NCBI RefSeq assembly: GCF_004078635.1
Contig: NZ_RZNB01000010.1
Coordinates: forward strand, 1-47,454
Source: Labedella phragmitis
GTDB taxonomy: Bacteria; Actinomycetota; Actinomycetes; Actinomycetales; Microbacteriaceae
Reading direction: 5' to 3'
Length of the DNA stretch: 47,454 bases
The position numbers and the translations under genes are program-made. Below, piece after piece: positions 1-47,454 of this stretch. Position 1 is the stretch's first letter; each line of letters opens with the position of its first letter. Under the pieces are notes generated by a model that was given only the letters and a program-made list of their open reading frames with translations, did not search any database and was not told where the DNA came from.

Positions 1-1695
1 GAGAAGCTCCTCCTCATCATCGATCCCCACATCACGGATGTTCTCAGGCAACGTGATCGTCCGCGTCACCTCATCCGTATCGACGTTCACCTCGCTGATC
101 GTGCGCCGGTTCTGGTCCCCGAGGTAGAGGCGATCCTTCGACTCGGAGAACGCCGATCCGGCGGGCAGCGCCGCGTTCGACTTGTTGACGGAGTCGATCG
201 CACCGGTGACCTCGTAGTCGACCGTCCCGGTCGGCTCGCCGGGCTCGGTCGGGTCCGTTGGATCCGTGGGGTCGGGGTTCGGCTCGCAGCCCAAACACGG
301 GCCGGGGTTCGACGGGTCGATCTCCTGAGGCGGAGTGTCGTCCGTCACTGCTTTGCCTGCATCGTTCTTCACGATCGTGAGACCGTCGAAGTACACGCCG
401 TCGGCGGTACGGGACTCGTACCGCATGGTGTCGCCCGAGACGTCGATGAGCTGGTAGAGCTCGACGTTGCCCTGCAGCTTCTTCAGATGGGCATCGTTCT
501 CGATCCAGAGACGCGGCCCCGTGTTGGAGTACATCTTCGACCCGACCACCGAGACCGCGTACACCGGGCCGTCGTAGTTGAGGTCAGGGTCCCAACTCGT
601 GGGGTTGTCCTTCTCCGCATCGTTCGAGTTGCCTCGGCCGTAGTTGTGGTCGTGGCCCTGCAGGACGAGGTCGACGTTGTTCGCCTCGAACAGGGGCAAC
701 CACGCCTCACGGATGGCGCGGTTGTTGCGCCCCTCATCGAGCGAGAAGACGGGGTGGTGGAAGAAGACGACGGTCCACTTGTGCGGGTTCGACTCGAGCG
801 TCTCCTTCAGCCACTCGGTCTGCACGGCGAGAACCGCAGCGTCCGTGATGTTGCTGTTGAGCGAGATGAAACGCACGCCCTGGTAGTCGTTGTAGTAGAC
901 CGTGCCATTCAGGAGCTCCTCGATGTGCCCCGTACCGGTCGGTCCGTTGTCCGGGTAGGCGAACTGGGCTTGCCACTGCGTCGACAGTTCGGCACCCTCG
1001 TATTCGTGGTTGCCAGCCGCCGCCAGGAAGTTCTGCGTGCCGAACTGGTAGCTGGCGGCGTCGAACACCTCTCCCCACTGCGAGTCGTCGTTCGCGTCGT
1101 TGATCAGGTCGCCGGCCTGCAGCACGATCGACGCGTCGGGGCGGTCTCGGAACGCGTTGCGGATGACGCGCGAAGCATCCGACTTGATGCCGTTCTGCAC
1201 ATCACCGAGATAGATGAACGAGAACGGATCGGCACTGGCGGACGCCGTCGTGAAGTGCTGCCACTCGCTGAAGTTCGTGCCGTCTCCCACACGGTACTGG
1301 TACTGGGTGTCGGGAGTCAGACCAGTGAACTCCACCGTGTGGAACGACTCGTCGTAGTGCTCGGTGGTGACGTCGCTGTTCTTCGTCGCGTTCACCGTCG
1401 TGATGCCGCCGGGGTACGGCGTTGCCGTCGCGGTGCGGATCTCGGCCTTTGCGCTCGTGACCCCGCGGGAGGTGCGCCAGGTCACCGCCTGGGTGGTGGA
1501 CAGGTCATCGGCTGGAGTCAACACGATTCGATCGGGAACGACCGACGGCCCGTGCTGCGCGCTCGGCGCGGCGGCGGCGGCGGATGCCGCCGTACCGGGC
1601 GACATCACCGGGGAGAAGAGGGAGGCCGCGACGACCGCGACGGCGATGCCCGCCAGCATCCGCCTCCCGCGACGAGGCGTGGACGATTTCGTCAT
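1..1695 (-). CDS. Secreted purple-acid-phosphatase-like metallophosphoesterase (3' end outside window)
   Basis: Predicted exported phosphoesterase. The frame is open from the ATG at 1695 to the left edge (565 codons, no stop), so the C-terminus is missing. The N-terminus is a signal peptide (basic RRGRR, then a hydrophobic stretch ending near ASAAAAA). A fibronectin-III-like domain of the purple acid phosphatase N-terminal type follows (about residues 45-135). The calcineurin-like catalytic domain shows GDLIND, GNHEYEG, HHPVF and QGHDHNYGR, the expected metal-ligand motifs. After a DPTDPTEP linker comes the start of a repeat region (SVNKSNAALPAGSAF, then DRLYLGDQNRRTISEVNV) that looks like YncE-type beta-propeller blades. 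An AGAAAGG Shine-Dalgarno sits about 9 nt before the ATG. Only 38 nt separate it from the paralogue upstream, so the two are probably cotranscribed. Substrate is unknown. Confidence 0.85.
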   Translation of the reverse strand, partial: MTKSSTPRRGRRMLAGIAVAVVAASLFSPVMSPGTAASAAAAAPSAQHGPSVVPDRIVLTPADDLSTTQAVTWRTSRGVTSAKAEIRTATATPYPGGITTVNATKNSDVTTEHYDESFHTVEFTGLTPDTQYQYRVGDGTNFSEWQHFTTASASADPFSFIYLGDVQNGIKSDASRVIRNAFRDRPDASIVLQAGDLINDANDDSQWGEVFDAASYQFGTQNFLAAAGNHEYEGAELSTQWQAQFAYPDNGPTGTGHIEELLNGTVYYNDYQGVRFISLNSNITDAAVLAVQTEWLKETLESNPHKWTVVFFHHPVFSLDEGRNNRAIREAWLPLFEANNVDLVLQGHDHNYGRGNSNDAEKDNPTSWDPDLNYDGPVYAVSVVGSKMYSNTGPRLWIENDAHLKKLQGNVELYQLIDVSGDTMRYESRTADGVYFDGLTIVKNDAGKAVTDDTPPQEIDPSNPGPCLGCEPNPDPTDPTDPTEPGEPTGTVDYEVTGAIDSVNKSNAALPAGSAFSESKDRLYLGDQNRRTISEVNVDTDEVTRTITLPENIRDVGIDDEEELL

Positions 1696-1733
1696 GGACT
1701 GACGGCCTTTCTGAAACGATCGAGACGAGATAT

Positions 1734-3863
1734 TCACGCGGCACCATCCGTGGGGCGGCGACGAACGTAGACGAACAGGAGGGTGAGCACGCCGAGGAGC
1801 AGTGCCCCACCGGCGATGGCGACGGCGATGCCGACTCCTGCTACACCGGTGACCGCGAGATCCTTCTCGCCGGTGGGCTCAGAGCCGGGCGACAGCACCG
1901 TGATGGCCGCCTCGACCGTCGCGCCGGACTCGAGGCCCCTCACCACGATTGTGTGTCCACCGGGTGCGACGCCCGCGGGGATGTGCGCGGTGAAGAAGTA
2001 GCTGCCCGCATCGTCAGCTGTCGGGAAGCCGAGTTCGATCGGGTCGGAATGCAGCGTGACCTCCAGGTCTTCGTTCGGCCAGAACCCGTCACCCTTCATG
2101 CTGAGGCTGTCGCCTGCGGCGATCCCGGTCGCTGAAAGCTCGATCGTGGGATTCGCCACCGGCTTGTCCGTCGGTTCGGGTTCGGACGTCGGCTGCGTGG
2201 TCGGCTCGGGGCTCGTCGTCGGCTCCGGACTCGTCGTCGGCTCCGGACTCGTGGTCGGCTCCGGACTCGTGGTCGGCTCCGGCGTCGTGGTCGGCTCCGG
2301 CGTCGTGGTCGGCTCCGGCGTCGTGGTCGGCTCGGGGCTCGGCTCGGGGCTCGTCGTCGGCTCCGGGGTCGGTGTGGGCTCGGTGTCGTCACCGGGCACG
2401 ACGGGCGTCGGCCGCTCGGGGGCTCCGATGTCGGCCCTCGTCGACCCGGGGCCAGACGGCCAGGCTGCGGTCTCGTCGGTCACGAGCTTGTCGCCGTCGT
2501 CCGACTTGGTGATGGTGAAGGCGTCGAACAACTCGCCGGTCACCGTGTGGCTCTCCACGTGCATCTGGCCGTCGATCACATCGACCGTCTGGTACATCTG
2601 GGTGTCACGGTTCACGCTGCGCAGGTGCGCGGCGTTCGCTGTCCAGTTGTTCGACTCGAGTGGGTCGGGAACGTACATCTTCGGGCCCGCGACGCTCACG
2701 AGGTAGACCGGACCGGTCTGGCTCGTCTCCGCATCAGCACCTTCTGGGAGGTTCTGCTCGTTCGAATAGAGGTTGCCGCGACCGTAGGCGTGGTCGTGGC
2801 CCTGCAGGACGAGGTCGACGTTGTGCTTCTCGAAGATCGGCAACCAGGCGTTGCGGATGCTGGCATTGTCGCGCCCGGATGTCACCGAGAAGATCGGCTG
2901 GTGGAACGAGACGACGCTCCAGGTGTTCGGGTTCTCCGAGAGAACGCGCTCCAGCCAGGCCGTCTGCGCATCGAGCTGAGCGCCGTGAGCCATGTTGGCG
3001 TTCAACGTGATGAAACGCACACCCTGGATGTCGGTGTAGTAGACGTTCTCGTCGAACGCCTGCTTGATGGCGTCGGTGTCGGCCGGGCCGTTGCGCGGGT
3101 ACTCGAACTGCGCACCCCAATAACGGGTGAGGTCGGGACCCGGGTAGTACTCGTGGTTTCCCGGTGCCGCGATGATGTTCATGTAGGCGTTCGAGAAGCC
3201 GGCCGCGCCGAACCATTCGCCCCACTCCGCGTCGGCGACGTCGGTGTCGATCAGGTCGCCGAGGTGGAGGACGGCCTTGGCGTAGGGGCGAGCCTCGGTG
3301 GCGGCACGGAATGCGCGCGAGGCGTAGGACTTCACGTCGTTCTGCGCGTCACCCTGCACGATGAACGAGAAGGGTTCTGCACCTTCCGCGGTGGTCTCGA
3401 ACTCGAGCCACTCGCTCCAGGTCTCGCCGTCGCCGACCCGGTACAGGTACGCGGTCTTCTCGGCCAGGCCGGTGAGCGTGGCCGTGTGGTACTTGATGGT
3501 GTAGCCGAGGTCGGTCGCAAACTCGGTGGTACTCGCGGCGGCGACCGTCGTCGACGCCGTTATGGGCCCCTTCGTCATGTCCGCGAGCTGAATTTGGGGG
3601 CTCGTGACGTCGACGGAGGTTCGCCACGAGACGTTTTGCGTCGCGAACGGAGTCGCCGTCGGAGTGAGGATGATGCGGTCGGGCACCGCGGAGGCCACAT
3701 GCACGAGGGCCGGGTTGACGGGAGGAGGGTTGAGCCCAGCGGCGGCGAAGGCGATTCCGCCTCCGATACTGGCCAAGGCGACGGCCGCGGCGATGCCGCC
3801 GGCCGTCAATGCTGTGCGGGGACTGACACGCCTGATGGCGCGCGTGAGCTGATCGCTCTTCAT
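1734..3863 (-). CDS. Cell-wall-anchored purple-acid-phosphatase-like metallophosphoesterase
   Basis: A 709-aa paralogue of the downstream gene. I place the start at the ATG at 3863, preceded by AAAGGA; an upstream in-frame ATG at 3914 has no signal-peptide logic. Order of parts: signal peptide (residues 1-45), fibronectin-III-like domain, calcineurin-like catalytic domain with GDLIDTD, GNHEYYPG, HQPIFS and QGHDHAYGR, a long Pro-Thr-Ser-Glu spacer of about nine PTTxPE units, an Ig-like domain, and a C-terminal LAVTG motif followed by a hydrophobic helix and RRR. LAxTG plus helix plus basic tail is the class E sortase signal known in actinobacteria, so the enzyme is probably anchored to peptidoglycan with the spacer lifting it off the wall. 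Likely first gene of a two-gene operon. Confidence 0.88.
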   Translation of the reverse strand: MKSDQLTRAIRRVSPRTALTAGGIAAAVALASIGGGIAFAAAGLNPPPVNPALVHVASAVPDRIILTPTATPFATQNVSWRTSVDVTSPQIQLADMTKGPITASTTVAAASTTEFATDLGYTIKYHTATLTGLAEKTAYLYRVGDGETWSEWLEFETTAEGAEPFSFIVQGDAQNDVKSYASRAFRAATEARPYAKAVLHLGDLIDTDVADAEWGEWFGAAGFSNAYMNIIAAPGNHEYYPGPDLTRYWGAQFEYPRNGPADTDAIKQAFDENVYYTDIQGVRFITLNANMAHGAQLDAQTAWLERVLSENPNTWSVVSFHQPIFSVTSGRDNASIRNAWLPIFEKHNVDLVLQGHDHAYGRGNLYSNEQNLPEGADAETSQTGPVYLVSVAGPKMYVPDPLESNNWTANAAHLRSVNRDTQMYQTVDVIDGQMHVESHTVTGELFDAFTITKSDDGDKLVTDETAAWPSGPGSTRADIGAPERPTPVVPGDDTEPTPTPEPTTSPEPSPEPTTTPEPTTTPEPTTTPEPTTSPEPTTSPEPTTSPEPTTSPEPTTQPTSEPEPTDKPVANPTIELSATGIAAGDSLSMKGDGFWPNEDLEVTLHSDPIELGFPTADDAGSYFFTAHIPAGVAPGGHTIVVRGLESGATVEAAITVLSPGSEPTGEKDLAVTGVAGVGIAVAIAGGALLLGVLTLLFVYVRRRPTDGAA
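2180..2392. repeat. 18-bp tandem repeat coding the Pro-Thr spacer
   Basis: An imperfect 18-nt unit (consensus on the plus strand close to GGCTCCGGNNTCGTNGTC) is repeated about nine times. It encodes PTTSPE/PTTTPE hexapeptides in the wall-anchored phosphoesterase. The copies differ mostly at synonymous or Ser/Thr positions. Repeat number could vary between strains. Confidence 0.85.
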
Positions 3864-4322
3864 ATCGAGGGACGTCCTTTGGGAGAGACGGCGGGGCCGG
3901 TTACGGGGTGGCACGCGTTCGGTTCGCGGGCGACGCCGATCACGCTATCGGCGCATATGCAAGCCCCCGGAGGTGCGCCGCAGAATTCACGGGGCGTTCA
4001 TCGGGCACGGTTCTCCGGGGGTCCAGCGGTGCAGAATCGTCGCCGTTCGTTCACCCGAGGTCGAGAATCAGTTGGCCTCGCGGACACTCCGGACGTGTCA
4101 TCGACCGGTTGAACGATTTCACCTCTCCACGGGACCGGTAGTCCTGCCACGACGTCGGTGCACCCGCGCGAAGGTAACGACTGCATTAAGCCTCACGCCG
4201 AACGATCGTGCACGGGCACCCCCGCGCATCCGCGTGGACGCGCGGATCGGGCCGGGCAGGGCCTCGGCCGAACACGCCGGAACGACGTCTGGCGAACTGG
4301 CCAGGCTCGAGCATCTCCCTTA
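3864..4322. other. Intergenic region between divergent operons
   Basis: About 460 nt without a gene I can support. It must carry the leftward promoter of the phosphoesterase pair and the rightward promoter of the peptide ABC operon. I see no convincing -35/-10 pair or RNA gene in it. The only distinct element is the palindrome just to its right at 4323-4338. Confidence 0.6.
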
Positions 4323-4338
4323 TCGTTCACGTGAACGA
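4323..4338. promoter_or_regulatory. Perfect 16-bp palindrome, probable TetR operator
   Basis: TCGTTCAC followed directly by its reverse complement GTGAACGA, 22 nt before the start codon of the binding-protein gene. A perfect palindrome in this position fits an operator. The natural candidate ligand protein is the TetR regulator that ends the same operon (11582-12217), giving autoregulation. The protein-site pairing is inference. Confidence 0.6.
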
Positions 4339-4359
4339 CAACATGGAAGGTCGTCCCGT

Positions 4360-5937
4360 ATGACACCGCTTGTCCCCGAAACGAGCCGGCGCACGGTTCT
4401 CGTCGGCGCAGCCGGGCTCGCCGGTCTCGGTCTGCTCACCCTCGCGGGGTGCGCCCCCGACCGACGCACCCCCACGATCCCCCAGGCCGCCGCCACCGGA
4501 ACCGCCGCCAGAGGCGGCCGTCTGCGTATCGCCCGCCCCGCCGCCTCGGCCGCAGAGACCCTCGACTCCGCCAGTTCCCTGTCGGCCTACGAGTACCTCG
4601 GCGCGCTCTACAACCGTCTCGTGAGGCTCGACGAGAGCGGCGTCACCGTTCCGGACCTCGCCGAGGACTGGTCGGCCAACGCCGACGGCACCGTCTGGAC
4701 CTTCGCGCTCCGCGACGGCGTCCGCTTCCATGACGGCCGCCGGTTCACGGCCGCCGACGCGATCTACTCGATCGACCACATCCTCGACCCCGCCACGGCC
4801 TCTCCGCAGGGCGAGGTGCTGAGCGCCATGATCGGTCCCGGCGGCATGAGCGCGCCCGATCCCCTCACTCTTCGCATCGAACTGCTCACGCCCAACGCCG
4901 AGTTCCCCTCGCTCCTCACGGCGTACCAGTGCTACATCATCCCGGAGGGCAGCGCCGCCGAGATCGGCCGGACCGGCATCGGTACCGGCCCCTTCCGGCT
5001 GTCCTCGTTCGAACCCGCCGGAACCGGCAGCATCGAAGCGTTCGACGACCACTTCGCCGGTCGCCCCGTGCTGGACGGCATCGACTTCTACTCCATCCAG
5101 GACACCACCGCGCGGGTCAACGCTCTCCTCGCCGGTCAGATCGACCTGATCTCCCAGACCAACCTTGACTACGCCACGGCACAGGTGGTCTCCGCCTCGA
5201 GCACGGCCACGGTCGCCCGAGCGCCCGACGCCCAGTGGTACACGATCCCGATGCTGTTCACGAGCGACGAGTTCTCCGACCCGCGCGTCCGACAGGCGAT
5301 GAAACTCGCCTATGACCCGCAGACGATCGTCGACACGGCTCTCCAGGGCACCGGGTCGCCGGGGTGGGACAACCCCGTACCGCCGAGTCAGGCCGTGTTC
5401 CTCGACGAGCAGCGCGAGTACGACCCGGAGAAGGCGCGTTTCCTCCTCAAGGAGGCCGGGCGCGAGGGCCTGCGCACCGAGATCTTCACCTCGAGCTACG
5501 AGTCGGTGTTCACACCCCTGGCCGTCGCGTACCGCGACGCCGTGAAGGACGCCGGCATCGATCTGGTCGTCCGCAACGCGTCGGCCGACTCGTACTACAC
5601 GCAGATCTGGATGCAGAAGCCGCTCATGGTGAGCTATTGGTTCACGGGCCGCCCGATCGACCAGCTCCTCAACCAGATCTTCCGGACGGGCTCGTCGTAC
5701 AACGAGAGCGCCTGGTCGAACCCCACCTTCGACGGTCTCCTCGACGCGGCTCGCGCCGAGATGAACGACGACCGCCGCCGCATGCTCTACCAGGACGCCC
5801 AGCGCATCGTCGTCGAGGACTCCGCCGACATGACCCCGATGTTCGGCGACCGGCTCGTCGGGCTCTCCCGGAACGTCGTCAACTACGCCGAATACGGCTT
5901 CGAGTTCGACTACCTCTCGATCGGACTCCGCGCATGA
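4360..5937 (+). CDS. Peptide/oligopeptide ABC transporter lipoprotein binding protein (SBP family 5)
   Basis: A 525-aa extracytoplasmic solute-binding protein. The N-terminus carries a twin-arginine pair (SRRTVLVG) and a lipobox LAGC with Cys31, so it is a Tat- or Sec-exported lipoprotein. The body matches SBP_bac_5 (DppA/OppA-like): YNRLVRLDE, PDLAEDWSANADGTVWTFAL, GVRFHDGRRFTAADAIYSI and the C-terminal Q-D-A-Q-R-I region. The ATG at 4360 is preceded by GAAGG 9 nt away; the open frame continues upstream but that part has no protein-like composition. The stop overlaps the next ATG by 4 nt. Ligand is probably a peptide, given the hydrolase in the operon. Length is normal for the family. Confidence 0.92.
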   Translation: MTPLVPETSRRTVLVGAAGLAGLGLLTLAGCAPDRRTPTIPQAAATGTAARGGRLRIARPAASAAETLDSASSLSAYEYLGALYNRLVRLDESGVTVPDLAEDWSANADGTVWTFALRDGVRFHDGRRFTAADAIYSIDHILDPATASPQGEVLSAMIGPGGMSAPDPLTLRIELLTPNAEFPSLLTAYQCYIIPEGSAAEIGRTGIGTGPFRLSSFEPAGTGSIEAFDDHFAGRPVLDGIDFYSIQDTTARVNALLAGQIDLISQTNLDYATAQVVSASSTATVARAPDAQWYTIPMLFTSDEFSDPRVRQAMKLAYDPQTIVDTALQGTGSPGWDNPVPPSQAVFLDEQREYDPEKARFLLKEAGREGLRTEIFTSSYESVFTPLAVAYRDAVKDAGIDLVVRNASADSYYTQIWMQKPLMVSYWFTGRPIDQLLNQIFRTGSSYNESAWSNPTFDGLLDAARAEMNDDRRRMLYQDAQRIVVEDSADMTPMFGDRLVGLSRNVVNYAEYGFEFDYLSIGLRA

Positions 5938-6914
5938 ACGCCTCGATCGCCCCCACCGTGCTCCTCGTCCTACGGCGGCTCGCCACCGCGCTGCTCACGG
6001 TGCTTCTGGCCTCCCTCTTCGTCTTCTTCGCCGTCCAGGCCCTCCCCGGTGACGTCGCTCAGCAACTGCTCGGACAGGACGCGACGCCCGACGCGGTGGC
6101 CGCGCTGCGCGAGACGCTCGGACTCGACCAGAACGTGTGGCTGCGCTACGGGAACTGGCTGCTCGGCTCGGCCACGGGAGATTTCGGGATCTCGCTGGTC
6201 AGCGGTGAACCCGTCGGACCGGACCTGCTCGTCGCGTTCCGCAACAGCATGCTCATCGCGGTTCCCGCGATGGTCGTCGGAGTCGCCCTCTCGCTCACGC
6301 TCGGCGTCATCGCCGGCGTGCGCCGCGGGCGCCCGAGCGACCACACGATCTCGCTCGTCAGCCTCATCGTCATGAGCGTGCCCGAGTTCATGGTCGCCAC
6401 GATCCTCGTGCTCCTCTTCGCCATCGCGATCCCGGTCTTCCCCGCCGTCGTGCTCCGCGGCGACAGTGCTACGGTCGCCGAGCTCCTGCCCGCCGTCTGG
6501 TTGCCCGCGATCGTGCTGACGCTCGCGATGGCCGCGTACATCGTGAGGACGGCCCGCTCGTCCACCATCGATGTCATGGCGAGCGAGTTCGTGACGACCG
6601 CCGAGCTCAAGGGCCTCACCACCCGCCAGGTGGTCTGGCGTCACGCGGTGCCGAGCGCCCTGCTGCCGACCCTCAACGTCGTCGCGCTCAACGTCGCGTG
6701 GCTGCTCGGCGGCGTGGTCGTCGTGGAGAACGTCTTCAACTACCCCGGCATGGGCAAGCTCATGCTGGAGTCCGTCTTCAACCGCGATCTCCCGACCATC
6801 CAGGCGATCGCCGTCGTGAGCGCGCTCGTCTACGTCGTGTGCAATCTCGCGGCCGACCTGATCGCGCTCGCCCTCGACCCGAGACTGCGCACCCGACGGA
6901 AGGCCCGCTCATGA
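5934..6914 (+). CDS. ABC transporter permease, DppB/OppB type
   Basis: A 326-aa inner-membrane permease with about six hydrophobic helices, starting with LLVLRRLATALLTVLLASLFVFFAVQALPGD, the usual DppB opening. The LRETLGLDQ loop and the EAA-type coupling loop (ASEFVTTAELKGLTTRQVVWRHAVPSA...) are present, as is VENVFNYPGMGKLMLESVFNRDLP near the end. The start is the ATG that overlaps the previous stop (ATGA). It pairs with the next gene to form the membrane channel. Confidence 0.93.
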   Translation: MNASIAPTVLLVLRRLATALLTVLLASLFVFFAVQALPGDVAQQLLGQDATPDAVAALRETLGLDQNVWLRYGNWLLGSATGDFGISLVSGEPVGPDLLVAFRNSMLIAVPAMVVGVALSLTLGVIAGVRRGRPSDHTISLVSLIVMSVPEFMVATILVLLFAIAIPVFPAVVLRGDSATVAELLPAVWLPAIVLTLAMAAYIVRTARSSTIDVMASEFVTTAELKGLTTRQVVWRHAVPSALLPTLNVVALNVAWLLGGVVVVENVFNYPGMGKLMLESVFNRDLPTIQAIAVVSALVYVVCNLAADLIALALDPRLRTRRKARS

Positions 6915-7837
6915 CGCGCTCGACGACCGACGCCACCGGAGCCGCCGTGAACGCGGGACCCGGGGGGCTCCCCGGGCGGATCCGCGGGGTCGCGACCTCC
7001 CTCACCAGCAGCCTGAGCGGCTCCGCCGCCCTCACGATCGGCCTCGGCCTCATCGCGGTGCACGTCGTGCTCGCGGTGCTCGCTCCCTGGATCGCCGGCC
7101 ACGACCCCGTCGCGACCGACTCGACCGTGGCCCTCACCGGTTCGACGTGGACGCACTGGCTCGGCACCGACCAGTACGGTCGCGACATCCTCTCCCGCAC
7201 GCTGAACGGCGGCCGCTACGCACTGCTCGTGACGTTCCTCGCCACGACCATCGCCGTCGGCATCGGGACCGTCCTCGGGTGCATCACCGCCTACGCCGAC
7301 AACTGGTTCGACGAGGTCGTCATGCGCATCGTCGACGCCCTGCTCGCGGTGCCCTCGATCCTGGCGCTGCTCGTCGTCGTCACGGTCTTCGACTCGGGAC
7401 TCTGGGTCATCGTGCTCGCGGTCACCGTGGTCTACGCTCCGGCGGTCACCCGCGTCGTCCGTGGCGCCGCACGCACGATTATCACGCAGGATTACGTGAC
7501 GGCCGCCCGCGCACGCGGCGAGAAGCCGCTCAGCATCGTCTTCCGCGAGATCCTGCCGAACGTCATGGACGTCGTACTCGTCGAGTACGCGATGCGTGCC
7601 TCCTGGATCGTGCTGCTCATCTCGACGCTGTCCTTCCTCGGCTTCGGCGCGAATCCGCCGACTCCCGACTGGGGGCTCATGGTGCAGGAGAACCGCACAG
7701 CCCTCACGGTCGCGCCGCTGGGCGCTCTGGCACCCATCGTCGCCCTCGCCACCCTCGTCATCGGCTTGAACCTCAGCGCCGACGGACTCAGCAAGTCGCT
7801 CGGCATCGACCGCGCGCAGAAGGGAGCCGTCTCGTGA
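6911..7837 (+). CDS. ABC transporter permease, DppC/OppC type
   Basis: A 308-aa permease with ATGA overlap to its upstream partner. A cytoplasmic N-terminal tail of about 30 residues is followed by a first helix, then the family signature WLGTDQYGRDILSRTLNGGRYALL. The EAA loop is DYVTAARARGEKPLSIVFREILPNVM, and the end has STLSFLGFGANPPTPDWGLMVQENR, which is typical of DppC. It is the second half of the transmembrane channel. Confidence 0.93.
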   Translation: MTRSTTDATGAAVNAGPGGLPGRIRGVATSLTSSLSGSAALTIGLGLIAVHVVLAVLAPWIAGHDPVATDSTVALTGSTWTHWLGTDQYGRDILSRTLNGGRYALLVTFLATTIAVGIGTVLGCITAYADNWFDEVVMRIVDALLAVPSILALLVVVTVFDSGLWVIVLAVTVVYAPAVTRVVRGAARTIITQDYVTAARARGEKPLSIVFREILPNVMDVVLVEYAMRASWIVLLISTLSFLGFGANPPTPDWGLMVQENRTALTVAPLGALAPIVALATLVIGLNLSADGLSKSLGIDRAQKGAVS

Positions 7838-9576
7838 GCTCCGCACCCAGCCCCGCTCCCGCGCAGGTCGACGTCCAGGCCGACGCCGTCGTCCAGGTCG
7901 ACGATCTCTCCATCTCCTACGCCTCCGGGCGACGGGACGTACCTGTCGTCCGCGGTGTGAGCCTCTCCATCCGGCCCGGTCGTGCGCTCGGGCTCGTGGG
8001 CGAGAGCGGGAGCGGCAAGTCGACCGTCGCCCGCACCCTGCTCGCGCACCTCCGGCGCGGTTCGCGCATCGTGGGCGGCCGGGTGACCGTCGCCGGCTCC
8101 GACGTCTTCGCGCTCGGCGATCGCGAGCGCCGCGCACTGCGCGGCGGCACCGCGGCTCTCGTCGCCCAGAACGCCGGCCAGGCGCTCACCCCCTCGATGC
8201 GCGTCGGCCGGCAGCTGCGCGAGGCGCTCGAGAGCCACGGCCTGCCGGGCGGCCACGAGCGTGTTCTCGAACTCGTTCGGCATGTGCGTCTGCCCGACCC
8301 GGAGACCATCGTCGAGCGCTACCCGCATCAGCTCTCCGGTGGCCAGCAGCAGCGCATCGCCATCGCGATGGCGATCGCCGCCCGACCCCGGCTGCTCGTC
8401 CTCGACGAGCCGACGACCGCGCTCGACGTGGTGACGCAGGCCGCGGTCCTCGAACTCGTCCGCGACCTCTCCGTCGAGCTCGAGATGGCGATCCTGCTCG
8501 TCAGTCACGACCTCGGCGTCGTCTCGGCCATGGCGGACGAGATCGCCGTCATGCGCGACGGCGTCATCGTGGAGCACCGCCAGACCGCCGAGCTGTTCGC
8601 GGACCCGCAGCACGAATACACACGCGAGCTGCTCGCGAGCGCGCCCCGCACGTCCGCGACCGGACTGTCGGCCGAACGAGGAGGTGGCCGTGCGTCCGCT
8701 CCCCCACCCCCGCTCGTCACGGCGGCGGACCTCGTCGTCCGGTACGCGCGCTCCCTCCCCCCGGCCGTCGACGCCGTCTCTTTCGCGATCGGCGCGCAGG
8801 AGACGCTCGCCGTCGTCGGGGAATCGGGCAGCGGCAAATCGACCCTCGCGACGGCGATGGCCGGCCTCATCCCCGCGGAATCGGGCACCTTCACATTCCG
8901 CGGCGACGACGGCATCGAGGGCGACCTCACCCGGCCCGTCGCGCGACGCTCCCTCGACCTCCGACGCTCGGTGCAGCTCGTCTTCCAGAACGCGGACACG
9001 TCGCTGAACCCCCGGCGCACGGTCGGCGCCGCGATCGCGCGACCGCTCCGGCTCTTCACCGGCAGCACCTCGCCAGACCGCGTCGCCGAGCTGCTCGAGG
9101 AGGTCGGCCTCACGCCCGACTTCGCGAGTCGACTCCCGGCGCAGCTCTCCGGCGGCCAGCGCCAGCGCGTCGGCATCGCGCGCGCCCTCGCCGCCGGCCC
9201 CGAGCTCATCATCGCCGACGAGATCACGACGGCCCTCGACGTCCGTGTCCAGGCCGGTGTGCTCGACCTGCTCACGGACCTGCGTGACGAGAAAGGGCTC
9301 GGCTGCCTCTTCATCAGCCACGATCTCGCGGTCGTGCGGGGTGTCGCGGACCGCGTCGCCGTCATGACGGGCGGGCGCTTCGTCGAGATCGGGTCCACCG
9401 AGGACGTCTTCAGCGGACCGAATCACCCGTACACGCGGCAACTGCTCGACGCCACTCTCGATCCGGGCACCACAGTGTTGCGCGGCGTCGACGACACAAC
9501 GCGGACGTGGCGAGACGCCGACGGGTGGGACGACCTCGGCGACGGACACCGAATCCGGCGATGGGAGAGCGCATGA
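7834..9576 (+). CDS. Fused double ATPase of the peptide ABC transporter (DppD-DppF in one chain)
   Basis: A 580-aa protein with two nucleotide-binding domains. Domain 1 (about residues 15-275) has Walker A GESGSGKST, signature LSGGQQQRIAIAMA and Walker B LLVLDEPTTALD. Domain 2 (about 295-555) has GESGSGKST, LSGGQRQRVGIARA and LIIADEITTALD. In many bacteria these halves are separate DppD and DppF subunits; the fusion is common in actinobacteria. GTG start overlapping the previous stop, with AGGGAGC upstream. It supplies ATP hydrolysis for the two permeases. Confidence 0.93.
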   Translation: MSSAPSPAPAQVDVQADAVVQVDDLSISYASGRRDVPVVRGVSLSIRPGRALGLVGESGSGKSTVARTLLAHLRRGSRIVGGRVTVAGSDVFALGDRERRALRGGTAALVAQNAGQALTPSMRVGRQLREALESHGLPGGHERVLELVRHVRLPDPETIVERYPHQLSGGQQQRIAIAMAIAARPRLLVLDEPTTALDVVTQAAVLELVRDLSVELEMAILLVSHDLGVVSAMADEIAVMRDGVIVEHRQTAELFADPQHEYTRELLASAPRTSATGLSAERGGGRASAPPPPLVTAADLVVRYARSLPPAVDAVSFAIGAQETLAVVGESGSGKSTLATAMAGLIPAESGTFTFRGDDGIEGDLTRPVARRSLDLRRSVQLVFQNADTSLNPRRTVGAAIARPLRLFTGSTSPDRVAELLEEVGLTPDFASRLPAQLSGGQRQRVGIARALAAGPELIIADEITTALDVRVQAGVLDLLTDLRDEKGLGCLFISHDLAVVRGVADRVAVMTGGRFVEIGSTEDVFSGPNHPYTRQLLDATLDPGTTVLRGVDDTTRTWRDADGWDDLGDGHRIRRWESA

Positions 9577-11585
9577 CACACCGTGCCCTCCACGACGTCA
9601 CGGTCCGCGACCAGTGGATCCCGATGCCCGACGGCACCCGACTGCACGCGCGCATTTGGGCACCCGCCATCGATCGACCCGTGCCCGTGCTGCTCGAATA
9701 CCTGCCCTACCGCCTCGACGATTGGACGGCACCCCGCGACAGCGAACGTCACCCCTGGTACGCCGCCCGGGGCTACGCCTCCGTCCGCGTGGACATCCGT
9801 GGCACCGGTTCGTCGGACGGTCTCTTCGTCGATGAGTACTCGGCGGAGGAACTCGACGACGGGATCGCGATCATCGAGTGGTTGGCCGCCCAGCCATGGT
9901 CGACGGGCGCGGTCGGAGCGTTCGGCATCTCGTGGGGCGGATTCAACGCGCTGCAGCTCGCCGGCCGCGCCCCCGCGGCTCTCAAGGCGATCGTGACCGT
10001 GTGCTCGACCGACGACCGCTACGACAACGACGTGCACTACATCGGCGGCGCCGTGCTCGGGATCGACATGGCCGCGTGGGGCGGAACGATGTTCGCCTTC
10101 AATTCGCGGCCTCCGCGACCCGAGATCGTCGGGGCGGGCTGGGTCGAGCAGTGGCGCGATCGCCTCGAGCACGGCCGGCCGATGACCCCCGTGTGGCTCT
10201 CGCACCAGGAGCGCGACGACTACTGGCGGCACGGCAGCGTCTGCGAGGACTACGGCAGCATCCAGGCCGCCGTCCTCGCGGTCGGCGGGTGGGCCGACCC
10301 GTATCGCGACGCGGTGCTGAGGCTCGTCGAGAACCTCGACGCACCGGTGAAGGGCATCATCGGCCCGTGGTCGCACCAGTATCCGGATCGCGGACTCGCT
10401 CCCGGTCCCGGGATCGGTTTCCTGCAGGAGACCCTGCGGTGGTGGGACCGCTGGCTGCTCGACGACGCGAACGGCGTCGAGGACGAGCCGGCCCTCCGCG
10501 CTTGGATCAACGACTCGGAACCACCGGCGACCTACTACGCCGAGCGGACCGGCCGCTGGGTCGCGGCAGAGGCCTGGCCGTCGGCCGTCACGGAAACGCA
10601 CGTCGTCCCGCTCGCCGACACCATCGGGGGTGAACGCGGGCCGGTCGTCGTCCGGTCTCCGCAGAGCACGGGCCTCGATGCCGGACGGTTCTTCCCCTTC
10701 GGCAACGCCACCGATCTTCCGCCGGACCAGCGCGCCGAGGACGGACGTTCGGTGTGCTTCGACGTTCCCGTCGAGGAGCCGTTCGACGTTCTCGGTTCCG
10801 TCGCCGTGACGCTGGCCCTCACGAGCGACGTGCCGCACGCCCACGTCATCGTGCGATTGTGCGACGTCGCCCCGGACGGCAGCTCCACCCTCGTGACCCG
10901 TGGCGTCCTCAATCTCGACAAACGGCGCGGTCGCGAGCGTGCGGACGCCCTCGAACCGGGCGTCGAGGAGTCGGTCGCCGTGCCCCTCGTCTCCACGGGC
11001 CATCGGTTCCCGCCCGGCCATCGTCTGCGGATCGCGGTGTCGTCGGCGTACTGGCCGTGGGTCTGGCCGCATCCGGTCGAGGCGACCCTCACGCTCGCTC
11101 CGCAGCGCAGTTCCGTCTCCGTGCCCGTGTGGACGCGCTCGACCGACGACGGCGTGGTCTTCGAGCCTGCCGAACACGCCGAACCGCTGGCCATTCGCCG
11201 ACTACCTGCGCCCGCAGCGCTCCCTCAACGCAGCGTCTCGCACGATGTCGAGACGGGTGAATGGGTACTCGACGTCGATCCCGGTTATGGCGGCGGCCGC
11301 GCCTACCCGGACGGCCTCCTGTTCACGGAGGACAGCCGGGAGACCTATCGCATCGTCGACGGAGATCCCCTCTCGGCATCCGCGGAATCACGCTGGGCGA
11401 TCGGTCTCGAGAAGTCCGACTGGCGAGCGTGGCTCGAGACCACCTCACGAGTGACGGCCGACGCCGACACCTTCCGCATCATCAATACGGTGCGCGCCTG
11501 GGCGCGCGACGGAGGGCCGGACGCGGAGGTCGTGCTGGTCGCGGATCGCCGTTTCGACGACGTCGTGCCGAGGACGTCCGCGTGA
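9573..11585 (+). CDS. CocE/NonD-family (X-Pro dipeptidyl-peptidase-like) hydrolase
   Basis: A 670-aa serine hydrolase. The N-terminal alpha/beta-hydrolase domain shows RDQWIPMPDGTRLHARIW, VRVDIRGTGSSDG and the nucleophile elbow GISWGG. A likely catalytic His sits in GPWSHQYPDRG. The C-terminal part (about residues 390 onward) has the jelly-roll domain hallmarks FPPGHRLRIAVSSAYWPWVWP. The family cleaves acyl or X-Pro peptide bonds. I see no signal peptide, so it probably acts on imported peptides in the cytoplasm. Start at the ATG overlapping the ATPase stop, preceded by GGGAGAGC; an ATG 12 nt upstream is in frame but less well placed. Confidence 0.88.
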   Translation: MTHRALHDVTVRDQWIPMPDGTRLHARIWAPAIDRPVPVLLEYLPYRLDDWTAPRDSERHPWYAARGYASVRVDIRGTGSSDGLFVDEYSAEELDDGIAIIEWLAAQPWSTGAVGAFGISWGGFNALQLAGRAPAALKAIVTVCSTDDRYDNDVHYIGGAVLGIDMAAWGGTMFAFNSRPPRPEIVGAGWVEQWRDRLEHGRPMTPVWLSHQERDDYWRHGSVCEDYGSIQAAVLAVGGWADPYRDAVLRLVENLDAPVKGIIGPWSHQYPDRGLAPGPGIGFLQETLRWWDRWLLDDANGVEDEPALRAWINDSEPPATYYAERTGRWVAAEAWPSAVTETHVVPLADTIGGERGPVVVRSPQSTGLDAGRFFPFGNATDLPPDQRAEDGRSVCFDVPVEEPFDVLGSVAVTLALTSDVPHAHVIVRLCDVAPDGSSTLVTRGVLNLDKRRGRERADALEPGVEESVAVPLVSTGHRFPPGHRLRIAVSSAYWPWVWPHPVEATLTLAPQRSSVSVPVWTRSTDDGVVFEPAEHAEPLAIRRLPAPAALPQRSVSHDVETGEWVLDVDPGYGGGRAYPDGLLFTEDSRETYRIVDGDPLSASAESRWAIGLEKSDWRAWLETTSRVTADADTFRIINTVRAWARDGGPDAEVVLVADRRFDDVVPRTSA

Positions 11586-12217
11586 CGGGCACAGGCGACA
11601 CCGTCGGTTCCGGTTCGCAACGCCGGAAGCCCGAGATCCGCCGAGCGCTCATCATCGAGGCGGCGCGCGGCGTCATCCTGCGCGAGGGCCTCGGCGCCAC
11701 GCGTCTGCGCGACATCGCACTCGAGGCCGGCGTCTCGGTCGGCACCGTGACCTATCACTTCGAGAGCGTCGCCGAGATCCTCAACGAGGTGGTCGTCGTC
11801 GAGACTGCTCGCTTCTACTCGTCCATCATCGAAGCCGTCGACGCGGAACTGGACCCCGTCATCGGGGTGCGGATGCTCGTGGAACCGCTGTTCGACGACA
11901 CCGAGGCCGTCGGCGACCACTGGCGGCTGTGGTCGGACTATTGGACGGCCGTCGCCCGCAAACCGGCTGTCGCCGCTGAGTACGTGGCGCGTATCCGGGT
12001 GTGGGAGGCATGCCTCACCCGGACGCTGCGTCGAGGAGTCGAACAGGGGGTGTTCGCGGTGGACGACCCCTCTGGTCTCGCTCTCAAGCTCGCCGCCTAC
12101 AGCGACGGACTCGCGACGCAACTCTCGCAGCACGCGCCCGGTCTCACGCCGCGGATCGCCCTCGACTGGATGTGGCGCTTCATCCAACTGGAGACCGGCG
12201 CCCGCGTCGACGTGTGA
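11582..12217 (+). CDS. TetR-family repressor of the peptide operon
   Basis: A 211-aa TetR-type regulator. The N-terminal helix-turn-helix reads RRALIIEAARGVILREGLGATRLRDIALEAGVSVGTVTYHFESVAEIL, and the C-terminus is an all-helical ligand domain. It starts with GTG overlapping the hydrolase stop by 4 nt, so it is the last cistron of the six-gene operon and probably feeds back on the palindrome at 4323-4338. The inducer is unknown; a peptide or amino-acid derivative is plausible. Confidence 0.88.
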   Translation: MTGTGDTVGSGSQRRKPEIRRALIIEAARGVILREGLGATRLRDIALEAGVSVGTVTYHFESVAEILNEVVVVETARFYSSIIEAVDAELDPVIGVRMLVEPLFDDTEAVGDHWRLWSDYWTAVARKPAVAAEYVARIRVWEACLTRTLRRGVEQGVFAVDDPSGLALKLAAYSDGLATQLSQHAPGLTPRIALDWMWRFIQLETGARVDV

Positions 12218-12251
12218 GCGCGGATCGGTGGCAGCACGCAGGCCGTACCGG

Positions 12252-13289
12252 TCACACGAATCTCACCCAGTTCGCGCCGCGGCCCGTCTCCGCCTGCTGC
12301 AGCAACTGCAGGCGGTCGCCATCGGCGGCGTAGAGCGACACGGTCGTCGAGAGTTCACCCGCGACGACGATGTGCGCGCCGTCGGGGCTGACGGCGAAGC
12401 CGCGAGGCTGGGGTTCCGTGGCGACGAACTCTCCCGATGACCTGAGCGAACCGTCCGCCGCGAGGGCGGCGGAACTCAGCGTGGCCGCGGTGCGCTCGGA
12501 CGCCCAGATGCGGTGTCCGCCGTCGGCGAGCTGCAGGTCGGCACCCCAGATGAGGTGCTCCTCGCGCGGATCGGCACCGAATCGGCTCACGCTCAGTCCC
12601 TGCGTGGGATCGAACACGTCGGCACCGCCGTGGCGTTCGAGCGCGCCCGTCTCAGTGTCGCGCGCGTAGTGCAGCACCTGCCCGGTGAATTCGGTGTTCA
12701 CGTAGACCGCGTCGTCGGCCGCATTCAGCACGAGGTGGCGCGGACCGCTGCCCGTCGGCGCCTCGACCGCGGGCGGGTCGAGTGGAGTGAGAGCGGCGTC
12801 GGCGCCGAGCGCGTACTGCGCGATGAGGTCGGCTCCGAGCGAGACGAAGTAGGCAAAGCGGCCGTCGGCGCTCGGGAGCACGGAATGCAGGTTCGGGTAC
12901 TCGATGCGGGACACCGGCTCCCCCACCACTCCGTCCTCAACGATCGCGGTGATGCCGTAGCCGCCACCGTAGGAGGCGCCGAGAAGCACCGTGCCCGCGT
13001 GGGCCAGGGCGAGGTAGTTCATACCGCCGCCAGGCAGGTCTCGGCGGGAGACGACGGAGAGCGCGCCGCTCGAGCGATCGAGGCGCAGCGTCACGATGCC
13101 GGCCGACTCGCGCCCACCGCCCGGCTTGACCCCCGCATAGACGAGGTCTCGATCCGTGTCGACGACGAACGTCGACGTGCCAGCGAGATCGCCGGTCACC
13201 GCGAGACGCTCGAGGGAGTCGCCGACGAGACGGAAGGTGCTGATGCTGCCGTCGCCGGCGTTGGCGACGAGGACGAGGGAATCGGTCAT
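12252..13289 (-). CDS. Lactonase-family seven-bladed propeller protein (6-phosphogluconolactonase-like)
   Basis: A 345-aa protein of the Lactonase (PF10282) type. It starts MTDSLVLVANAGDGSISTFRL, has repeated blades such as GPRHLVLNAADDAVYVNTEFTGQVLHY, and ends QPRGFAVSPDGAHIVVAGE and NWVRFV. Family members include 6-phosphogluconolactonase and other sugar-lactone hydrolases. No signal peptide is visible, so it is cytoplasmic. It runs convergent to the TetR gene with a 34-nt gap. The upstream neighbour is a small remnant of a membrane protein gene. Confidence 0.85.
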   Translation of the reverse strand: MTDSLVLVANAGDGSISTFRLVGDSLERLAVTGDLAGTSTFVVDTDRDLVYAGVKPGGGRESAGIVTLRLDRSSGALSVVSRRDLPGGGMNYLALAHAGTVLLGASYGGGYGITAIVEDGVVGEPVSRIEYPNLHSVLPSADGRFAYFVSLGADLIAQYALGADAALTPLDPPAVEAPTGSGPRHLVLNAADDAVYVNTEFTGQVLHYARDTETGALERHGGADVFDPTQGLSVSRFGADPREEHLIWGADLQLADGGHRIWASERTAATLSSAALAADGSLRSSGEFVATEPQPRGFAVSPDGAHIVVAGELSTTVSLYAADGDRLQLLQQAETGRGANWVRFV

Positions 13290-13332
13290 GTCTCGATCGT
13301 AGACATCTCGCGGCCTGCTGCGCTGACCCTAG

Positions 13333-13396
13333 TCAGCCGAGCACGGCGTGCGCGATCGTGAAGATCAGCAGTCCGGCGAGTGCCCCGACGAACGCG
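13333..13396 (-). pseudogene. 3' remnant of a membrane-protein gene, possibly DUF445
   Basis: A minus-strand frame gives AADAFVGALAGLLIFTIAHAVLG and a TGA stop, with no start of its own. It looks like the last membrane helix of a longer protein. The GALAGLLIF ending resembles DUF445 C-termini, and a DUF445 5' part lies at 14251-14584 on the same strand. The two may therefore be the ends of one gene whose middle was replaced by 13397-14250. This is inference from a very short sequence. Confidence 0.4.
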
Positions 13397-13433
13397 TCAG
13401 CGGCCCCACCACCGCGGCTTCACGAGGAACGAA

Positions 13434-13476
13434 GAAGCGCGGGAGCCCAGGAACATCCTGTGCACTCCCGCGCTTC
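13434..13476 (-). terminator. 12-bp perfect hairpin after the 53-aa gene
   Basis: GAAGCGCGGGAG at 13434-13445 and its exact reverse complement at 13465-13476 are separated by 19 nt. The hairpin lies 6 nt beyond the stop of the small minus-strand gene. There is no strong T tract, as is usual in high-GC actinobacteria. Confidence 0.6.
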
Positions 13477-13481
13477 CCGAA

Positions 13482-13643
13482 TCACTCGATGGGCGCGGAG
13501 CTGGACCGTCGGATTTTTCGGACGATCGCCACGACCGCAGCCGTTATCGCGGCCACGAGGAGACTCGCGATCGTGACAGTCAGTGGAACGTTGAGTGCGA
13601 TTCCTTCGGTCACGTAGACGGGGTCGAAAGAGTTCGTGCTCAT
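13482..13643 (-). CDS. 53-aa single-pass membrane peptide
   Basis: Start at the ATG at 13643, preceded by a near-perfect Shine-Dalgarno AAAGGAGG. The frame gives a polar N-terminus (MSTNSFDPVYVTEG), one hydrophobic helix (about residues 17-42, with VTIASLLVAAITAAVVAIV) and a basic tail RKIRRSSS. That predicts a single-TM protein with its C-terminus inside. It lies 16 nt after the stop of the upstream partial gene and is probably cotranscribed with it. I do not recognise a family. A strong terminator follows. Confidence 0.7.
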   Translation of the reverse strand: MSTNSFDPVYVTEGIALNVPLTVTIASLLVAAITAAVVAIVRKIRRSSSAPIE

Positions 13644-13659
13644 CGCGCCCTCCTTTCGG

Positions 13660-14232
13660 TTACGGCATGGTCCAGATCGGCCGTGCCCTGTTCTCGCCGA
13701 CCTCAATGCTCAGGTACGTCGTCTGCGAGGAAACCGGCGTGGTTGCCGTTCCAGTGTATGTCGCTCCCGCGTTCGTCGACAGGCTCTCTCGAGCGACGAA
13801 CTGGGAGCGAGTCGGGGTGGTGCAACTGTACGGGTAAATGCACGTCTGACCCGGGTTCTTGGTGCTGCGCAATTGATCGTTGTTCCCTCCCTGAACAAGG
13901 GTGTAGCTCGCGTAGAAGAAGTTCGTGACGAGGCCACCACCGCCCCGAACCAGACAGTTGTCGGCGTTCGAGTATCCGGAGCCGCTGCTCACTGAGCAGG
14001 ACGTGATGTCGGCCATGGTGGTCATTTCGCCTGCGGGGGCCGCGACGGCGACGGTGCTCTGGATATCCGTGGGAGCCGCAACGACTCCGGGCGCGACCTG
14101 TAGATCCGCGATTCGCACGGAACCGTCCGCGAATGTTTCCGTCGTCCGCTCGAACACCCCGACGCGAGCCGTCTCGGTACTCACCGGTTCAGCTTTCGGC
14201 TGGAGGCTGAGCGGGACGACACCGCTCCACGT
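13660..14232 (-). CDS. C-terminal part of an unrecognised, probably exported protein
   Basis: A coding frame enters from the poly-C tract and ends at 13660. A GTG at 14184 could act as a start (MSTETARVGVF), but coding-looking sequence (SGVVPLSLQPKAEP) continues upstream to the homopolymer, so the true 5' end is probably missing. The protein is rich in Ser, Thr, Gly and aromatic residues and has four Cys (TSCSV, DNCLV, QTCIY, YSCTT) that could form two disulfides, as in a secreted beta-rich domain. It ends RARPIWTMP. No signal peptide is seen in the part present. Function unknown. Confidence 0.55.
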   Translation of the reverse strand, partial: TWSGVVPLSLQPKAEPVSTETARVGVFERTTETFADGSVRIADLQVAPGVVAAPTDIQSTVAVAAPAGEMTTMADITSCSVSSGSGYSNADNCLVRGGGGLVTNFFYASYTLVQGGNNDQLRSTKNPGQTCIYPYSCTTPTRSQFVARESLSTNAGATYTGTATTPVSSQTTYLSIEVGENRARPIWTMP

Positions 14233-14250
14233 CCCCCCCCCCCCCCCCCC
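14233..14250. repeat. 18-C homopolymer at a gene-gene junction
   Basis: Eighteen consecutive C on the plus strand (G on the coding strand). DUF445 coding sequence ends exactly here on one side and the unrelated partial gene begins on the other. This fits a collapsed or mis-joined assembly, for example from poly-G read artefacts. A real slippage-prone tract would be exceptional. See findings. Confidence 0.9.
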
Positions 14251-14584
14251 GCCGCAGGAACTGGGTCTCGACGAACTCGCCGAGGTTCCGGCCGATCTCG
14301 TCCTTGCGGTTCGGGATGATCGCCGTGTGCGGGATCGGGATGCCGAGCGGATGCCGGAACAGGGCGGTCACCGCGAACCAGTCGGCCAGCGCGCCGACCA
14401 TGCCGCCCTCGGCGAACGCACGGATGTAGACGAGCGGCGGGTACCGCTCCTGCAGCACAAATGCGATCACGAAGAGCACCGCCATGAACACCAGCGCGCC
14501 GAGCGCGACCCCCTTCATCACCCGCAGCCCCCGGCGGCGCTCCTGGTCGGCGGGGGTTAGGAGGTGGGTTGGGGTGTGCGCCAT
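14251..14584 (-). pseudogene. DUF445 (YjiN-like) membrane protein, 5' part only
   Basis: Start ATG at 14584, preceded by GAGG 8 nt away. The 111 codons encode the diagnostic DUF445 N-terminus: a TM helix VALGALVFMAVLFVIAFVL, then FAEGGMVGALADWFAVTALFRHPLG, IPIPHTAIIPNRKDEIGRNLGEFVETQFL. Family members are usually around 400 residues or more; here the frame runs into the poly-C tract and out-of-frame sequence. Either the gene is truncated or the assembly is wrong here. Role in the cell is not established for the family. Confidence 0.85.
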
Positions 14585-14688
14585 CCGGTCATCCTCGCAC
14601 GGGTCCGTTCGAACGCGAGCGTTCACCGTTCATGCTCGACCGGTCCCGTGACAACGGCCACCTTCCCGGGCGATTCGTCACGTCTGCG

Positions 14689-15486
14689 TCAGGCTCCGGC
14701 GCCGCCGTCAACGGGGAGGATTGCACCGGTGACCATCGAGGCGCGGTCACTAAGCAGCCACGCGGCGGCTTCTGCCACCTCACGAGGCTCGGCCATCCGT
14801 CCGAGCGGGGTGGCGGCGCTAATTGTCGCGATGATGCCGGGGCTGGCAGCCTCCCACTCCTGCATCATTTCGGTGTGCGTTCCGCCCGGCGTGAGCCCGT
14901 TGACGCGGATGCCGTCGGTGGCCCAGGTCGCGGCGGCGGTCTCGGTGATGCTGTTCAGCGCGCGCTTCATGGCTCCGTAGGCGGGCAGGTTGGGGTTCGC
15001 GCGACGACTGCCGATGCTGGAGGTGTTGACGATCGCGCCGCCGCCACTGCGGCGCATCAGCGCGGCCTCGGCGTTCATCGCCGTCCAGTGCGCGAGAAAG
15101 TTGACGGCGAACTGCTCGCTGATGTCCTCATCGGTCGTGGTGTCGAGGGGGCCGACCTGCTTTTGCGGGGTACCGGCGTTGTTGAAAGCGCCGTTCAGCC
15201 GTCCGTGGACCTGGTCAACGCGATCGATGGCGGCACGGATACTGGCCCGATCGGAGAGGTCGAGGGCGACGGCGTCTGCCATGCCGGCATTTGCGCGGAT
15301 CTCGGCCACGGTGCTGTCGAGAGCGGTGGTGTTGCGGGCGGCAAGCACGACGGCGGCGCCCTCTGCCGCGAACAGGTGGGCGGCGGCCTTTCCAATGCCC
15401 CGGCTGGCGCCGGTGATGAAGATGACCTTGTCGGTGAGGAGACCGACCGACGCGGTGCCGGTGGTATGAGTGGTGTTGGTAGACAT
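14689..15486 (-). CDS. SDR-family oxidoreductase
   Basis: A 265-aa classical short-chain dehydrogenase. The NAD(P)-binding motif TGASRGIG lies near residue 25; NNAG, the catalytic Ser region (IVNTSSIG), Y-x-x-x-K (YGAMK) and the C-terminal GAILPVDGGAGA are all present. The cofactor-binding loop AARN after strand 2 fits NADP. Start ATG at 15486. It is transcribed divergently from an MmyB-type regulator across a 10-bp-armed palindrome, so that regulator probably controls it. Substrate unknown. Confidence 0.9.
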   Translation of the reverse strand: MSTNTTHTTGTASVGLLTDKVIFITGASRGIGKAAAHLFAAEGAAVVLAARNTTALDSTVAEIRANAGMADAVALDLSDRASIRAAIDRVDQVHGRLNGAFNNAGTPQKQVGPLDTTTDEDISEQFAVNFLAHWTAMNAEAALMRRSGGGAIVNTSSIGSRRANPNLPAYGAMKRALNSITETAAATWATDGIRVNGLTPGGTHTEMMQEWEAASPGIIATISAATPLGRMAEPREVAEAAAWLLSDRASMVTGAILPVDGGAGA

Positions 15487-15500
15487 GCATTCAGCATCCC

Positions 15501-15524
15501 GTCTGCCTCCAACCGGAGGCAGAC
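15501..15524. promoter_or_regulatory. Palindromic operator between SDR and MmyB-type regulator
   Basis: GTCTGCCTCC (15501-15510) and GGAGGCAGAC (15515-15524) are perfect 10-bp arms around AACC. It lies 15 nt from the SDR start and 48 nt from the regulator start, the expected place for a site controlling both directions. Confidence 0.6.
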
Positions 15525-15571
15525 ACAGGCAGTACCACTATCCGTCGGCCCAGGACGTGCAGACTTGCGCT

Positions 15572-16417
15572 ATGAATCGGCACGAGCTCGGGGAGTTCCT
15601 TCGGAGCAGACGAGAACGCCTGCGGCCCGAGGACGTCGGTCTCTCGTCAGGGCCGCGACGACGCACACCCGGCCTGCGCCGGGAGGAGGTCGCCGTCCTT
15701 GCACACATCTCCACCGAGTACTACGTCAGGCTGGAGCAAGGCAGGGCGCCGAAGCCGTCAGGCGAGGTTCTGGCGGGGATCGCCGAAGCGCTGAGACTGA
15801 CCGACGGCGAGTCCGATCACCTCCACCTTCTCGCCGGCACCGCGCCGACTCGTACCCGCACACACCGGCGCGATGTCCGTCCGAGCATCCTCGCCCTCCT
15901 CGAACGGCTCCCGCAGACTGCCGCCTTCGTGATGTCGGCCTCCTTCGAGGTTCTCGCGTGGAACGACCTCGCCGCAGCTCTCATGGGGGACTTCGCCCAC
16001 ATCTCCGAGAAAGACCGAAATCTGGCCCGCCGAGCGTTCCTTGAATCGCGACGGGCCGGCACGGCGTCGGTCGGGAACTCTGAGTCCACGGAGTTCCGGC
16101 ACCACGTTGTCGCAGGTCTCCGAGCTGCTCTCGCCCGATACCCGTCGGACCCCGCCGTGACGAATCTCGTCGGCGAGCTCCGCCGCGCGAGCCCCGAATT
16201 CGCGGGGCTCTGGGAACGGCATGACGTGCAGCCCGCCGCGATGCTCACGAAGACTATCCGCCATCCCGCCATCGGCGACGTTACGGTCGATTGCGACATG
16301 CTCACGCTCACGGATCGCGACCAGCACCTTGTGCTCTACAGCGCGCCCCATGGGTCGCCCGCCGCGGAAGCCCTCTCACTCCTGAATGTGCTCGGCACCG
16401 ATGCCGAGATCGTGTGA
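15572..16417 (+). CDS. MmyB-type XRE-family transcriptional regulator
   Basis: A 281-aa regulator with an N-terminal HTH (ELGEFLRSRRERLRPEDVGL, then RRTPGLRREEVAVLAHISTEYYVRLEQGRAPKPS) and a C-terminal MmyB-like ligand domain (VLAWNDLAAALMGDF, VGELRRASPEFAGLWERHDV, LVLYSAPHGSPAAEALSLL). The RRTPGLRREEVA motif is the family hallmark. These proteins typically sit beside one SDR gene and control it, as here. The ATG at 15572 was chosen because the HTH begins directly after it. Confidence 0.9.
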   Translation: MNRHELGEFLRSRRERLRPEDVGLSSGPRRRTPGLRREEVAVLAHISTEYYVRLEQGRAPKPSGEVLAGIAEALRLTDGESDHLHLLAGTAPTRTRTHRRDVRPSILALLERLPQTAAFVMSASFEVLAWNDLAAALMGDFAHISEKDRNLARRAFLESRRAGTASVGNSESTEFRHHVVAGLRAALARYPSDPAVTNLVGELRRASPEFAGLWERHDVQPAAMLTKTIRHPAIGDVTVDCDMLTLTDRDQHLVLYSAPHGSPAAEALSLLNVLGTDAEIV

Positions 16418-16419
16418 TC

Positions 16420-16580
16420 CAGTCCACCCTGGAGCCGTCCGGATCGGAGAAGACGAACGTTTCAGATCCGGCGCTCGAGCTGGATGCCGACACGTGTCCC
16501 CGTCCTGCGCGGGAGTCGTCGAGGCGCAACCCGCGGTGCATACCGTGCTCCGACCCCGCATTTTTGACCTTGTTCACGTT
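16420..16580 (-). pseudogene. Remnant of a VOC/glyoxalase-like gene
   Basis: A minus-strand frame gives NKVKNAGSEHGMHRGLRLDDSRAG and then ETFVFSDPDGSRVDW. Both parts resemble the last third of VOC-family proteins (a GL-L-VDD strand followed by FSDPDGNxW), with material missing between and no start or N-terminal half. I treat it as a decayed fragment. The following 16581-16759 holds nothing I can assign. Confidence 0.4.
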
Positions 16581-16759
16581 CCCGAGATCAATCCGGACGA
16601 TATGACAAGAAAGCCGATCAAAAGAACGCTGGACCGGGATAACGCCGGGGAAGAGGCGTAAGAGCGCATCGCATCGGTCGGCACCCTTCAGACCCGGATA
16701 GCACGTTCTGGAGCAGACGGTCCGGGAGGTGATTGGCCGGTGGGCGAACGACGATCCAT

Positions 16760-17767
16760 TTATCGTTCGGCAGCGATGAAGTCCCAGATCTCCGTCGGCG
16801 CATCCACGTCGAATGTGCTCGCCCCGAAAATGCGCCCGAAGCCTTGAATCCTGGTTGGGACGACATGGCCACCGCCTTCGATGATGTACTGACGAACCGG
16901 GGCCTTGCCGGGTTCCCTGAAGTCAACGACAGACACAGACGTCTCCCCGGATTCATCACGGTGCGCCAAGGCGTGGGTTGATGCTTCCGCTGAGATGCCG
17001 TTGGATCGCACAAAAGCCTGGGTGGTCTCTGCCGCGGAGACCACGTTGCCTCGCGGGGAGAATCCGAAGATCGTCACCGGACCTCCTTCGAAAGGCGAGA
17101 TAGGGTCTGCCGTCCCAGACATCACCACAGTAGGAACGTCGGAACCCACGTCCGAGCAGAGATTGTTGTCCGCAGTGGGAATATTGGCTGAGATAAGCGC
17201 CAAGCCGCGCAACCTCTCCGGCGCTTCTGAGGCAAGCCGGAGGGCCATCTACCCGCCGTTGGAATAGCCAACGGCGAAGTAGCGGTCGGCAGACGTCCCG
17301 TAGCGGTCAGACATTTCCGCCACGATGTCGTTGATGAATCTGACGTCACTCACATTCTCTTGGCGCGCGGGTGTTGCCGCGAGTTCTCGGCAGTCGTTCC
17401 AACCCTGCCCGTACCCGTCCGGATAGACGACGACGAATCCGCGGGCGTCTGCGAGCTGATCGAACTCGAAGCCCGTAGCAGTCCGGATGGTCTCGCCACT
17501 CTGGAACGATCCGTGAAGAACCACCAATACAGGCGCATCGTCCGGCACATCAGCTGGCACGTAGGAGAGATAGGTGCGCGACATTCCGTCCACTTGGAGC
17601 GCCTCGTGACCGAGTGACCCAGACAGAGCGGGCTCGGCCACCGAGGGCGCGGGTACCAGATAGAGGTATGCGCCACCGATGAGGGCGACCCCTGCGACGA
17701 GAACGCTCGCCACTGCGAGTAGGGCCCGGCGCAGCCACGGGCGTCGTGAGGATCTGGGCTTGGTCAT
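16760..17767 (-). pseudogene. Membrane-anchored alpha/beta-hydrolase (LpqC/PHB-depolymerase-like) broken by an in-frame amber stop
   Basis: Read through, this is a 335-residue esterase: an N-terminal anchor (WLRRALLAVASVLVAGVALIGG), VLVVLHGSFQSGE, GFVVVYPDGYGQGWNDC, the nucleophile motif GYSNGG, then MALRLASEAPERLRGLALIS, SGTADPISPF (likely Asp) and EGGGHVVP (likely His). The codon directly after GYSNGG is TAG (17249-17251), followed in the same frame by ATG GCC. Homologues usually have Gln or Met here, so one C-to-T change of CAG would explain it. A truncated product would lack the Asp and His. No other defect is visible, so the mutation is recent, or is a sequencing error. Confidence 0.8.
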
Positions 17768-17779
17768 GAATCGCCGGTT

Positions 17780-18841
17780 CTAACGGGCAGCCTTGGACGA
17801 CGATGCTTGATCCGCATCGAGGCGTGGCATCGCAGCCAGAGCGGCGGCCGTGTCGAGCACGGTCTCCTCGGCTGGCCGGGGGTGCCAGTCCAGGATGTTC
17901 CGCGCCTTACTGCCATCGACCGATGTCTGCTTGCCGAGGTTGAGTCGGAGTGATGCCATCTGCGGGTTGAATCGTCCGAGCATCTTGACGACGGTGTCCG
18001 GCATGTTCTTGGTCGGTACTTTGCGGGAGATTTCTGGAGCTTTCTCGCGCAGAATCCGGGCCATGTCCCGCCACCACAGCCAGTCCCCCGACCCGATGAA
18101 GCGCTCGCCGGCCGCGAGAGGGCTGGTCATCGAGAGGAGATGGAGGGTCGCGATGTCGCGGACGTCAACGACGTCCCAGCCGATGCGCGGCACAGCGGGC
18201 AAGCCGCCGGTCAAGAGGCGCCGAACGAGCTCCACAGAGCCCTCCTTACTGGGTGCACCCGGAGGAGGACCCTGCATGAACGTGGGAAGCACCGTCGACA
18301 ACTCGAGCCCCGTCTCGTTCGCGAGTCGCCAGGCATCGCGCTCCGCGAAAATCTTGGAGTCGTTGTAGCGACGGGCGGGTGTGCCTGACGGGGCCGCCCA
18401 CACCGTCTCGACCCCATACGGGCGTGGATCGTCGGAGATCGCCGCGACGGCCGATGATGTGAGTACGGCCCGCTTGACGCCAGACCGGGCTGCCGCGCTG
18501 AGTACCCTCGCGGCCCCCTCACGCGCGATCCGGATCAGGTCCTCTCCTCCGCTGAACCCCAGCGGGGATGCGGCATGCAGAACATAGTCAACGCCCGCGA
18601 CGGCGTCATCCCATCCCTCCTCGGCGAGCAGGTCGGCGGTGACGAACTCGACCGACGAGGCCCTGTCTTCACCGACGTGCTGAGCAAGCGCCGCCCGAAC
18701 CTGAGTCCTTCGCGCCGGGTCGCGAACCGTGGCGCGCGCCGCGTATCCCTGTTCCAGGAGCCGAACGAGCAGCCAACCTGCCAGGTACCCTGTGCCGCCG
18801 GTCACCAGTACCGTCCTGTGGGCCTGAGTTCCTGCATTCAC
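17780..18841 (-). CDS. NAD(P)-dependent epimerase/dehydratase (dihydroflavonol-reductase-like extended SDR)
   Basis: An extended SDR with TVLVTGGTGYLAGWLLVRLLEQGY (TGxxGxxG), DYVLHAASPL, LTSSAVAAI and a YNDSK active-site motif. I prefer the GTG start at 18841 (353 aa): GGAGG lies 5 nt upstream at 18847-18851. In-frame ATGs at 18871 and 18859 lack a ribosome site and sit inside the operator palindrome. Divergent MarR gene 55 nt away. The family reduces aldehydes or ketones, or epimerises sugars; the substrate here is unknown. Confidence 0.85.
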   Translation of the reverse strand: MNAGTQAHRTVLVTGGTGYLAGWLLVRLLEQGYAARATVRDPARRTQVRAALAQHVGEDRASSVEFVTADLLAEEGWDDAVAGVDYVLHAASPLGFSGGEDLIRIAREGAARVLSAAARSGVKRAVLTSSAVAAISDDPRPYGVETVWAAPSGTPARRYNDSKIFAERDAWRLANETGLELSTVLPTFMQGPPPGAPSKEGSVELVRRLLTGGLPAVPRIGWDVVDVRDIATLHLLSMTSPLAAGERFIGSGDWLWWRDMARILREKAPEISRKVPTKNMPDTVVKMLGRFNPQMASLRLNLGKQTSVDGSKARNILDWHPRPAEETVLDTAAALAAMPRLDADQASSSKAAR

Positions 18842-18850
18842 AACATCCTC

Positions 18851-18879
18851 CAAACTCATTGAATTATTCATTGAGTTTG
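18851..18879. promoter_or_regulatory. 29-bp imperfect palindrome, probable MarR operator
   Basis: Outer arms CAAACTCA and TGAGTTTG are exact complements; inner TTGAAT and ATTCAT differ at one position. TTGAAT-n-ATTCAA is the usual shape of MarR sites. It lies between the divergent epimerase and MarR genes and touches the epimerase Shine-Dalgarno, so binding would block that gene directly. Confidence 0.65.
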
Positions 18880-18896
18880 GAGCGTATCATGGGTCT

Positions 18897-19364
18897 ATGG
18901 CATCGACTTCTCCATCGCATGGCGATCAGACGGCGCCCGCCGACGCAGAGCGAACGGCGGAGATGATCCGCATCCTCCTGGGCCTCGCCGACGCGGCGCA
19001 GGCGGTGGTGGCCGACGTGCTGGCCGAATTCGATGTGACGGCCTCGGCTGCCGGCGTGCTGTGGGCCCTGGCCCCGGGCGGCGAACCGACCACGCTGCGT
19101 GAGATCGCCGGGCGTCTGCGATGCGACCCGTCTACCGTCAGCCTCACGGCCGACAAGCTGGAGAGCTTAGGCCTCGTCGTGCGGCAGCCTCACCCGAAGG
19201 ACGGTCGGAAGCGTACGCTGATCTTGACGGACCGCGGATATGAACTCTGGGACGCGATCAGCACAAGACTGCACGGTGCCCGCCTGTTCACCGGGCTCGA
19301 CACGAGCGAACGGGATGCGCTCTACGGACTCCTGGCACAAGTCCAACTTCCTCAGCAGCCGTAG
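18897..19364 (+). CDS. MarR-family transcriptional regulator
   Basis: A 155-aa winged-helix regulator. The core is SAAGVLWALAPGGEPTTLREIAGRLRCDPSTVSLTADKLESLGLVVRQPHPKDGRKRTLILTD: recognition helix, then a wing with DGRKR. N- and C-terminal helices form the dimer interface. Divergent from the epimerase gene across the 18851-18879 palindrome, which it most likely binds. MarR proteins usually release DNA when they bind phenolic or other small ligands. Confidence 0.9.
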   Translation: MASTSPSHGDQTAPADAERTAEMIRILLGLADAAQAVVADVLAEFDVTASAAGVLWALAPGGEPTTLREIAGRLRCDPSTVSLTADKLESLGLVVRQPHPKDGRKRTLILTDRGYELWDAISTRLHGARLFTGLDTSERDALYGLLAQVQLPQQP

Positions 19365-19568
19365 GCCTTCCTCAGCAGTCACAGGCAGGCCGGGACCCGC
19401 GCACCGCAATCCATCTTTCCGCCAGCGCCGGGATCCGCCGGCGCCGCTCGTGGAAATCTCAACCGGTGGTGCACATCGCGTCGAGTCATCGTGCGCTTTG
19501 CGATCACGGCAAGCGCCGCGGGACCCATCCCACTGAACGCACGTCAGCTTGCGGCCAGCGTCGTCGGA

Positions 19569-20339
19569 CTAGACCTGTGCGAGGCCCCCGTCGACGAATA
19601 GCTCCGCGCCCGTGATCCCGGATGATGCTTCGGACGCCAGGAAGGCAGTCGCCGTCCCGATCTCGCGGGGTTGCAGGAGTCGCCCAAGCGGGGACCCACC
19701 GCCCATCCTTGCCACTGCAGCATCTACCTGGTCATCGCCCACCGCATCGGCGAGGGCGGTGCGAAGGGAGGGGGTGTCGACGGCCCCTAGCGTAAGGACG
19801 TTGACTCGGATCCCCGTGCCACGCAATTCCAGAATCCAAGAACGGACCATGCTCCGAAGAGCGGCCTTCGCTCCGCCATAGAGGCTCATTCCCTCACTTC
19901 CCTTGACGGAGGCTGTCGAACTGATGATCACGACGGCACCGCTACCACTCATGCGAGCGACCGCTGGCTGGACTGTGAAGAGCACGCCCTTCACATCGGT
20001 GTCGAAGATGTTGTTGAACTGCGCCTCGGTGATTGCTCCCAGCGGATTGCTGTCGCCAATGACGGCGTTCGCCACGACGATATCCACGCCCCCCCATCGC
20101 GCCACGACGTCGTCGTACATGGCAGCCATAGCCAACTCGTCGCGGACATCGGCGACGAGTCCGACGCAATCCGGGCCCAGAGCCGCCGCCGATGCCCCGA
20201 CTCGCTGAGCGTCGAGGCCGGTGATCGCCACCCGTGCGCCCTGGGCGATGAGCTCCTCCGCGATGCCCAATCCGACGCCTTGAGACCCTCCGGTGATGAC
20301 TGCGACTTTGCCCGCGAGTGGTGTTCCGTAGTTGCTCAT
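19569..20339 (-). CDS. SDR-family oxidoreductase
   Basis: A 256-aa classical SDR: VAVITGGSQGVGLGIAEELIAQGARVAITG, VANAVIGD in place of NNAG, IISSTASVKGSEGMSLYGGAKAAL (Ser and YxxxK) and the C-terminal GITGAELFVDGGLAQV. I start it at the ATG at 20339 (MSNYGTPLAGK); the frame continues upstream into the operator region but that part is not protein-like. Divergently paired with the TetR gene at 20462. Note VANA instead of the usual NNAG strand-4 motif. Confidence 0.88.
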   Translation of the reverse strand: MSNYGTPLAGKVAVITGGSQGVGLGIAEELIAQGARVAITGLDAQRVGASAAALGPDCVGLVADVRDELAMAAMYDDVVARWGGVDIVVANAVIGDSNPLGAITEAQFNNIFDTDVKGVLFTVQPAVARMSGSGAVVIISSTASVKGSEGMSLYGGAKAALRSMVRSWILELRGTGIRVNVLTLGAVDTPSLRTALADAVGDDQVDAAVARMGGGSPLGRLLQPREIGTATAFLASEASSGITGAELFVDGGLAQV

Positions 20340-20401
20340 GCTGGTCTCCGCTCTAGCGGACTTTCGCCACGCGAAACATCCGCAGTATTCTTGATTCGAT
20401 C

Positions 20402-20443
20402 CGGACAATCGTCCGCATATGAACAATAACGGACAACTGTCCA
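20402..20443. promoter_or_regulatory. Two tandem CGGACAAnnGTCC sites, probable TetR operators
   Basis: CGGACAATCGTCCG (20402-20415) and CGGACAACTGTCCA (20430-20443) each have GGAC/GTCC inverted half-sites and repeat with a 28-bp period in the gap between the divergent SDR and TetR genes. The second ends 18 nt before the TetR start. Confidence 0.6.
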
Positions 20444-20461
20444 CTTGTCGAGGAGAGGCCG

Positions 20462-21028
20462 ATGCGGTCAGACGCAAGAGCGAACAAGGACAAGATCGTC
20501 GCCGCGGCTCGCCAGGTGCTTGAGGCCGGCGACGCGTCGGGGATGGCAGCCATTGCTCGCGAGGCCGGCGTAGGTCAGGGCACGATCTACCGCCACTTTC
20601 CGACCTGGGAAGACTTGGTCATCGAGGTGCACCGAGCAGATATGGACGAGCTCTCCTCCGCCGCGCCGGACCTGCTGCGTCAGCACCCGCCAATGGAGGC
20701 ACTTCGGCGATGGCTGGTGATGCTCGCAGACTACGGCCGCCTTAAGAACGCACTTGGCGACGCCATGGCGACCGCACTGCACAATGCACTAGGGCGGACC
20801 GTTCAAACGCCCGATCTCAGTGCACTACGCACCTTGCTCGAGGCCGCCCAGTCCGAGGGCTCCGTCCGTCAGGACGTCACCGCCGAAGACGTGTTCCTCC
20901 TCGTAGGATTTCTCTGGCGAATCGAACCCGCCCCCGATCGCTCCGCACGCACCGGGCGGTTGCTCGACGCCGTTCTCCGAGGCCTACAACCAGGTCCATC
21001 CATGCCGCGACGTGACCGGCCGCACTGA
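20462..21028 (+). CDS. TetR-family regulator
   Basis: A 188-aa regulator: SDARANKDKIVAAARQVLEAGDASGMAAIAREAGVGQGTIYRHFPTWEDLVIEVHR is the TetR HTH, followed by a helical C-terminal domain of the kind seen in SDR-linked TetR proteins (LADYGRLKNALGDAMATAL). An AGGAGAGG ribosome site precedes the ATG. It probably controls itself and the divergent SDR through the sites at 20402-20443. Confidence 0.9.
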   Translation: MRSDARANKDKIVAAARQVLEAGDASGMAAIAREAGVGQGTIYRHFPTWEDLVIEVHRADMDELSSAAPDLLRQHPPMEALRRWLVMLADYGRLKNALGDAMATALHNALGRTVQTPDLSALRTLLEAAQSEGSVRQDVTAEDVFLLVGFLWRIEPAPDRSARTGRLLDAVLRGLQPGPSMPRRDRPH

Positions 21029-21306
21029 AGTGCGGCATTTTCGGCCGCAACATCGTTAGCAGCCGCGTGTCCCTGGTTCGTGAACCAGAGCAGCAAGTCG
21101 CGAGAAGGACACGAAGCCACTCCGTCCGAGGGCCGGTTCAGATCATGGGCGCGATGCGGTCCTTGGCAAACCTGAAACGGCGGGAACTCACGAGTGCAGA
21201 GCCAGTGTAGGGGCGGGTGAGGTGTGATTTCGCGGAACTCACACCCTCGCCTTTGTCTCGACTCTCGCCAAGGAGCGGGCGCGGTCGGCGGGATGCGCGC
21301 GGCCGG

Positions 21307-21888
21307 TCAGCTGTAGCCGCGTTTGAGCATCATCCCGGCAGCTTTGTCGAACTCTTCCTCGGTGGGGATGGTGAAGTCCAGCGCATCGGCATAGCGGGTG
21401 ACGATGTTGAAGATCGCGGCCACGGCAGCGGCGTCGACGAGTTGGGCTTGCGACGTGCCGGCGCTGAACGCCGCTTGTGCGTGGGTCGCGTCCAGCTTGT
21501 CCGGCTCTCGGGTCATGGTCTCCAGGAAGGAGAGCGTGGCGCGCAGCCTTTCCGGTATGGGGGCCGTTCGGTAGTCGGTCAGGCACGCGTTGACGGTCTG
21601 CGGGTCGGTGCCGCGGACGGCGATGGCGCGGTGGGCGCCGATGCAGAAGGTGCAGGAGTTCCAGTGGGCGACCATCGCGGCCATGAGCTCGCGTTCGCCG
21701 ATGCTCCATTCACTGGGGCCGCGCATCGCCGCCTGGGTCCATGCGCCGAACATCGGTCCGACGAAGCCCTTGTGGTAGAACGCGACTCTGGCGGCATCGG
21801 GGAGGCGGATGCCGGAGACGGCAGAGATGATCCGGATCAAGGTGCGGGAGCGCAGGGTGTCGCCGCGCTCGACGTCAGGAAGCCGCAT
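21307..21888 (-). CDS. Carboxymuconolactone-decarboxylase/AhpD-like protein
   Basis: A 193-aa all-helical protein. ERELMAAMVAHWNSCTFCIGAH matches the AhpD-type motif E-x11-C-x2-C-x3-H exactly, so it probably has thiol peroxidase or disulfide-exchange activity rather than decarboxylase activity. I prefer the ATG at 21888, preceded by GAGGGGG, over the ATG at 21903. It overlaps the 3' end of the upstream gene by 14 nt and is the last gene of a four-gene operon begun by ArsR. Confidence 0.8.
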   Translation of the reverse strand: MRLPDVERGDTLRSRTLIRIISAVSGIRLPDAARVAFYHKGFVGPMFGAWTQAAMRGPSEWSIGERELMAAMVAHWNSCTFCIGAHRAIAVRGTDPQTVNACLTDYRTAPIPERLRATLSFLETMTREPDKLDATHAQAAFSAGTSQAQLVDAAAVAAIFNIVTRYADALDFTIPTEEEFDKAAGMMLKRGYS

Positions 21889-22207
21889 CGCCGGCCCCCT
21901 CAATCGCCCGGACGGCCGCGTCCCACCGACTCAGTCCGGCCCCGATGCAGGCGGACATGATGATCTCGAACGCGCCCTTGTCGCTGCCGGTCGCGTCTCG
22001 AACGGCCACGACGTGCGCGTCCGTGACCCGGTAGGCCGCTTCCCCGATCTGTCGGGCAAGGTCGTCGTAGGGTTGGGCGATCGGGGAGCCTCCAGCGGCC
22101 CGCTCCAGTGCGGCGGCCCGCAAGGAGGCGTCTGCCTCGCCGCCGCTGCCAGTGACGACTGCGCGGAGCGCGTGGGCGAGCTGCTGGTTCACGTTGAAGG
22201 ATTCCAT
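21875..22207 (-). CDS. Small helical protein, AhpD/CMD-like (110 aa)
   Basis: MESFNVNQQLAHALRAVVTGSG at the start, then VTDAHVVAVRDATGSDKGAFEIIMSACIGAGLSRWDAAVRAI, which resembles the helix pair of carboxymuconolactone-decarboxylase proteins (VQALREAGxSDxEIFEIxxAAxxGAG) but has no CxxC. It overlaps the AhpD-like gene and may form a complex with it, supplying a non-catalytic partner; that is inference. Start ATG at 22207, 28 nt after the upstream stop. Confidence 0.65.
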   Translation of the reverse strand: MESFNVNQQLAHALRAVVTGSGGEADASLRAAALERAAGGSPIAQPYDDLARQIGEAAYRVTDAHVVAVRDATGSDKGAFEIIMSACIGAGLSRWDAAVRAIEGAGDAAS

Positions 22208-22235
22208 CGGTGGCTTCTCTAGGCTTTGCGGAGGT

Positions 22236-22730
22236 TCAGGCGGATGGTGTGGGGCGCTCGACGGCGACACGGAAGCGTTCGAGGTAGAGCGGCCAGCCAT
22301 TTCCGGTCTCCAGGTTGATGAAGCCCTCCCATCCGGCGCCGTGCCGGTCCAGGTGTCGGTGCTCAAGTTCGACGCGGGTGCGCGCCGCGGATTCGGGGGT
22401 GAAGCGGATTTCGACTTCGCTCGTCCGGGTCGGGTCCGGCTCGATCTCCCACTGCGGGCTGATGTCCCAGCTGAGCACGAGCCGGTGCGGGGGCTCGTAG
22501 GCGAGCACCCTCGCCCAGGTGCAGGTGCTGCCGTCGGTGCCGATGTCATAGACAGTGCCGCCGGTCCGAGGTTCCATGACAGTGCGGTCGATTGCGACCG
22601 AGAGCAGGTTGTGCTCGTGGGGCTTGATGTCGTCAAAACGTTCGGTGAAGACACGGAACGCGTGCTCGGCGGGGGCATCGACGATCACCGTAGCGTGGAT
22701 GCTGGTGAGTTCTTCGGGTGAGGCGCTCAT
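22236..22730 (-). CDS. SRPBCC/AHSA1-domain protein
   Basis: A 164-aa START-like fold protein: ATVIVDAPAEHAFRVFTERFDDIKPHEHN, GGTVYDIGTDGSTCTWARVLAYEPPHRLVLSWDI, EVEIRFTPESAARTRVELEHRHLDRHGAGWEGF. This is the class commonly cotranscribed with ArsR regulators in actinobacteria (SRPBCC domain, ligand-binding pocket). Start ATG at 22730 overlaps the ArsR stop by 4 nt (ATGA). Confidence 0.88.
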   Translation of the reverse strand: MSASPEELTSIHATVIVDAPAEHAFRVFTERFDDIKPHEHNLLSVAIDRTVMEPRTGGTVYDIGTDGSTCTWARVLAYEPPHRLVLSWDISPQWEIEPDPTRTSEVEIRFTPESAARTRVELEHRHLDRHGAGWEGFINLETGNGWPLYLERFRVAVERPTPSA

Positions 22731-23074
22731 CGTGACGGGGTTCCTTCCTGTGCTGTGGCGTTCGCCTGATAGGTCTGTTCGGCGAGGGTCTTGAACGTCG
22801 CGAGCGTCTGGGTCCAATAGAATTCCAGCTCCTGCCGAAGCCCGGCCAGACCGTCATGCCGAGGCCGATAAAGACGTTCACGCCCTTGACGGCGAACGTC
22901 CACCAGCCCGGCGTCCAGAAGGACCCGCAGGTGCTGGGACACGGCTGGACGGCTCACCGGCAGTTCCCGAGCGATCTCCGTCACTGAGCACGGACCAGCC
23001 GCAACCCGGCTGAACACCCGGCGCCGGGTCGGATCAGCCAGCGCGTACCAGGGATCGATCATCACGACAGACAC
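22727..23074 (-). CDS. ArsR-family transcriptional regulator
   Basis: A 115-aa winged-helix regulator: WYALADPTRRRVFSRVAAGPCSVTEIARELPVSRPAVSQHLRVLLDAGLVDVRRQGRERLY. The metal-binding ELCVC motif of ArsR/SmtB is absent, so it is a non-metal ArsR of the type paired with SRPBCC proteins. Start is GTG at 23074 or ATG at 23062; neither has a strong ribosome site, so a nearly leaderless transcript is possible. First gene of an ArsR, SRPBCC, small CMD-like, AhpD-like operon. Confidence 0.85.
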   Translation of the reverse strand: MSVVMIDPWYALADPTRRRVFSRVAAGPCSVTEIARELPVSRPAVSQHLRVLLDAGLVDVRRQGRERLYRPRHDGLAGLRQELEFYWTQTLATFKTLAEQTYQANATAQEGTPSR

Positions 23075-23079
23075 AACAG

Positions 23080-23095
23080 GTAAGTTACCACTTAC
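23080..23095. promoter_or_regulatory. Palindrome just upstream of arsR-type gene
   Basis: GTAAGT (23080-23085) and ACTTAC (23090-23095) around TACC, 5 nt before the ArsR GTG; an overlapping GGTAAGTTACC palindrome (23079-23089) shares the left half. The position fits an autoregulatory ArsR operator. Confidence 0.5.
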
Positions 23096-23098
23096 GCA

Positions 23099-23380
23099 TC
23101 ACCGTTGGTGAGGCGGATCGATCTGTTCGAGCGTCTTCGCATTGCGGGTGGCCAAGTCGACGCCGATGCCGAACAAGTCGCTGACGCCGCGGTTGTCGCC
23201 TCCGCTGGCGTATATCTCCCGGATGAGGTGGCCGGTGCGTAGCGCCTGCGCCGAGATACCAGATGTCCGCCAGGGGAACTGGTGGCCGGGCGCGCTGAGT
23301 GGCCTGCCCGACACCTCGGCCATCCGCGAGATCGTCGAGGCAATCACGGTCGGCGCTGAGCCGGGACGTCGACCCGACTG
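23099..23380 (-). pseudogene. Probable remnant of a tyrosine-recombinase C-terminal domain
   Basis: A minus-strand frame contains GISAQALRTGHLIREIYASGG, DNRGVSDLFGIGVDLATRNAKTLE. The spacing resembles the end of tyrosine recombinases (H-x-x-R, GxD, LLGH, Y), but the His, the LLGH His and the Tyr are replaced (QALR, LFGI, RNA). There is no N-terminal catalytic part. I read it as a decayed or catalytically dead recombinase tail. The frame does continue upstream to 23515, but that part looks random. Confidence 0.35.
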
Positions 23381-23419
23381 ATCAATACCATCAACGTGCG
23401 CGTTCACGAATCCCATCGT

Positions 23420-23460
23420 TGTTTCGGGATTGCGCGGAAGCCTTCGGGAATCCCGAAACA
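23420..23460. repeat. 12-bp inverted repeat with nested palindrome
   Basis: TGTTTCGGGATT (23420-23431) and AATCCCGAAACA (23449-23460) are perfect complements 17 nt apart. Inside the right part, TTCGGGA-A-TCCCGAA (23443-23457) is itself a palindrome, so the strand can fold two ways. It adjoins the recombinase remnant. The rest of 23381-23600 holds no supportable gene. Confidence 0.7.
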
Positions 23461-23601
23461 CCGTCATCCGACCATCCGCGCAGCCCACCCCAGACAACAT
23501 GAGGGCACGGCGCACCTGGTGGGTGTGAGACGCCGCAACGAACCCGTAGCAGTTGAGACAGAACCCCGTAAGTTCGCGAATCCTGAAGCCGGTTGAGGCA
23601 G

Positions 23602-24177
23602 TTACTTGGCGAGGGTGCGGATGGCCATGTCGTCAACGCTGGGTAGATGCCGCTTGACGGAGTCCTCGGCGGCTGCGGCGATTCTGTTCGCCTCGGCGCG
23701 GGAGACATCGTGGACGCGGATGACGGCTTCGCCGTGGAGGCGGTGCCCGATCCAGCGGAGCCGGACCTGGTCGATGCCGGTGACTTCGTGTTCGAGGGCA
23801 TGCTCGGCCGTGGCGAGGAGTTCCGTTTCGATGCCGTCCATGCGTCGTCGTCCGACGGAGCGAACGGTGCCGATCAGGAGCACGACGATCATCGCGGAAA
23901 TCAGCAGGCCCACGATCGGGTCGGCGAGAGGGAAGCCGAGGAGCACGCCGATGCCGCCGATCACGACGGCGAGGGAGGTGAACCCGTCGGTGCGGGCGTG
24001 GACACCGTCGGCGACGAGGGCGGCGGAGCCGATCTTGCGGCCGACGCGGATGCGGAAGATCGCGACGGCCTCGTTGCCGAGGAAGCCGATGACGCCCCCA
24101 GCTATCACCCAGCCGAGGTAGCTGATCGGTTGGGGGTTGATGATGCGGTCGATGGCCTGCCACGCTGCCACCTCTCG
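23602..24177 (-). pseudogene. Cation diffusion facilitator (CDF) transporter, 3' part only
   Basis: About 190 C-terminal residues of a CDF-type metal/proton antiporter: AAWQAIDRIINPQPISYLGWVIAGGVIGFLGNEAVAIFRIRVGRKIGSAALVADGVHARTDGFTSLAVV, two further TM helices (ADPIVGLLISAMIVVLLIGTV) and the cytoplasmic ferredoxin-like domain ending VDDMAIRTLAK. HARTD is the second metal-site motif. The first three or so TM helices and the first metal-site HxxxD are missing. The frame instead fuses upstream to a GMC-oxidoreductase fragment, so the transporter is unlikely to work. Confidence 0.85.
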
Positions 24178-24199
24178 CCGATCGAGACCGCGTAGTCGG

Positions 24200-24694
24200 C
24201 CAGCCTCGACCCCACCTCCACCGCGGAGCTGTACGACACCGGTCTCCGGCTCCGCGTCCTCCATCGCGACAGTGCGCACTGGGGCGTGCCCAGTCAGCGG
24301 GTCGACGCTCACGGGACGCACGCGCAGCATGTGGGCGGCGAGGTCGTAGTATGGGTCGAGGGCATCCCTGTCATAGCCATCCGGCCACGAGTCAAAGACC
24401 TCCCGCGGGGGGCCGGGCGAAAACGCTCGCGTAAACGAGCGATCCGCCACCCCACCCGGCGGCCTGCACACTCACCATGCGGTCGAGCCAGCGGATGTCA
24501 TAGAGACCGTGGTCCCTCGACCACAGCCAGTCATGATCGACCGATGCGGTGTCCCGGGGGAAGTCGCCCGGCTCCCATCGGCGGCCACGTTCCAGCACCA
24601 CCACCGACAAGCCCGCCTGCGCGAGCCGGGCGGCGGCGACCGCACCCCCGAACCCGCTGCAAATAACTGCCGCGTCGACGATCAACCGCTCCAT
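24200..24694 (-). pseudogene. GMC/cholesterol-oxidase-type flavoprotein, frameshifted 5' fragment
   Basis: The ATG at 24694 opens MERLIVDAAVICSGFGGAVAAARLAQAGLSVVVLERGRRW, an FAD-binding Rossmann start, then WGGGSLVYASVFARPP. At the G6 run 24407-24412 the frame shifts by one base; removing one G restores ARPPREVFDSWPDGYDRDALDPYYDLAAHMLRVRPV, the expected continuation in this family. The similarity stops near AMEDA, where CDF sequence takes over. So the gene has both a frameshift and loss of its 3' two thirds. It is divergent from the TetR gene at 24769. Confidence 0.8.
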
Positions 24695-24727
24695 CGTGTC
24701 CACCTCCGAATCAGAAGCCCCTGGTGA

Positions 24728-24766
24728 GTGATTGACCAATCACCCGGAGTGAGTGTACAGTCACTC
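24728..24766. promoter_or_regulatory. Two palindromic operator sites before the TetR gene
   Basis: Site 1: GTGATTG-AC-CAATCAC (24728-24743). Site 2: GAGTGA, 8 nt, TCACTC (24747-24766), centred on TGTACA. Site 2 ends 2 nt before the TetR ATG, and its arms and spacing are repeated exactly at 25372-25391 before the efflux operon. Confidence 0.7.
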
Positions 24767-24768
24767 TC

Positions 24769-25332
24769 ATGACCACGCGAAGCTCAATCCTCTCCACCGC
24801 CGACACTCGTCGCCCCCTTGTCGCCGCTGCGGCATTGCGCGCCTTCGCACGCGGCGGGTATCACGGGACGACGGTGGCCAATGTCGCGAGCGAGGCGAAG
24901 ATTTCTCCCGCGTACGTCTTCAAGCTCTACCCCGGAAAAGAATCGCTGTTTGTCGCCGCGCTTGAAGTCTGCTTCGACGAGATCATCGACGCACTGGCCG
25001 AGGGCGCTGACGCCGCAGTCGACCCTGCACCCGCGGCGGTGCTTGAGTCGATGGGCGATGCCTACGCCGCCCTGATCCGCGACCGCACACTGCTCATGCT
25101 CCAGGTACATGCCCAGTCTGTCGCCGACGTGTCCGAGATCGGAGACGCACTCCGCGCAGGCCTTGCCAAGGTCACCAACTTCGCCAAGCAGCGCTCAGTT
25201 GGCTCTGACGACGAGGTGCAGCGGTTCATGGCTTTCGGTCAGCTCTGTCACCTGATCGTCACTGCCCGAATCGACGAGATCCCGGCGAGCTGGGCCCAGA
25301 TCCTGTCGCACGGCATCCGCCACCCAGACTGA
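24769..25332 (+). CDS. TetR-family repressor of the efflux operon
   Basis: A 187-aa regulator. The HTH is RRPLVAAAALRAFARGGYHGTTVANVASEAKISPAYVFKLYPGKESLFVAALE, with a helical ligand domain behind it. No ribosome site precedes the ATG; operator sequence runs right up to it, which suggests a leaderless message. The same operator stands in front of the next operon (small proteins plus MFS pump), so this is very probably its drug-responsive repressor. Confidence 0.88.
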   Translation: MTTRSSILSTADTRRPLVAAAALRAFARGGYHGTTVANVASEAKISPAYVFKLYPGKESLFVAALEVCFDEIIDALAEGADAAVDPAPAAVLESMGDAYAALIRDRTLLMLQVHAQSVADVSEIGDALRAGLAKVTNFAKQRSVGSDDEVQRFMAFGQLCHLIVTARIDEIPASWAQILSHGIRHPD

Positions 25333-25371
25333 CCCAATCCCACCGCCGCGCGCAGTTTCGTAGATCCGAAA

Positions 25372-25391
25372 GAGTGAGTGACTATTCACTC
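25372..25391. promoter_or_regulatory. Operator copy before the efflux operon
   Basis: GAGTGA, 8 nt, TCACTC, with the same arms and spacing as site 2 at 24747-24766; both begin GAGTGAGTG. It lies 22 nt before the first small gene and directly links that operon to the TetR regulator. Confidence 0.7.
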
Positions 25392-25413
25392 TCCCACAGT
25401 GAAAGGAGGAGAC

Positions 25414-25497
25414 ATGAAGAACGAGACCACGATGCGCTGGGTCGCCCTCGCCCCGCTCGCGCTCATCGCCATCGCGATGTTCAGCCAGTGGAGCTGA
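25414..25497 (+). CDS. 27-aa single-pass membrane protein
   Basis: MKNETTMRWVALAPLALIAIAMFSQWS. The ATG has an excellent Shine-Dalgarno AAAGGAGG 5 nt upstream. One hydrophobic helix (about residues 9-24) spans the membrane. Its last 20 residues align without gaps to the end of the 43-aa protein downstream (W, L, L, M, S and W shared), so the two are likely paralogues. It leads an operon with that protein and the MFS pump under the operator at 25372. I infer an accessory role for the pump, comparable in idea to AcrZ-type small subunits; no known family is recognised. Confidence 0.7.
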   Translation: MKNETTMRWVALAPLALIAIAMFSQWS

Positions 25498-25552
25498 CCA
25501 CCACCATGCATCACCCCCTTCCGCACGACCTTCAACTGAAAGGACAAGAACC

Positions 25553-25684
25553 ATGACCGACAACGTCACCCCCGCGACCACCCCGGCCGCCTCCCGCACC
25601 GGACAGGGCGAGAAGACCGCGTGGTGGATCACGTTCGGCGTACTCACGCTCGCCATCGTCACCATGCTCAGCCTCTGGAACTGA
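25553..25684 (+). CDS. 43-aa single-pass membrane protein
   Basis: A polar, Thr/Pro/Ala-rich N-terminus (MTDNVTPATTPAASRTGQGEK), then one helix TAWWITFGVLTLAIVTMLSLW and a terminal Asn. AAAGGACAAGAACC precedes the ATG. Paralogue of the 27-aa protein 56 nt upstream. Composition and the retained W-x-S-x-W end argue for translation rather than chance. Function is inferred only from its place before the MFS gene. Confidence 0.7.
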   Translation: MTDNVTPATTPAASRTGQGEKTAWWITFGVLTLAIVTMLSLWN

Positions 25685-25695
25685 CGTGCATGAGC

Positions 25696-25765
25696 CCGGG
25701 GTGTCCGGCAACGCCGGTCACCCCGGATCCCCTCACTGACTCACCGGATCGCGGGTGCACCCCGC
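25696..25765 (+). promoter_or_regulatory. Two hairpins in the leader between small genes and MFS gene
   Basis: CCGGGGTG-T-CCGGC, AAC loop, GCCGG-T-CACCCCGG (25696-25726) makes a 14-pair stem with one T-T mismatch. GCGGG-TGCAC-CCCGC (25751-25765) follows. They lie 11 nt after the 43-aa stop and before the AAAGGAG of the MFS gene. They could attenuate the pump relative to the small proteins, or protect the upstream message. Confidence 0.5.
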
Positions 25766-25789
25766 ATCCCCTCGAAAGGAGCCCCACCC

Positions 25790-27211
25790 ATGACCACCAC
25801 CACCCCGGTCGCTGCGCCCGCGCCGACCACCCGCAGCACTCGTCGCTGGCTCGCCCTGAGCATCCTCGCCCTCGCGCAGTTCCTCGTCGTTCTGGACGCC
25901 TCGATCGTCAACATTGCACTCCCCGTCCTCGGCCAGCAGCTCGGGATCGACACCGCAACCCTCGCGTGGGTCATCACCGCCTACGTCCTCGCCTTCGGCG
26001 GACTGCTCCTGCTCGGCGGCCGTCTCGCCGACCGCTACGGACACCGCCGCATCTTCCTTATCGGCACGGCCGGCTTCGTCGCCGCCTCGGCCCTCGCAGG
26101 CCTATCGGTTACCAGCGAAATGCTCCTCGCCTCCCGCGCTCTCCAGGGTGCTTCCGCCGCCCTCCTCGCCCCCGCAGCGCTTGCCCTGCTCACCCACCTC
26201 TTCCCTGAGACAAAGGACCGCACAAAAGCCCTCGGAGTCTGGGGTGGGGTTGCGGGCATCGGGTCCGCGGCTGGCGTGCTCCTCGGCGGCGTCCTGACCG
26301 CTGCCCTCGGATGGCAATCCGTGTTCTTCATCAACGTCCCGATCGGCGCGATCGTCCTCGTCGCGATCCCTCTGCTCATCACTCGCGACAAGTCAGGCGC
26401 CCACGGCAAGCTCGACATCCCAGGAGCGGCCACGATCACCGGTGCACTCGTCGCCGCCGTGGGCGCACTCAGCGCCATCGAACAGGTCGGCTTCGCACAC
26501 CCACTGACCATCGGCCTCGCCGCAGTCTCGATCGCCCTCGGTGTCCTGTTCGTCTTCATCGAGCGCCGCACCGCCGAGCCCCTCGTCCCACTCGACGTTT
26601 TCAAGAACCGCAACCTTACGGTCGGCAACATCGTGATGCTCCTCATCGGCGCAGCGATGGTCGCCCTGTTCTTCGCCCTCTCCGTGTACATGCAAGCCGT
26701 CCTCGGCTACGACGCCCTCACCACCGGCCTCACCCAACTTCCGCTGGCCGGGGCCCTCGTCGTCGTCGCAGGCCTCGCGCCGTCGATCATCCACCGCTTC
26801 GGCACGAAGCCGACCCTGATCGGTTCGCTGATCGTTCTCGCCGCCGGGCTGGTCTGGTTGTCGTTCGCTCCGTCCGATGCCCAGTTCCTCACCCAGATTC
26901 TGGGACCGAGCCTGCTCATCGGAGTCGGTATGGGCGGCGCGTTCGTCACCACCACGCAACTGTCGGTCGACGGCGTTGAAGGCGGCGAAGCAGGACTCGC
27001 AGGCGGGCTCATCAACACCAGCCAGCAGATCGGCGGCGCACTCGGCCTCGCCATCCTCGGCACCATCGCCGCCCTCCGCACCGAATCACTGATCGAAGCC
27101 GGCGTCGGCGCGCCGGAAGCTATCACCCGCGGCTTCTCTTGGCTCTTCCTCGGCACAGCCACGGTCGCCGTCCTCGGCGCCATCACCGCGGGGTTCGTGC
27201 GCAAAAACTGA
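25790..27211 (+). CDS. DHA2-type MFS multidrug efflux transporter (EmrB/QacA-like)
   Basis: A 473-aa proton-driven exporter with about 14 hydrophobic segments. Signature parts: LALAQFLVVLDASIVNIALPVLGQQLGI (the family D-A-S-I-V-N-x-A-L-P motif in TM1), GGRLADRYGHRRIFLIG (motif A), RALQGASAALLAPAAL and GWQSVFFINVPIGAIVLV. The ATG at 25790 follows AAAGGAG by 10 nt. Controlled by the TetR upstream, preceded by two small membrane proteins in the same transcription unit. Substrate range cannot be read from sequence. Confidence 0.92.
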   Translation: MTTTTPVAAPAPTTRSTRRWLALSILALAQFLVVLDASIVNIALPVLGQQLGIDTATLAWVITAYVLAFGGLLLLGGRLADRYGHRRIFLIGTAGFVAASALAGLSVTSEMLLASRALQGASAALLAPAALALLTHLFPETKDRTKALGVWGGVAGIGSAAGVLLGGVLTAALGWQSVFFINVPIGAIVLVAIPLLITRDKSGAHGKLDIPGAATITGALVAAVGALSAIEQVGFAHPLTIGLAAVSIALGVLFVFIERRTAEPLVPLDVFKNRNLTVGNIVMLLIGAAMVALFFALSVYMQAVLGYDALTTGLTQLPLAGALVVVAGLAPSIIHRFGTKPTLIGSLIVLAAGLVWLSFAPSDAQFLTQILGPSLLIGVGMGGAFVTTTQLSVDGVEGGEAGLAGGLINTSQQIGGALGLAILGTIAALRTESLIEAGVGAPEAITRGFSWLFLGTATVAVLGAITAGFVRKN

Positions 27212-27384
27212 CTCGACCCGCCGGCGCGCCGGGCGGTGAACCGACTCAGAACATGAGGCGGGCGCCGCCCGGCATCCGCCGTGACACGACGAGTTCTCTC
27301 GTCGTCGACCGACACGAAACTAGACGACCACAGCTTCGCACGACCTCAGCCAACCATCGACGATCACCGCTGTATGCGCGCACG

Positions 27385-27798
27385 GTGAGCTACCGGGAGT
27401 CGGTGGAGCCTATGGCACACAGCTTCGCGCGAATCATCATCGTTCGTGAAGGTGAAGCTGACTGGATCGGTGAGCACCATTCGCAGCACGTCACCCTCGG
27501 CGATGTTCTGGTGATCGGCGCGAACACGCGTTGCGGGGCAACGCTCGACTACGCGATGACCGCCACCACGATGTACCTCAACGACGATTTCCTCACGGAT
27601 CAGATCTTCTGGCAGTTTGCCGCATCTTTCACCGACAGGCGTGATGTTCGACACAATCTGAAGACGCATTATGAGCCCGCGCAGGTACTACGAATCGGCG
27701 TTGACGCCGTAAGGAACCTTGCGCCACTACTCGATGAGTTTGTCGCCATCGGTGCGGATGGCGGCTCGAGCGGATCAAGCAAGTGGACCAGCCAGTGA
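27385..27798 (+). pseudogene. AraC-family regulator, N-terminal cupin part only
   Basis: From a GTG at 27385 the frame reads VSYRESVEPMAHSFARIIIVREGEADWIGEHHSQHVTLGDVLVIGANTRCGAT..., TTMYLNDDFLTDQIFWQFAASFTDR, YEPAQVLRIGVDAVRNLAPLLDEFVAI. This matches the cupin-like sensing domain of AraC regulators found on actinobacterial mobile elements. The DNA-binding double HTH that should follow is missing: the frame stops at 27798, just before the terminator and tRNA fragment. The truncation probably happened at island insertion. Confidence 0.65.
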
Positions 27799-27818
27799 CC
27801 ACATCCAGAAACGACGAA

Positions 27819-27852
27819 GCCCTGGTGAAAGCTGCCTCTCACCAGGGCTTTT
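27819..27852 (+). terminator. Rho-independent terminator at the left island end
   Basis: GCCCTGGTGA (27819-27828) and TCACCAGGGC (27839-27848) followed by TTTT. A near-identical hairpin stands at 40809-40843 beside the intact tRNA-Pro, so it is part of the duplicated attachment region. Confidence 0.8.
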
Positions 27853-27854
27853 CA

Positions 27855-27896
27855 TCGGGATGACAGGATTTGAACCTGCGACCCCTTGACCCCCAG
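27855..27896 (-). pseudogene. Displaced 3' half of tRNA-Pro(GGG), left island end
   Basis: It contains, 5' to 3' on the minus strand, the loop CTGGGGG, anticodon-stem strand TCAAG, the T-arm (GCAGG, TTCAAAT, CCTGT), acceptor strand CATCCCG and discriminator A. The D-arm and 5' acceptor strand are absent. Its acceptor strand pairs with CGGGATG and its anticodon strand with CTTGA, both found in the 5' half at 40966-41011 but not in the intact tRNA. It marks one end of the insertion. Confidence 0.85.
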
Positions 27897-27989
27897 GCGT
27901 CCAAATGGCTCGATTCAAGCTGAAAACCGCGTAGTTCCACGGATCAGATCATGCAGGGCGGCTCATGCAGTGCATGGTTTGCATGGCAC

Positions 27990-28014
27990 TGGTCCCCTTT
28001 TGGTCCCCCTGGTC
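27990..28014. repeat. TGGTCCCC direct repeats near the left end
   Basis: TGGTCCCC at 27990-27997 and 28001-28008, then a partial TGGTC at 28010-28014. The same motif and spacing recur near the right end (40678-40781), about 100-170 nt from the tRNA. This resembles arm-type integrase binding sites. Confidence 0.6.
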
Positions 28015-28263
28015 AACGGCGAGGTATGGATGCGACCGACGCTATCTAGGGATTTCGCAGAGGTCAACCAACCAAGAACTCCGCGCGCCCTCGGCAGCTG
28101 ACGCTCTCAGAAATGTCGTCCTGCCTCGGAAAGCCGTCGCTGCGCTTCCGCAACTCGCCACCGTGGAATGAGCCTCCTGGAGACACATCAGTGGATGCCC
28201 CCCTGGGGCGGTTCCGGCTGCGATGTGGCTTGGGACGGCGCCAAGTGCGGACAGGACGGCAAC

Positions 28264-28651
28264 CATCGACAACATCCGTGGCATGGCGACGCTGGCAGGC
28301 ATCAGCACCGTGACCGGCAGCGCCGTGAATGCGCAGGAGAACGCGGAAGCCCTTCGAGTCGTGGAGGTGCTGTTGGCCGCAGGCTTCGTCATCGCGGCGG
28401 CACTCGCGGCATGGGGAGCGTCGCTGTGTGTCGCCGTGACCATCGAACAGCGCCGGCGCGACGTCGCCATCTTGCGCACGATACGCATGGACGCATCGGC
28501 CACTCGAAGCCTTATCAGGTCCGAGGCCTGGACCGTCGGCGTGATCGCCTGTGCTCTCGGCATCGTCGTCGGGAGCACAGGCGGCTGGGCGAGCTGGGCG
28601 GTCCTCGCCGGCGTCGTGGGAGGCAGTTACGAGTTTGTACTTGGTCAATGA
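28264..28651 (+). pseudogene. FtsX-like ABC permease, C-terminal remnant
   Basis: The frame contains VTGSAVNAQENAEALRVVEVLLAAGFVIAAALAAWGASLCVAVTIEQRRRDVAILRTIRMDASATRSLIRSEAWTVGVIACALGIVVGS. The EQRRRDVAILRTIxM segment and the two flanking helices are typical of the FtsX/MacB permease C-terminus. The N-terminal part and the ATPase partner are missing, and the end runs into the inverted repeat at 28641. A remnant, not a working gene. Nothing else is supportable in 28015-28263. Confidence 0.6.
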
Positions 28652-28683
28652 ACAAGTTAACGGTTATCTTGTTCATCGACCAA
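28641..28683. promoter_or_regulatory. 43-bp inverted repeat, TetR-operator-like
   Basis: TTGGTCAATGAACAAG (28641-28656) and CTTGTTCATCGACCAA (28668-28683) are complementary at 15 of 16 positions around an 11-nt AT-rich centre. At 28700 an ATG opens MVERRGARARST, the usual beginning of TetR proteins, but the frame loses similarity at once. I read this as the leftover operator and start of a TetR gene that once controlled the FtsX transporter. Confidence 0.5.
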
Positions 28684-28863
28684 CGTGGGAGATGATCCGA
28701 TGGTTGAGAGGCGGGGAGCTCGCGCACGGTCGACGTCAGCGGTCAGATGCTCCTGCAGGGCCTCGTCGATGCCGGATGTCGGAGCATCCGGGTCCGAATC
28801 CTCCAACGCCGAGCACAGCGCAGGTGCAGGTGCAGCACACACCAACGCCCGCGCGAAAAGACC

Positions 28864-29898
28864 CTACGGCCGCACGAGCACCTTCAGCGCGGCGCGCGCG
28901 CCCATGAGCCGGTAGCCCTCGCCGGTGTCATCGAGCGGCACCTCGGCGTCGAACACGGCGCCGGCGTCCACGTCTCCGGCGAGCACGCCCGGCAGCAGCT
29001 CGGGGATGTAGCGCCGCGCGGGTGCCAGGCCACCGGTGATCGTCACGTTCGCACCGAACTGTTCGCGGCCGATCGGTCCGGTGGCGTACTGCGGCACGCC
29101 GACGCGGCTCACCGCGCCGCCGGGGCGCACCATCGCCATCGCTTGCGCGAACGCCGGAGCGTGGCCGACGGCCTCGAGCACGACGTGCACGCCGTCTCCC
29201 CCGGTCATTTCGCGCACGGCCGCCACCGCCTCGTCGCCGCGCGTGGGCACGACATCCGTCGCCCCCCACCGACGGCCGAGTGCGAGCCGCGACTCGTGAT
29301 GGCCGAGCAGGATCACCCTCTCGGCCCCGAATCGAGCGGCGGACAGGGCTGCGAACAGTCCGACCGCACCATCGCCGATCACCGCGACCGTCGACCCGGG
29401 TAGCACGCCTCCGGTACGCGCCGCGTGATATCCCGTGCCGTACACGTCGCTCAGGGTGAGCAGCGCCGGAATCCGCTCGTCGTCCTCGCTGACATCGACC
29501 GGCACGAGCGTGCCGTCGGCCAGCGGCACCCGCACCGCCTCGGCCTGCGCGCCGCCGATGCCGTCGCGGCCCCAGATGCCGCCGATGCGGCATGAGGTCT
29601 GCAGCCCCTCAAGGCAGAAGTCGCACGCGCCGCACGAGAACATGAATGGCGCGATGACCACCTGCCCCGACCGCACGGTCGCGACGTCCGCGCCGACCGA
29701 CTCGACGACACCGACGAACTCGTGCCCCATCGGCTGGCCGCCGGGCGGCGGTGTCGCCCCGTGGTACGGATGAAGGTCGCTGCCGCAGACGCACGCGCGC
29801 AACACGCGCACGAGGGCGTCGGTGGGTTCGACGAGCCCCGGGTCGGGAGCGTCGATGACCGCGACGTCGCCGGGGCCGAAGAGATAGGTGGCTCGCAT
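28864..29898 (-). CDS. Zinc-dependent alcohol dehydrogenase (MDR family)
   Basis: A 344-aa medium-chain dehydrogenase. Catalytic-zinc residues lie in CVCGSDLHPYHG and GHEFVGVV. The structural-zinc cluster is CGACDFCLEGLQTSC (four Cys). The NAD(P) fold is VAVIGDGAVGLFAALSAARFGAERVIL. The family oxidises alcohols or reduces aldehydes, including formaldehyde-type products. It is the last gene of the island operon, 44 nt after the flavoenzyme stop, and could remove an aldehyde made by that enzyme (inference). Start ATG at 29898. Confidence 0.9.
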   Translation of the reverse strand: MRATYLFGPGDVAVIDAPDPGLVEPTDALVRVLRACVCGSDLHPYHGATPPPGGQPMGHEFVGVVESVGADVATVRSGQVVIAPFMFSCGACDFCLEGLQTSCRIGGIWGRDGIGGAQAEAVRVPLADGTLVPVDVSEDDERIPALLTLSDVYGTGYHAARTGGVLPGSTVAVIGDGAVGLFAALSAARFGAERVILLGHHESRLALGRRWGATDVVPTRGDEAVAAVREMTGGDGVHVVLEAVGHAPAFAQAMAMVRPGGAVSRVGVPQYATGPIGREQFGANVTITGGLAPARRYIPELLPGVLAGDVDAGAVFDAEVPLDDTGEGYRLMGARAALKVLVRP

Positions 29899-29942
29899 GA
29901 ATGTCCGTCCTCGATGCAGCTCGGATGAAGCTCAGAAGCAGC

Positions 29943-31106
29943 TCAACGGGCACCCGCGCCAGTCAGCACTGGATGCGCCGCCGCCCGGAACCCCGGGTTG
30001 TACAGCGCGTGGCCCCCGTCGAGGGCGAGCGCCGCCGCCATCTCGCCAATGATGGGCGCGAACTTGAACCCGTGACCCGAGAACGCGGTCGCGGTCACGA
30101 TGCGCCCATCGTGGGTCACGTCGATGATCGGCACCTTGGTCTCTGTGTACAGGTCGGGGTGCACGCTGTAGCGCACCGGCTCCGGATGCAGATCCGGCAG
30201 GAACCATGCTGCGTTGCGACCGATGGTGCTGAGCAGCGCCGGGTCGGGGCGCCATTCGAGCTGATCGGCGCCGGCGGCGGCCGGCAGTATCCGTCCGGGC
30301 GACACCTTGACGGTGTAGCCGTCTACGCTCGGCGCACCGAAGAAGTGCACGTCGCCGCGGTCGCGTATAAACGTGGGGAAGGATGCCGCGGCGAATGCGT
30401 CGAGCGACGCGCGCGGCGCGAACCAGGTCAGCAGCACCGAGCGCACCTCGGTGCGTGCGGCGATCTCGGGGTCGAGGCGCGATGCCCATGCCCCCGCGGT
30501 GACGATCGCCCGCCGCGCGGTGAAGCTGCGAGCGCTGGTCTCGACCCGCACCCGATCGGTGCTAACCGGCGAGACGTCGACGACCTCTTCGCCGGATGCG
30601 ACCTGCGCACCCGTAGCCACCGCGGCTCCGACCGCTTCGAGCACGGCCCGCTCGGGGCGCAGCGCTCCCCCGAGGTGGTCGAGCACCGCGATGTCGTCGT
30701 CGTCGAGGGCGTGCTGCGGGTACCGCTCGCGTGCCTCGGCCGTGGTGAGCACGTCGTGCGGCAGCCCGTGCGCGGTGACGCTCGAAAGCACGTTGCGCAT
30801 CGCGGCGGTGTCGGGCCGGCCGATGCTGAGCGTGCCCACCGGCAGCAGCACGGGCGTCCCTGCGCGCTCCTCGAGCTCGAACCACAGCTCGCGCGCCCGC
30901 AGCAGCATCGGCACGTACGAGGCGCCCTCGTGGTACGCGGTGCGAAACAGCCGGGACTCGCCGGCGAATGCCCCGTAGGGATGGCCGATGCCGTACTGTT
31001 CGACGCCGATCACCGAGAGCCCGGGGCGCTGGCTCAGCCGCCACAGCGCCATCGAACCCATCGTGCCGAGGCCGATAACGGCCACGTCGTAGTCAGGGAT
31101 GTTCAT
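29943..31106 (-). CDS. Sarcosine-oxidase-like FAD-dependent amine oxidase (MSOX/SolA family)
   Basis: A 387-aa flavoprotein. The N-terminus has DVAVIGLGTMGSMALWRLSQRPGLSVIGVEQ, then GHPYGAFAGESRLFRTAYHEG, and near the end SGHGFKFAPIIGEMAAAL, all close to monomeric sarcosine oxidase and N-methyltryptophan oxidase. Lys267 (YTVKVSP) fits the oxygen-activating Lys. The Cys that binds FAD covalently in MSOX (CxYT) is Asp318 here (PDLYTET), so flavin binding is probably non-covalent. The family oxidises N-methyl or cyclic secondary amino acids. ATG at 31106, 10 nt after the cyclodeaminase-family stop. Confidence 0.9.
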   Translation of the reverse strand: MNIPDYDVAVIGLGTMGSMALWRLSQRPGLSVIGVEQYGIGHPYGAFAGESRLFRTAYHEGASYVPMLLRARELWFELEERAGTPVLLPVGTLSIGRPDTAAMRNVLSSVTAHGLPHDVLTTAEARERYPQHALDDDDIAVLDHLGGALRPERAVLEAVGAAVATGAQVASGEEVVDVSPVSTDRVRVETSARSFTARRAIVTAGAWASRLDPEIAARTEVRSVLLTWFAPRASLDAFAAASFPTFIRDRGDVHFFGAPSVDGYTVKVSPGRILPAAAGADQLEWRPDPALLSTIGRNAAWFLPDLHPEPVRYSVHPDLYTETKVPIIDVTHDGRIVTATAFSGHGFKFAPIIGEMAAALALDGGHALYNPGFRAAAHPVLTGAGAR

Positions 31107-31116
31107 CTCGGTCCGA

Positions 31117-32247
31117 TCAGGCGAGGAAGGGCTCACGCCAGAAGTTCAGCGGGGTGCCGATTCCCGCGCGCCGGGCGGCGCGGTACACGTGCGCACCCCA
31201 GGCGACGTCCTCGATGGGCAGCCCGCCGAAGCCGAACACGTGGATGCGCTCCTCGTCGGTGCGGCCCGGGCGCGTGCCGGCGACGATCTCGCCGATCTCG
31301 GCGATGTCGGCCACGTCGAGCCGCTCTTCGGCGACGAGGTCCATGAGTTGCATCCCCATGAACCCGAACGACTCGTGCGTGGGGAAGGTGTACCCCTTCG
31401 CCCATGTTTGGAAGATTCCCCGGCTGTCGAGCACGGCGTGAGCACGCTCGGTGAGGAATTCCGCATCCAGCCGCACGTTCGCCGGCAGGCTCACGAACGC
31501 GCCCGGCTTGAGCCAGCGCTCGTCGAGATACGGGTAGTTCGCGCTTCCGGCGGGGCTGACGGTGGCGACGCTGACGATGTCGGCGTTCGCGACGGCATCC
31601 GAGACGCTGTTGGCCACCGACACGTCGAGCTGCGGATGCCTCGCCCGCACGCTCGCGAGGTAGCGCTCGAGGCTGGCGGCGGCGCGGCCGACTACCCGCA
31701 CGCGCTCGAGCCCGGGGCGCACCGCGACGAACGCGTCGAGCGAGGTGCTGTTCATCGCGCCGGGCCCGATGATCGCGACCTCCCGGGCGTTGGCGGCGGC
31801 GAGGTACCGCGCCCCCACGCCGGGAACGGCCGCCGTGCGGTACGCGCTCACCAGGTTCCCCGCCATGACAGCGACGGGCGCGCCCGTGTCGGGGTCGTTG
31901 AGCACGATCGTGTGGATCGACCGCGGCAGTCCGACCTCCTTGTTCGCGACGTTGGATCCGTACCACTTCACTCCGGTGAAGTGCACGTCGCCGCCGAGGT
32001 AGGCGGGCATGGCGGCGAACCGCCGATCGGGGCCGGCCACCGGCATCCGCGGGAACGGCGTCTCGGCGGGAAAGGTGAGGTTGATCCCCTGCGCGTTGGC
32101 CTGAGGCCCCGAGAGCCGGTAGTCGCCGACGGCGAACAGCCGCAGCGTCTCGGCCATCACGTCGATACAGGCGGCGATGTCGGTCACACCGGCGGCCACG
32201 GTGTCGGGCTCGCTGAGAAAGAGCAGGTCGATGCGGGTGTCGCTCAC
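31117..32247 (-). CDS. Ornithine cyclodeaminase/mu-crystallin-family oxidoreductase
   Basis: A 376-aa NAD(P)-binding protein: GVKWYGSNVANKEVGLPRSIHTIVLNDPDTGAPVAVMAGNLVSAYRTAAVPGVGARYLAAANAREVAIIGPGAMNSTSLDAFV. RTAAV and the GPGAMN Rossmann loop are family marks. Members cyclise ornithine to proline, or reduce or form ketimines, N-alkyl amino acids and alanine. The GTG at 32247 has an excellent AAAGGAG upstream. The context (amino-acid transporter, amine oxidase) suggests imino or N-alkyl amino-acid chemistry. The exact reaction cannot be read. Confidence 0.88.
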   Translation of the reverse strand: MSDTRIDLLFLSEPDTVAAGVTDIAACIDVMAETLRLFAVGDYRLSGPQANAQGINLTFPAETPFPRMPVAGPDRRFAAMPAYLGGDVHFTGVKWYGSNVANKEVGLPRSIHTIVLNDPDTGAPVAVMAGNLVSAYRTAAVPGVGARYLAAANAREVAIIGPGAMNSTSLDAFVAVRPGLERVRVVGRAAASLERYLASVRARHPQLDVSVANSVSDAVANADIVSVATVSPAGSANYPYLDERWLKPGAFVSLPANVRLDAEFLTERAHAVLDSRGIFQTWAKGYTFPTHESFGFMGMQLMDLVAEERLDVADIAEIGEIVAGTRPGRTDEERIHVFGFGGLPIEDVAWGAHVYRAARRAGIGTPLNFWREPFLA

Positions 32248-32341
32248 GAGCGACTCCTTTCCAGGGGTCGAAGGACGGATGCCGCGGCACGGCATGGTGC
32301 GGCATGCCGGCCGTGACGCGACGGCCGGCACACCGAGCGGG

Positions 32342-33202
32342 TCAGAGCAGGTTGGGTTCGCCGGGCTCGGTCGCGTCGACCGGGTAGTCGTACTTCTCGG
32401 CGATCTCGGCGAGTTCGCCCGAGGAACGAATCTCGGCGATGTCGTCGTTGATGGCCTCCACCAGCGCCTCGTTCGACTGGTTGACCGGGAAGTTCGTCTG
32501 CCCGATGTCCACGGTCGCCGGGATGCGCTCGTCGGCCTGGATCGGCATGATGCTGGCGCCGTCGACCGGATGCAGGTTGAGCTGCTCGACCGCGGCACCC
32601 AGCCCCATGATGACGCCGTCGACGCGGCCCGCCTGGAAGTCGGCCATCGCGGCGTCGCCCGACGGGTAGGTCTTGAGGTTGTCGCCAAGCAGCTCCGCGA
32701 GGTTCTCGGCGTTGGTGAGGCCCTGACCGACGCCGATGGTCATCGCGGCGATCTCGTCGGCGGTGTCGGCGCCGGTGGTCGAGATGAGCGACAGCGGAGA
32801 GGTGACGACGGGGTCGCTGAGCAGCACGACCTCCTCGCGCGCGGCGGTGCGGTACCAGGAGCCGAGCGTGGTGTCGGCGCGGCCGTTCTGCACCGAGGTG
32901 ATCATCGCGGCCGACTCGCCGGGCACGACCTCGATCGTGAGGCACTCCATCTCGGCGATGCGGGTCATCACGTCGCCCTCGACCCCGGTCAGCTCGCCGT
33001 CCTCGTAGATCGAGAACGGCGCGTAGGGGTACTGCGCGACGGTGAGCACGCCCTCAGTGATGGTGGTCACGTCGGGGTGCGCGGGTGTACAGGACGCGTC
33101 GGGCGCGGAGGTAGAGGATGCCTCCTCGGTGCCGGAACATCCGGCGAGCACGGCGGCGGCGGTGACGAGGAGCACGGGGGTGAGAAGGTATGGGGTTCTC
33201 AT
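32342..33202 (-). CDS. Amino-acid ABC transporter lipoprotein binding protein (SBP family 3)
   Basis: A 286-aa lipoprotein: signal peptide with lipobox VLAGC (Cys22), then SBP_bac_3 landmarks GVLTVAQYPYAPFSIYEDGELTGVEGDVMTRIAEMECLTIEV, GRADTTLGSWYRTAAREEVVLLSDPVV and DFQAGRVDGVIMG. It delivers a polar amino acid or derivative to the two permeases. 94 nt separate it from the cyclodeaminase-family gene. The upstream 60-nt gap contains a short GGGTGT-type repeat. Confidence 0.9.
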   Translation of the reverse strand: MRTPYLLTPVLLVTAAAVLAGCSGTEEASSTSAPDASCTPAHPDVTTITEGVLTVAQYPYAPFSIYEDGELTGVEGDVMTRIAEMECLTIEVVPGESAAMITSVQNGRADTTLGSWYRTAAREEVVLLSDPVVTSPLSLISTTGADTADEIAAMTIGVGQGLTNAENLAELLGDNLKTYPSGDAAMADFQAGRVDGVIMGLGAAVEQLNLHPVDGASIMPIQADERIPATVDIGQTNFPVNQSNEALVEAINDDIAEIRSSGELAEIAEKYDYPVDATEPGEPNLL

Positions 33203-33262
33203 GGGATTTCTCCGAACTGTGAGGAGTGAGGTGAGTGGTGCGGGTGTGGGTGTGGGTGTGGG

Positions 33263-34009
33263 TCAGGATTCGGCGCTGACCGGCACGGATCCGGCCGGGC
33301 GGCGTAGGACGGTCTTGCGCACCGTCATCACGCCGCCGAGTCGCTTCGCCAGCCGGTCGGCGTAGAGCGAGACGGGAACGGTGATCGCGAGGTAGATCAC
33401 GGCCGCCGCCATGAACACGGACATGTAGCGGAAGTAGATCGAGCCTTCAAGGTTGGCGATGTGCATGATCTCCTCGACCGTGATGACAGTGGCGAGCGAG
33501 GTCGCGTGAAACATCGTGATGCCCAGGTTGACCAGTGGCGGGATCGAGACGCGCAGCGCCTGCGGCAGCACGATCAACCGGTACATGTCGGTGCGGTTCA
33601 TGCTCAGCGCGTAGGCCGCGTCGAACTGTCCGCGCGGCACGGCACCGAGCCCGGTTCGGATGATCTCGGCCGAGTAGGCCGCCGACGACCACACCAGCGC
33701 GACGCTGGCCGACAGGAACGCGTCGAAGAGGATGCCGACCGAGGGCAGCCCCCGGTACACGAGCAGCAGCAGCACGAGGATGGGAAGGCCGCGGCCGACC
33801 TCGACCACCACGATCGCGAACCAGCGCGCGAGCGCCGACCGGGTCTCGGTCAAAAGGGCGAGCCCGAAGCCGAGCGGGTAGCCGACGCCGACGCTGACCA
33901 GCGTCAGCAGCAGCGCCGTGCCCAAGCCCGGAAGGAGGGTGGGGATCCACTGATACCAGTCCCAGAGCCAGGACAACGGCGCGGGTGTGGTCGGAAGGAA
34001 TGAGCTCAT
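33263..34009 (-). CDS. Amino-acid ABC transporter permease (HisM/GlnP type)
   Basis: A 248-aa permease of the His/Glu/Gln/Arg/opine family: LLPGLGTALLLTLVSVGVGYPLGFGLALL, GRGLPILVLLLLVYRGLPSVG and the EAA loop EIIRTGLGAVPRGQFDAAYALSMNRTDMYRLIVLPQALRVSIPPLVN. Start ATG at 34009 overlaps the upstream permease stop (ATGA). Forms the channel with that protein. Confidence 0.93.
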   Translation of the reverse strand: MSSFLPTTPAPLSWLWDWYQWIPTLLPGLGTALLLTLVSVGVGYPLGFGLALLTETRSALARWFAIVVVEVGRGLPILVLLLLVYRGLPSVGILFDAFLSASVALVWSSAAYSAEIIRTGLGAVPRGQFDAAYALSMNRTDMYRLIVLPQALRVSIPPLVNLGITMFHATSLATVITVEEIMHIANLEGSIYFRYMSVFMAAAVIYLAITVPVSLYADRLAKRLGGVMTVRKTVLRRPAGSVPVSAES

Positions 34010-34650
34010 AGGACCGCATACCTCCGAGTGAGCCGAACGTGGATGACGCGCGAGACCACGCCGAGCGGGATGCTGAGGGCGAGATAGATCAGACCCGCGA
34101 ACAGGAACAGCTCGAGGCCGTGTCCGAGCGACTGTACTTCGAGCCCGGTGACGTAGACGATCTCGGGCACGCCGATGATCGACGCCAGCGCCGAGTCTTT
34201 GAGCAGGCCCACGATGTAGGTGGCGGTTGTCGGGCTGACCGCGCGGAACAGCTGGGGGAAGATGATGTCCTTCGCGAGGCTCCACCGACCCAGACTCAGC
34301 GCCCAGCCGGCTTCGTACTGGCCCTGCCGGATCGCGGCGAGCCCGCCGCGATAGATCTCGGCCATGGTGGCGATCGCGATGATCCCGAGGGTGAGGACGG
34401 CGCTGGCCAGCGCCGGCAGCACGATGCCGAGCTCGGCGAGGCCGAAGAACGCGATGAACAGCCAGACCAGAGCGGGCACGCCGCGCACGACGTGCACGAA
34501 CACGGTGTAGATGCCGCGCAGGATCGCCGACCGGCTCTGCGCGAGCAGCACGAGCGGTGCGCCGAGCACGATGCCGATGAGCGCCGCGCTCACGGTGAGC
34601 AAGAGTGTCGCGCCGGTCGCGGCGGCGATGAGCAGGAACGCCTCGGCCAT
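34006..34650 (-). CDS. Amino-acid ABC transporter permease (HisQ/GlnP type)
   Basis: A 214-aa permease: ATGATLLLTVSAALIGIVLGAPLVLL, HVVRGVPALVWLFIAFFGL and the EAA loop EIYRGGLAAIRQGQYEAGWALSLGRWSLAKDIIFPQLFRAVSPT. The start overlaps the ATPase stop by one base (TGATG). Partner of the 248-aa permease. Confidence 0.93.
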   Translation of the reverse strand: MAEAFLLIAAATGATLLLTVSAALIGIVLGAPLVLLAQSRSAILRGIYTVFVHVVRGVPALVWLFIAFFGLAELGIVLPALASAVLTLGIIAIATMAEIYRGGLAAIRQGQYEAGWALSLGRWSLAKDIIFPQLFRAVSPTTATYIVGLLKDSALASIIGVPEIVYVTGLEVQSLGHGLELFLFAGLIYLALSIPLGVVSRVIHVRLTRRYAVL

Positions 34651-35453
34651 CAGCGACCCAGTACCGCAGAGAGGAACCGGCGGGTGCGCTCGTGCTCGGG
34701 CGCGTCGAAGACCTGCGCGGGCGCACCGCGTTCGATGACCGCGCCCTCCACCATGACGCAGGTCCAGTGCGACACATGCCGGGCGAACTCCATCTCGTGG
34801 GTGGCCATCACCATGGTGGTGCCGTCGGCGGCCAGTTCACGCATGACGGCGAGGATCTCGGCCCCGACCTCCGGGTCCAGACCCGAGGTGGGCTCGTCGA
34901 ACAGCATGAGGTCGGGATCCATCGCGAGCGCCCGCGCGATGCCGATGCGCTGCTGCTGACCCCCCGAGCACTGGCTCGGGTACGCATCGGCCTTGGCTGC
35001 GAGGCCCACCCGTTCGAGTTGAGCGAGGGCGCGCGTGCGCGCTTCGTCCTTGGAGCGGCCGAGCACGCGCATCTGGGCGAGCGCGACGTTCTGCACGGCA
35101 CTCAGGTGCGGGAACAGGTTGAACGATTGGAACACCATGCCGGTGTGGCGGCGGATGGCGAGCACGCGCGCCCGCTTGACCGGGGTGCCGTCGAAGGTCA
35201 TCGCAGCATCGCCGACGCGCAACGTCCCGCTGTCAGGTGTCTCGAGCACGTTCAGCAGTCGCAACAGCGTGCTCTTGCCGGCGCCGGAGGGGCCGATGAG
35301 CGAGATCACCTCGCCCTTGGCGATCGAGAGCGAGACGTCGTCGATCGCGCGATGCTCGCCGAAGCGCTTGACGAGATGTTCGGCCTGCACGAACGAGTGA
35401 CCGGAGCTGTGCTCCACCTCGATCGCGCGCGTGTCGGTGTGTACCGGATCCAT
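34650..35453 (-). CDS. Amino-acid ABC transporter ATPase (GlnQ/HisP type)
   Basis: A 267-aa ATPase: HLVKRFGEHRAIDDVSLSIAKGEVISLIGPSGAGKSTLLRLLN (Walker A), Q-loop VFQSFNLFPHLS, signature CSGGQQQRIGIARAL, Walker B LMLFDEPTSGLD and switch ATHEM. The signature has Cys in place of the usual Leu or Val before SGGQ. I prefer the ATG at 35453, since the ATG at 35465 sits directly on the GGAAGG ribosome site. It follows the dipeptidase-like gene closely. Confidence 0.92.
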   Translation of the reverse strand: MDPVHTDTRAIEVEHSSGHSFVQAEHLVKRFGEHRAIDDVSLSIAKGEVISLIGPSGAGKSTLLRLLNVLETPDSGTLRVGDAAMTFDGTPVKRARVLAIRRHTGMVFQSFNLFPHLSAVQNVALAQMRVLGRSKDEARTRALAQLERVGLAAKADAYPSQCSGGQQQRIGIARALAMDPDLMLFDEPTSGLDPEVGAEILAVMRELAADGTTMVMATHEMEFARHVSHWTCVMVEGAVIERGAPAQVFDAPEHERTRRFLSAVLGR

Positions 35454-35470
35454 GCGCTTGTCCATCCTTC

Positions 35471-36454
35471 CTAGCTCCGTGTCGTGCGGTCGAAGAAGCG
35501 CATCCAGTTCTCGCCCATGATCAGCGCGACCTCGTCGTCGCTGAAGCCGTGGTCGCGAAGCGCCTGCTCGATGTGGGGGAAATCCTGCGGCCCGGTGATC
35601 CAGTCGAGCTTGGCTGCGGGGGCGGGATTGTTGCTGCTGCCGGCGCCGTACTGCCGCTCCTTGGCCCAGCGGCCCTGCCGCATCCAGGTGAGGGCGCGTT
35701 CGCCGCCGGTCTGGTCGAAGTCGGTCCCGACTGCGACGTGGTCGATGCCGATGCGGTCGACGGTCCACGCGACCATGTCGGCCCAAGCGGCCGGTGTCGT
35801 GTGTTCGCCGACGATGTTCCGGTAGGTGGCAAGACCGAGGATGCCGTGGTTCGCCTTCAGCGCGTCGAGCACCTCGTCGGGCTTGTTCCGCGCATGCGGA
35901 GCGAGGCTGTACGGGTTCGCGTGGGTGATCGCGACGGGGGCGTCGGAGGCGTCGATGGCGTCGCGGCTGGTGCGGTCTCCCACGTGGGAGAGGTCGACGA
36001 CCATCCCGCACCGGTTCATCTCGGCCACGACCGCGCGCCCGAAGCGCGAGAGCCCCGAGTCGGTGGGCTCGTAGCAGGAGCCGCCGATGTCGGACTGGAT
36101 GTTGTAGGTCAGCTGCCCGACCCTCATCCCCATCTCGGCGAACAGCTCGACGAAGCCCAGCCGATTCTCGAGGAACGAGATGTTCTGACTGCCGAGCACG
36201 ATGGCGGTGCGACCGGATGCGGCGATCTCGCGGATCTCGTCGGAGGTGGTGGCCAGGGCGACGAGGTCGCTGTTGTCCTCGGCCATCCAGCGCCACTTGA
36301 CGATCTTGTCCATCGTCTCGACCGCGCCCTCGTACCAGGCGAGGGTCGAGATGAAGCCGCCCACGCCGCCCTCACGCAGCTTCAGCAGGGCCGGGCGCTG
36401 GTCGGGCACGTCCCACTCGAACGGGGAGCAGTTCAATCCATCGAAATAGAGCAT
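35471..36454 (-). CDS. M19 dipeptidase-like protein with altered metal site
   Basis: A 327-aa protein of the membrane-dipeptidase (M19) fold: LTYNIQSDIGGSCYEPTDSGLSRFGRAVVAEMNRCGMVVDLSHVGDRT, APVAITHANPYSLAPHARNKPDEVLDAL, HVAVGTDFDQTGGE. In true M19 enzymes zinc is held by the N-terminal H-x-D, a Glu and two His. Here H-x-D is Leu7-Asn-Cys9 (FDGLNCS) and the Glu position appears to be Gln90 (GSQN); His157 and His178 remain. I recall the same pattern in a M19 subgroup found next to dimethylglycine-catabolism genes. So it may not be a dipeptidase. ATG at 36454, 10 nt after the upstream stop. Confidence 0.85.
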   Translation of the reverse strand: MLYFDGLNCSPFEWDVPDQRPALLKLREGGVGGFISTLAWYEGAVETMDKIVKWRWMAEDNSDLVALATTSDEIREIAASGRTAIVLGSQNISFLENRLGFVELFAEMGMRVGQLTYNIQSDIGGSCYEPTDSGLSRFGRAVVAEMNRCGMVVDLSHVGDRTSRDAIDASDAPVAITHANPYSLAPHARNKPDEVLDALKANHGILGLATYRNIVGEHTTPAAWADMVAWTVDRIGIDHVAVGTDFDQTGGERALTWMRQGRWAKERQYGAGSSNNPAPAAKLDWITGPQDFPHIEQALRDHGFSDDEVALIMGENWMRFFDRTTRS

Positions 36455-36464
36455 GTGGGGGGCC

Positions 36465-39011
36465 TCACTGGGCGCGGCCGGTGGCCGCGAAGAAGTCGGA
36501 CTGGTTGTCGCTGTCGTCGGGGTCTTCCAGCCCCATGAGCTCCTCGATCTCGAACTGGCTCGTGATCTGCTGGCCGGGCTTGTGGAAGTCCTTGATCGTG
36601 GTGCCGGTGTGCTGGCGCGACAAATCGCTGTCGGGGTACATCCCGGCGTGCGCCGGGAAGTACACGCGCCACCACGAGCGCGCCGGCAGCGGGATGCCGT
36701 CGCGGATGAACGCTTCGAGCGCGGCGGCGTACCCGCCGTCACCGGCGCCTTTGTCGCGGCGGATGCGCAGCACCACCGTGCCGTCATCGTCGACGTCGGC
36801 CTCGGCGGCGACGCCGAGGCGGGCGAGCCCGAGAATCAGTCCGGGCAGTGCGCTGTCGTGCTGCAGGTCGGTGAGCGTGACCTCGGCCGGTTTGTCGGCG
36901 GCTAGTGCGCCGAGCAGGCTGAGCAGCACGTGGCCGAGCACGAGCAGGCTCTGCCCGCCGCCGTCGACGGTGGTCGCCGCATCCGTGCGGTTGGTCGTCG
37001 GTGCGCTCCAGTGGGAGGTCGATCCGGCCTCAGTCACCACCCCGGCGAGCAGGTCGCCGAAGGCGTCGACGGCGGCGGGGTCGGCCAGCAGCGCCGTGAC
37101 GAAGAAGTCGCGGGCGGCATGCCAAGAGCCTGCCGGCAGGTTGAGCGCCTGCATGGCGCGACCCGCGACCAGGCGGGCCTCGCGGTACTTGAGCACGAGA
37201 TGCTCGCCCGCCGGGAACTCTGGTGCCACGAGCAGGGTCTCGCTCGGCTTGATCTCGATGACCGGCGGCGCCGTTGGGATGTCGGCGAGCGCGTCGAGGA
37301 CGGGGGCGGGCGTCGTCTGGCGGCGCACCCACCACCAGGCCGAGGCATCCGCCGTGGCAAGTTCTTCCCGGTAGGGCGCACCCTCGAAGATGAGGCCGCG
37401 GATGACGCGGTTGAGGTAGTCCTCGGTGCGGTCGAGCCCGTGCACAAAGGAGTTCATGAGGCGCACGACCCAGGCCGGCACGAAGTCTGTGTCGTGCGGG
37501 TCGGCGTGTGGCACCGCGTAGGGGGCGTCGGCGAGCGAGAGCACGAGCTCGGTGATCTGCATCAGGTCGGGCCGCTCGCTCAGCAGGAACCCCAGAGGTT
37601 CGTCGGCGGGGCGCTCGGTCAGCAGTGCGCGCAGCGCCCGGAGCGCGCCGGGGTAGTCGGCAATCACCTCGTGGGCTCCGGGCACCTCCTCGCGCGGCCC
37701 GGAGCGGGGCTCTTCGGCGGCGCGGGACTGGTACCAGACGCGGTCACGGTTCCGCTCGTCGTTCAGCGGGAGCTCGAGCGCCCAGCCGAAGCGCGTGTCA
37801 ATCAGCTCGGCGACCCGCGCGACGGGCAGGGCCGGATCCAACGTGAGCGTTTCGTCGAACACGAGCTTCTCGGCGACGAGGCGGTCGCAGTACTCGGGGA
37901 TCAGCTCGAGCAGCAGCGAGTTCAGCGACGCTTCGGCGTCGGGGCTCACCCGGCCGCGGATGTAGCGGTGCACGGCGGCCAGCGGGGTCTCATCGCCGTC
38001 GGTGACGATGTCGCCGCGGCGGGCGGCGCGCACGACGGTGCGGATGCGGCGCAGATCCGCCGCGTGTTCGCGGGCGCCGGTAAACACGCGGTACTGCGTC
38101 GTCTCGGTGGCGCGGTATGCGATGGCGCGGTCGATGAGCTCTTCGAGGCGGTCGAAGCGCGCGTCGCCTGGGGCGATGGGCGCGGTGAGCACGTGCTCCA
38201 GCGCCTCGAGGTAGGCGAGGGCGTACGCGTTAATGAGCAGCGGGCGGTTGTAGACGAACATGACCAACCCCAGCGCCGACCCGTTGCCCACGCCGATGGC
38301 CCGCTTGGATTCGATCGACAGGCGCACCGCCCCGGCGGGGTTGTCGAGTCGCGCGAGTTCCTGCACGAGGTCGACGGCGAGTTCGCGCATGAGGTAGGCG
38401 GCGAGCATCTGGGCGAAGTACGAGGTGGCGAGCGGGTGGCCGGCGGGGATCGCCTTGAAGCTGGTGGTGCCGAAGGTGCCGTTGCCGTCGAGGCCGGTGT
38501 TGCGCATGAGGTAGCCGACCTTACGGATGGCGGCGAGGTCGGGCTGACGGCCGTCGGCGAGGGATCGGCGCACGTGCTCGAAGATGCGCAACGACTGGTT
38601 GGAGCGGAACCAGACGAGGGTGCCGACCGGTGCGCGACCCTCGTAGAGCTTGTCGATCTCGGTCTCGGTGGCGTGCACCTGAGCATCGTCGGCGATGCCG
38701 TCGATGAGCGAGCCGATCATGTCCCAGCTGGTGCCGATGATGCGCGAGGTGCGGTTGCCGCCGGCGGGCTCGCGCAGGAACGCGAGGAAGGTGACGGCGC
38801 CCTGCGGGGTGATGACGGTGTAGCGAGCGCGGCCGTTGCCCGCGCGGTCGACCTCGAGCTGGTCCTGTTCGATGCGCCATCCGTCGCGCACCATGGTTGC
38901 GATGAACGCGCGGGAGGCGCTGAGCCGGGTCGGCTGCAGCGCGCCGAGGCGGCGGGGGTCCATGAAGCGATCGGGGTCTGCGATCTCAGCGATGGCGGGG
39001 AAAGTTCGCAT
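36465..39011 (-). CDS. 848-aa protein of unknown family, first gene of the island operon
   Basis: Begins at the ATG at 39011 (MRTFPAIAEIADPDRFMDPRRL), preceded by GAAAGG 9 nt upstream. No signal peptide or TM helix is visible, so it is cytoplasmic. Noticeable segments: VRDGWRIEQDQLEVDRAGNGRARYTVITPQG (beta-rich N-terminal domain), GYLMRNTGLDGNGTFGTTSF, SIESKRAIGVGNGSALGLVMFVYNRPLLINAYALAYLEALE, FVPAWVVRLMNSFVHGLDRTEDYLNRVIRG, and a C-terminal end WWRVYFPAHAGMYPDSDLSRQHTG followed by an acidic tail. I recognise no nucleotide-binding, metal or flavin motif. Its place at the head of an amino-acid catabolic operon suggests a large enzyme acting on the imported compound. Confidence 0.85.
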   Translation of the reverse strand: MRTFPAIAEIADPDRFMDPRRLGALQPTRLSASRAFIATMVRDGWRIEQDQLEVDRAGNGRARYTVITPQGAVTFLAFLREPAGGNRTSRIIGTSWDMIGSLIDGIADDAQVHATETEIDKLYEGRAPVGTLVWFRSNQSLRIFEHVRRSLADGRQPDLAAIRKVGYLMRNTGLDGNGTFGTTSFKAIPAGHPLATSYFAQMLAAYLMRELAVDLVQELARLDNPAGAVRLSIESKRAIGVGNGSALGLVMFVYNRPLLINAYALAYLEALEHVLTAPIAPGDARFDRLEELIDRAIAYRATETTQYRVFTGAREHAADLRRIRTVVRAARRGDIVTDGDETPLAAVHRYIRGRVSPDAEASLNSLLLELIPEYCDRLVAEKLVFDETLTLDPALPVARVAELIDTRFGWALELPLNDERNRDRVWYQSRAAEEPRSGPREEVPGAHEVIADYPGALRALRALLTERPADEPLGFLLSERPDLMQITELVLSLADAPYAVPHADPHDTDFVPAWVVRLMNSFVHGLDRTEDYLNRVIRGLIFEGAPYREELATADASAWWWVRRQTTPAPVLDALADIPTAPPVIEIKPSETLLVAPEFPAGEHLVLKYREARLVAGRAMQALNLPAGSWHAARDFFVTALLADPAAVDAFGDLLAGVVTEAGSTSHWSAPTTNRTDAATTVDGGGQSLLVLGHVLLSLLGALAADKPAEVTLTDLQHDSALPGLILGLARLGVAAEADVDDDGTVVLRIRRDKGAGDGGYAAALEAFIRDGIPLPARSWWRVYFPAHAGMYPDSDLSRQHTGTTIKDFHKPGQQITSQFEIEELMGLEDPDDSDNQSDFFAATGRAQ

Positions 39012-39028
39012 GGTGCAGGGCCTTTCAT

Positions 39029-39068
39029 CGTCAAACAGTGTTTGACGGGCATATGCTATTGTTTGACA
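39029..39068. promoter_or_regulatory. IclR operator region of the island operon
   Basis: CGTCAAACA-G-TGTTTGACG (39029-39047) is a perfect 9-bp-armed palindrome. TGTTTGACA at 39060-39068 repeats one half-site 22 bp further on. The region lies between the divergent 848-aa and IclR genes and so could control both. Confidence 0.65.
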
Positions 39069-39182
39069 CACACCACCATACGAAGCTGCTGATCGCCAGA
39101 ACATGCCCGAAACCGCCTTTTCACGGCAAAGTTACATACGCGAAACACGCAGACGACATCGGCCGAAGAAGGAGACGCGACG

Positions 39183-39890
39183 ATGGCCGGAACGCCGATC
39201 CTGCAGACAGCACTGAAAACGATCGAGGTCTTGGAGGTCTTGAGCCGCTTTGGCGCGCAGCCCGCGTCCCTGGGGAGCATTGCCGAGGCACTGGGCTGGA
39301 GCCGTGCGGCGACGCACCAGTATCTGACGAGCCTCAGCCGAACCGGGTGGGTGGAGCAGGATCAGGAGCGCCGGTACCGTCCGGGCAGCGGCGCGGTGCT
39401 GTTCGCCCGGTCGATCGTCGAGCTCGACTTCCTGCCACATCCGATCACCGACGCGATGGACGAGCTCGTCGACGTGCTAAAGGAGCCGATCTCGTTCGCG
39501 GTGCTGCACGGCGAGGAGGCGGTGATCATCGAGCGGCGCGAGCCCCGGCGCTCGCTGATCCATCGCAACCCGGAGCGCTACCTCTCTCTCGTGTCCGCAT
39601 CGGGGCAGGTGTTACTGGCCTACGACCGGCGGGCGCAGGCGCTACGGACGCCCCAGCACGAGCAACTCATCGCCGAGGTCGAGCGCACCGGGCACGGCGA
39701 GGTGCGCAACAAGTCGTGGATGGGCGATGACGTCGAAGCGATCGCCGTGCCCGTGATGCGCGGCGACTGGTGCCTCGGGGCGCTCAGCGTGATCGCACCT
39801 GCCGGGCGGATGTCGCTCCCCGACGCCGCGGCCGAGCTCAAGAGTTCCGCGGCCCGCATCGAGCAGGCGCTCACCGACCCCACCCCTTGA
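39183..39890 (+). CDS. IclR-family regulator of the island operon
   Basis: A 235-aa regulator: winged helix QTALKTIEVLEVLSRFGAQPASLGSIAEALGWSRAATHQYLTSLSRTGWVEQDQERRYRPGSGAVL, then the IclR effector domain with LVSASGQVLLAY and VEAIAVPVMRGDWCLGALSVIAPAGR. AAGGAGACGCGACG precedes the ATG. Divergent from the catabolic operon and probably its substrate-responsive regulator. IclR proteins may activate or repress; which applies here is not readable. Confidence 0.9.
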   Translation: MAGTPILQTALKTIEVLEVLSRFGAQPASLGSIAEALGWSRAATHQYLTSLSRTGWVEQDQERRYRPGSGAVLFARSIVELDFLPHPITDAMDELVDVLKEPISFAVLHGEEAVIIERREPRRSLIHRNPERYLSLVSASGQVLLAYDRRAQALRTPQHEQLIAEVERTGHGEVRNKSWMGDDVEAIAVPVMRGDWCLGALSVIAPAGRMSLPDAAAELKSSAARIEQALTDPTP

Positions 39891-39932
39891 CCTCCCGGAG
39901 CCTTACGGGGGCTGAAACGTTGCTTTCTCCAC

Positions 39933-40691
39933 TTGGTGCTGATCAACCCCGCCAAGAACCGCGCCAAGCGGAGCCTGAACCGCAACACCTTCCGCGGACA
40001 GTCGGCCGAGCAGTCCTCCCCGCGGGCGCACGCAATCCCGGACATGAAGACCCTCAACCGGCTCGCCAGGGCGTGCGGCAAGGTGCACCAGTCCTACAGC
40101 GACTTCGTGATGCTCGCCGCCCTGCTCGCCGCACGGTCCTCGGAGGTGTCCGGGCTCCAGGTCGGGGACGTTGAGTTCGGCAAGAACCTCGTCGCGATCC
40201 GGCGGCAGGTCTTCCCCGGCAAGGGCGGCTTGGTGACCAAGCCGACCAAGAGCCGCAAAGAGCGCCGGGTGCCGATCCTGGAACCTCTCCGTCCGGTATT
40301 GGAACGCCTCACCGCAGGCAAGCAGCCAGACGATTCCCTGCTGGTCGGCCCGAAAGGCGGTTACCTCACCACCGCGACCGTCCGCGACGCCACCAACTGG
40401 GACGGCATCGTCGCGAAGCTCGGACTGCCCGACCTCACCCGACATGGCCTTCGCCACACTGGGGCCACCTGGATGGCCGACGCCGGCATCCCGCTGCACG
40501 TCCTCCAAGACATCCTCGGCCACGCCTCGATGGAAACCACCCGCGGCTACCTCCACCCCGACGACCGCCACCTCGCCTCCGCCGCCGAGCAGGCCAACGC
40601 CTTCCTCTCCGCGGCCGGCCAGCGGCCAGGAGCCTGTGATGCGTTCCGAGGTCGAGGGAATGCTGTCGGAAGCGTTCTGGTCCCCTTTTAG
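39933..40691 (+). pseudogene. Tyrosine integrase, catalytic domain only (5' truncated)
   Basis: About 250 residues of a phage-type tyrosine recombinase. All catalytic residues are present in order: Arg68 (ARSSEVSGL), Lys106 (KPTKSRK), His171-x-x-Arg174 (RHGLRHTG), His197 (LGHAS), Tyr206 (TTRGYLH). The arm-binding and core-binding N-terminal domains (usually about 130-150 residues) are missing; sequence upstream of VLINPAKNRAKR does not continue the protein. It stands next to the tRNA-Pro it presumably used as target. An internal start might yield a catalytic fragment, but it should not recombine alone. Confidence 0.85.
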
Positions 40692-40781
40692 TCCCCTTAT
40701 CCACGGGAAGCGGGTTCGAGGCGGTCCAACCACCCACAGGCGGTCGTCCCGCACTACGCCGGGGGGACCAGAGGGGGACCA
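40678..40781. repeat. TGGTCCCC-type repeats near the right island end
   Basis: TGGTCCCC at 40678-40685 and AGTCCCC at 40690-40696 lie at the integrase 3' end; the inverted form GGGGACCA is at 40763-40770 and 40774-40781. They match the repeats at 27990-28014 and resemble arm-type integrase sites. Confidence 0.6.
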
Positions 40782-40808
40782 CAGAAGACGACCCTTGGAC
40801 ACGGTGAA

Positions 40809-40843
40809 GCCCCGGTGAGAAACCTACTCTCACCAGGGCTTTT
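40809..40843. terminator. Hairpin beside the intact tRNA-Pro
   Basis: GCCC-C-GGTGAGA and TCTCACC-A-GGGC with one mismatch around a short loop, then TTTT on the plus strand. It can end integrase-direction transcription and probably also processing of the tRNA from the other side. Duplicate of the element at 27819-27852. Confidence 0.7.
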
Positions 40844-40846
40844 ACG

Positions 40847-40920
40847 TCGGGCTGACAGGATTTGAACCTGCGACCCCCTGACCCCCAGTCAGGTGCGCTA
40901 CCAAGCTGCGCCACAGCCCG
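40847..40920 (-). tRNA. tRNA-Pro (anticodon GGG)
   Basis: A complete 74-nt cloverleaf. Acceptor CGGGCTG pairs with CAGCCCG, discriminator A, no encoded CCA. D-arm has GCGC/GCGC around AGCTTGGTA. Anticodon stem CCTGA/TCAGG holds loop CTGGGGG, with GGG at 40884-40886. T-arm is GCAGG-TTCAAAT-CCTGT. It reads CCC and CCU. It remains intact beside the island and the integrase fragment. Confidence 0.93.
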
Positions 40921-40965
40921 TGGCATTCATTTTCAGTTGTTCGGGCCGACCAAAGCGGGGTAGAC

Positions 40966-41011
40966 CCCTTATCCCCCAGTCAAGTGCGCTACCAAGCTGC
41001 GCCACATCCCG
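40966..41011 (-). pseudogene. tRNA-Pro 5' half, partner of the left 3' half
   Basis: From 41011 leftward it has acceptor strand CGGGATG, the D-arm, anticodon-stem strand CTTGA and loop CTGGGGG; it then diverges and lacks a T-arm. Joined in thought to the fragment at 27855-27896, both stems become perfectly paired (CGGGATG/CATCCCG and CTTGA/TCAAG), giving one normal tRNA-Pro. So these are the two halves of one split gene. Confidence 0.8.
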
Positions 41012-41048
41012 TTGTTTAGTTTTCGAGCCATCTTGCCGCTCCAACTCA

Positions 41049-41092
41049 CCTGACCCCCAGTCAAGTGCGCTACCGAGCTGCGCCACAGCCCG
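41049..41092 (-). pseudogene. Second tRNA-Pro 5' half
   Basis: Acceptor strand CGGGCTG, D-arm (GCGCAGCTCGGTAGCGC), CTTGA, loop CTGGGGG, TCAGG, then unrelated sequence. The T-arm and 3' acceptor are missing. With the intact copy and the half at 40966 this makes three tRNA-Pro 5' parts in a row, about 80-90 nt apart, consistent with repeated integration or excision at one site. Confidence 0.75.
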
Positions 41093-41187
41093 TTGCCATG
41101 AGGACAACTCGTCCATCGTAGCGGACTCCGCGGCTCGCGCACGACACGAGGGCCACCGCCCCGCTCACCCGCGATCCTCGTCGCAAC

Positions 41188-41247
41188 TGCGTACGCAACG
41201 GACAACCGCGGGTGAGATTACGGCCGCGGTTGTCCGTTGCGTGCGCA
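41188..41247. repeat. REP-like hairpin with 24-nt arms
   Basis: The arms at 41188-41211 and 41224-41247 are complementary at 23 of 24 positions around a 12-nt spacer. The outer part reads TGCGTACGCAA and the inner part CGGACAACCGCGG. The outer motif recurs at the very end of the window (47443-47454). It lies at the 3' end of the SDR pseudogene and could terminate transcription from either side. Confidence 0.75.
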
Positions 41248-41276
41248 AATGCCGAGGAGGGGAGGCCGCCGGGTCG

Positions 41277-41745
41277 GCGGGCGATGTAGCCGCCGTCGAC
41301 GAGCTCGGCGCCCCTCATGAAGGAGGCGTCGTCGCTCGTGAGGAAGGCGATGGCCGCCGCGATCTCCTCGGGCTGGCCGATGTGACCCATCGGCGTCGTG
41401 TCGACGAGCATCGAGCGGTCGGGGTCGCCGAGGATCGGGGTGTCGATGAAGCCGGGGTGTACCGAGTGGACGCGCACGCCCTTCGTCGCCCAGCCGAGGG
41501 CGGTGTTCTTCGTGAGAGTGCGCACGGCGCCCTCCGCGCCGCGTAGCCGGGCCCGCCTCCGAAGCCGCCCACGATGCCGAACATCGAGGAGACGTTCACG
41601 ACCGCTCCTCCGCCGTCGGCGTGGAGCGCAGCGCTCGCGGCCTCCTGCCCGAAGAAGGCGCCCGTCGAGGTGATCGAGATGACCCTCTCGTAGCCCTCGA
41701 GAGTCGTGTCCTCGATGGGGAGGAGATCACCCTCTTCCGCGCACT
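41277..41745 (-). pseudogene. SDR oxidoreductase pseudogene
   Basis: Pieces of a classical SDR lie in order: GDLLPIEDTTLEGYERVISI, TGAFFGQEAA, GGGAVVNVSSMFGIVGGFGGGPGYAA, then after a one-base deletion near 41545 EGAVRTLTKNTALGWATKGVRVHSVHPGFIDTPI and FMRGAELVDGGYIA. The Rossmann N-terminus with TGxxxGxG is missing, the frame is broken at the active site (YAAxEG where YxxxK is expected), and no proper stop follows GGYIA. Probably the former target gene of the MmyB-type regulator next to it. Confidence 0.8.
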
Positions 41746-41820
41746 CATGCCCGCGCGGTGGCCGCTCTCCTGACCGCAGCCGCGCGTCCGTTCAGGGGCA
41801 CGCTTCAGTTCCGCCCAGCA

Positions 41821-42669
41821 TCAGCCCCGGGCCTCCGACCCGTACACGCGCGACGTCGCGTCGAGTGAGCCGAGCATCTTGAGCGCATGATCGCTCGGCG
41901 ACCCCGGCTCCGCCCGATACACGATGAGCTGCTGGCCGGGAGCGCTTCGCACATCGAAGGCGTTGAACTCGAGGGTCATCGGCCCGACGTCCGAGTGCAC
42001 GAACGTCTTCGCCTCACGCGTCTTCCCGCGCGCATCGTTCCCGGACCACAGATCCGCGAACGCCCGGCTTCCCGCCGCGAGCTCATCGACGAGCGCCAGT
42101 GTCGCGGCGTCGTGTGCGTCGAAGCCGAGCGCGAGCCGGAGGTTCGCGACGCTCGACTCCGCCGAACGACGCCAATCCGCGAAGAACACCGCGCCCACCG
42201 GGTCGAGGAAGATCATCCGCGCCAGATTGTCCACCCGCTCGAAGTCCGAGTAGAGGGCTCCGGCCAGGGCGTTGCACGCCAGGATGTCGAGACGCCGATT
42301 GAACACGAAAGCGGGTGTGTCCGGCCACGCGTCCATCACCGCGAGCAGCGACGGGTCGACACGCTCCGTCCCGGGAGCCGGCGCCGTCGAACCCGGTGCG
42401 ACGTCCGCGAGACGCAAGAGGTGACCGCGCGCATCCTCGTCGAGGTCGAGAGCGCGGCAGAGGGCGTCGAGCACCGAGAGCGAGGGGTGGCGTTCACGTC
42501 CTTGCTCGAGCCGGGCGTAGTAGTCGACACTCACGCCGGCGAGGAGCGCCACCTCTTCGCGCCGCAGCCCGGGTACGCGTCGGACTCCGCTCCAGCGCAC
42601 ACCCACGTCGCCCGGAGCGAGAGCAGCGCGGCGTGCGGTGAGGAAAGCGCCCAGGTCACTCGTCGTCAT
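41821..42669 (-). CDS. MmyB-type XRE-family transcriptional regulator
   Basis: A 282-aa regulator related to the one at 15572: LGAFLTARRAALAPGDVGVRWSGVRRVPGLRREEVALLAGVSVDYYARLEQGRERHPS, then the MmyB ligand domain with FNRRLDILACNALAGALYSDF and IVYRAEPGSPSDHALKMLGSL. ATG at 42669. Divergent from the Atu4866-domain gene across a palindrome at 42701-42723. An SDR pseudogene lies on its other side. Confidence 0.9.
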   Translation of the reverse strand: MTTSDLGAFLTARRAALAPGDVGVRWSGVRRVPGLRREEVALLAGVSVDYYARLEQGRERHPSLSVLDALCRALDLDEDARGHLLRLADVAPGSTAPAPGTERVDPSLLAVMDAWPDTPAFVFNRRLDILACNALAGALYSDFERVDNLARMIFLDPVGAVFFADWRRSAESSVANLRLALGFDAHDAATLALVDELAAGSRAFADLWSGNDARGKTREAKTFVHSDVGPMTLEFNAFDVRSAPGQQLIVYRAEPGSPSDHALKMLGSLDATSRVYGSEARG

Positions 42670-42700
42670 GGCCCCAGTCTGCCGTGCACATCGCAACCGA

Positions 42701-42723
42701 GGCAGGGTGGGCCGCACCCTGCC
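42701..42723. promoter_or_regulatory. Palindromic operator for the second MmyB-type regulator
   Basis: GGCAGGGTG (42701-42709) and CACCCTGCC (42715-42723), perfect 9-bp arms around GGCCG, 32 nt upstream of the regulator start. Like the site at 15501-15524 it carries GGCAG/CTGCC-type half-sites beside an MmyB gene. Confidence 0.6.
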
Positions 42724-42873
42724 ATGCGGACAGGAGTCCCGCGCGCGAGCGAGGCATCGCGGTTCCTCCCGCGTCGCCGGCCGCCGGGGTGCATCGCGGC
42801 CTGTCTGTCGGCGTGCCCCTCTCGCAGTCTTGGTCACGGCCCCCGACTCCGGGGACCGGAAAGGGAACCCATC

Positions 42874-43617
42874 ATGTCGAACACATTCACTCCGGAGCTC
42901 CTCGAGCGGATCATGGAGAACTCCACGGACTACACCCAACCGCTCCTCTTCACTCGAGCGCGGATCCACCTCTTCGACTCGCTCGTCGGGGACATGGAGT
43001 CCGGCGACATCCTCCTCGGCCCGGGCTTCATCGTCGGAACGGGACCGGGGATCGAGACGGCCGCGGGAGACGACAACGCCCTCGTCATCGACTGCACCGG
43101 GATGGTCATCGTGCCGGTGATCGTCGACGCGCGCGCCGCCCTCGGGCTCAACGCCGAGCGCTCCTCGGACCTGGGGTCGCTCTGGCCGGGGAACGCGGCG
43201 AACTTCGCCGTGGTGCCCGCCGAGCTCGCTCCCGACGCCGCGTCAGCGGTCGCACTCATCCTCGGACAGCCCGAGTCCGTCGCGGCGATCGTCGTCGACG
43301 GCGCCGTCGTGCACTGGAACGGCGAGTGCACTACTGCGGCTCCGACGCGACCCGATACGTCGCGGTCGGGAGTCGTCGCCCCCTCGGCGAGCCCCTACGT
43401 CGGCATGTGGATCGACGAGGACGATTTCCTCTACCAGGAACTCACCGCCGACGGCCGGTACGACGAGACTCGCGGCGGGCGGCCCCACGCCTTCCAGGGC
43501 TCGTTCTGGATCGACGGGGACCGCATCGACTACCTCGATGACCTCGGATTCTGGGCCTTCGGGGAGTTCATCAACGGCGTCCTGCACCACGGTCCGTACA
43601 TCCTCCACCGCCGCTGA
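42874..43617 (+). CDS. Atu4866-domain protein with amidohydrolase-like N-terminus
   Basis: A 247-aa protein. The last about 80 residues (YVGMWIDEDDFLYQELTADGRYDETRGGRPHAFQGSFWIDGDRIDYLDDLGFWAFGEFINGVLHHGPYILHRR) match the Atu4866 domain, a small beta-barrel of unknown function. The N-terminal part (LLFTRARIHLFDSLVGDMESGDILLGPGFIVGTGPG..., DCTGMVIVPVIVDARAALGL) resembles the composite beta-sandwich domain of amidohydrolases but lacks the H-x-H metal motif. GGAAAGGGAACCC precedes the ATG. Probably under control of the divergent MmyB regulator. Confidence 0.75.
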   Translation: MSNTFTPELLERIMENSTDYTQPLLFTRARIHLFDSLVGDMESGDILLGPGFIVGTGPGIETAAGDDNALVIDCTGMVIVPVIVDARAALGLNAERSSDLGSLWPGNAANFAVVPAELAPDAASAVALILGQPESVAAIVVDGAVVHWNGECTTAAPTRPDTSRSGVVAPSASPYVGMWIDEDDFLYQELTADGRYDETRGGRPHAFQGSFWIDGDRIDYLDDLGFWAFGEFINGVLHHGPYILHRR

Positions 43618-43638
43618 GACCGGGCAGCGCGACAGGCC

Positions 43639-43704
43639 GAGCGCTACGTGATTCGCCGACCGCTACACGAACAGCTGTGGCGGTCGGCGAAGCGCGTAGC
43701 GCTC
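43639..43704. terminator. Large bidirectional hairpin between convergent genes
   Basis: Arms 43639-43663 and 43680-43704 are complementary at 23 of 25 positions around a 16-nt loop. It lies in the 148-nt gap between the Atu4866 gene and the NUDIX gene, which converge, so it probably terminates both. Confidence 0.7.
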
Positions 43705-43765
43705 CCCGAACGGAGGCGGCCGGCCGGGCGATCGCCGGGCGAAACTGCGAGGGGAAAGTCGCGGA

Positions 43766-44668
43766 TCAGTAGCCGCTGAGCTCGAGCAGGACGCGGGGGC
43801 CGGTGAAGCCGGCTCCCATCCGCTCGACGCGGTCGGAAAGGCCACGATCCGCGGTCACGACGACGACGTGCTCGGCACCCGCGTCGAATGCGCGCTCGAC
43901 CTGCTCGACGACGGCGTCGTCGCCGCTGCCCTCTGCGCGCGCGACCGTGACGCCGGACGTATCGGGCCCAGTCGCGTCCCGCCCCTCCCCCTCGAGGACG
44001 ACCACGAACTCCGGCCACCACCACGACTCGGGCAGATCGAATGCGGGAGCGGGAACGCCTTCCGCAGCGAGTGGCGCGACGGCGGCGATGAGCCGCTCCG
44101 CGGCGCCCGCCCGATCCTTCCACCAGCCGTCGGGTCGCGATCCCACGACGTTCGCGGCGTCGACGATCACGACGGCCCGTCGCGTGAGCGACTCCCGGAG
44201 CGCCGGCCACGCCGCCTCGAATCCCGGGTGGAGGGGCAGCGCGTCGACATCGGCGAGCGCCACCCACTTGAGTTCGATGCTCTCAGGGTCCGTCGCGCGC
44301 GCATCGAACGGTTCGAGCACATCGACGAGCACCGTCGCGTACGACCAGTACCCCAGGTCGAGAACGCTCGCGAACCGGGGCCGCACCGCTCCGTCGGGGA
44401 CTCCGGCCTCCTCGGTCGCCTCTCGCAGGGCCCCCTCGAGCGCCGACTCGCCCTGATGGCGCGCGCCGCCCGGAAGTCCCCACGTCCCGCCGAAGTGAGA
44501 CCACACGGCCCGGTGCTGCAGGAGGATGCCGCGCTCGGGGTCGAGCGCGAGGAGACCGGCCGCTCCGAAGAGACCCCAGAACCGTCGCCCGTCGGGCCCC
44601 TCGACCCAGCCATCGCCGCTGTCGGAGGAACCGCGCCGCGGCGGACTGTCTACTGGACCGGATACCAT
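43766..44668 (-). CDS. NUDIX hydrolase fused to a NYN/PIN-like domain
   Basis: A 300-aa two-domain protein. The N-terminal NUDIX domain has the complete box GARHQGESALEGALREATEEAGV (G-x5-E-x7-REATEEAG-hydrophobic), so it should hydrolyse a nucleoside-diphosphate-linked compound. The C-terminal domain (about residues 165-300) begins AVVIVDAANVVGSRPDGWWKDRAGAAERL and ends EHVVVVTADRGLSDRVERMG. Its acidic and Asn residues are placed as in NYN/PIN-type nucleases (D-x-x-N near the start, T-x-D late). The fusion suggests joint action on RNA ends or nucleotides; that is inference. ATG at 44668 has a weak ribosome site. Confidence 0.8.
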   Translation of the reverse strand: MVSGPVDSPPRRGSSDSGDGWVEGPDGRRFWGLFGAAGLLALDPERGILLQHRAVWSHFGGTWGLPGGARHQGESALEGALREATEEAGVPDGAVRPRFASVLDLGYWSYATVLVDVLEPFDARATDPESIELKWVALADVDALPLHPGFEAAWPALRESLTRRAVVIVDAANVVGSRPDGWWKDRAGAAERLIAAVAPLAAEGVPAPAFDLPESWWWPEFVVVLEGEGRDATGPDTSGVTVARAEGSGDDAVVEQVERAFDAGAEHVVVVTADRGLSDRVERMGAGFTGPRVLLELSGY

Positions 44669-44805
44669 CCGTGTCAGTTTTTCATGAATACGCCCGCGCC
44701 GCTCACCCGATGTCCGCGCATGACGAGCCGCAACCCCTCGCCGCGGCGGGCGATCCGCGAGAGGGTCGGAGGAACCGCCGTCCCCGACCCCTTGGAGCGC
44801 CGAGC

Positions 44806-45777
44806 ATGACGACGTACGGATTCCACTGTTCCCACGAGGAGATCGGCCCGCGGGCGATGCTCGACTGGGCCAAGAAGGCCGAACAGGCCGGCTTCACCGC
44901 CGCGATGTGCTCCGACCACCTCGCCCCCTGGAGCGAGCGGCAAGGGGAATCGGGCTTCGCCTGGTCGTGGCTCGGCGCCGCCCTCGAGAGCACCGATATG
45001 AGCTTCGGCGTCGTGAACGCGCCGGGACAGCGCTACCACCCCGTCATCATCGCCCAGGCGATCGCGACCCTCGGTCAGATGTACCCGGGCCGGTTCTGGA
45101 CGGCTCTCGGCAGCGGCGAGGCCATGAACGAGCACGTCACCGGCGACCGCTGGCCGTCGAAGCCCGAGCGCAACGAGCGGCTGCTCGAGTGCGTCACGAT
45201 CATCCGGGCGCTGCTCCGCGGCGAGGAGGTCTCGCACCGCGGCTACGTCACCGTGGACCGAGCGCGCGTCTGGTCCCTCCCCGAAGTCCAGCCGCTCCTC
45301 ATCGGCACCGCGGTCACGCACCAGACGTCCGGGTGGGTCGCCTCATGGGCCGACGGCATGGCGACGATCGCCCAGCCCGAGGAGAAGCTCAAGCAGGTCA
45401 TCGGTGCCTACCGCGAGAACGGCGGCACCGGCGAGGTCACGGTGCAGACACACTTGAGCGTCGCACCCACACACGACGCCGCGCTCGCCGAGGCGTACGA
45501 CCAGTGGGCGTCGAACATCTTCAACCCGCCCGTCTGCTGGGACCTCGAGACACCCGAGGCGTTCGACGAGGTATCGCGCTACGTGACGCCCGACGACGTC
45601 GCGAAGTCCGTCTTCATCACCGCCGAGCCGGGCCCGCTCCTCGAGCACCTCGCGATGCTCGAGAGTTGCGGCGCGGACCGCATCTACCTCCACAACGTCG
45701 GCACCGAGCACGCCCACTTCCTGGAGATGATGTTGAACGACGTCTTCCCGAACCTGAACGTGGAGGTGACCGCATGA
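44806..45777 (+). CDS. LLM-class flavin-dependent oxidoreductase (TIGR03885-like)
   Basis: A 323-aa TIM-barrel flavoprotein: YGFHCSHEEIGPRAMLDWAKKAEQAGFTAAMCSDHLAPWSERQGESGFAWSWLGAALEST, QRYHPVIIAQAIATLGQMYPGRFWTALGSGEAMNEHVTG. This is the subgroup described as probable non-F420 flavinoid oxidoreductases, with an LLM fold. TTGGAGCG precedes the ATG at 44806. The stop overlaps the ATG of the GH13 gene (ATGA), so the two are translationally coupled. Substrate unknown. Confidence 0.88.
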   Translation: MTTYGFHCSHEEIGPRAMLDWAKKAEQAGFTAAMCSDHLAPWSERQGESGFAWSWLGAALESTDMSFGVVNAPGQRYHPVIIAQAIATLGQMYPGRFWTALGSGEAMNEHVTGDRWPSKPERNERLLECVTIIRALLRGEEVSHRGYVTVDRARVWSLPEVQPLLIGTAVTHQTSGWVASWADGMATIAQPEEKLKQVIGAYRENGGTGEVTVQTHLSVAPTHDAALAEAYDQWASNIFNPPVCWDLETPEAFDEVSRYVTPDDVAKSVFITAEPGPLLEHLAMLESCGADRIYLHNVGTEHAHFLEMMLNDVFPNLNVEVTA

Positions 45778-47426
45778 AGGTCACGGACACGAGCGACCTG
45801 TGGTGGAAGACCGCGGTCGTCTACAACCTCGACGTCGAAACCTACCTCGACTGGAACGACGACGGCGTCGGCGACTTCGAAGGGCTCGCCCATCGCATCG
45901 ACTATCTCGCGGAGCTCGGTGTCACGTGCCTCTGGCTCGCCCCCTTCTACCCGTCGCCCCAGAAGGACAACGGCTACGACATCACCGACTACTACGGCGT
46001 CGACCCGCGCTACGGACATCTCGGAGACGTCGTCGAGGTGTTCCGGACGGCGAAGGACCGCGGGATCCGCATCATCGTCGACCTCGTCGTCAACCACACC
46101 TCCGACCAGCACCCGTGGTTCAGGGAGGCGCTCAAGGGGAAGGACAACCCGTATCGCGACTACTACCGCTGGCGCGATACGCCACCCAAGAATCAGAAGG
46201 AGAATGCCTTCCCCGATACCGAGGACGGCACGTGGTTCCTCGACGAGAAGTCGGGCCAGTACTATCGCCACTCCTTCTACCGGCACCAGCCCGACCTCAA
46301 TACCGCGAACCCGGTGGTGCGCGACGAGATCGCGAAGATCATCGGCTTCTGGTTCCAACTGGGCGTCGACGGATTCCGTGTCGATGCAGTGCCGTACCTG
46401 CTCGACGACGACACCCCCGACGACCCGTACGACTTCCTGCGTACGGTCCGCCGCTACGTGGGTCGCCGCAGCGGCACCGGAATGCTCCTGGGCGAAGTCA
46501 ATCTGCCGCACCATGAGCAGTTCGGCTTCTTCGGTGCCGAGGACGGTGACGGGCTCACGATGCAGTTCGACTTCGTCACGAACCAGGCGCTCTACCTCGC
46601 GCTCGCTCGCGAGGACGCCCGCCCGATCGCGACGTCACTGCAGTCGCGCCCGGTCCTCGCATCCAGCAATCAGTGGGGCAACTTCGTGCGTAATCACGAC
46701 GAGCTGAACCTCAACCAGCTGAGTGAGGAGGAACGTCAGTTCGTCTTCGAGAAGTTCGCTCCCGAGGAATCGATGCGACTCCACGGGCGCGGCATCCGGC
46801 GCCGTCTCCCCCCGCTCATCGACAGCGACCCACGCCGCCTCGCGATGGTCTACAGCCTCATCTTCTCCTTGCCGGGCGCGCCCGTGCTGTATTACGGCGA
46901 GGAGATCGGGATGGGTGAGAACCTCGACCTCTCGGGCCGCGAGTCGGTGCGCTCCCCCATGCAGTGGTCCGATCAGGAGAACGGTGGGTTCTCGTCCGCA
47001 CCGAAGCGGAAGCTCGTCACGGCGGTCACCGAGGGCGGCTTCGGCCCCGAGTATGTCAACGCCGCGCAACAGCGTCATGCCGACTCGTCCCTCTTCACGT
47101 TCATCCGCACGCTCGTCCAGGCGTATCGGAACTCGCCGGAGATCGGCTGGGGTGAGTTCGCGCTGCTCGAGCAGCCGCACGACGCGGTGCTCGCGCACTC
47201 GTTGCGCACGGACACGGGACACCTCGTCGCCCTGCACAACCTCGGCTCCGAGGCGCACACTGTTCCGATCACCCTGGAGCGGATCGAGCCGGAGTCCCGC
47301 GTCGTCGACCTGTTCCACGACCATGTCCTCCAGCCCGACGGGAAGGGTCAGCTCGAGGTGCCGCTCGACGGTTACGGTCACCGGTGGTTCCGCGTCGTCC
47401 GCCCGGGCGACAAGCGCCTCACATAG
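45774..47426 (+). CDS. GH13 alpha-amylase-family enzyme, trehalose-synthase-like
   Basis: A 550-aa glycoside hydrolase family 13 protein: WWKTAVVYNLDVETYLDWNDDGVGDFEGLAHRIDYLAELGVTCLWLAPFYPSPQKDNGYDITDYYGVDPRYG, VNHTSDQHPWF, nucleophile Asp in DGFRVDAVPYL, acid/base Glu in LLGEVNLP and the third Asp in VRNHDELN. Sequence and length fit trehalose synthase (maltose-trehalose interconversion), but YNLDVETYLD at the start differs from the usual YELHVRSF, so another alpha-glucan or glucoside activity is possible. No signal peptide; cytoplasmic. Overlaps the LLM gene by 4 nt. Confidence 0.9.
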   Translation: MKVTDTSDLWWKTAVVYNLDVETYLDWNDDGVGDFEGLAHRIDYLAELGVTCLWLAPFYPSPQKDNGYDITDYYGVDPRYGHLGDVVEVFRTAKDRGIRIIVDLVVNHTSDQHPWFREALKGKDNPYRDYYRWRDTPPKNQKENAFPDTEDGTWFLDEKSGQYYRHSFYRHQPDLNTANPVVRDEIAKIIGFWFQLGVDGFRVDAVPYLLDDDTPDDPYDFLRTVRRYVGRRSGTGMLLGEVNLPHHEQFGFFGAEDGDGLTMQFDFVTNQALYLALAREDARPIATSLQSRPVLASSNQWGNFVRNHDELNLNQLSEEERQFVFEKFAPEESMRLHGRGIRRRLPPLIDSDPRRLAMVYSLIFSLPGAPVLYYGEEIGMGENLDLSGRESVRSPMQWSDQENGGFSSAPKRKLVTAVTEGGFGPEYVNAAQQRHADSSLFTFIRTLVQAYRNSPEIGWGEFALLEQPHDAVLAHSLRTDTGHLVALHNLGSEAHTVPITLERIEPESRVVDLFHDHVLQPDGKGQLEVPLDGYGHRWFRVVRPGDKRLT

Positions 47427-47442
47427 TCCTCGTCAGCCCCGA

Positions 47443-47454
47443 TTGCGTACGCAA
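47443..47454. repeat. Start of a REP-like palindrome at the window edge
   Basis: TTGCGTACGCAA is a perfect 12-bp palindrome ending at the last base, 16 nt after the GH13 stop. It shares TGCGTACGCAA with the left arm of the hairpin at 41188-41247, so a second copy of that element may begin here. Confidence 0.5.

Follow-up and report, generated by a model that had tools for sequence, protein, structure and literature searches.

The protein that leads the operon described here, 848 residues long, is a fusion of two widely conserved proteins that are separate elsewhere. The window is a stretch of 47,454 nucleotides of DNA from Labedella phragmitis, an actinobacterium of soil or plants (contig NZ_RZNB01000010.1), in which nine tightly packed genes follow each other on the minus strand from 39011 to 28864 (Table 1), as had been predicted; with the start codons chosen, neighbouring genes overlap by 4 bp at the closest and stand 94 bp apart at the widest. 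The divergent IclR-type gene opposite them is likewise in place. Part A (the first ~565 residues of the lead protein) and part B (the last ~250) each have a gene of their own in 27 of 28 related loci; among all 29 loci, they are fused only in the window and in Sediminivirga (61% identity). A, B and an M19-family protein are found together in 28 of the 29, the lone miss being a 10-kb contig (L025); the M19 gene of one locus (L105) is divided between two frames. The unit occurs in actinomycetes, rhizobia, roseobacters, Variovorax and Pseudomonas; a Chloroflexi bin has A and B as well. The operon probably helps to consume N-methylated or ring-shaped nitrogen compounds.

Table 1. Features of the operon, its regulator and the island borders (window positions)
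Feature	Position	Strand	Evidence or remark
A-B fusion gene, 848 aa, first in operon	36465..39011	-	no family matches; also fused in Sediminivirga L015
Part A, residues 1 to ~565	37317..39011	-	alignments A1/A4; AlphaFold model of L019 relative; Foldseek
Part B, residues ~601-848, DUF3726-like	36468..37211	-	hhalign to DUF3726 alignment
M19-family protein without HxD and Glu metal ligands	35471..36454	-	PF01244 245.5 bits; ligand survey
ABC ATPase, polar amino-acid type	34650..35465	-	best models EhuA, TcyN, GlnQ, all below equivalog cut-offs
ABC permease, His/Glu/Gln/Arg/opine type	34006..34650	-	TIGR01726 71.5 bits, cut-off 42.2
Second ABC permease, His/Glu/Gln/Arg/opine type	33263..34009	-	TIGR01726 71.1 bits, cut-off 42.2
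Solute-binding protein, SBP_bac_3; start lipoprotein-like (by eye)	32342..33202	-	PF00497 1.1e-24
OCD/mu-crystallin family enzyme, NF004848 'tyramine oxidase subunit B'	31117..32247	-	472.7 bits, cut-off 362
DAO-family amine oxidase, MTOX/MSOX type	29943..31106	-	N-methyl-L-tryptophan oxidase NF008425 276.4 bits, cut-off 257
Zinc-type alcohol dehydrogenase	28864..29898	-	PF00107/PF08240; nearest PDB 4cpd 1.5e-53
Divergent IclR-type regulator	39183..39890	+	PF09339 3.5e-11, PF01614
Palindrome, possible regulator site	39029..39047		CGTCAAACA-G-TGTTTGACG
Left attachment-like repeat with tRNA-Pro fragment	27808..27896		~90-bp direct repeat
Right attachment-like repeat overlapping tRNA-Pro (40846-40920)	40798..40888		~90-bp direct repeat
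Phage-integrase ORF at the island's tRNA end, possibly truncated	39933..40691	+	PF00589 1.3e-24, residues 42-212

The two parts of the lead protein

The original prediction had treated the lead as one protein of unknown family. It is two proteins, fused, but the absence of a recognised family holds for the whole: the 848-aa sequence matches no Pfam family (E<=0.1), no NCBIfam model (0.01) and no PDB sequence (E<=10). Part A, with a conserved RNTGLDGNGTFGT stretch, the pair W96-D97 and many arginines, has 49 near-invariant residues across 29 aligned rows. The AlphaFold model of A from a relative (L019; pLDDT 83.4, pTM 0.87) gave no Foldseek match at E<=0.001 among 96 in the PDB (best E 0.29) and 168 in BFVD; A is a protein with no known fold found in the PDB or viral structures searched. 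Kinase-like matches (IRE1, N-acetylhexosamine kinase) were dropped at a TM of ~0.1, and a viral scan for relatives of A yielded 29 stretches, none of them related. The AlphaFold model of the full 848-aa protein (pLDDT 69, pTM 0.61) was set aside as too weak, and a mixed A+B alignment (A3) was left out, with B mis-aligned onto A. Being fused by nature, the window's protein could serve structural studies of A.

Part B is, as judged by profile comparison, a distant relative of DUF3726 (PF12525): hhalign against the DUF3726 alignment gives a probability of 95.5% (E 1.6e-8, 198 columns). The likeness extends to its place downstream of A, which is the same in all loci (directly downstream except in L016). 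It differs in that the window's B gives no direct Pfam match to DUF3726 (one of 15 B rows does so weakly, at 0.098). A literature search on DUF3726 found no paper. A distant resemblance to Ldh_2 is possible: 5 of the 15 B rows match that family (best 3.3e-7), the window's own B not among them, and in the full-length model (pLDDT 69) the B region weakly resembles Ldh_2 structures, with Foldseek E>1 for all. Compared by hhalign with a local Ldh alignment, B scores a probability of 0.6% (E 0.097).

An M19 protein without the canonical metal ligands

HxD and Glu are metal ligands of the canonical M19 dipeptidases. The predicted M19-like protein of the window belongs to the family (PF01244, cut-off 26), and so with membrane dipeptidases such as 3id7 and 1itq, but not with their metal site: in all 20 aligned cluster members these ligands are replaced by Leu, Cys/Tyr/Ile/Met/Asn and Gln, whereas canonical genomic M19s have DGHND and EG in 7 of 7 (another five M19s, L054-L058, which have HxH and Glu, are excluded from both counts). 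Gln in place of Glu extends to all 28 M19-carrying core loci, in an alignment that does not reach the HxD region. Since three canonical metal ligands are absent from the aligned members, function as a 'dipeptidase' is doubtful, and the 'membrane dipeptidase' label for this M19 subgroup may be functionally wrong. The nearest PDB entry (4.9e-51) is the amidohydrolase 2i5g from P. aeruginosa, which has the same Leu and Gln replacements. A literature search on PA5396 found nothing. A passage of PMC12093977 places a predicted dipeptidase gene (pepD) ahead of dgcAB in P. aeruginosa and V. natriegens, and its product may belong to the same M19 subgroup.

A conserved core and a variable tail

Of the nine-gene set, A, B, M19 and some transporter recur; homologues of OCD and MTOX lie beside A in none of the 28 other loci, within the DNA examined. 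Set against the possibility that the neighbours simply differ at random between genomes, the picture is a divided one, with the core kept and the tail not. Outside the core, transporter, regulator and other enzymes vary from locus to locus. The IclR-type loci have very diverse transporters, suggesting that their substrates may differ, and rhizobial loci have a class III aminotransferase, SSADH and two RidA instead of the window's tail enzymes.

The sister clade, whose loci have a LysR-type regulator and whose A is ~27-37% identical to that of the window over aligned parts, has ALDH (E<=1e-188) in 9 of 9 loci and Ldh in 6 of 9. Of the 8 annotated LysR-type loci, 7 have a betaine-type transporter (BCCT or ProVWX/OpuAC) within the operon or close to it (Phaeobacter is the exception; L037, unannotated, is outside the count). 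A SoxA-like alpha subunit is found in 3 of the 9 and in none of the 20 other loci, and all three adjoin an annotated HTH/GlxA regulator (the AraC domain was tested in L101 only). The subunit of L101 (Ruegeria TM1040 megaplasmid, 396121-403693) passes the NCBI sarcosine oxidase cut-off (1356 versus 1164), so that Sox and Mgd are not told apart. In two LysR-type loci tested, ALDH scores best, below cut-off, on models of the alpha-ketoglutarate-semialdehyde type; this would be compatible with N-methylglutamate or another C5 compound as product. Together, the transporters, ALDH, frequent Ldh and Sox/Mgd-like genes of this clade suggest catabolism of an N-methylated heterocycle (e.g. homarine).

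Literature on some of these genomes was also consulted. The pipecolate oxidase that a passage of PMC5653290 places on a 262-kb Phaeobacter plasmid is absent from the Phaeobacter region viewed; methylated compounds in Phaeobacter are the topic of PMC11306105, passages of which name none of the genes considered here. Guessed S. meliloti tags (SMb20284, SMb20383-20388) could not be linked to the cluster through passages of PMC3484140 and PMC4960864, the two papers in which any of them is named.

The window operon has no Rid gene, and the FAD partner of its OCD is the DAO-family MTOX. In solved sarcosine oxidases a Cys carries covalently linked FAD; where 7exs and MSOX have that region, the window's protein reads YSVHPDLYTET in the alignment and contains no Cys. 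OCD is rare, occurring at E<=1e-60 in 3 of 296 actinomycete genomes (the window's own included), MTOX alone being commoner (17 of 296). Seven other A-carrying genomes were searched for OCD: Sediminivirga alone has a close one, four have weak matches (8e-29 or worse) and two none. An FAD oxidoreductase that follows ABC genes in Alloyangia was considered as a parallel to MTOX and rejected: it is of the FAD_binding_4 family, not DAO, and is therefore no true parallel.

Island borders and palindrome

The operon appears to lie on a small mobile island, a claim of the original prediction that the ~90-bp repeats at tRNA-Pro (best stretch 62 bp, 93.5% identical) and the integrase ORF support. In two same-genus genomes compared, tRNA-Pro and part of the right flank lie ~1 kb apart and a clean empty site was not found; the left flank matches weakly or elsewhere, so the DNA to the left of 27808 may have been inserted separately.

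The 9-bp-armed palindrome foreseen between the IclR gene and the operon lies 17 bp ahead of the 848-aa gene, with an additional half site at 39060-39067. When the bases of the intergenic stretch were shuffled 1000 times, palindromes with arms of at least 9 bp (gap <=6) arose in 6 of the shuffles; among 1000 equally long stretches drawn at random from the window, 43 have one. This makes the palindrome unusual, not extreme. Two other divergent IclR-A gaps checked have no like palindrome (best arm 7 in L015, none in L031).

Proposed substrate and pathway

Breakdown of an N-methylated or cyclic amino acid, as first proposed, accords with the OCD and DAO scores and with the betaine-type transporters of the sister clade; what has not stood is the notion of nine genes as one conserved set. 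Tentatively, we regard the operon as an island-borne catabolic cassette whose target is a small nitrogen-containing carboxylate, N-methylated and/or cyclic, with homarine (N-methylpicolinate) or a close relative as the best single guess. The IclR protein would regulate the operon at the palindrome, and the polar-amino-acid-type ABC importer would bring the compound in. A and B, fused here, may be the two parts of a single enzyme that works together with the atypical M19 on the ring or on the first product; OCD would then reduce an imine, giving an N-methyl (or cyclic) amino acid, MTOX would remove the methyl group or oxidise the C-N bond, and the alcohol dehydrogenase would dispose of an aldehyde. 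The substrate and the order of these steps we infer, and OCD and MTOX may replace the Ldh and Mgd of the sister clusters. Against homarine stand the diverse transporters of the IclR-type loci, the different enzymes of the rhizobial ones, the absence of OCD and MTOX from beside A in the other loci, and the six of nine LysR-type loci in which Sox/Mgd-like genes were not found; the window itself has no SoxA-like alpha subunit, and hence no mgd-like linkage, but MTOX instead. A bolder version, which we consider rather unlikely, makes A (as a new fold), B and the M19 protein without metal ligands one enzyme that opens or dearomatises an N-heterocyclic carboxylate without a recognised cofactor motif. 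The fusion in the window, together with OCD as imine reductase and MTOX as demethylase, would then represent a terrestrial actinobacterial branch of this chemistry.

The operon might instead be composite: A-B-M19 and the importer would handle some unrelated compound, and OCD-MTOX-ADH would be an amine-oxidase module of its own, co-transcribed by chance. In favour of this are the absence of OCD and MTOX from beside A in the other loci and the existence of OCD with other partners: OCD, Rid and an FAD-binding oxidoreductase form a free-standing plasmid module without A in all five regions viewed (with an APC permease in four), and two Microbacteriaceae genomes have, next after OCD, a DAO protein with 29-30% identity to MTOX. 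In Sediminivirga, whose A is closest to the window's, the A-B-M19 and OCD-MTOX sets are kept apart, the latter elsewhere in the genome in the same order (49% and 50% identity). That so rare an OCD is nevertheless paired with MTOX both there and in the window, together with the single strand and tight spacing of the window genes, speaks against a composite operon, which we consider somewhat unlikely.

Two other classes of substrate have been weighed against a pyridine-type compound. One is a betaine of linear or proline type (proline betaine, hydroxyproline betaine or a carnitine-like compound). In its favour, N-methyl and cyclic amino acids are substrates of MTOX-type oxidases, and the Pseudomonas MPC6 cluster lies among BCCT transporters, FAD oxidoreductases, two MLE-family enzymes and the alpha subunit of a Rieske-type ring-hydroxylating oxygenase. 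None of the other annotated regions viewed has such an alpha subunit annotated next to A, however, and the ALDH type and Sox/Mgd linkage are better suited to a C5 N-methylglutamate route. We think such a betaine unlikely. Hydrolysis of a lactam or hydantoin-type ring to an omega-amino acid (GABA-like) is very improbable. It would fit the aminotransferase, SSADH and RidA genes of the rhizobial loci, GabT and SSADH genes near A in Alloyangia, and hydantoinase/oxoprolinase-like genes (named by eye) upstream in Pseudonocardia L022, but not an M19 protein devoid of the canonical hydrolytic metal site, and no such genes are present in the window operon or in the LysR-type operons viewed. Three vague annotations (A hypothetical, B/DUF3726 and the atypical M19) become one testable unit, and if the homarine-type link is true, the pathway reaches plant- and soil-associated actinobacteria.

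Comparison with known systems

The window's OCD, like the modules named for NF004848 'tyramine oxidase subunit B' (a literature search on that name found no paper), scores above the cut-off of the model; it differs from them in that the usual Rid and FAD-binding oxidoreductase are replaced by MTOX, and in having no APC permease. The closer comparison is with homarine catabolism. The pathway was reportedly described by Ferrer-Gonzalez and colleagues in Nat Microbiol in 2026, with an operon that is said to be named homABCDER; the LysR-type operon may be identical with it. The LysR-type relatives are alike in having one regulator with (in 6 of 9) ALDH, M19, A, DUF3726 and Ldh, and the Sox/Mgd-like genes of three of the nine may have their counterpart in Mgd, which a passage of PMC13390433 reports to act in homarine catabolism. 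By that account mgdABCD of R. pomeroyi, like those three SoxA-like genes, has a regulator gene as neighbour, tmaR of the AraC type. The window departs from this sister clade in its IclR regulator, its fused A and B and its polar-amino-acid ABC importer, and has OCD, MTOX and ADH in place of Ldh, Mgd and ALDH.

The operon and its probable genomic island

The layout given in the original prediction is borne out in full by the sequence of the window: nine minus-strand genes (39011 to 28864), which encode an 848-residue lead protein, an M19 protein, an ABC importer with its binding protein, an OCD/mu-crystallin family enzyme (OCD; NF004848, "tyramine oxidase subunit B"), a DAO-family amine oxidase (MTOX) and a zinc alcohol dehydrogenase (ADH), together with a divergent IclR gene and a palindrome. 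Direct repeats enclose 13 kb that holds the operon, the IclR gene and an integrase ORF, plus some 1 kb of sequence downstream of ADH. Since the repeats overlap tRNA-Pro and, with the integrase ORF, lie around operon and regulator (27808-40888), the cassette looks like a 13 kb integrative island. Two same-genus genomes have part of the right flank near tRNA-Pro, the left flank not being contiguous there. In a same-genus genome 19.9 kb of the region is present at 99.8%, and the 848-residue query is 100% identical to Labedella populi contig NZ_RZNC01000010.1.

Features of the repeat-bounded segment
Feature	Position	Remark
Direct repeat, about 90 bp	27808-27896 and 40798-40888	contains a piece of tRNA-Pro
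Integrase ORF		at the tRNA end of the repeat-bounded segment
Membrane permease gene fragment (by eye)	28223-28651	within about 1 kb downstream of ADH

A fused lead protein

That the lead protein has no recognised family also stands: it has no sequence match in Pfam (E<=0.1), NCBIfam or PDB, a 12-row profile found none in PDB either, and 12 members scanned singly against Pfam gave a best value of only 0.022. Counting the window's own genome, it occurs in 2 of 99 related genomes and, by profile search, in 6 of 394 actinomycete genomes, a patchy spread consistent with lateral transfer. Among 72,556 plasmid records scanned at the protein level, 168 had a match, none covering 80% of the query. The 20 matches listed all stop between residues 561 and 583, and in the relatives a second ORF then follows; the lead protein is thus read as a fusion of part A (residues 1 to about 565) with part B (about 601-848). 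Only the window and Sediminivirga share the fusion; A and B are separate genes at 27 of the 28 other loci. (In Sinorhizobium meliloti 1021, a laboratory strain amenable to genetics, the A gene is on pSymB, at NC_003078.1 397153-398808.)

Part A looks like an enzyme, since 49 of its residues are identical in 28 or more of the 29 aligned rows (L006 and L007 included, L028 and L037 left out), with Arg, Gly, Trp and Asp making up many of them. The AlphaFold model of a relative from locus L019 has a mean pLDDT of 83.4 and a pTM of 0.87. Foldseek with this model returned 96 PDB matches within E<=10, of which the best has E 0.29, and 168 BFVD matches; in neither set does any reach E<=0.001. As modelled, A is of unknown fold, in the sense of a fold absent from PDB or BFVD at this sensitivity. 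In actinomycete G225 (L005/L012), A is split over two frames, which suggests decay or sequencing error.

Part B is DUF3726-like: hhalign aligns it with eight DUF3726 proteins, located after A in a sister clade, at 95.5% (E 1.6e-8) over 198 columns reaching the C-terminal S-R motif, against 0.6% (E 0.097) for a local alignment of Ldh. Singly, 5 of 15 B rows match Ldh_2 (best 3.3e-7) and one matches DUF3726 (at 0.098); B of the window has a match to neither. B may have descended from Ldh_2.

A recurrent core of A, B and M19

Hidden Markov models were used to survey 29 loci (the window, L015-L037 and L101-L105), which are not independent: L027, L028 and L030 are all Sinorhizobium, and L019 and L020 come from two similar Streptomyces. 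All 29 loci have A and B, fused in two, and 28 have M19, the exception (L025) being a short contig. In the Neorhizobium galegae copy (L105) the M19 gene extends over two reading frames (11377-12410). An IclR gene adjoins A at 19 loci; in Tamaricihabitans (L016, 9953-14138) it does not precede A but separates A from B. In the tree, the IclR-type loci stand apart from a LysR-type clade (L032-L036, L101, L102 and L104); L037, outside the tree, was counted as LysR-type by its same gene content. ALDH is found at all nine LysR-type loci and Ldh at six.

The transporter beside A is a polar-amino-acid ABC importer in the window and Sediminivirga (58-71% identity). It has a PotABCD-like ABC layout in Bosea, Sinorhizobium, Ensifer, Alloyangia and Neorhizobium (typed from layout and annotation), is of MFS or NMT1 type in several actinomycetes (by eye), and in Variovorax there is a TTT-type binding protein. 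ProVWX or BCCT accompanies 7 of the 8 annotated LysR-type loci, Phaeobacter being without. Pseudonocardia (L022, 4650-9109) has hydantoinase/oxoprolinase A and B-like genes (by eye) divergent to its cluster.

The M19 protein is atypical. Seven aligned canonical M19 proteins from related genomes all have DGHND and the EG pair. In all 20 aligned cluster proteins (18 from alignment A5, plus L006 and L007) the His is replaced by Leu, the Asp by Cys, Tyr, Ile, Met or Asn, and the Glu by Gln; both of the later His residues, along with the Arg and the Asp, are retained. We take the three replaced residues to be metal ligands in renal dipeptidase. A wider check found Gln for Glu at each of the 28 core loci that carry M19; the HxD region failed to align in that check. 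Five further M19 proteins from related genomes (L054-L058), counted neither among the seven canonical nor among the 20 cluster proteins, are of a third kind, with HxH for HxD and the Glu present. In PDB the closest chain, 2i5g, shares the Leu and Gln replacements with the cluster.

A proposed homarine-type pathway

The original interpretation of the operon is partly supported: the A-B-M19 unit recurs, but OCD and MTOX homologues adjoin A in the window alone among the 29 loci (an ADH homologue occurs at one other, L023). Gene content suggests homarine (N-methylpicolinate) or a close relative as the best guess at a substrate. A-B would open the ring, a one-carbon piece would be removed, with M19, and the C5 aldehyde would then be oxidised; Ldh would reduce the imine to N-methylglutamate, and Mgd would carry out the demethylation. 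In the window's version OCD would take Ldh's place and MTOX that of Mgd. The letters of homABCDER, the homarine operon's name, agree in number with the one regulator and five enzymes of the LysR-type operon.

The transporters near the LysR-type operon are of betaine type. A SoxA-like alpha subunit is encoded at three of the nine LysR-type loci (Shinella, Ruegeria TM1040, Aliiroseovarius) and at none of the 20 others. Against a link with Mgd, the TM1040 subunit scores above the NCBI sarcosine oxidase cut-off (1356 vs 1164), so that the analysis does not separate Sox from Mgd. At these three loci an HTH or GlxA-type regulator (the AraC domain was tested in TM1040) lies between the SoxA-like gene and the operon. 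In tests of two loci, ALDH had its best scores against models for alpha-ketoglutarate-semialdehyde or 2,5-dioxovalerate, though these fell short of the cut-off. Away from its A locus, Sediminivirga has an OCD-MTOX pair in the same order (49% and 50%), which supports a functional tie.

Several observations count against this scheme. Among seven other A-carrying genomes searched, a close OCD was found in Sediminivirga only; rhizobial members have an aminotransferase, SSADH and RidA instead; and the window has no Mgd-like genes and its operon no ALDH. Moreover, OCD is normally part of another module, OCD-Rid-FAD-binding oxidoreductase, in 5/5 plasmid regions viewed (L039-L043). This compact module has an APC permease in four of the five; the OCD search also returned two Klebsiella pneumoniae plasmids.

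Relation to known systems

The point of interest is the A-B-M19 unit, kept across phyla, with one component of unknown fold. According to PMC12093977, genes for a predicted dipeptidase and a hypothetical protein lie ahead of dgcAB in Vibrio natriegens and Pseudomonas aeruginosa; we infer that this dipeptidase belongs to the same M19 subgroup. The AraC-type gene tmaR adjoins mgdABCD in Ruegeria pomeroyi, and a report of Mgd acting in homarine catabolism is mentioned, according to a 2026 paper (PMC13390433). The window's catabolic operon is classed here as a variant of an already known type, with the caveat that this type was identified by way of gene neighbourhood and a citation.
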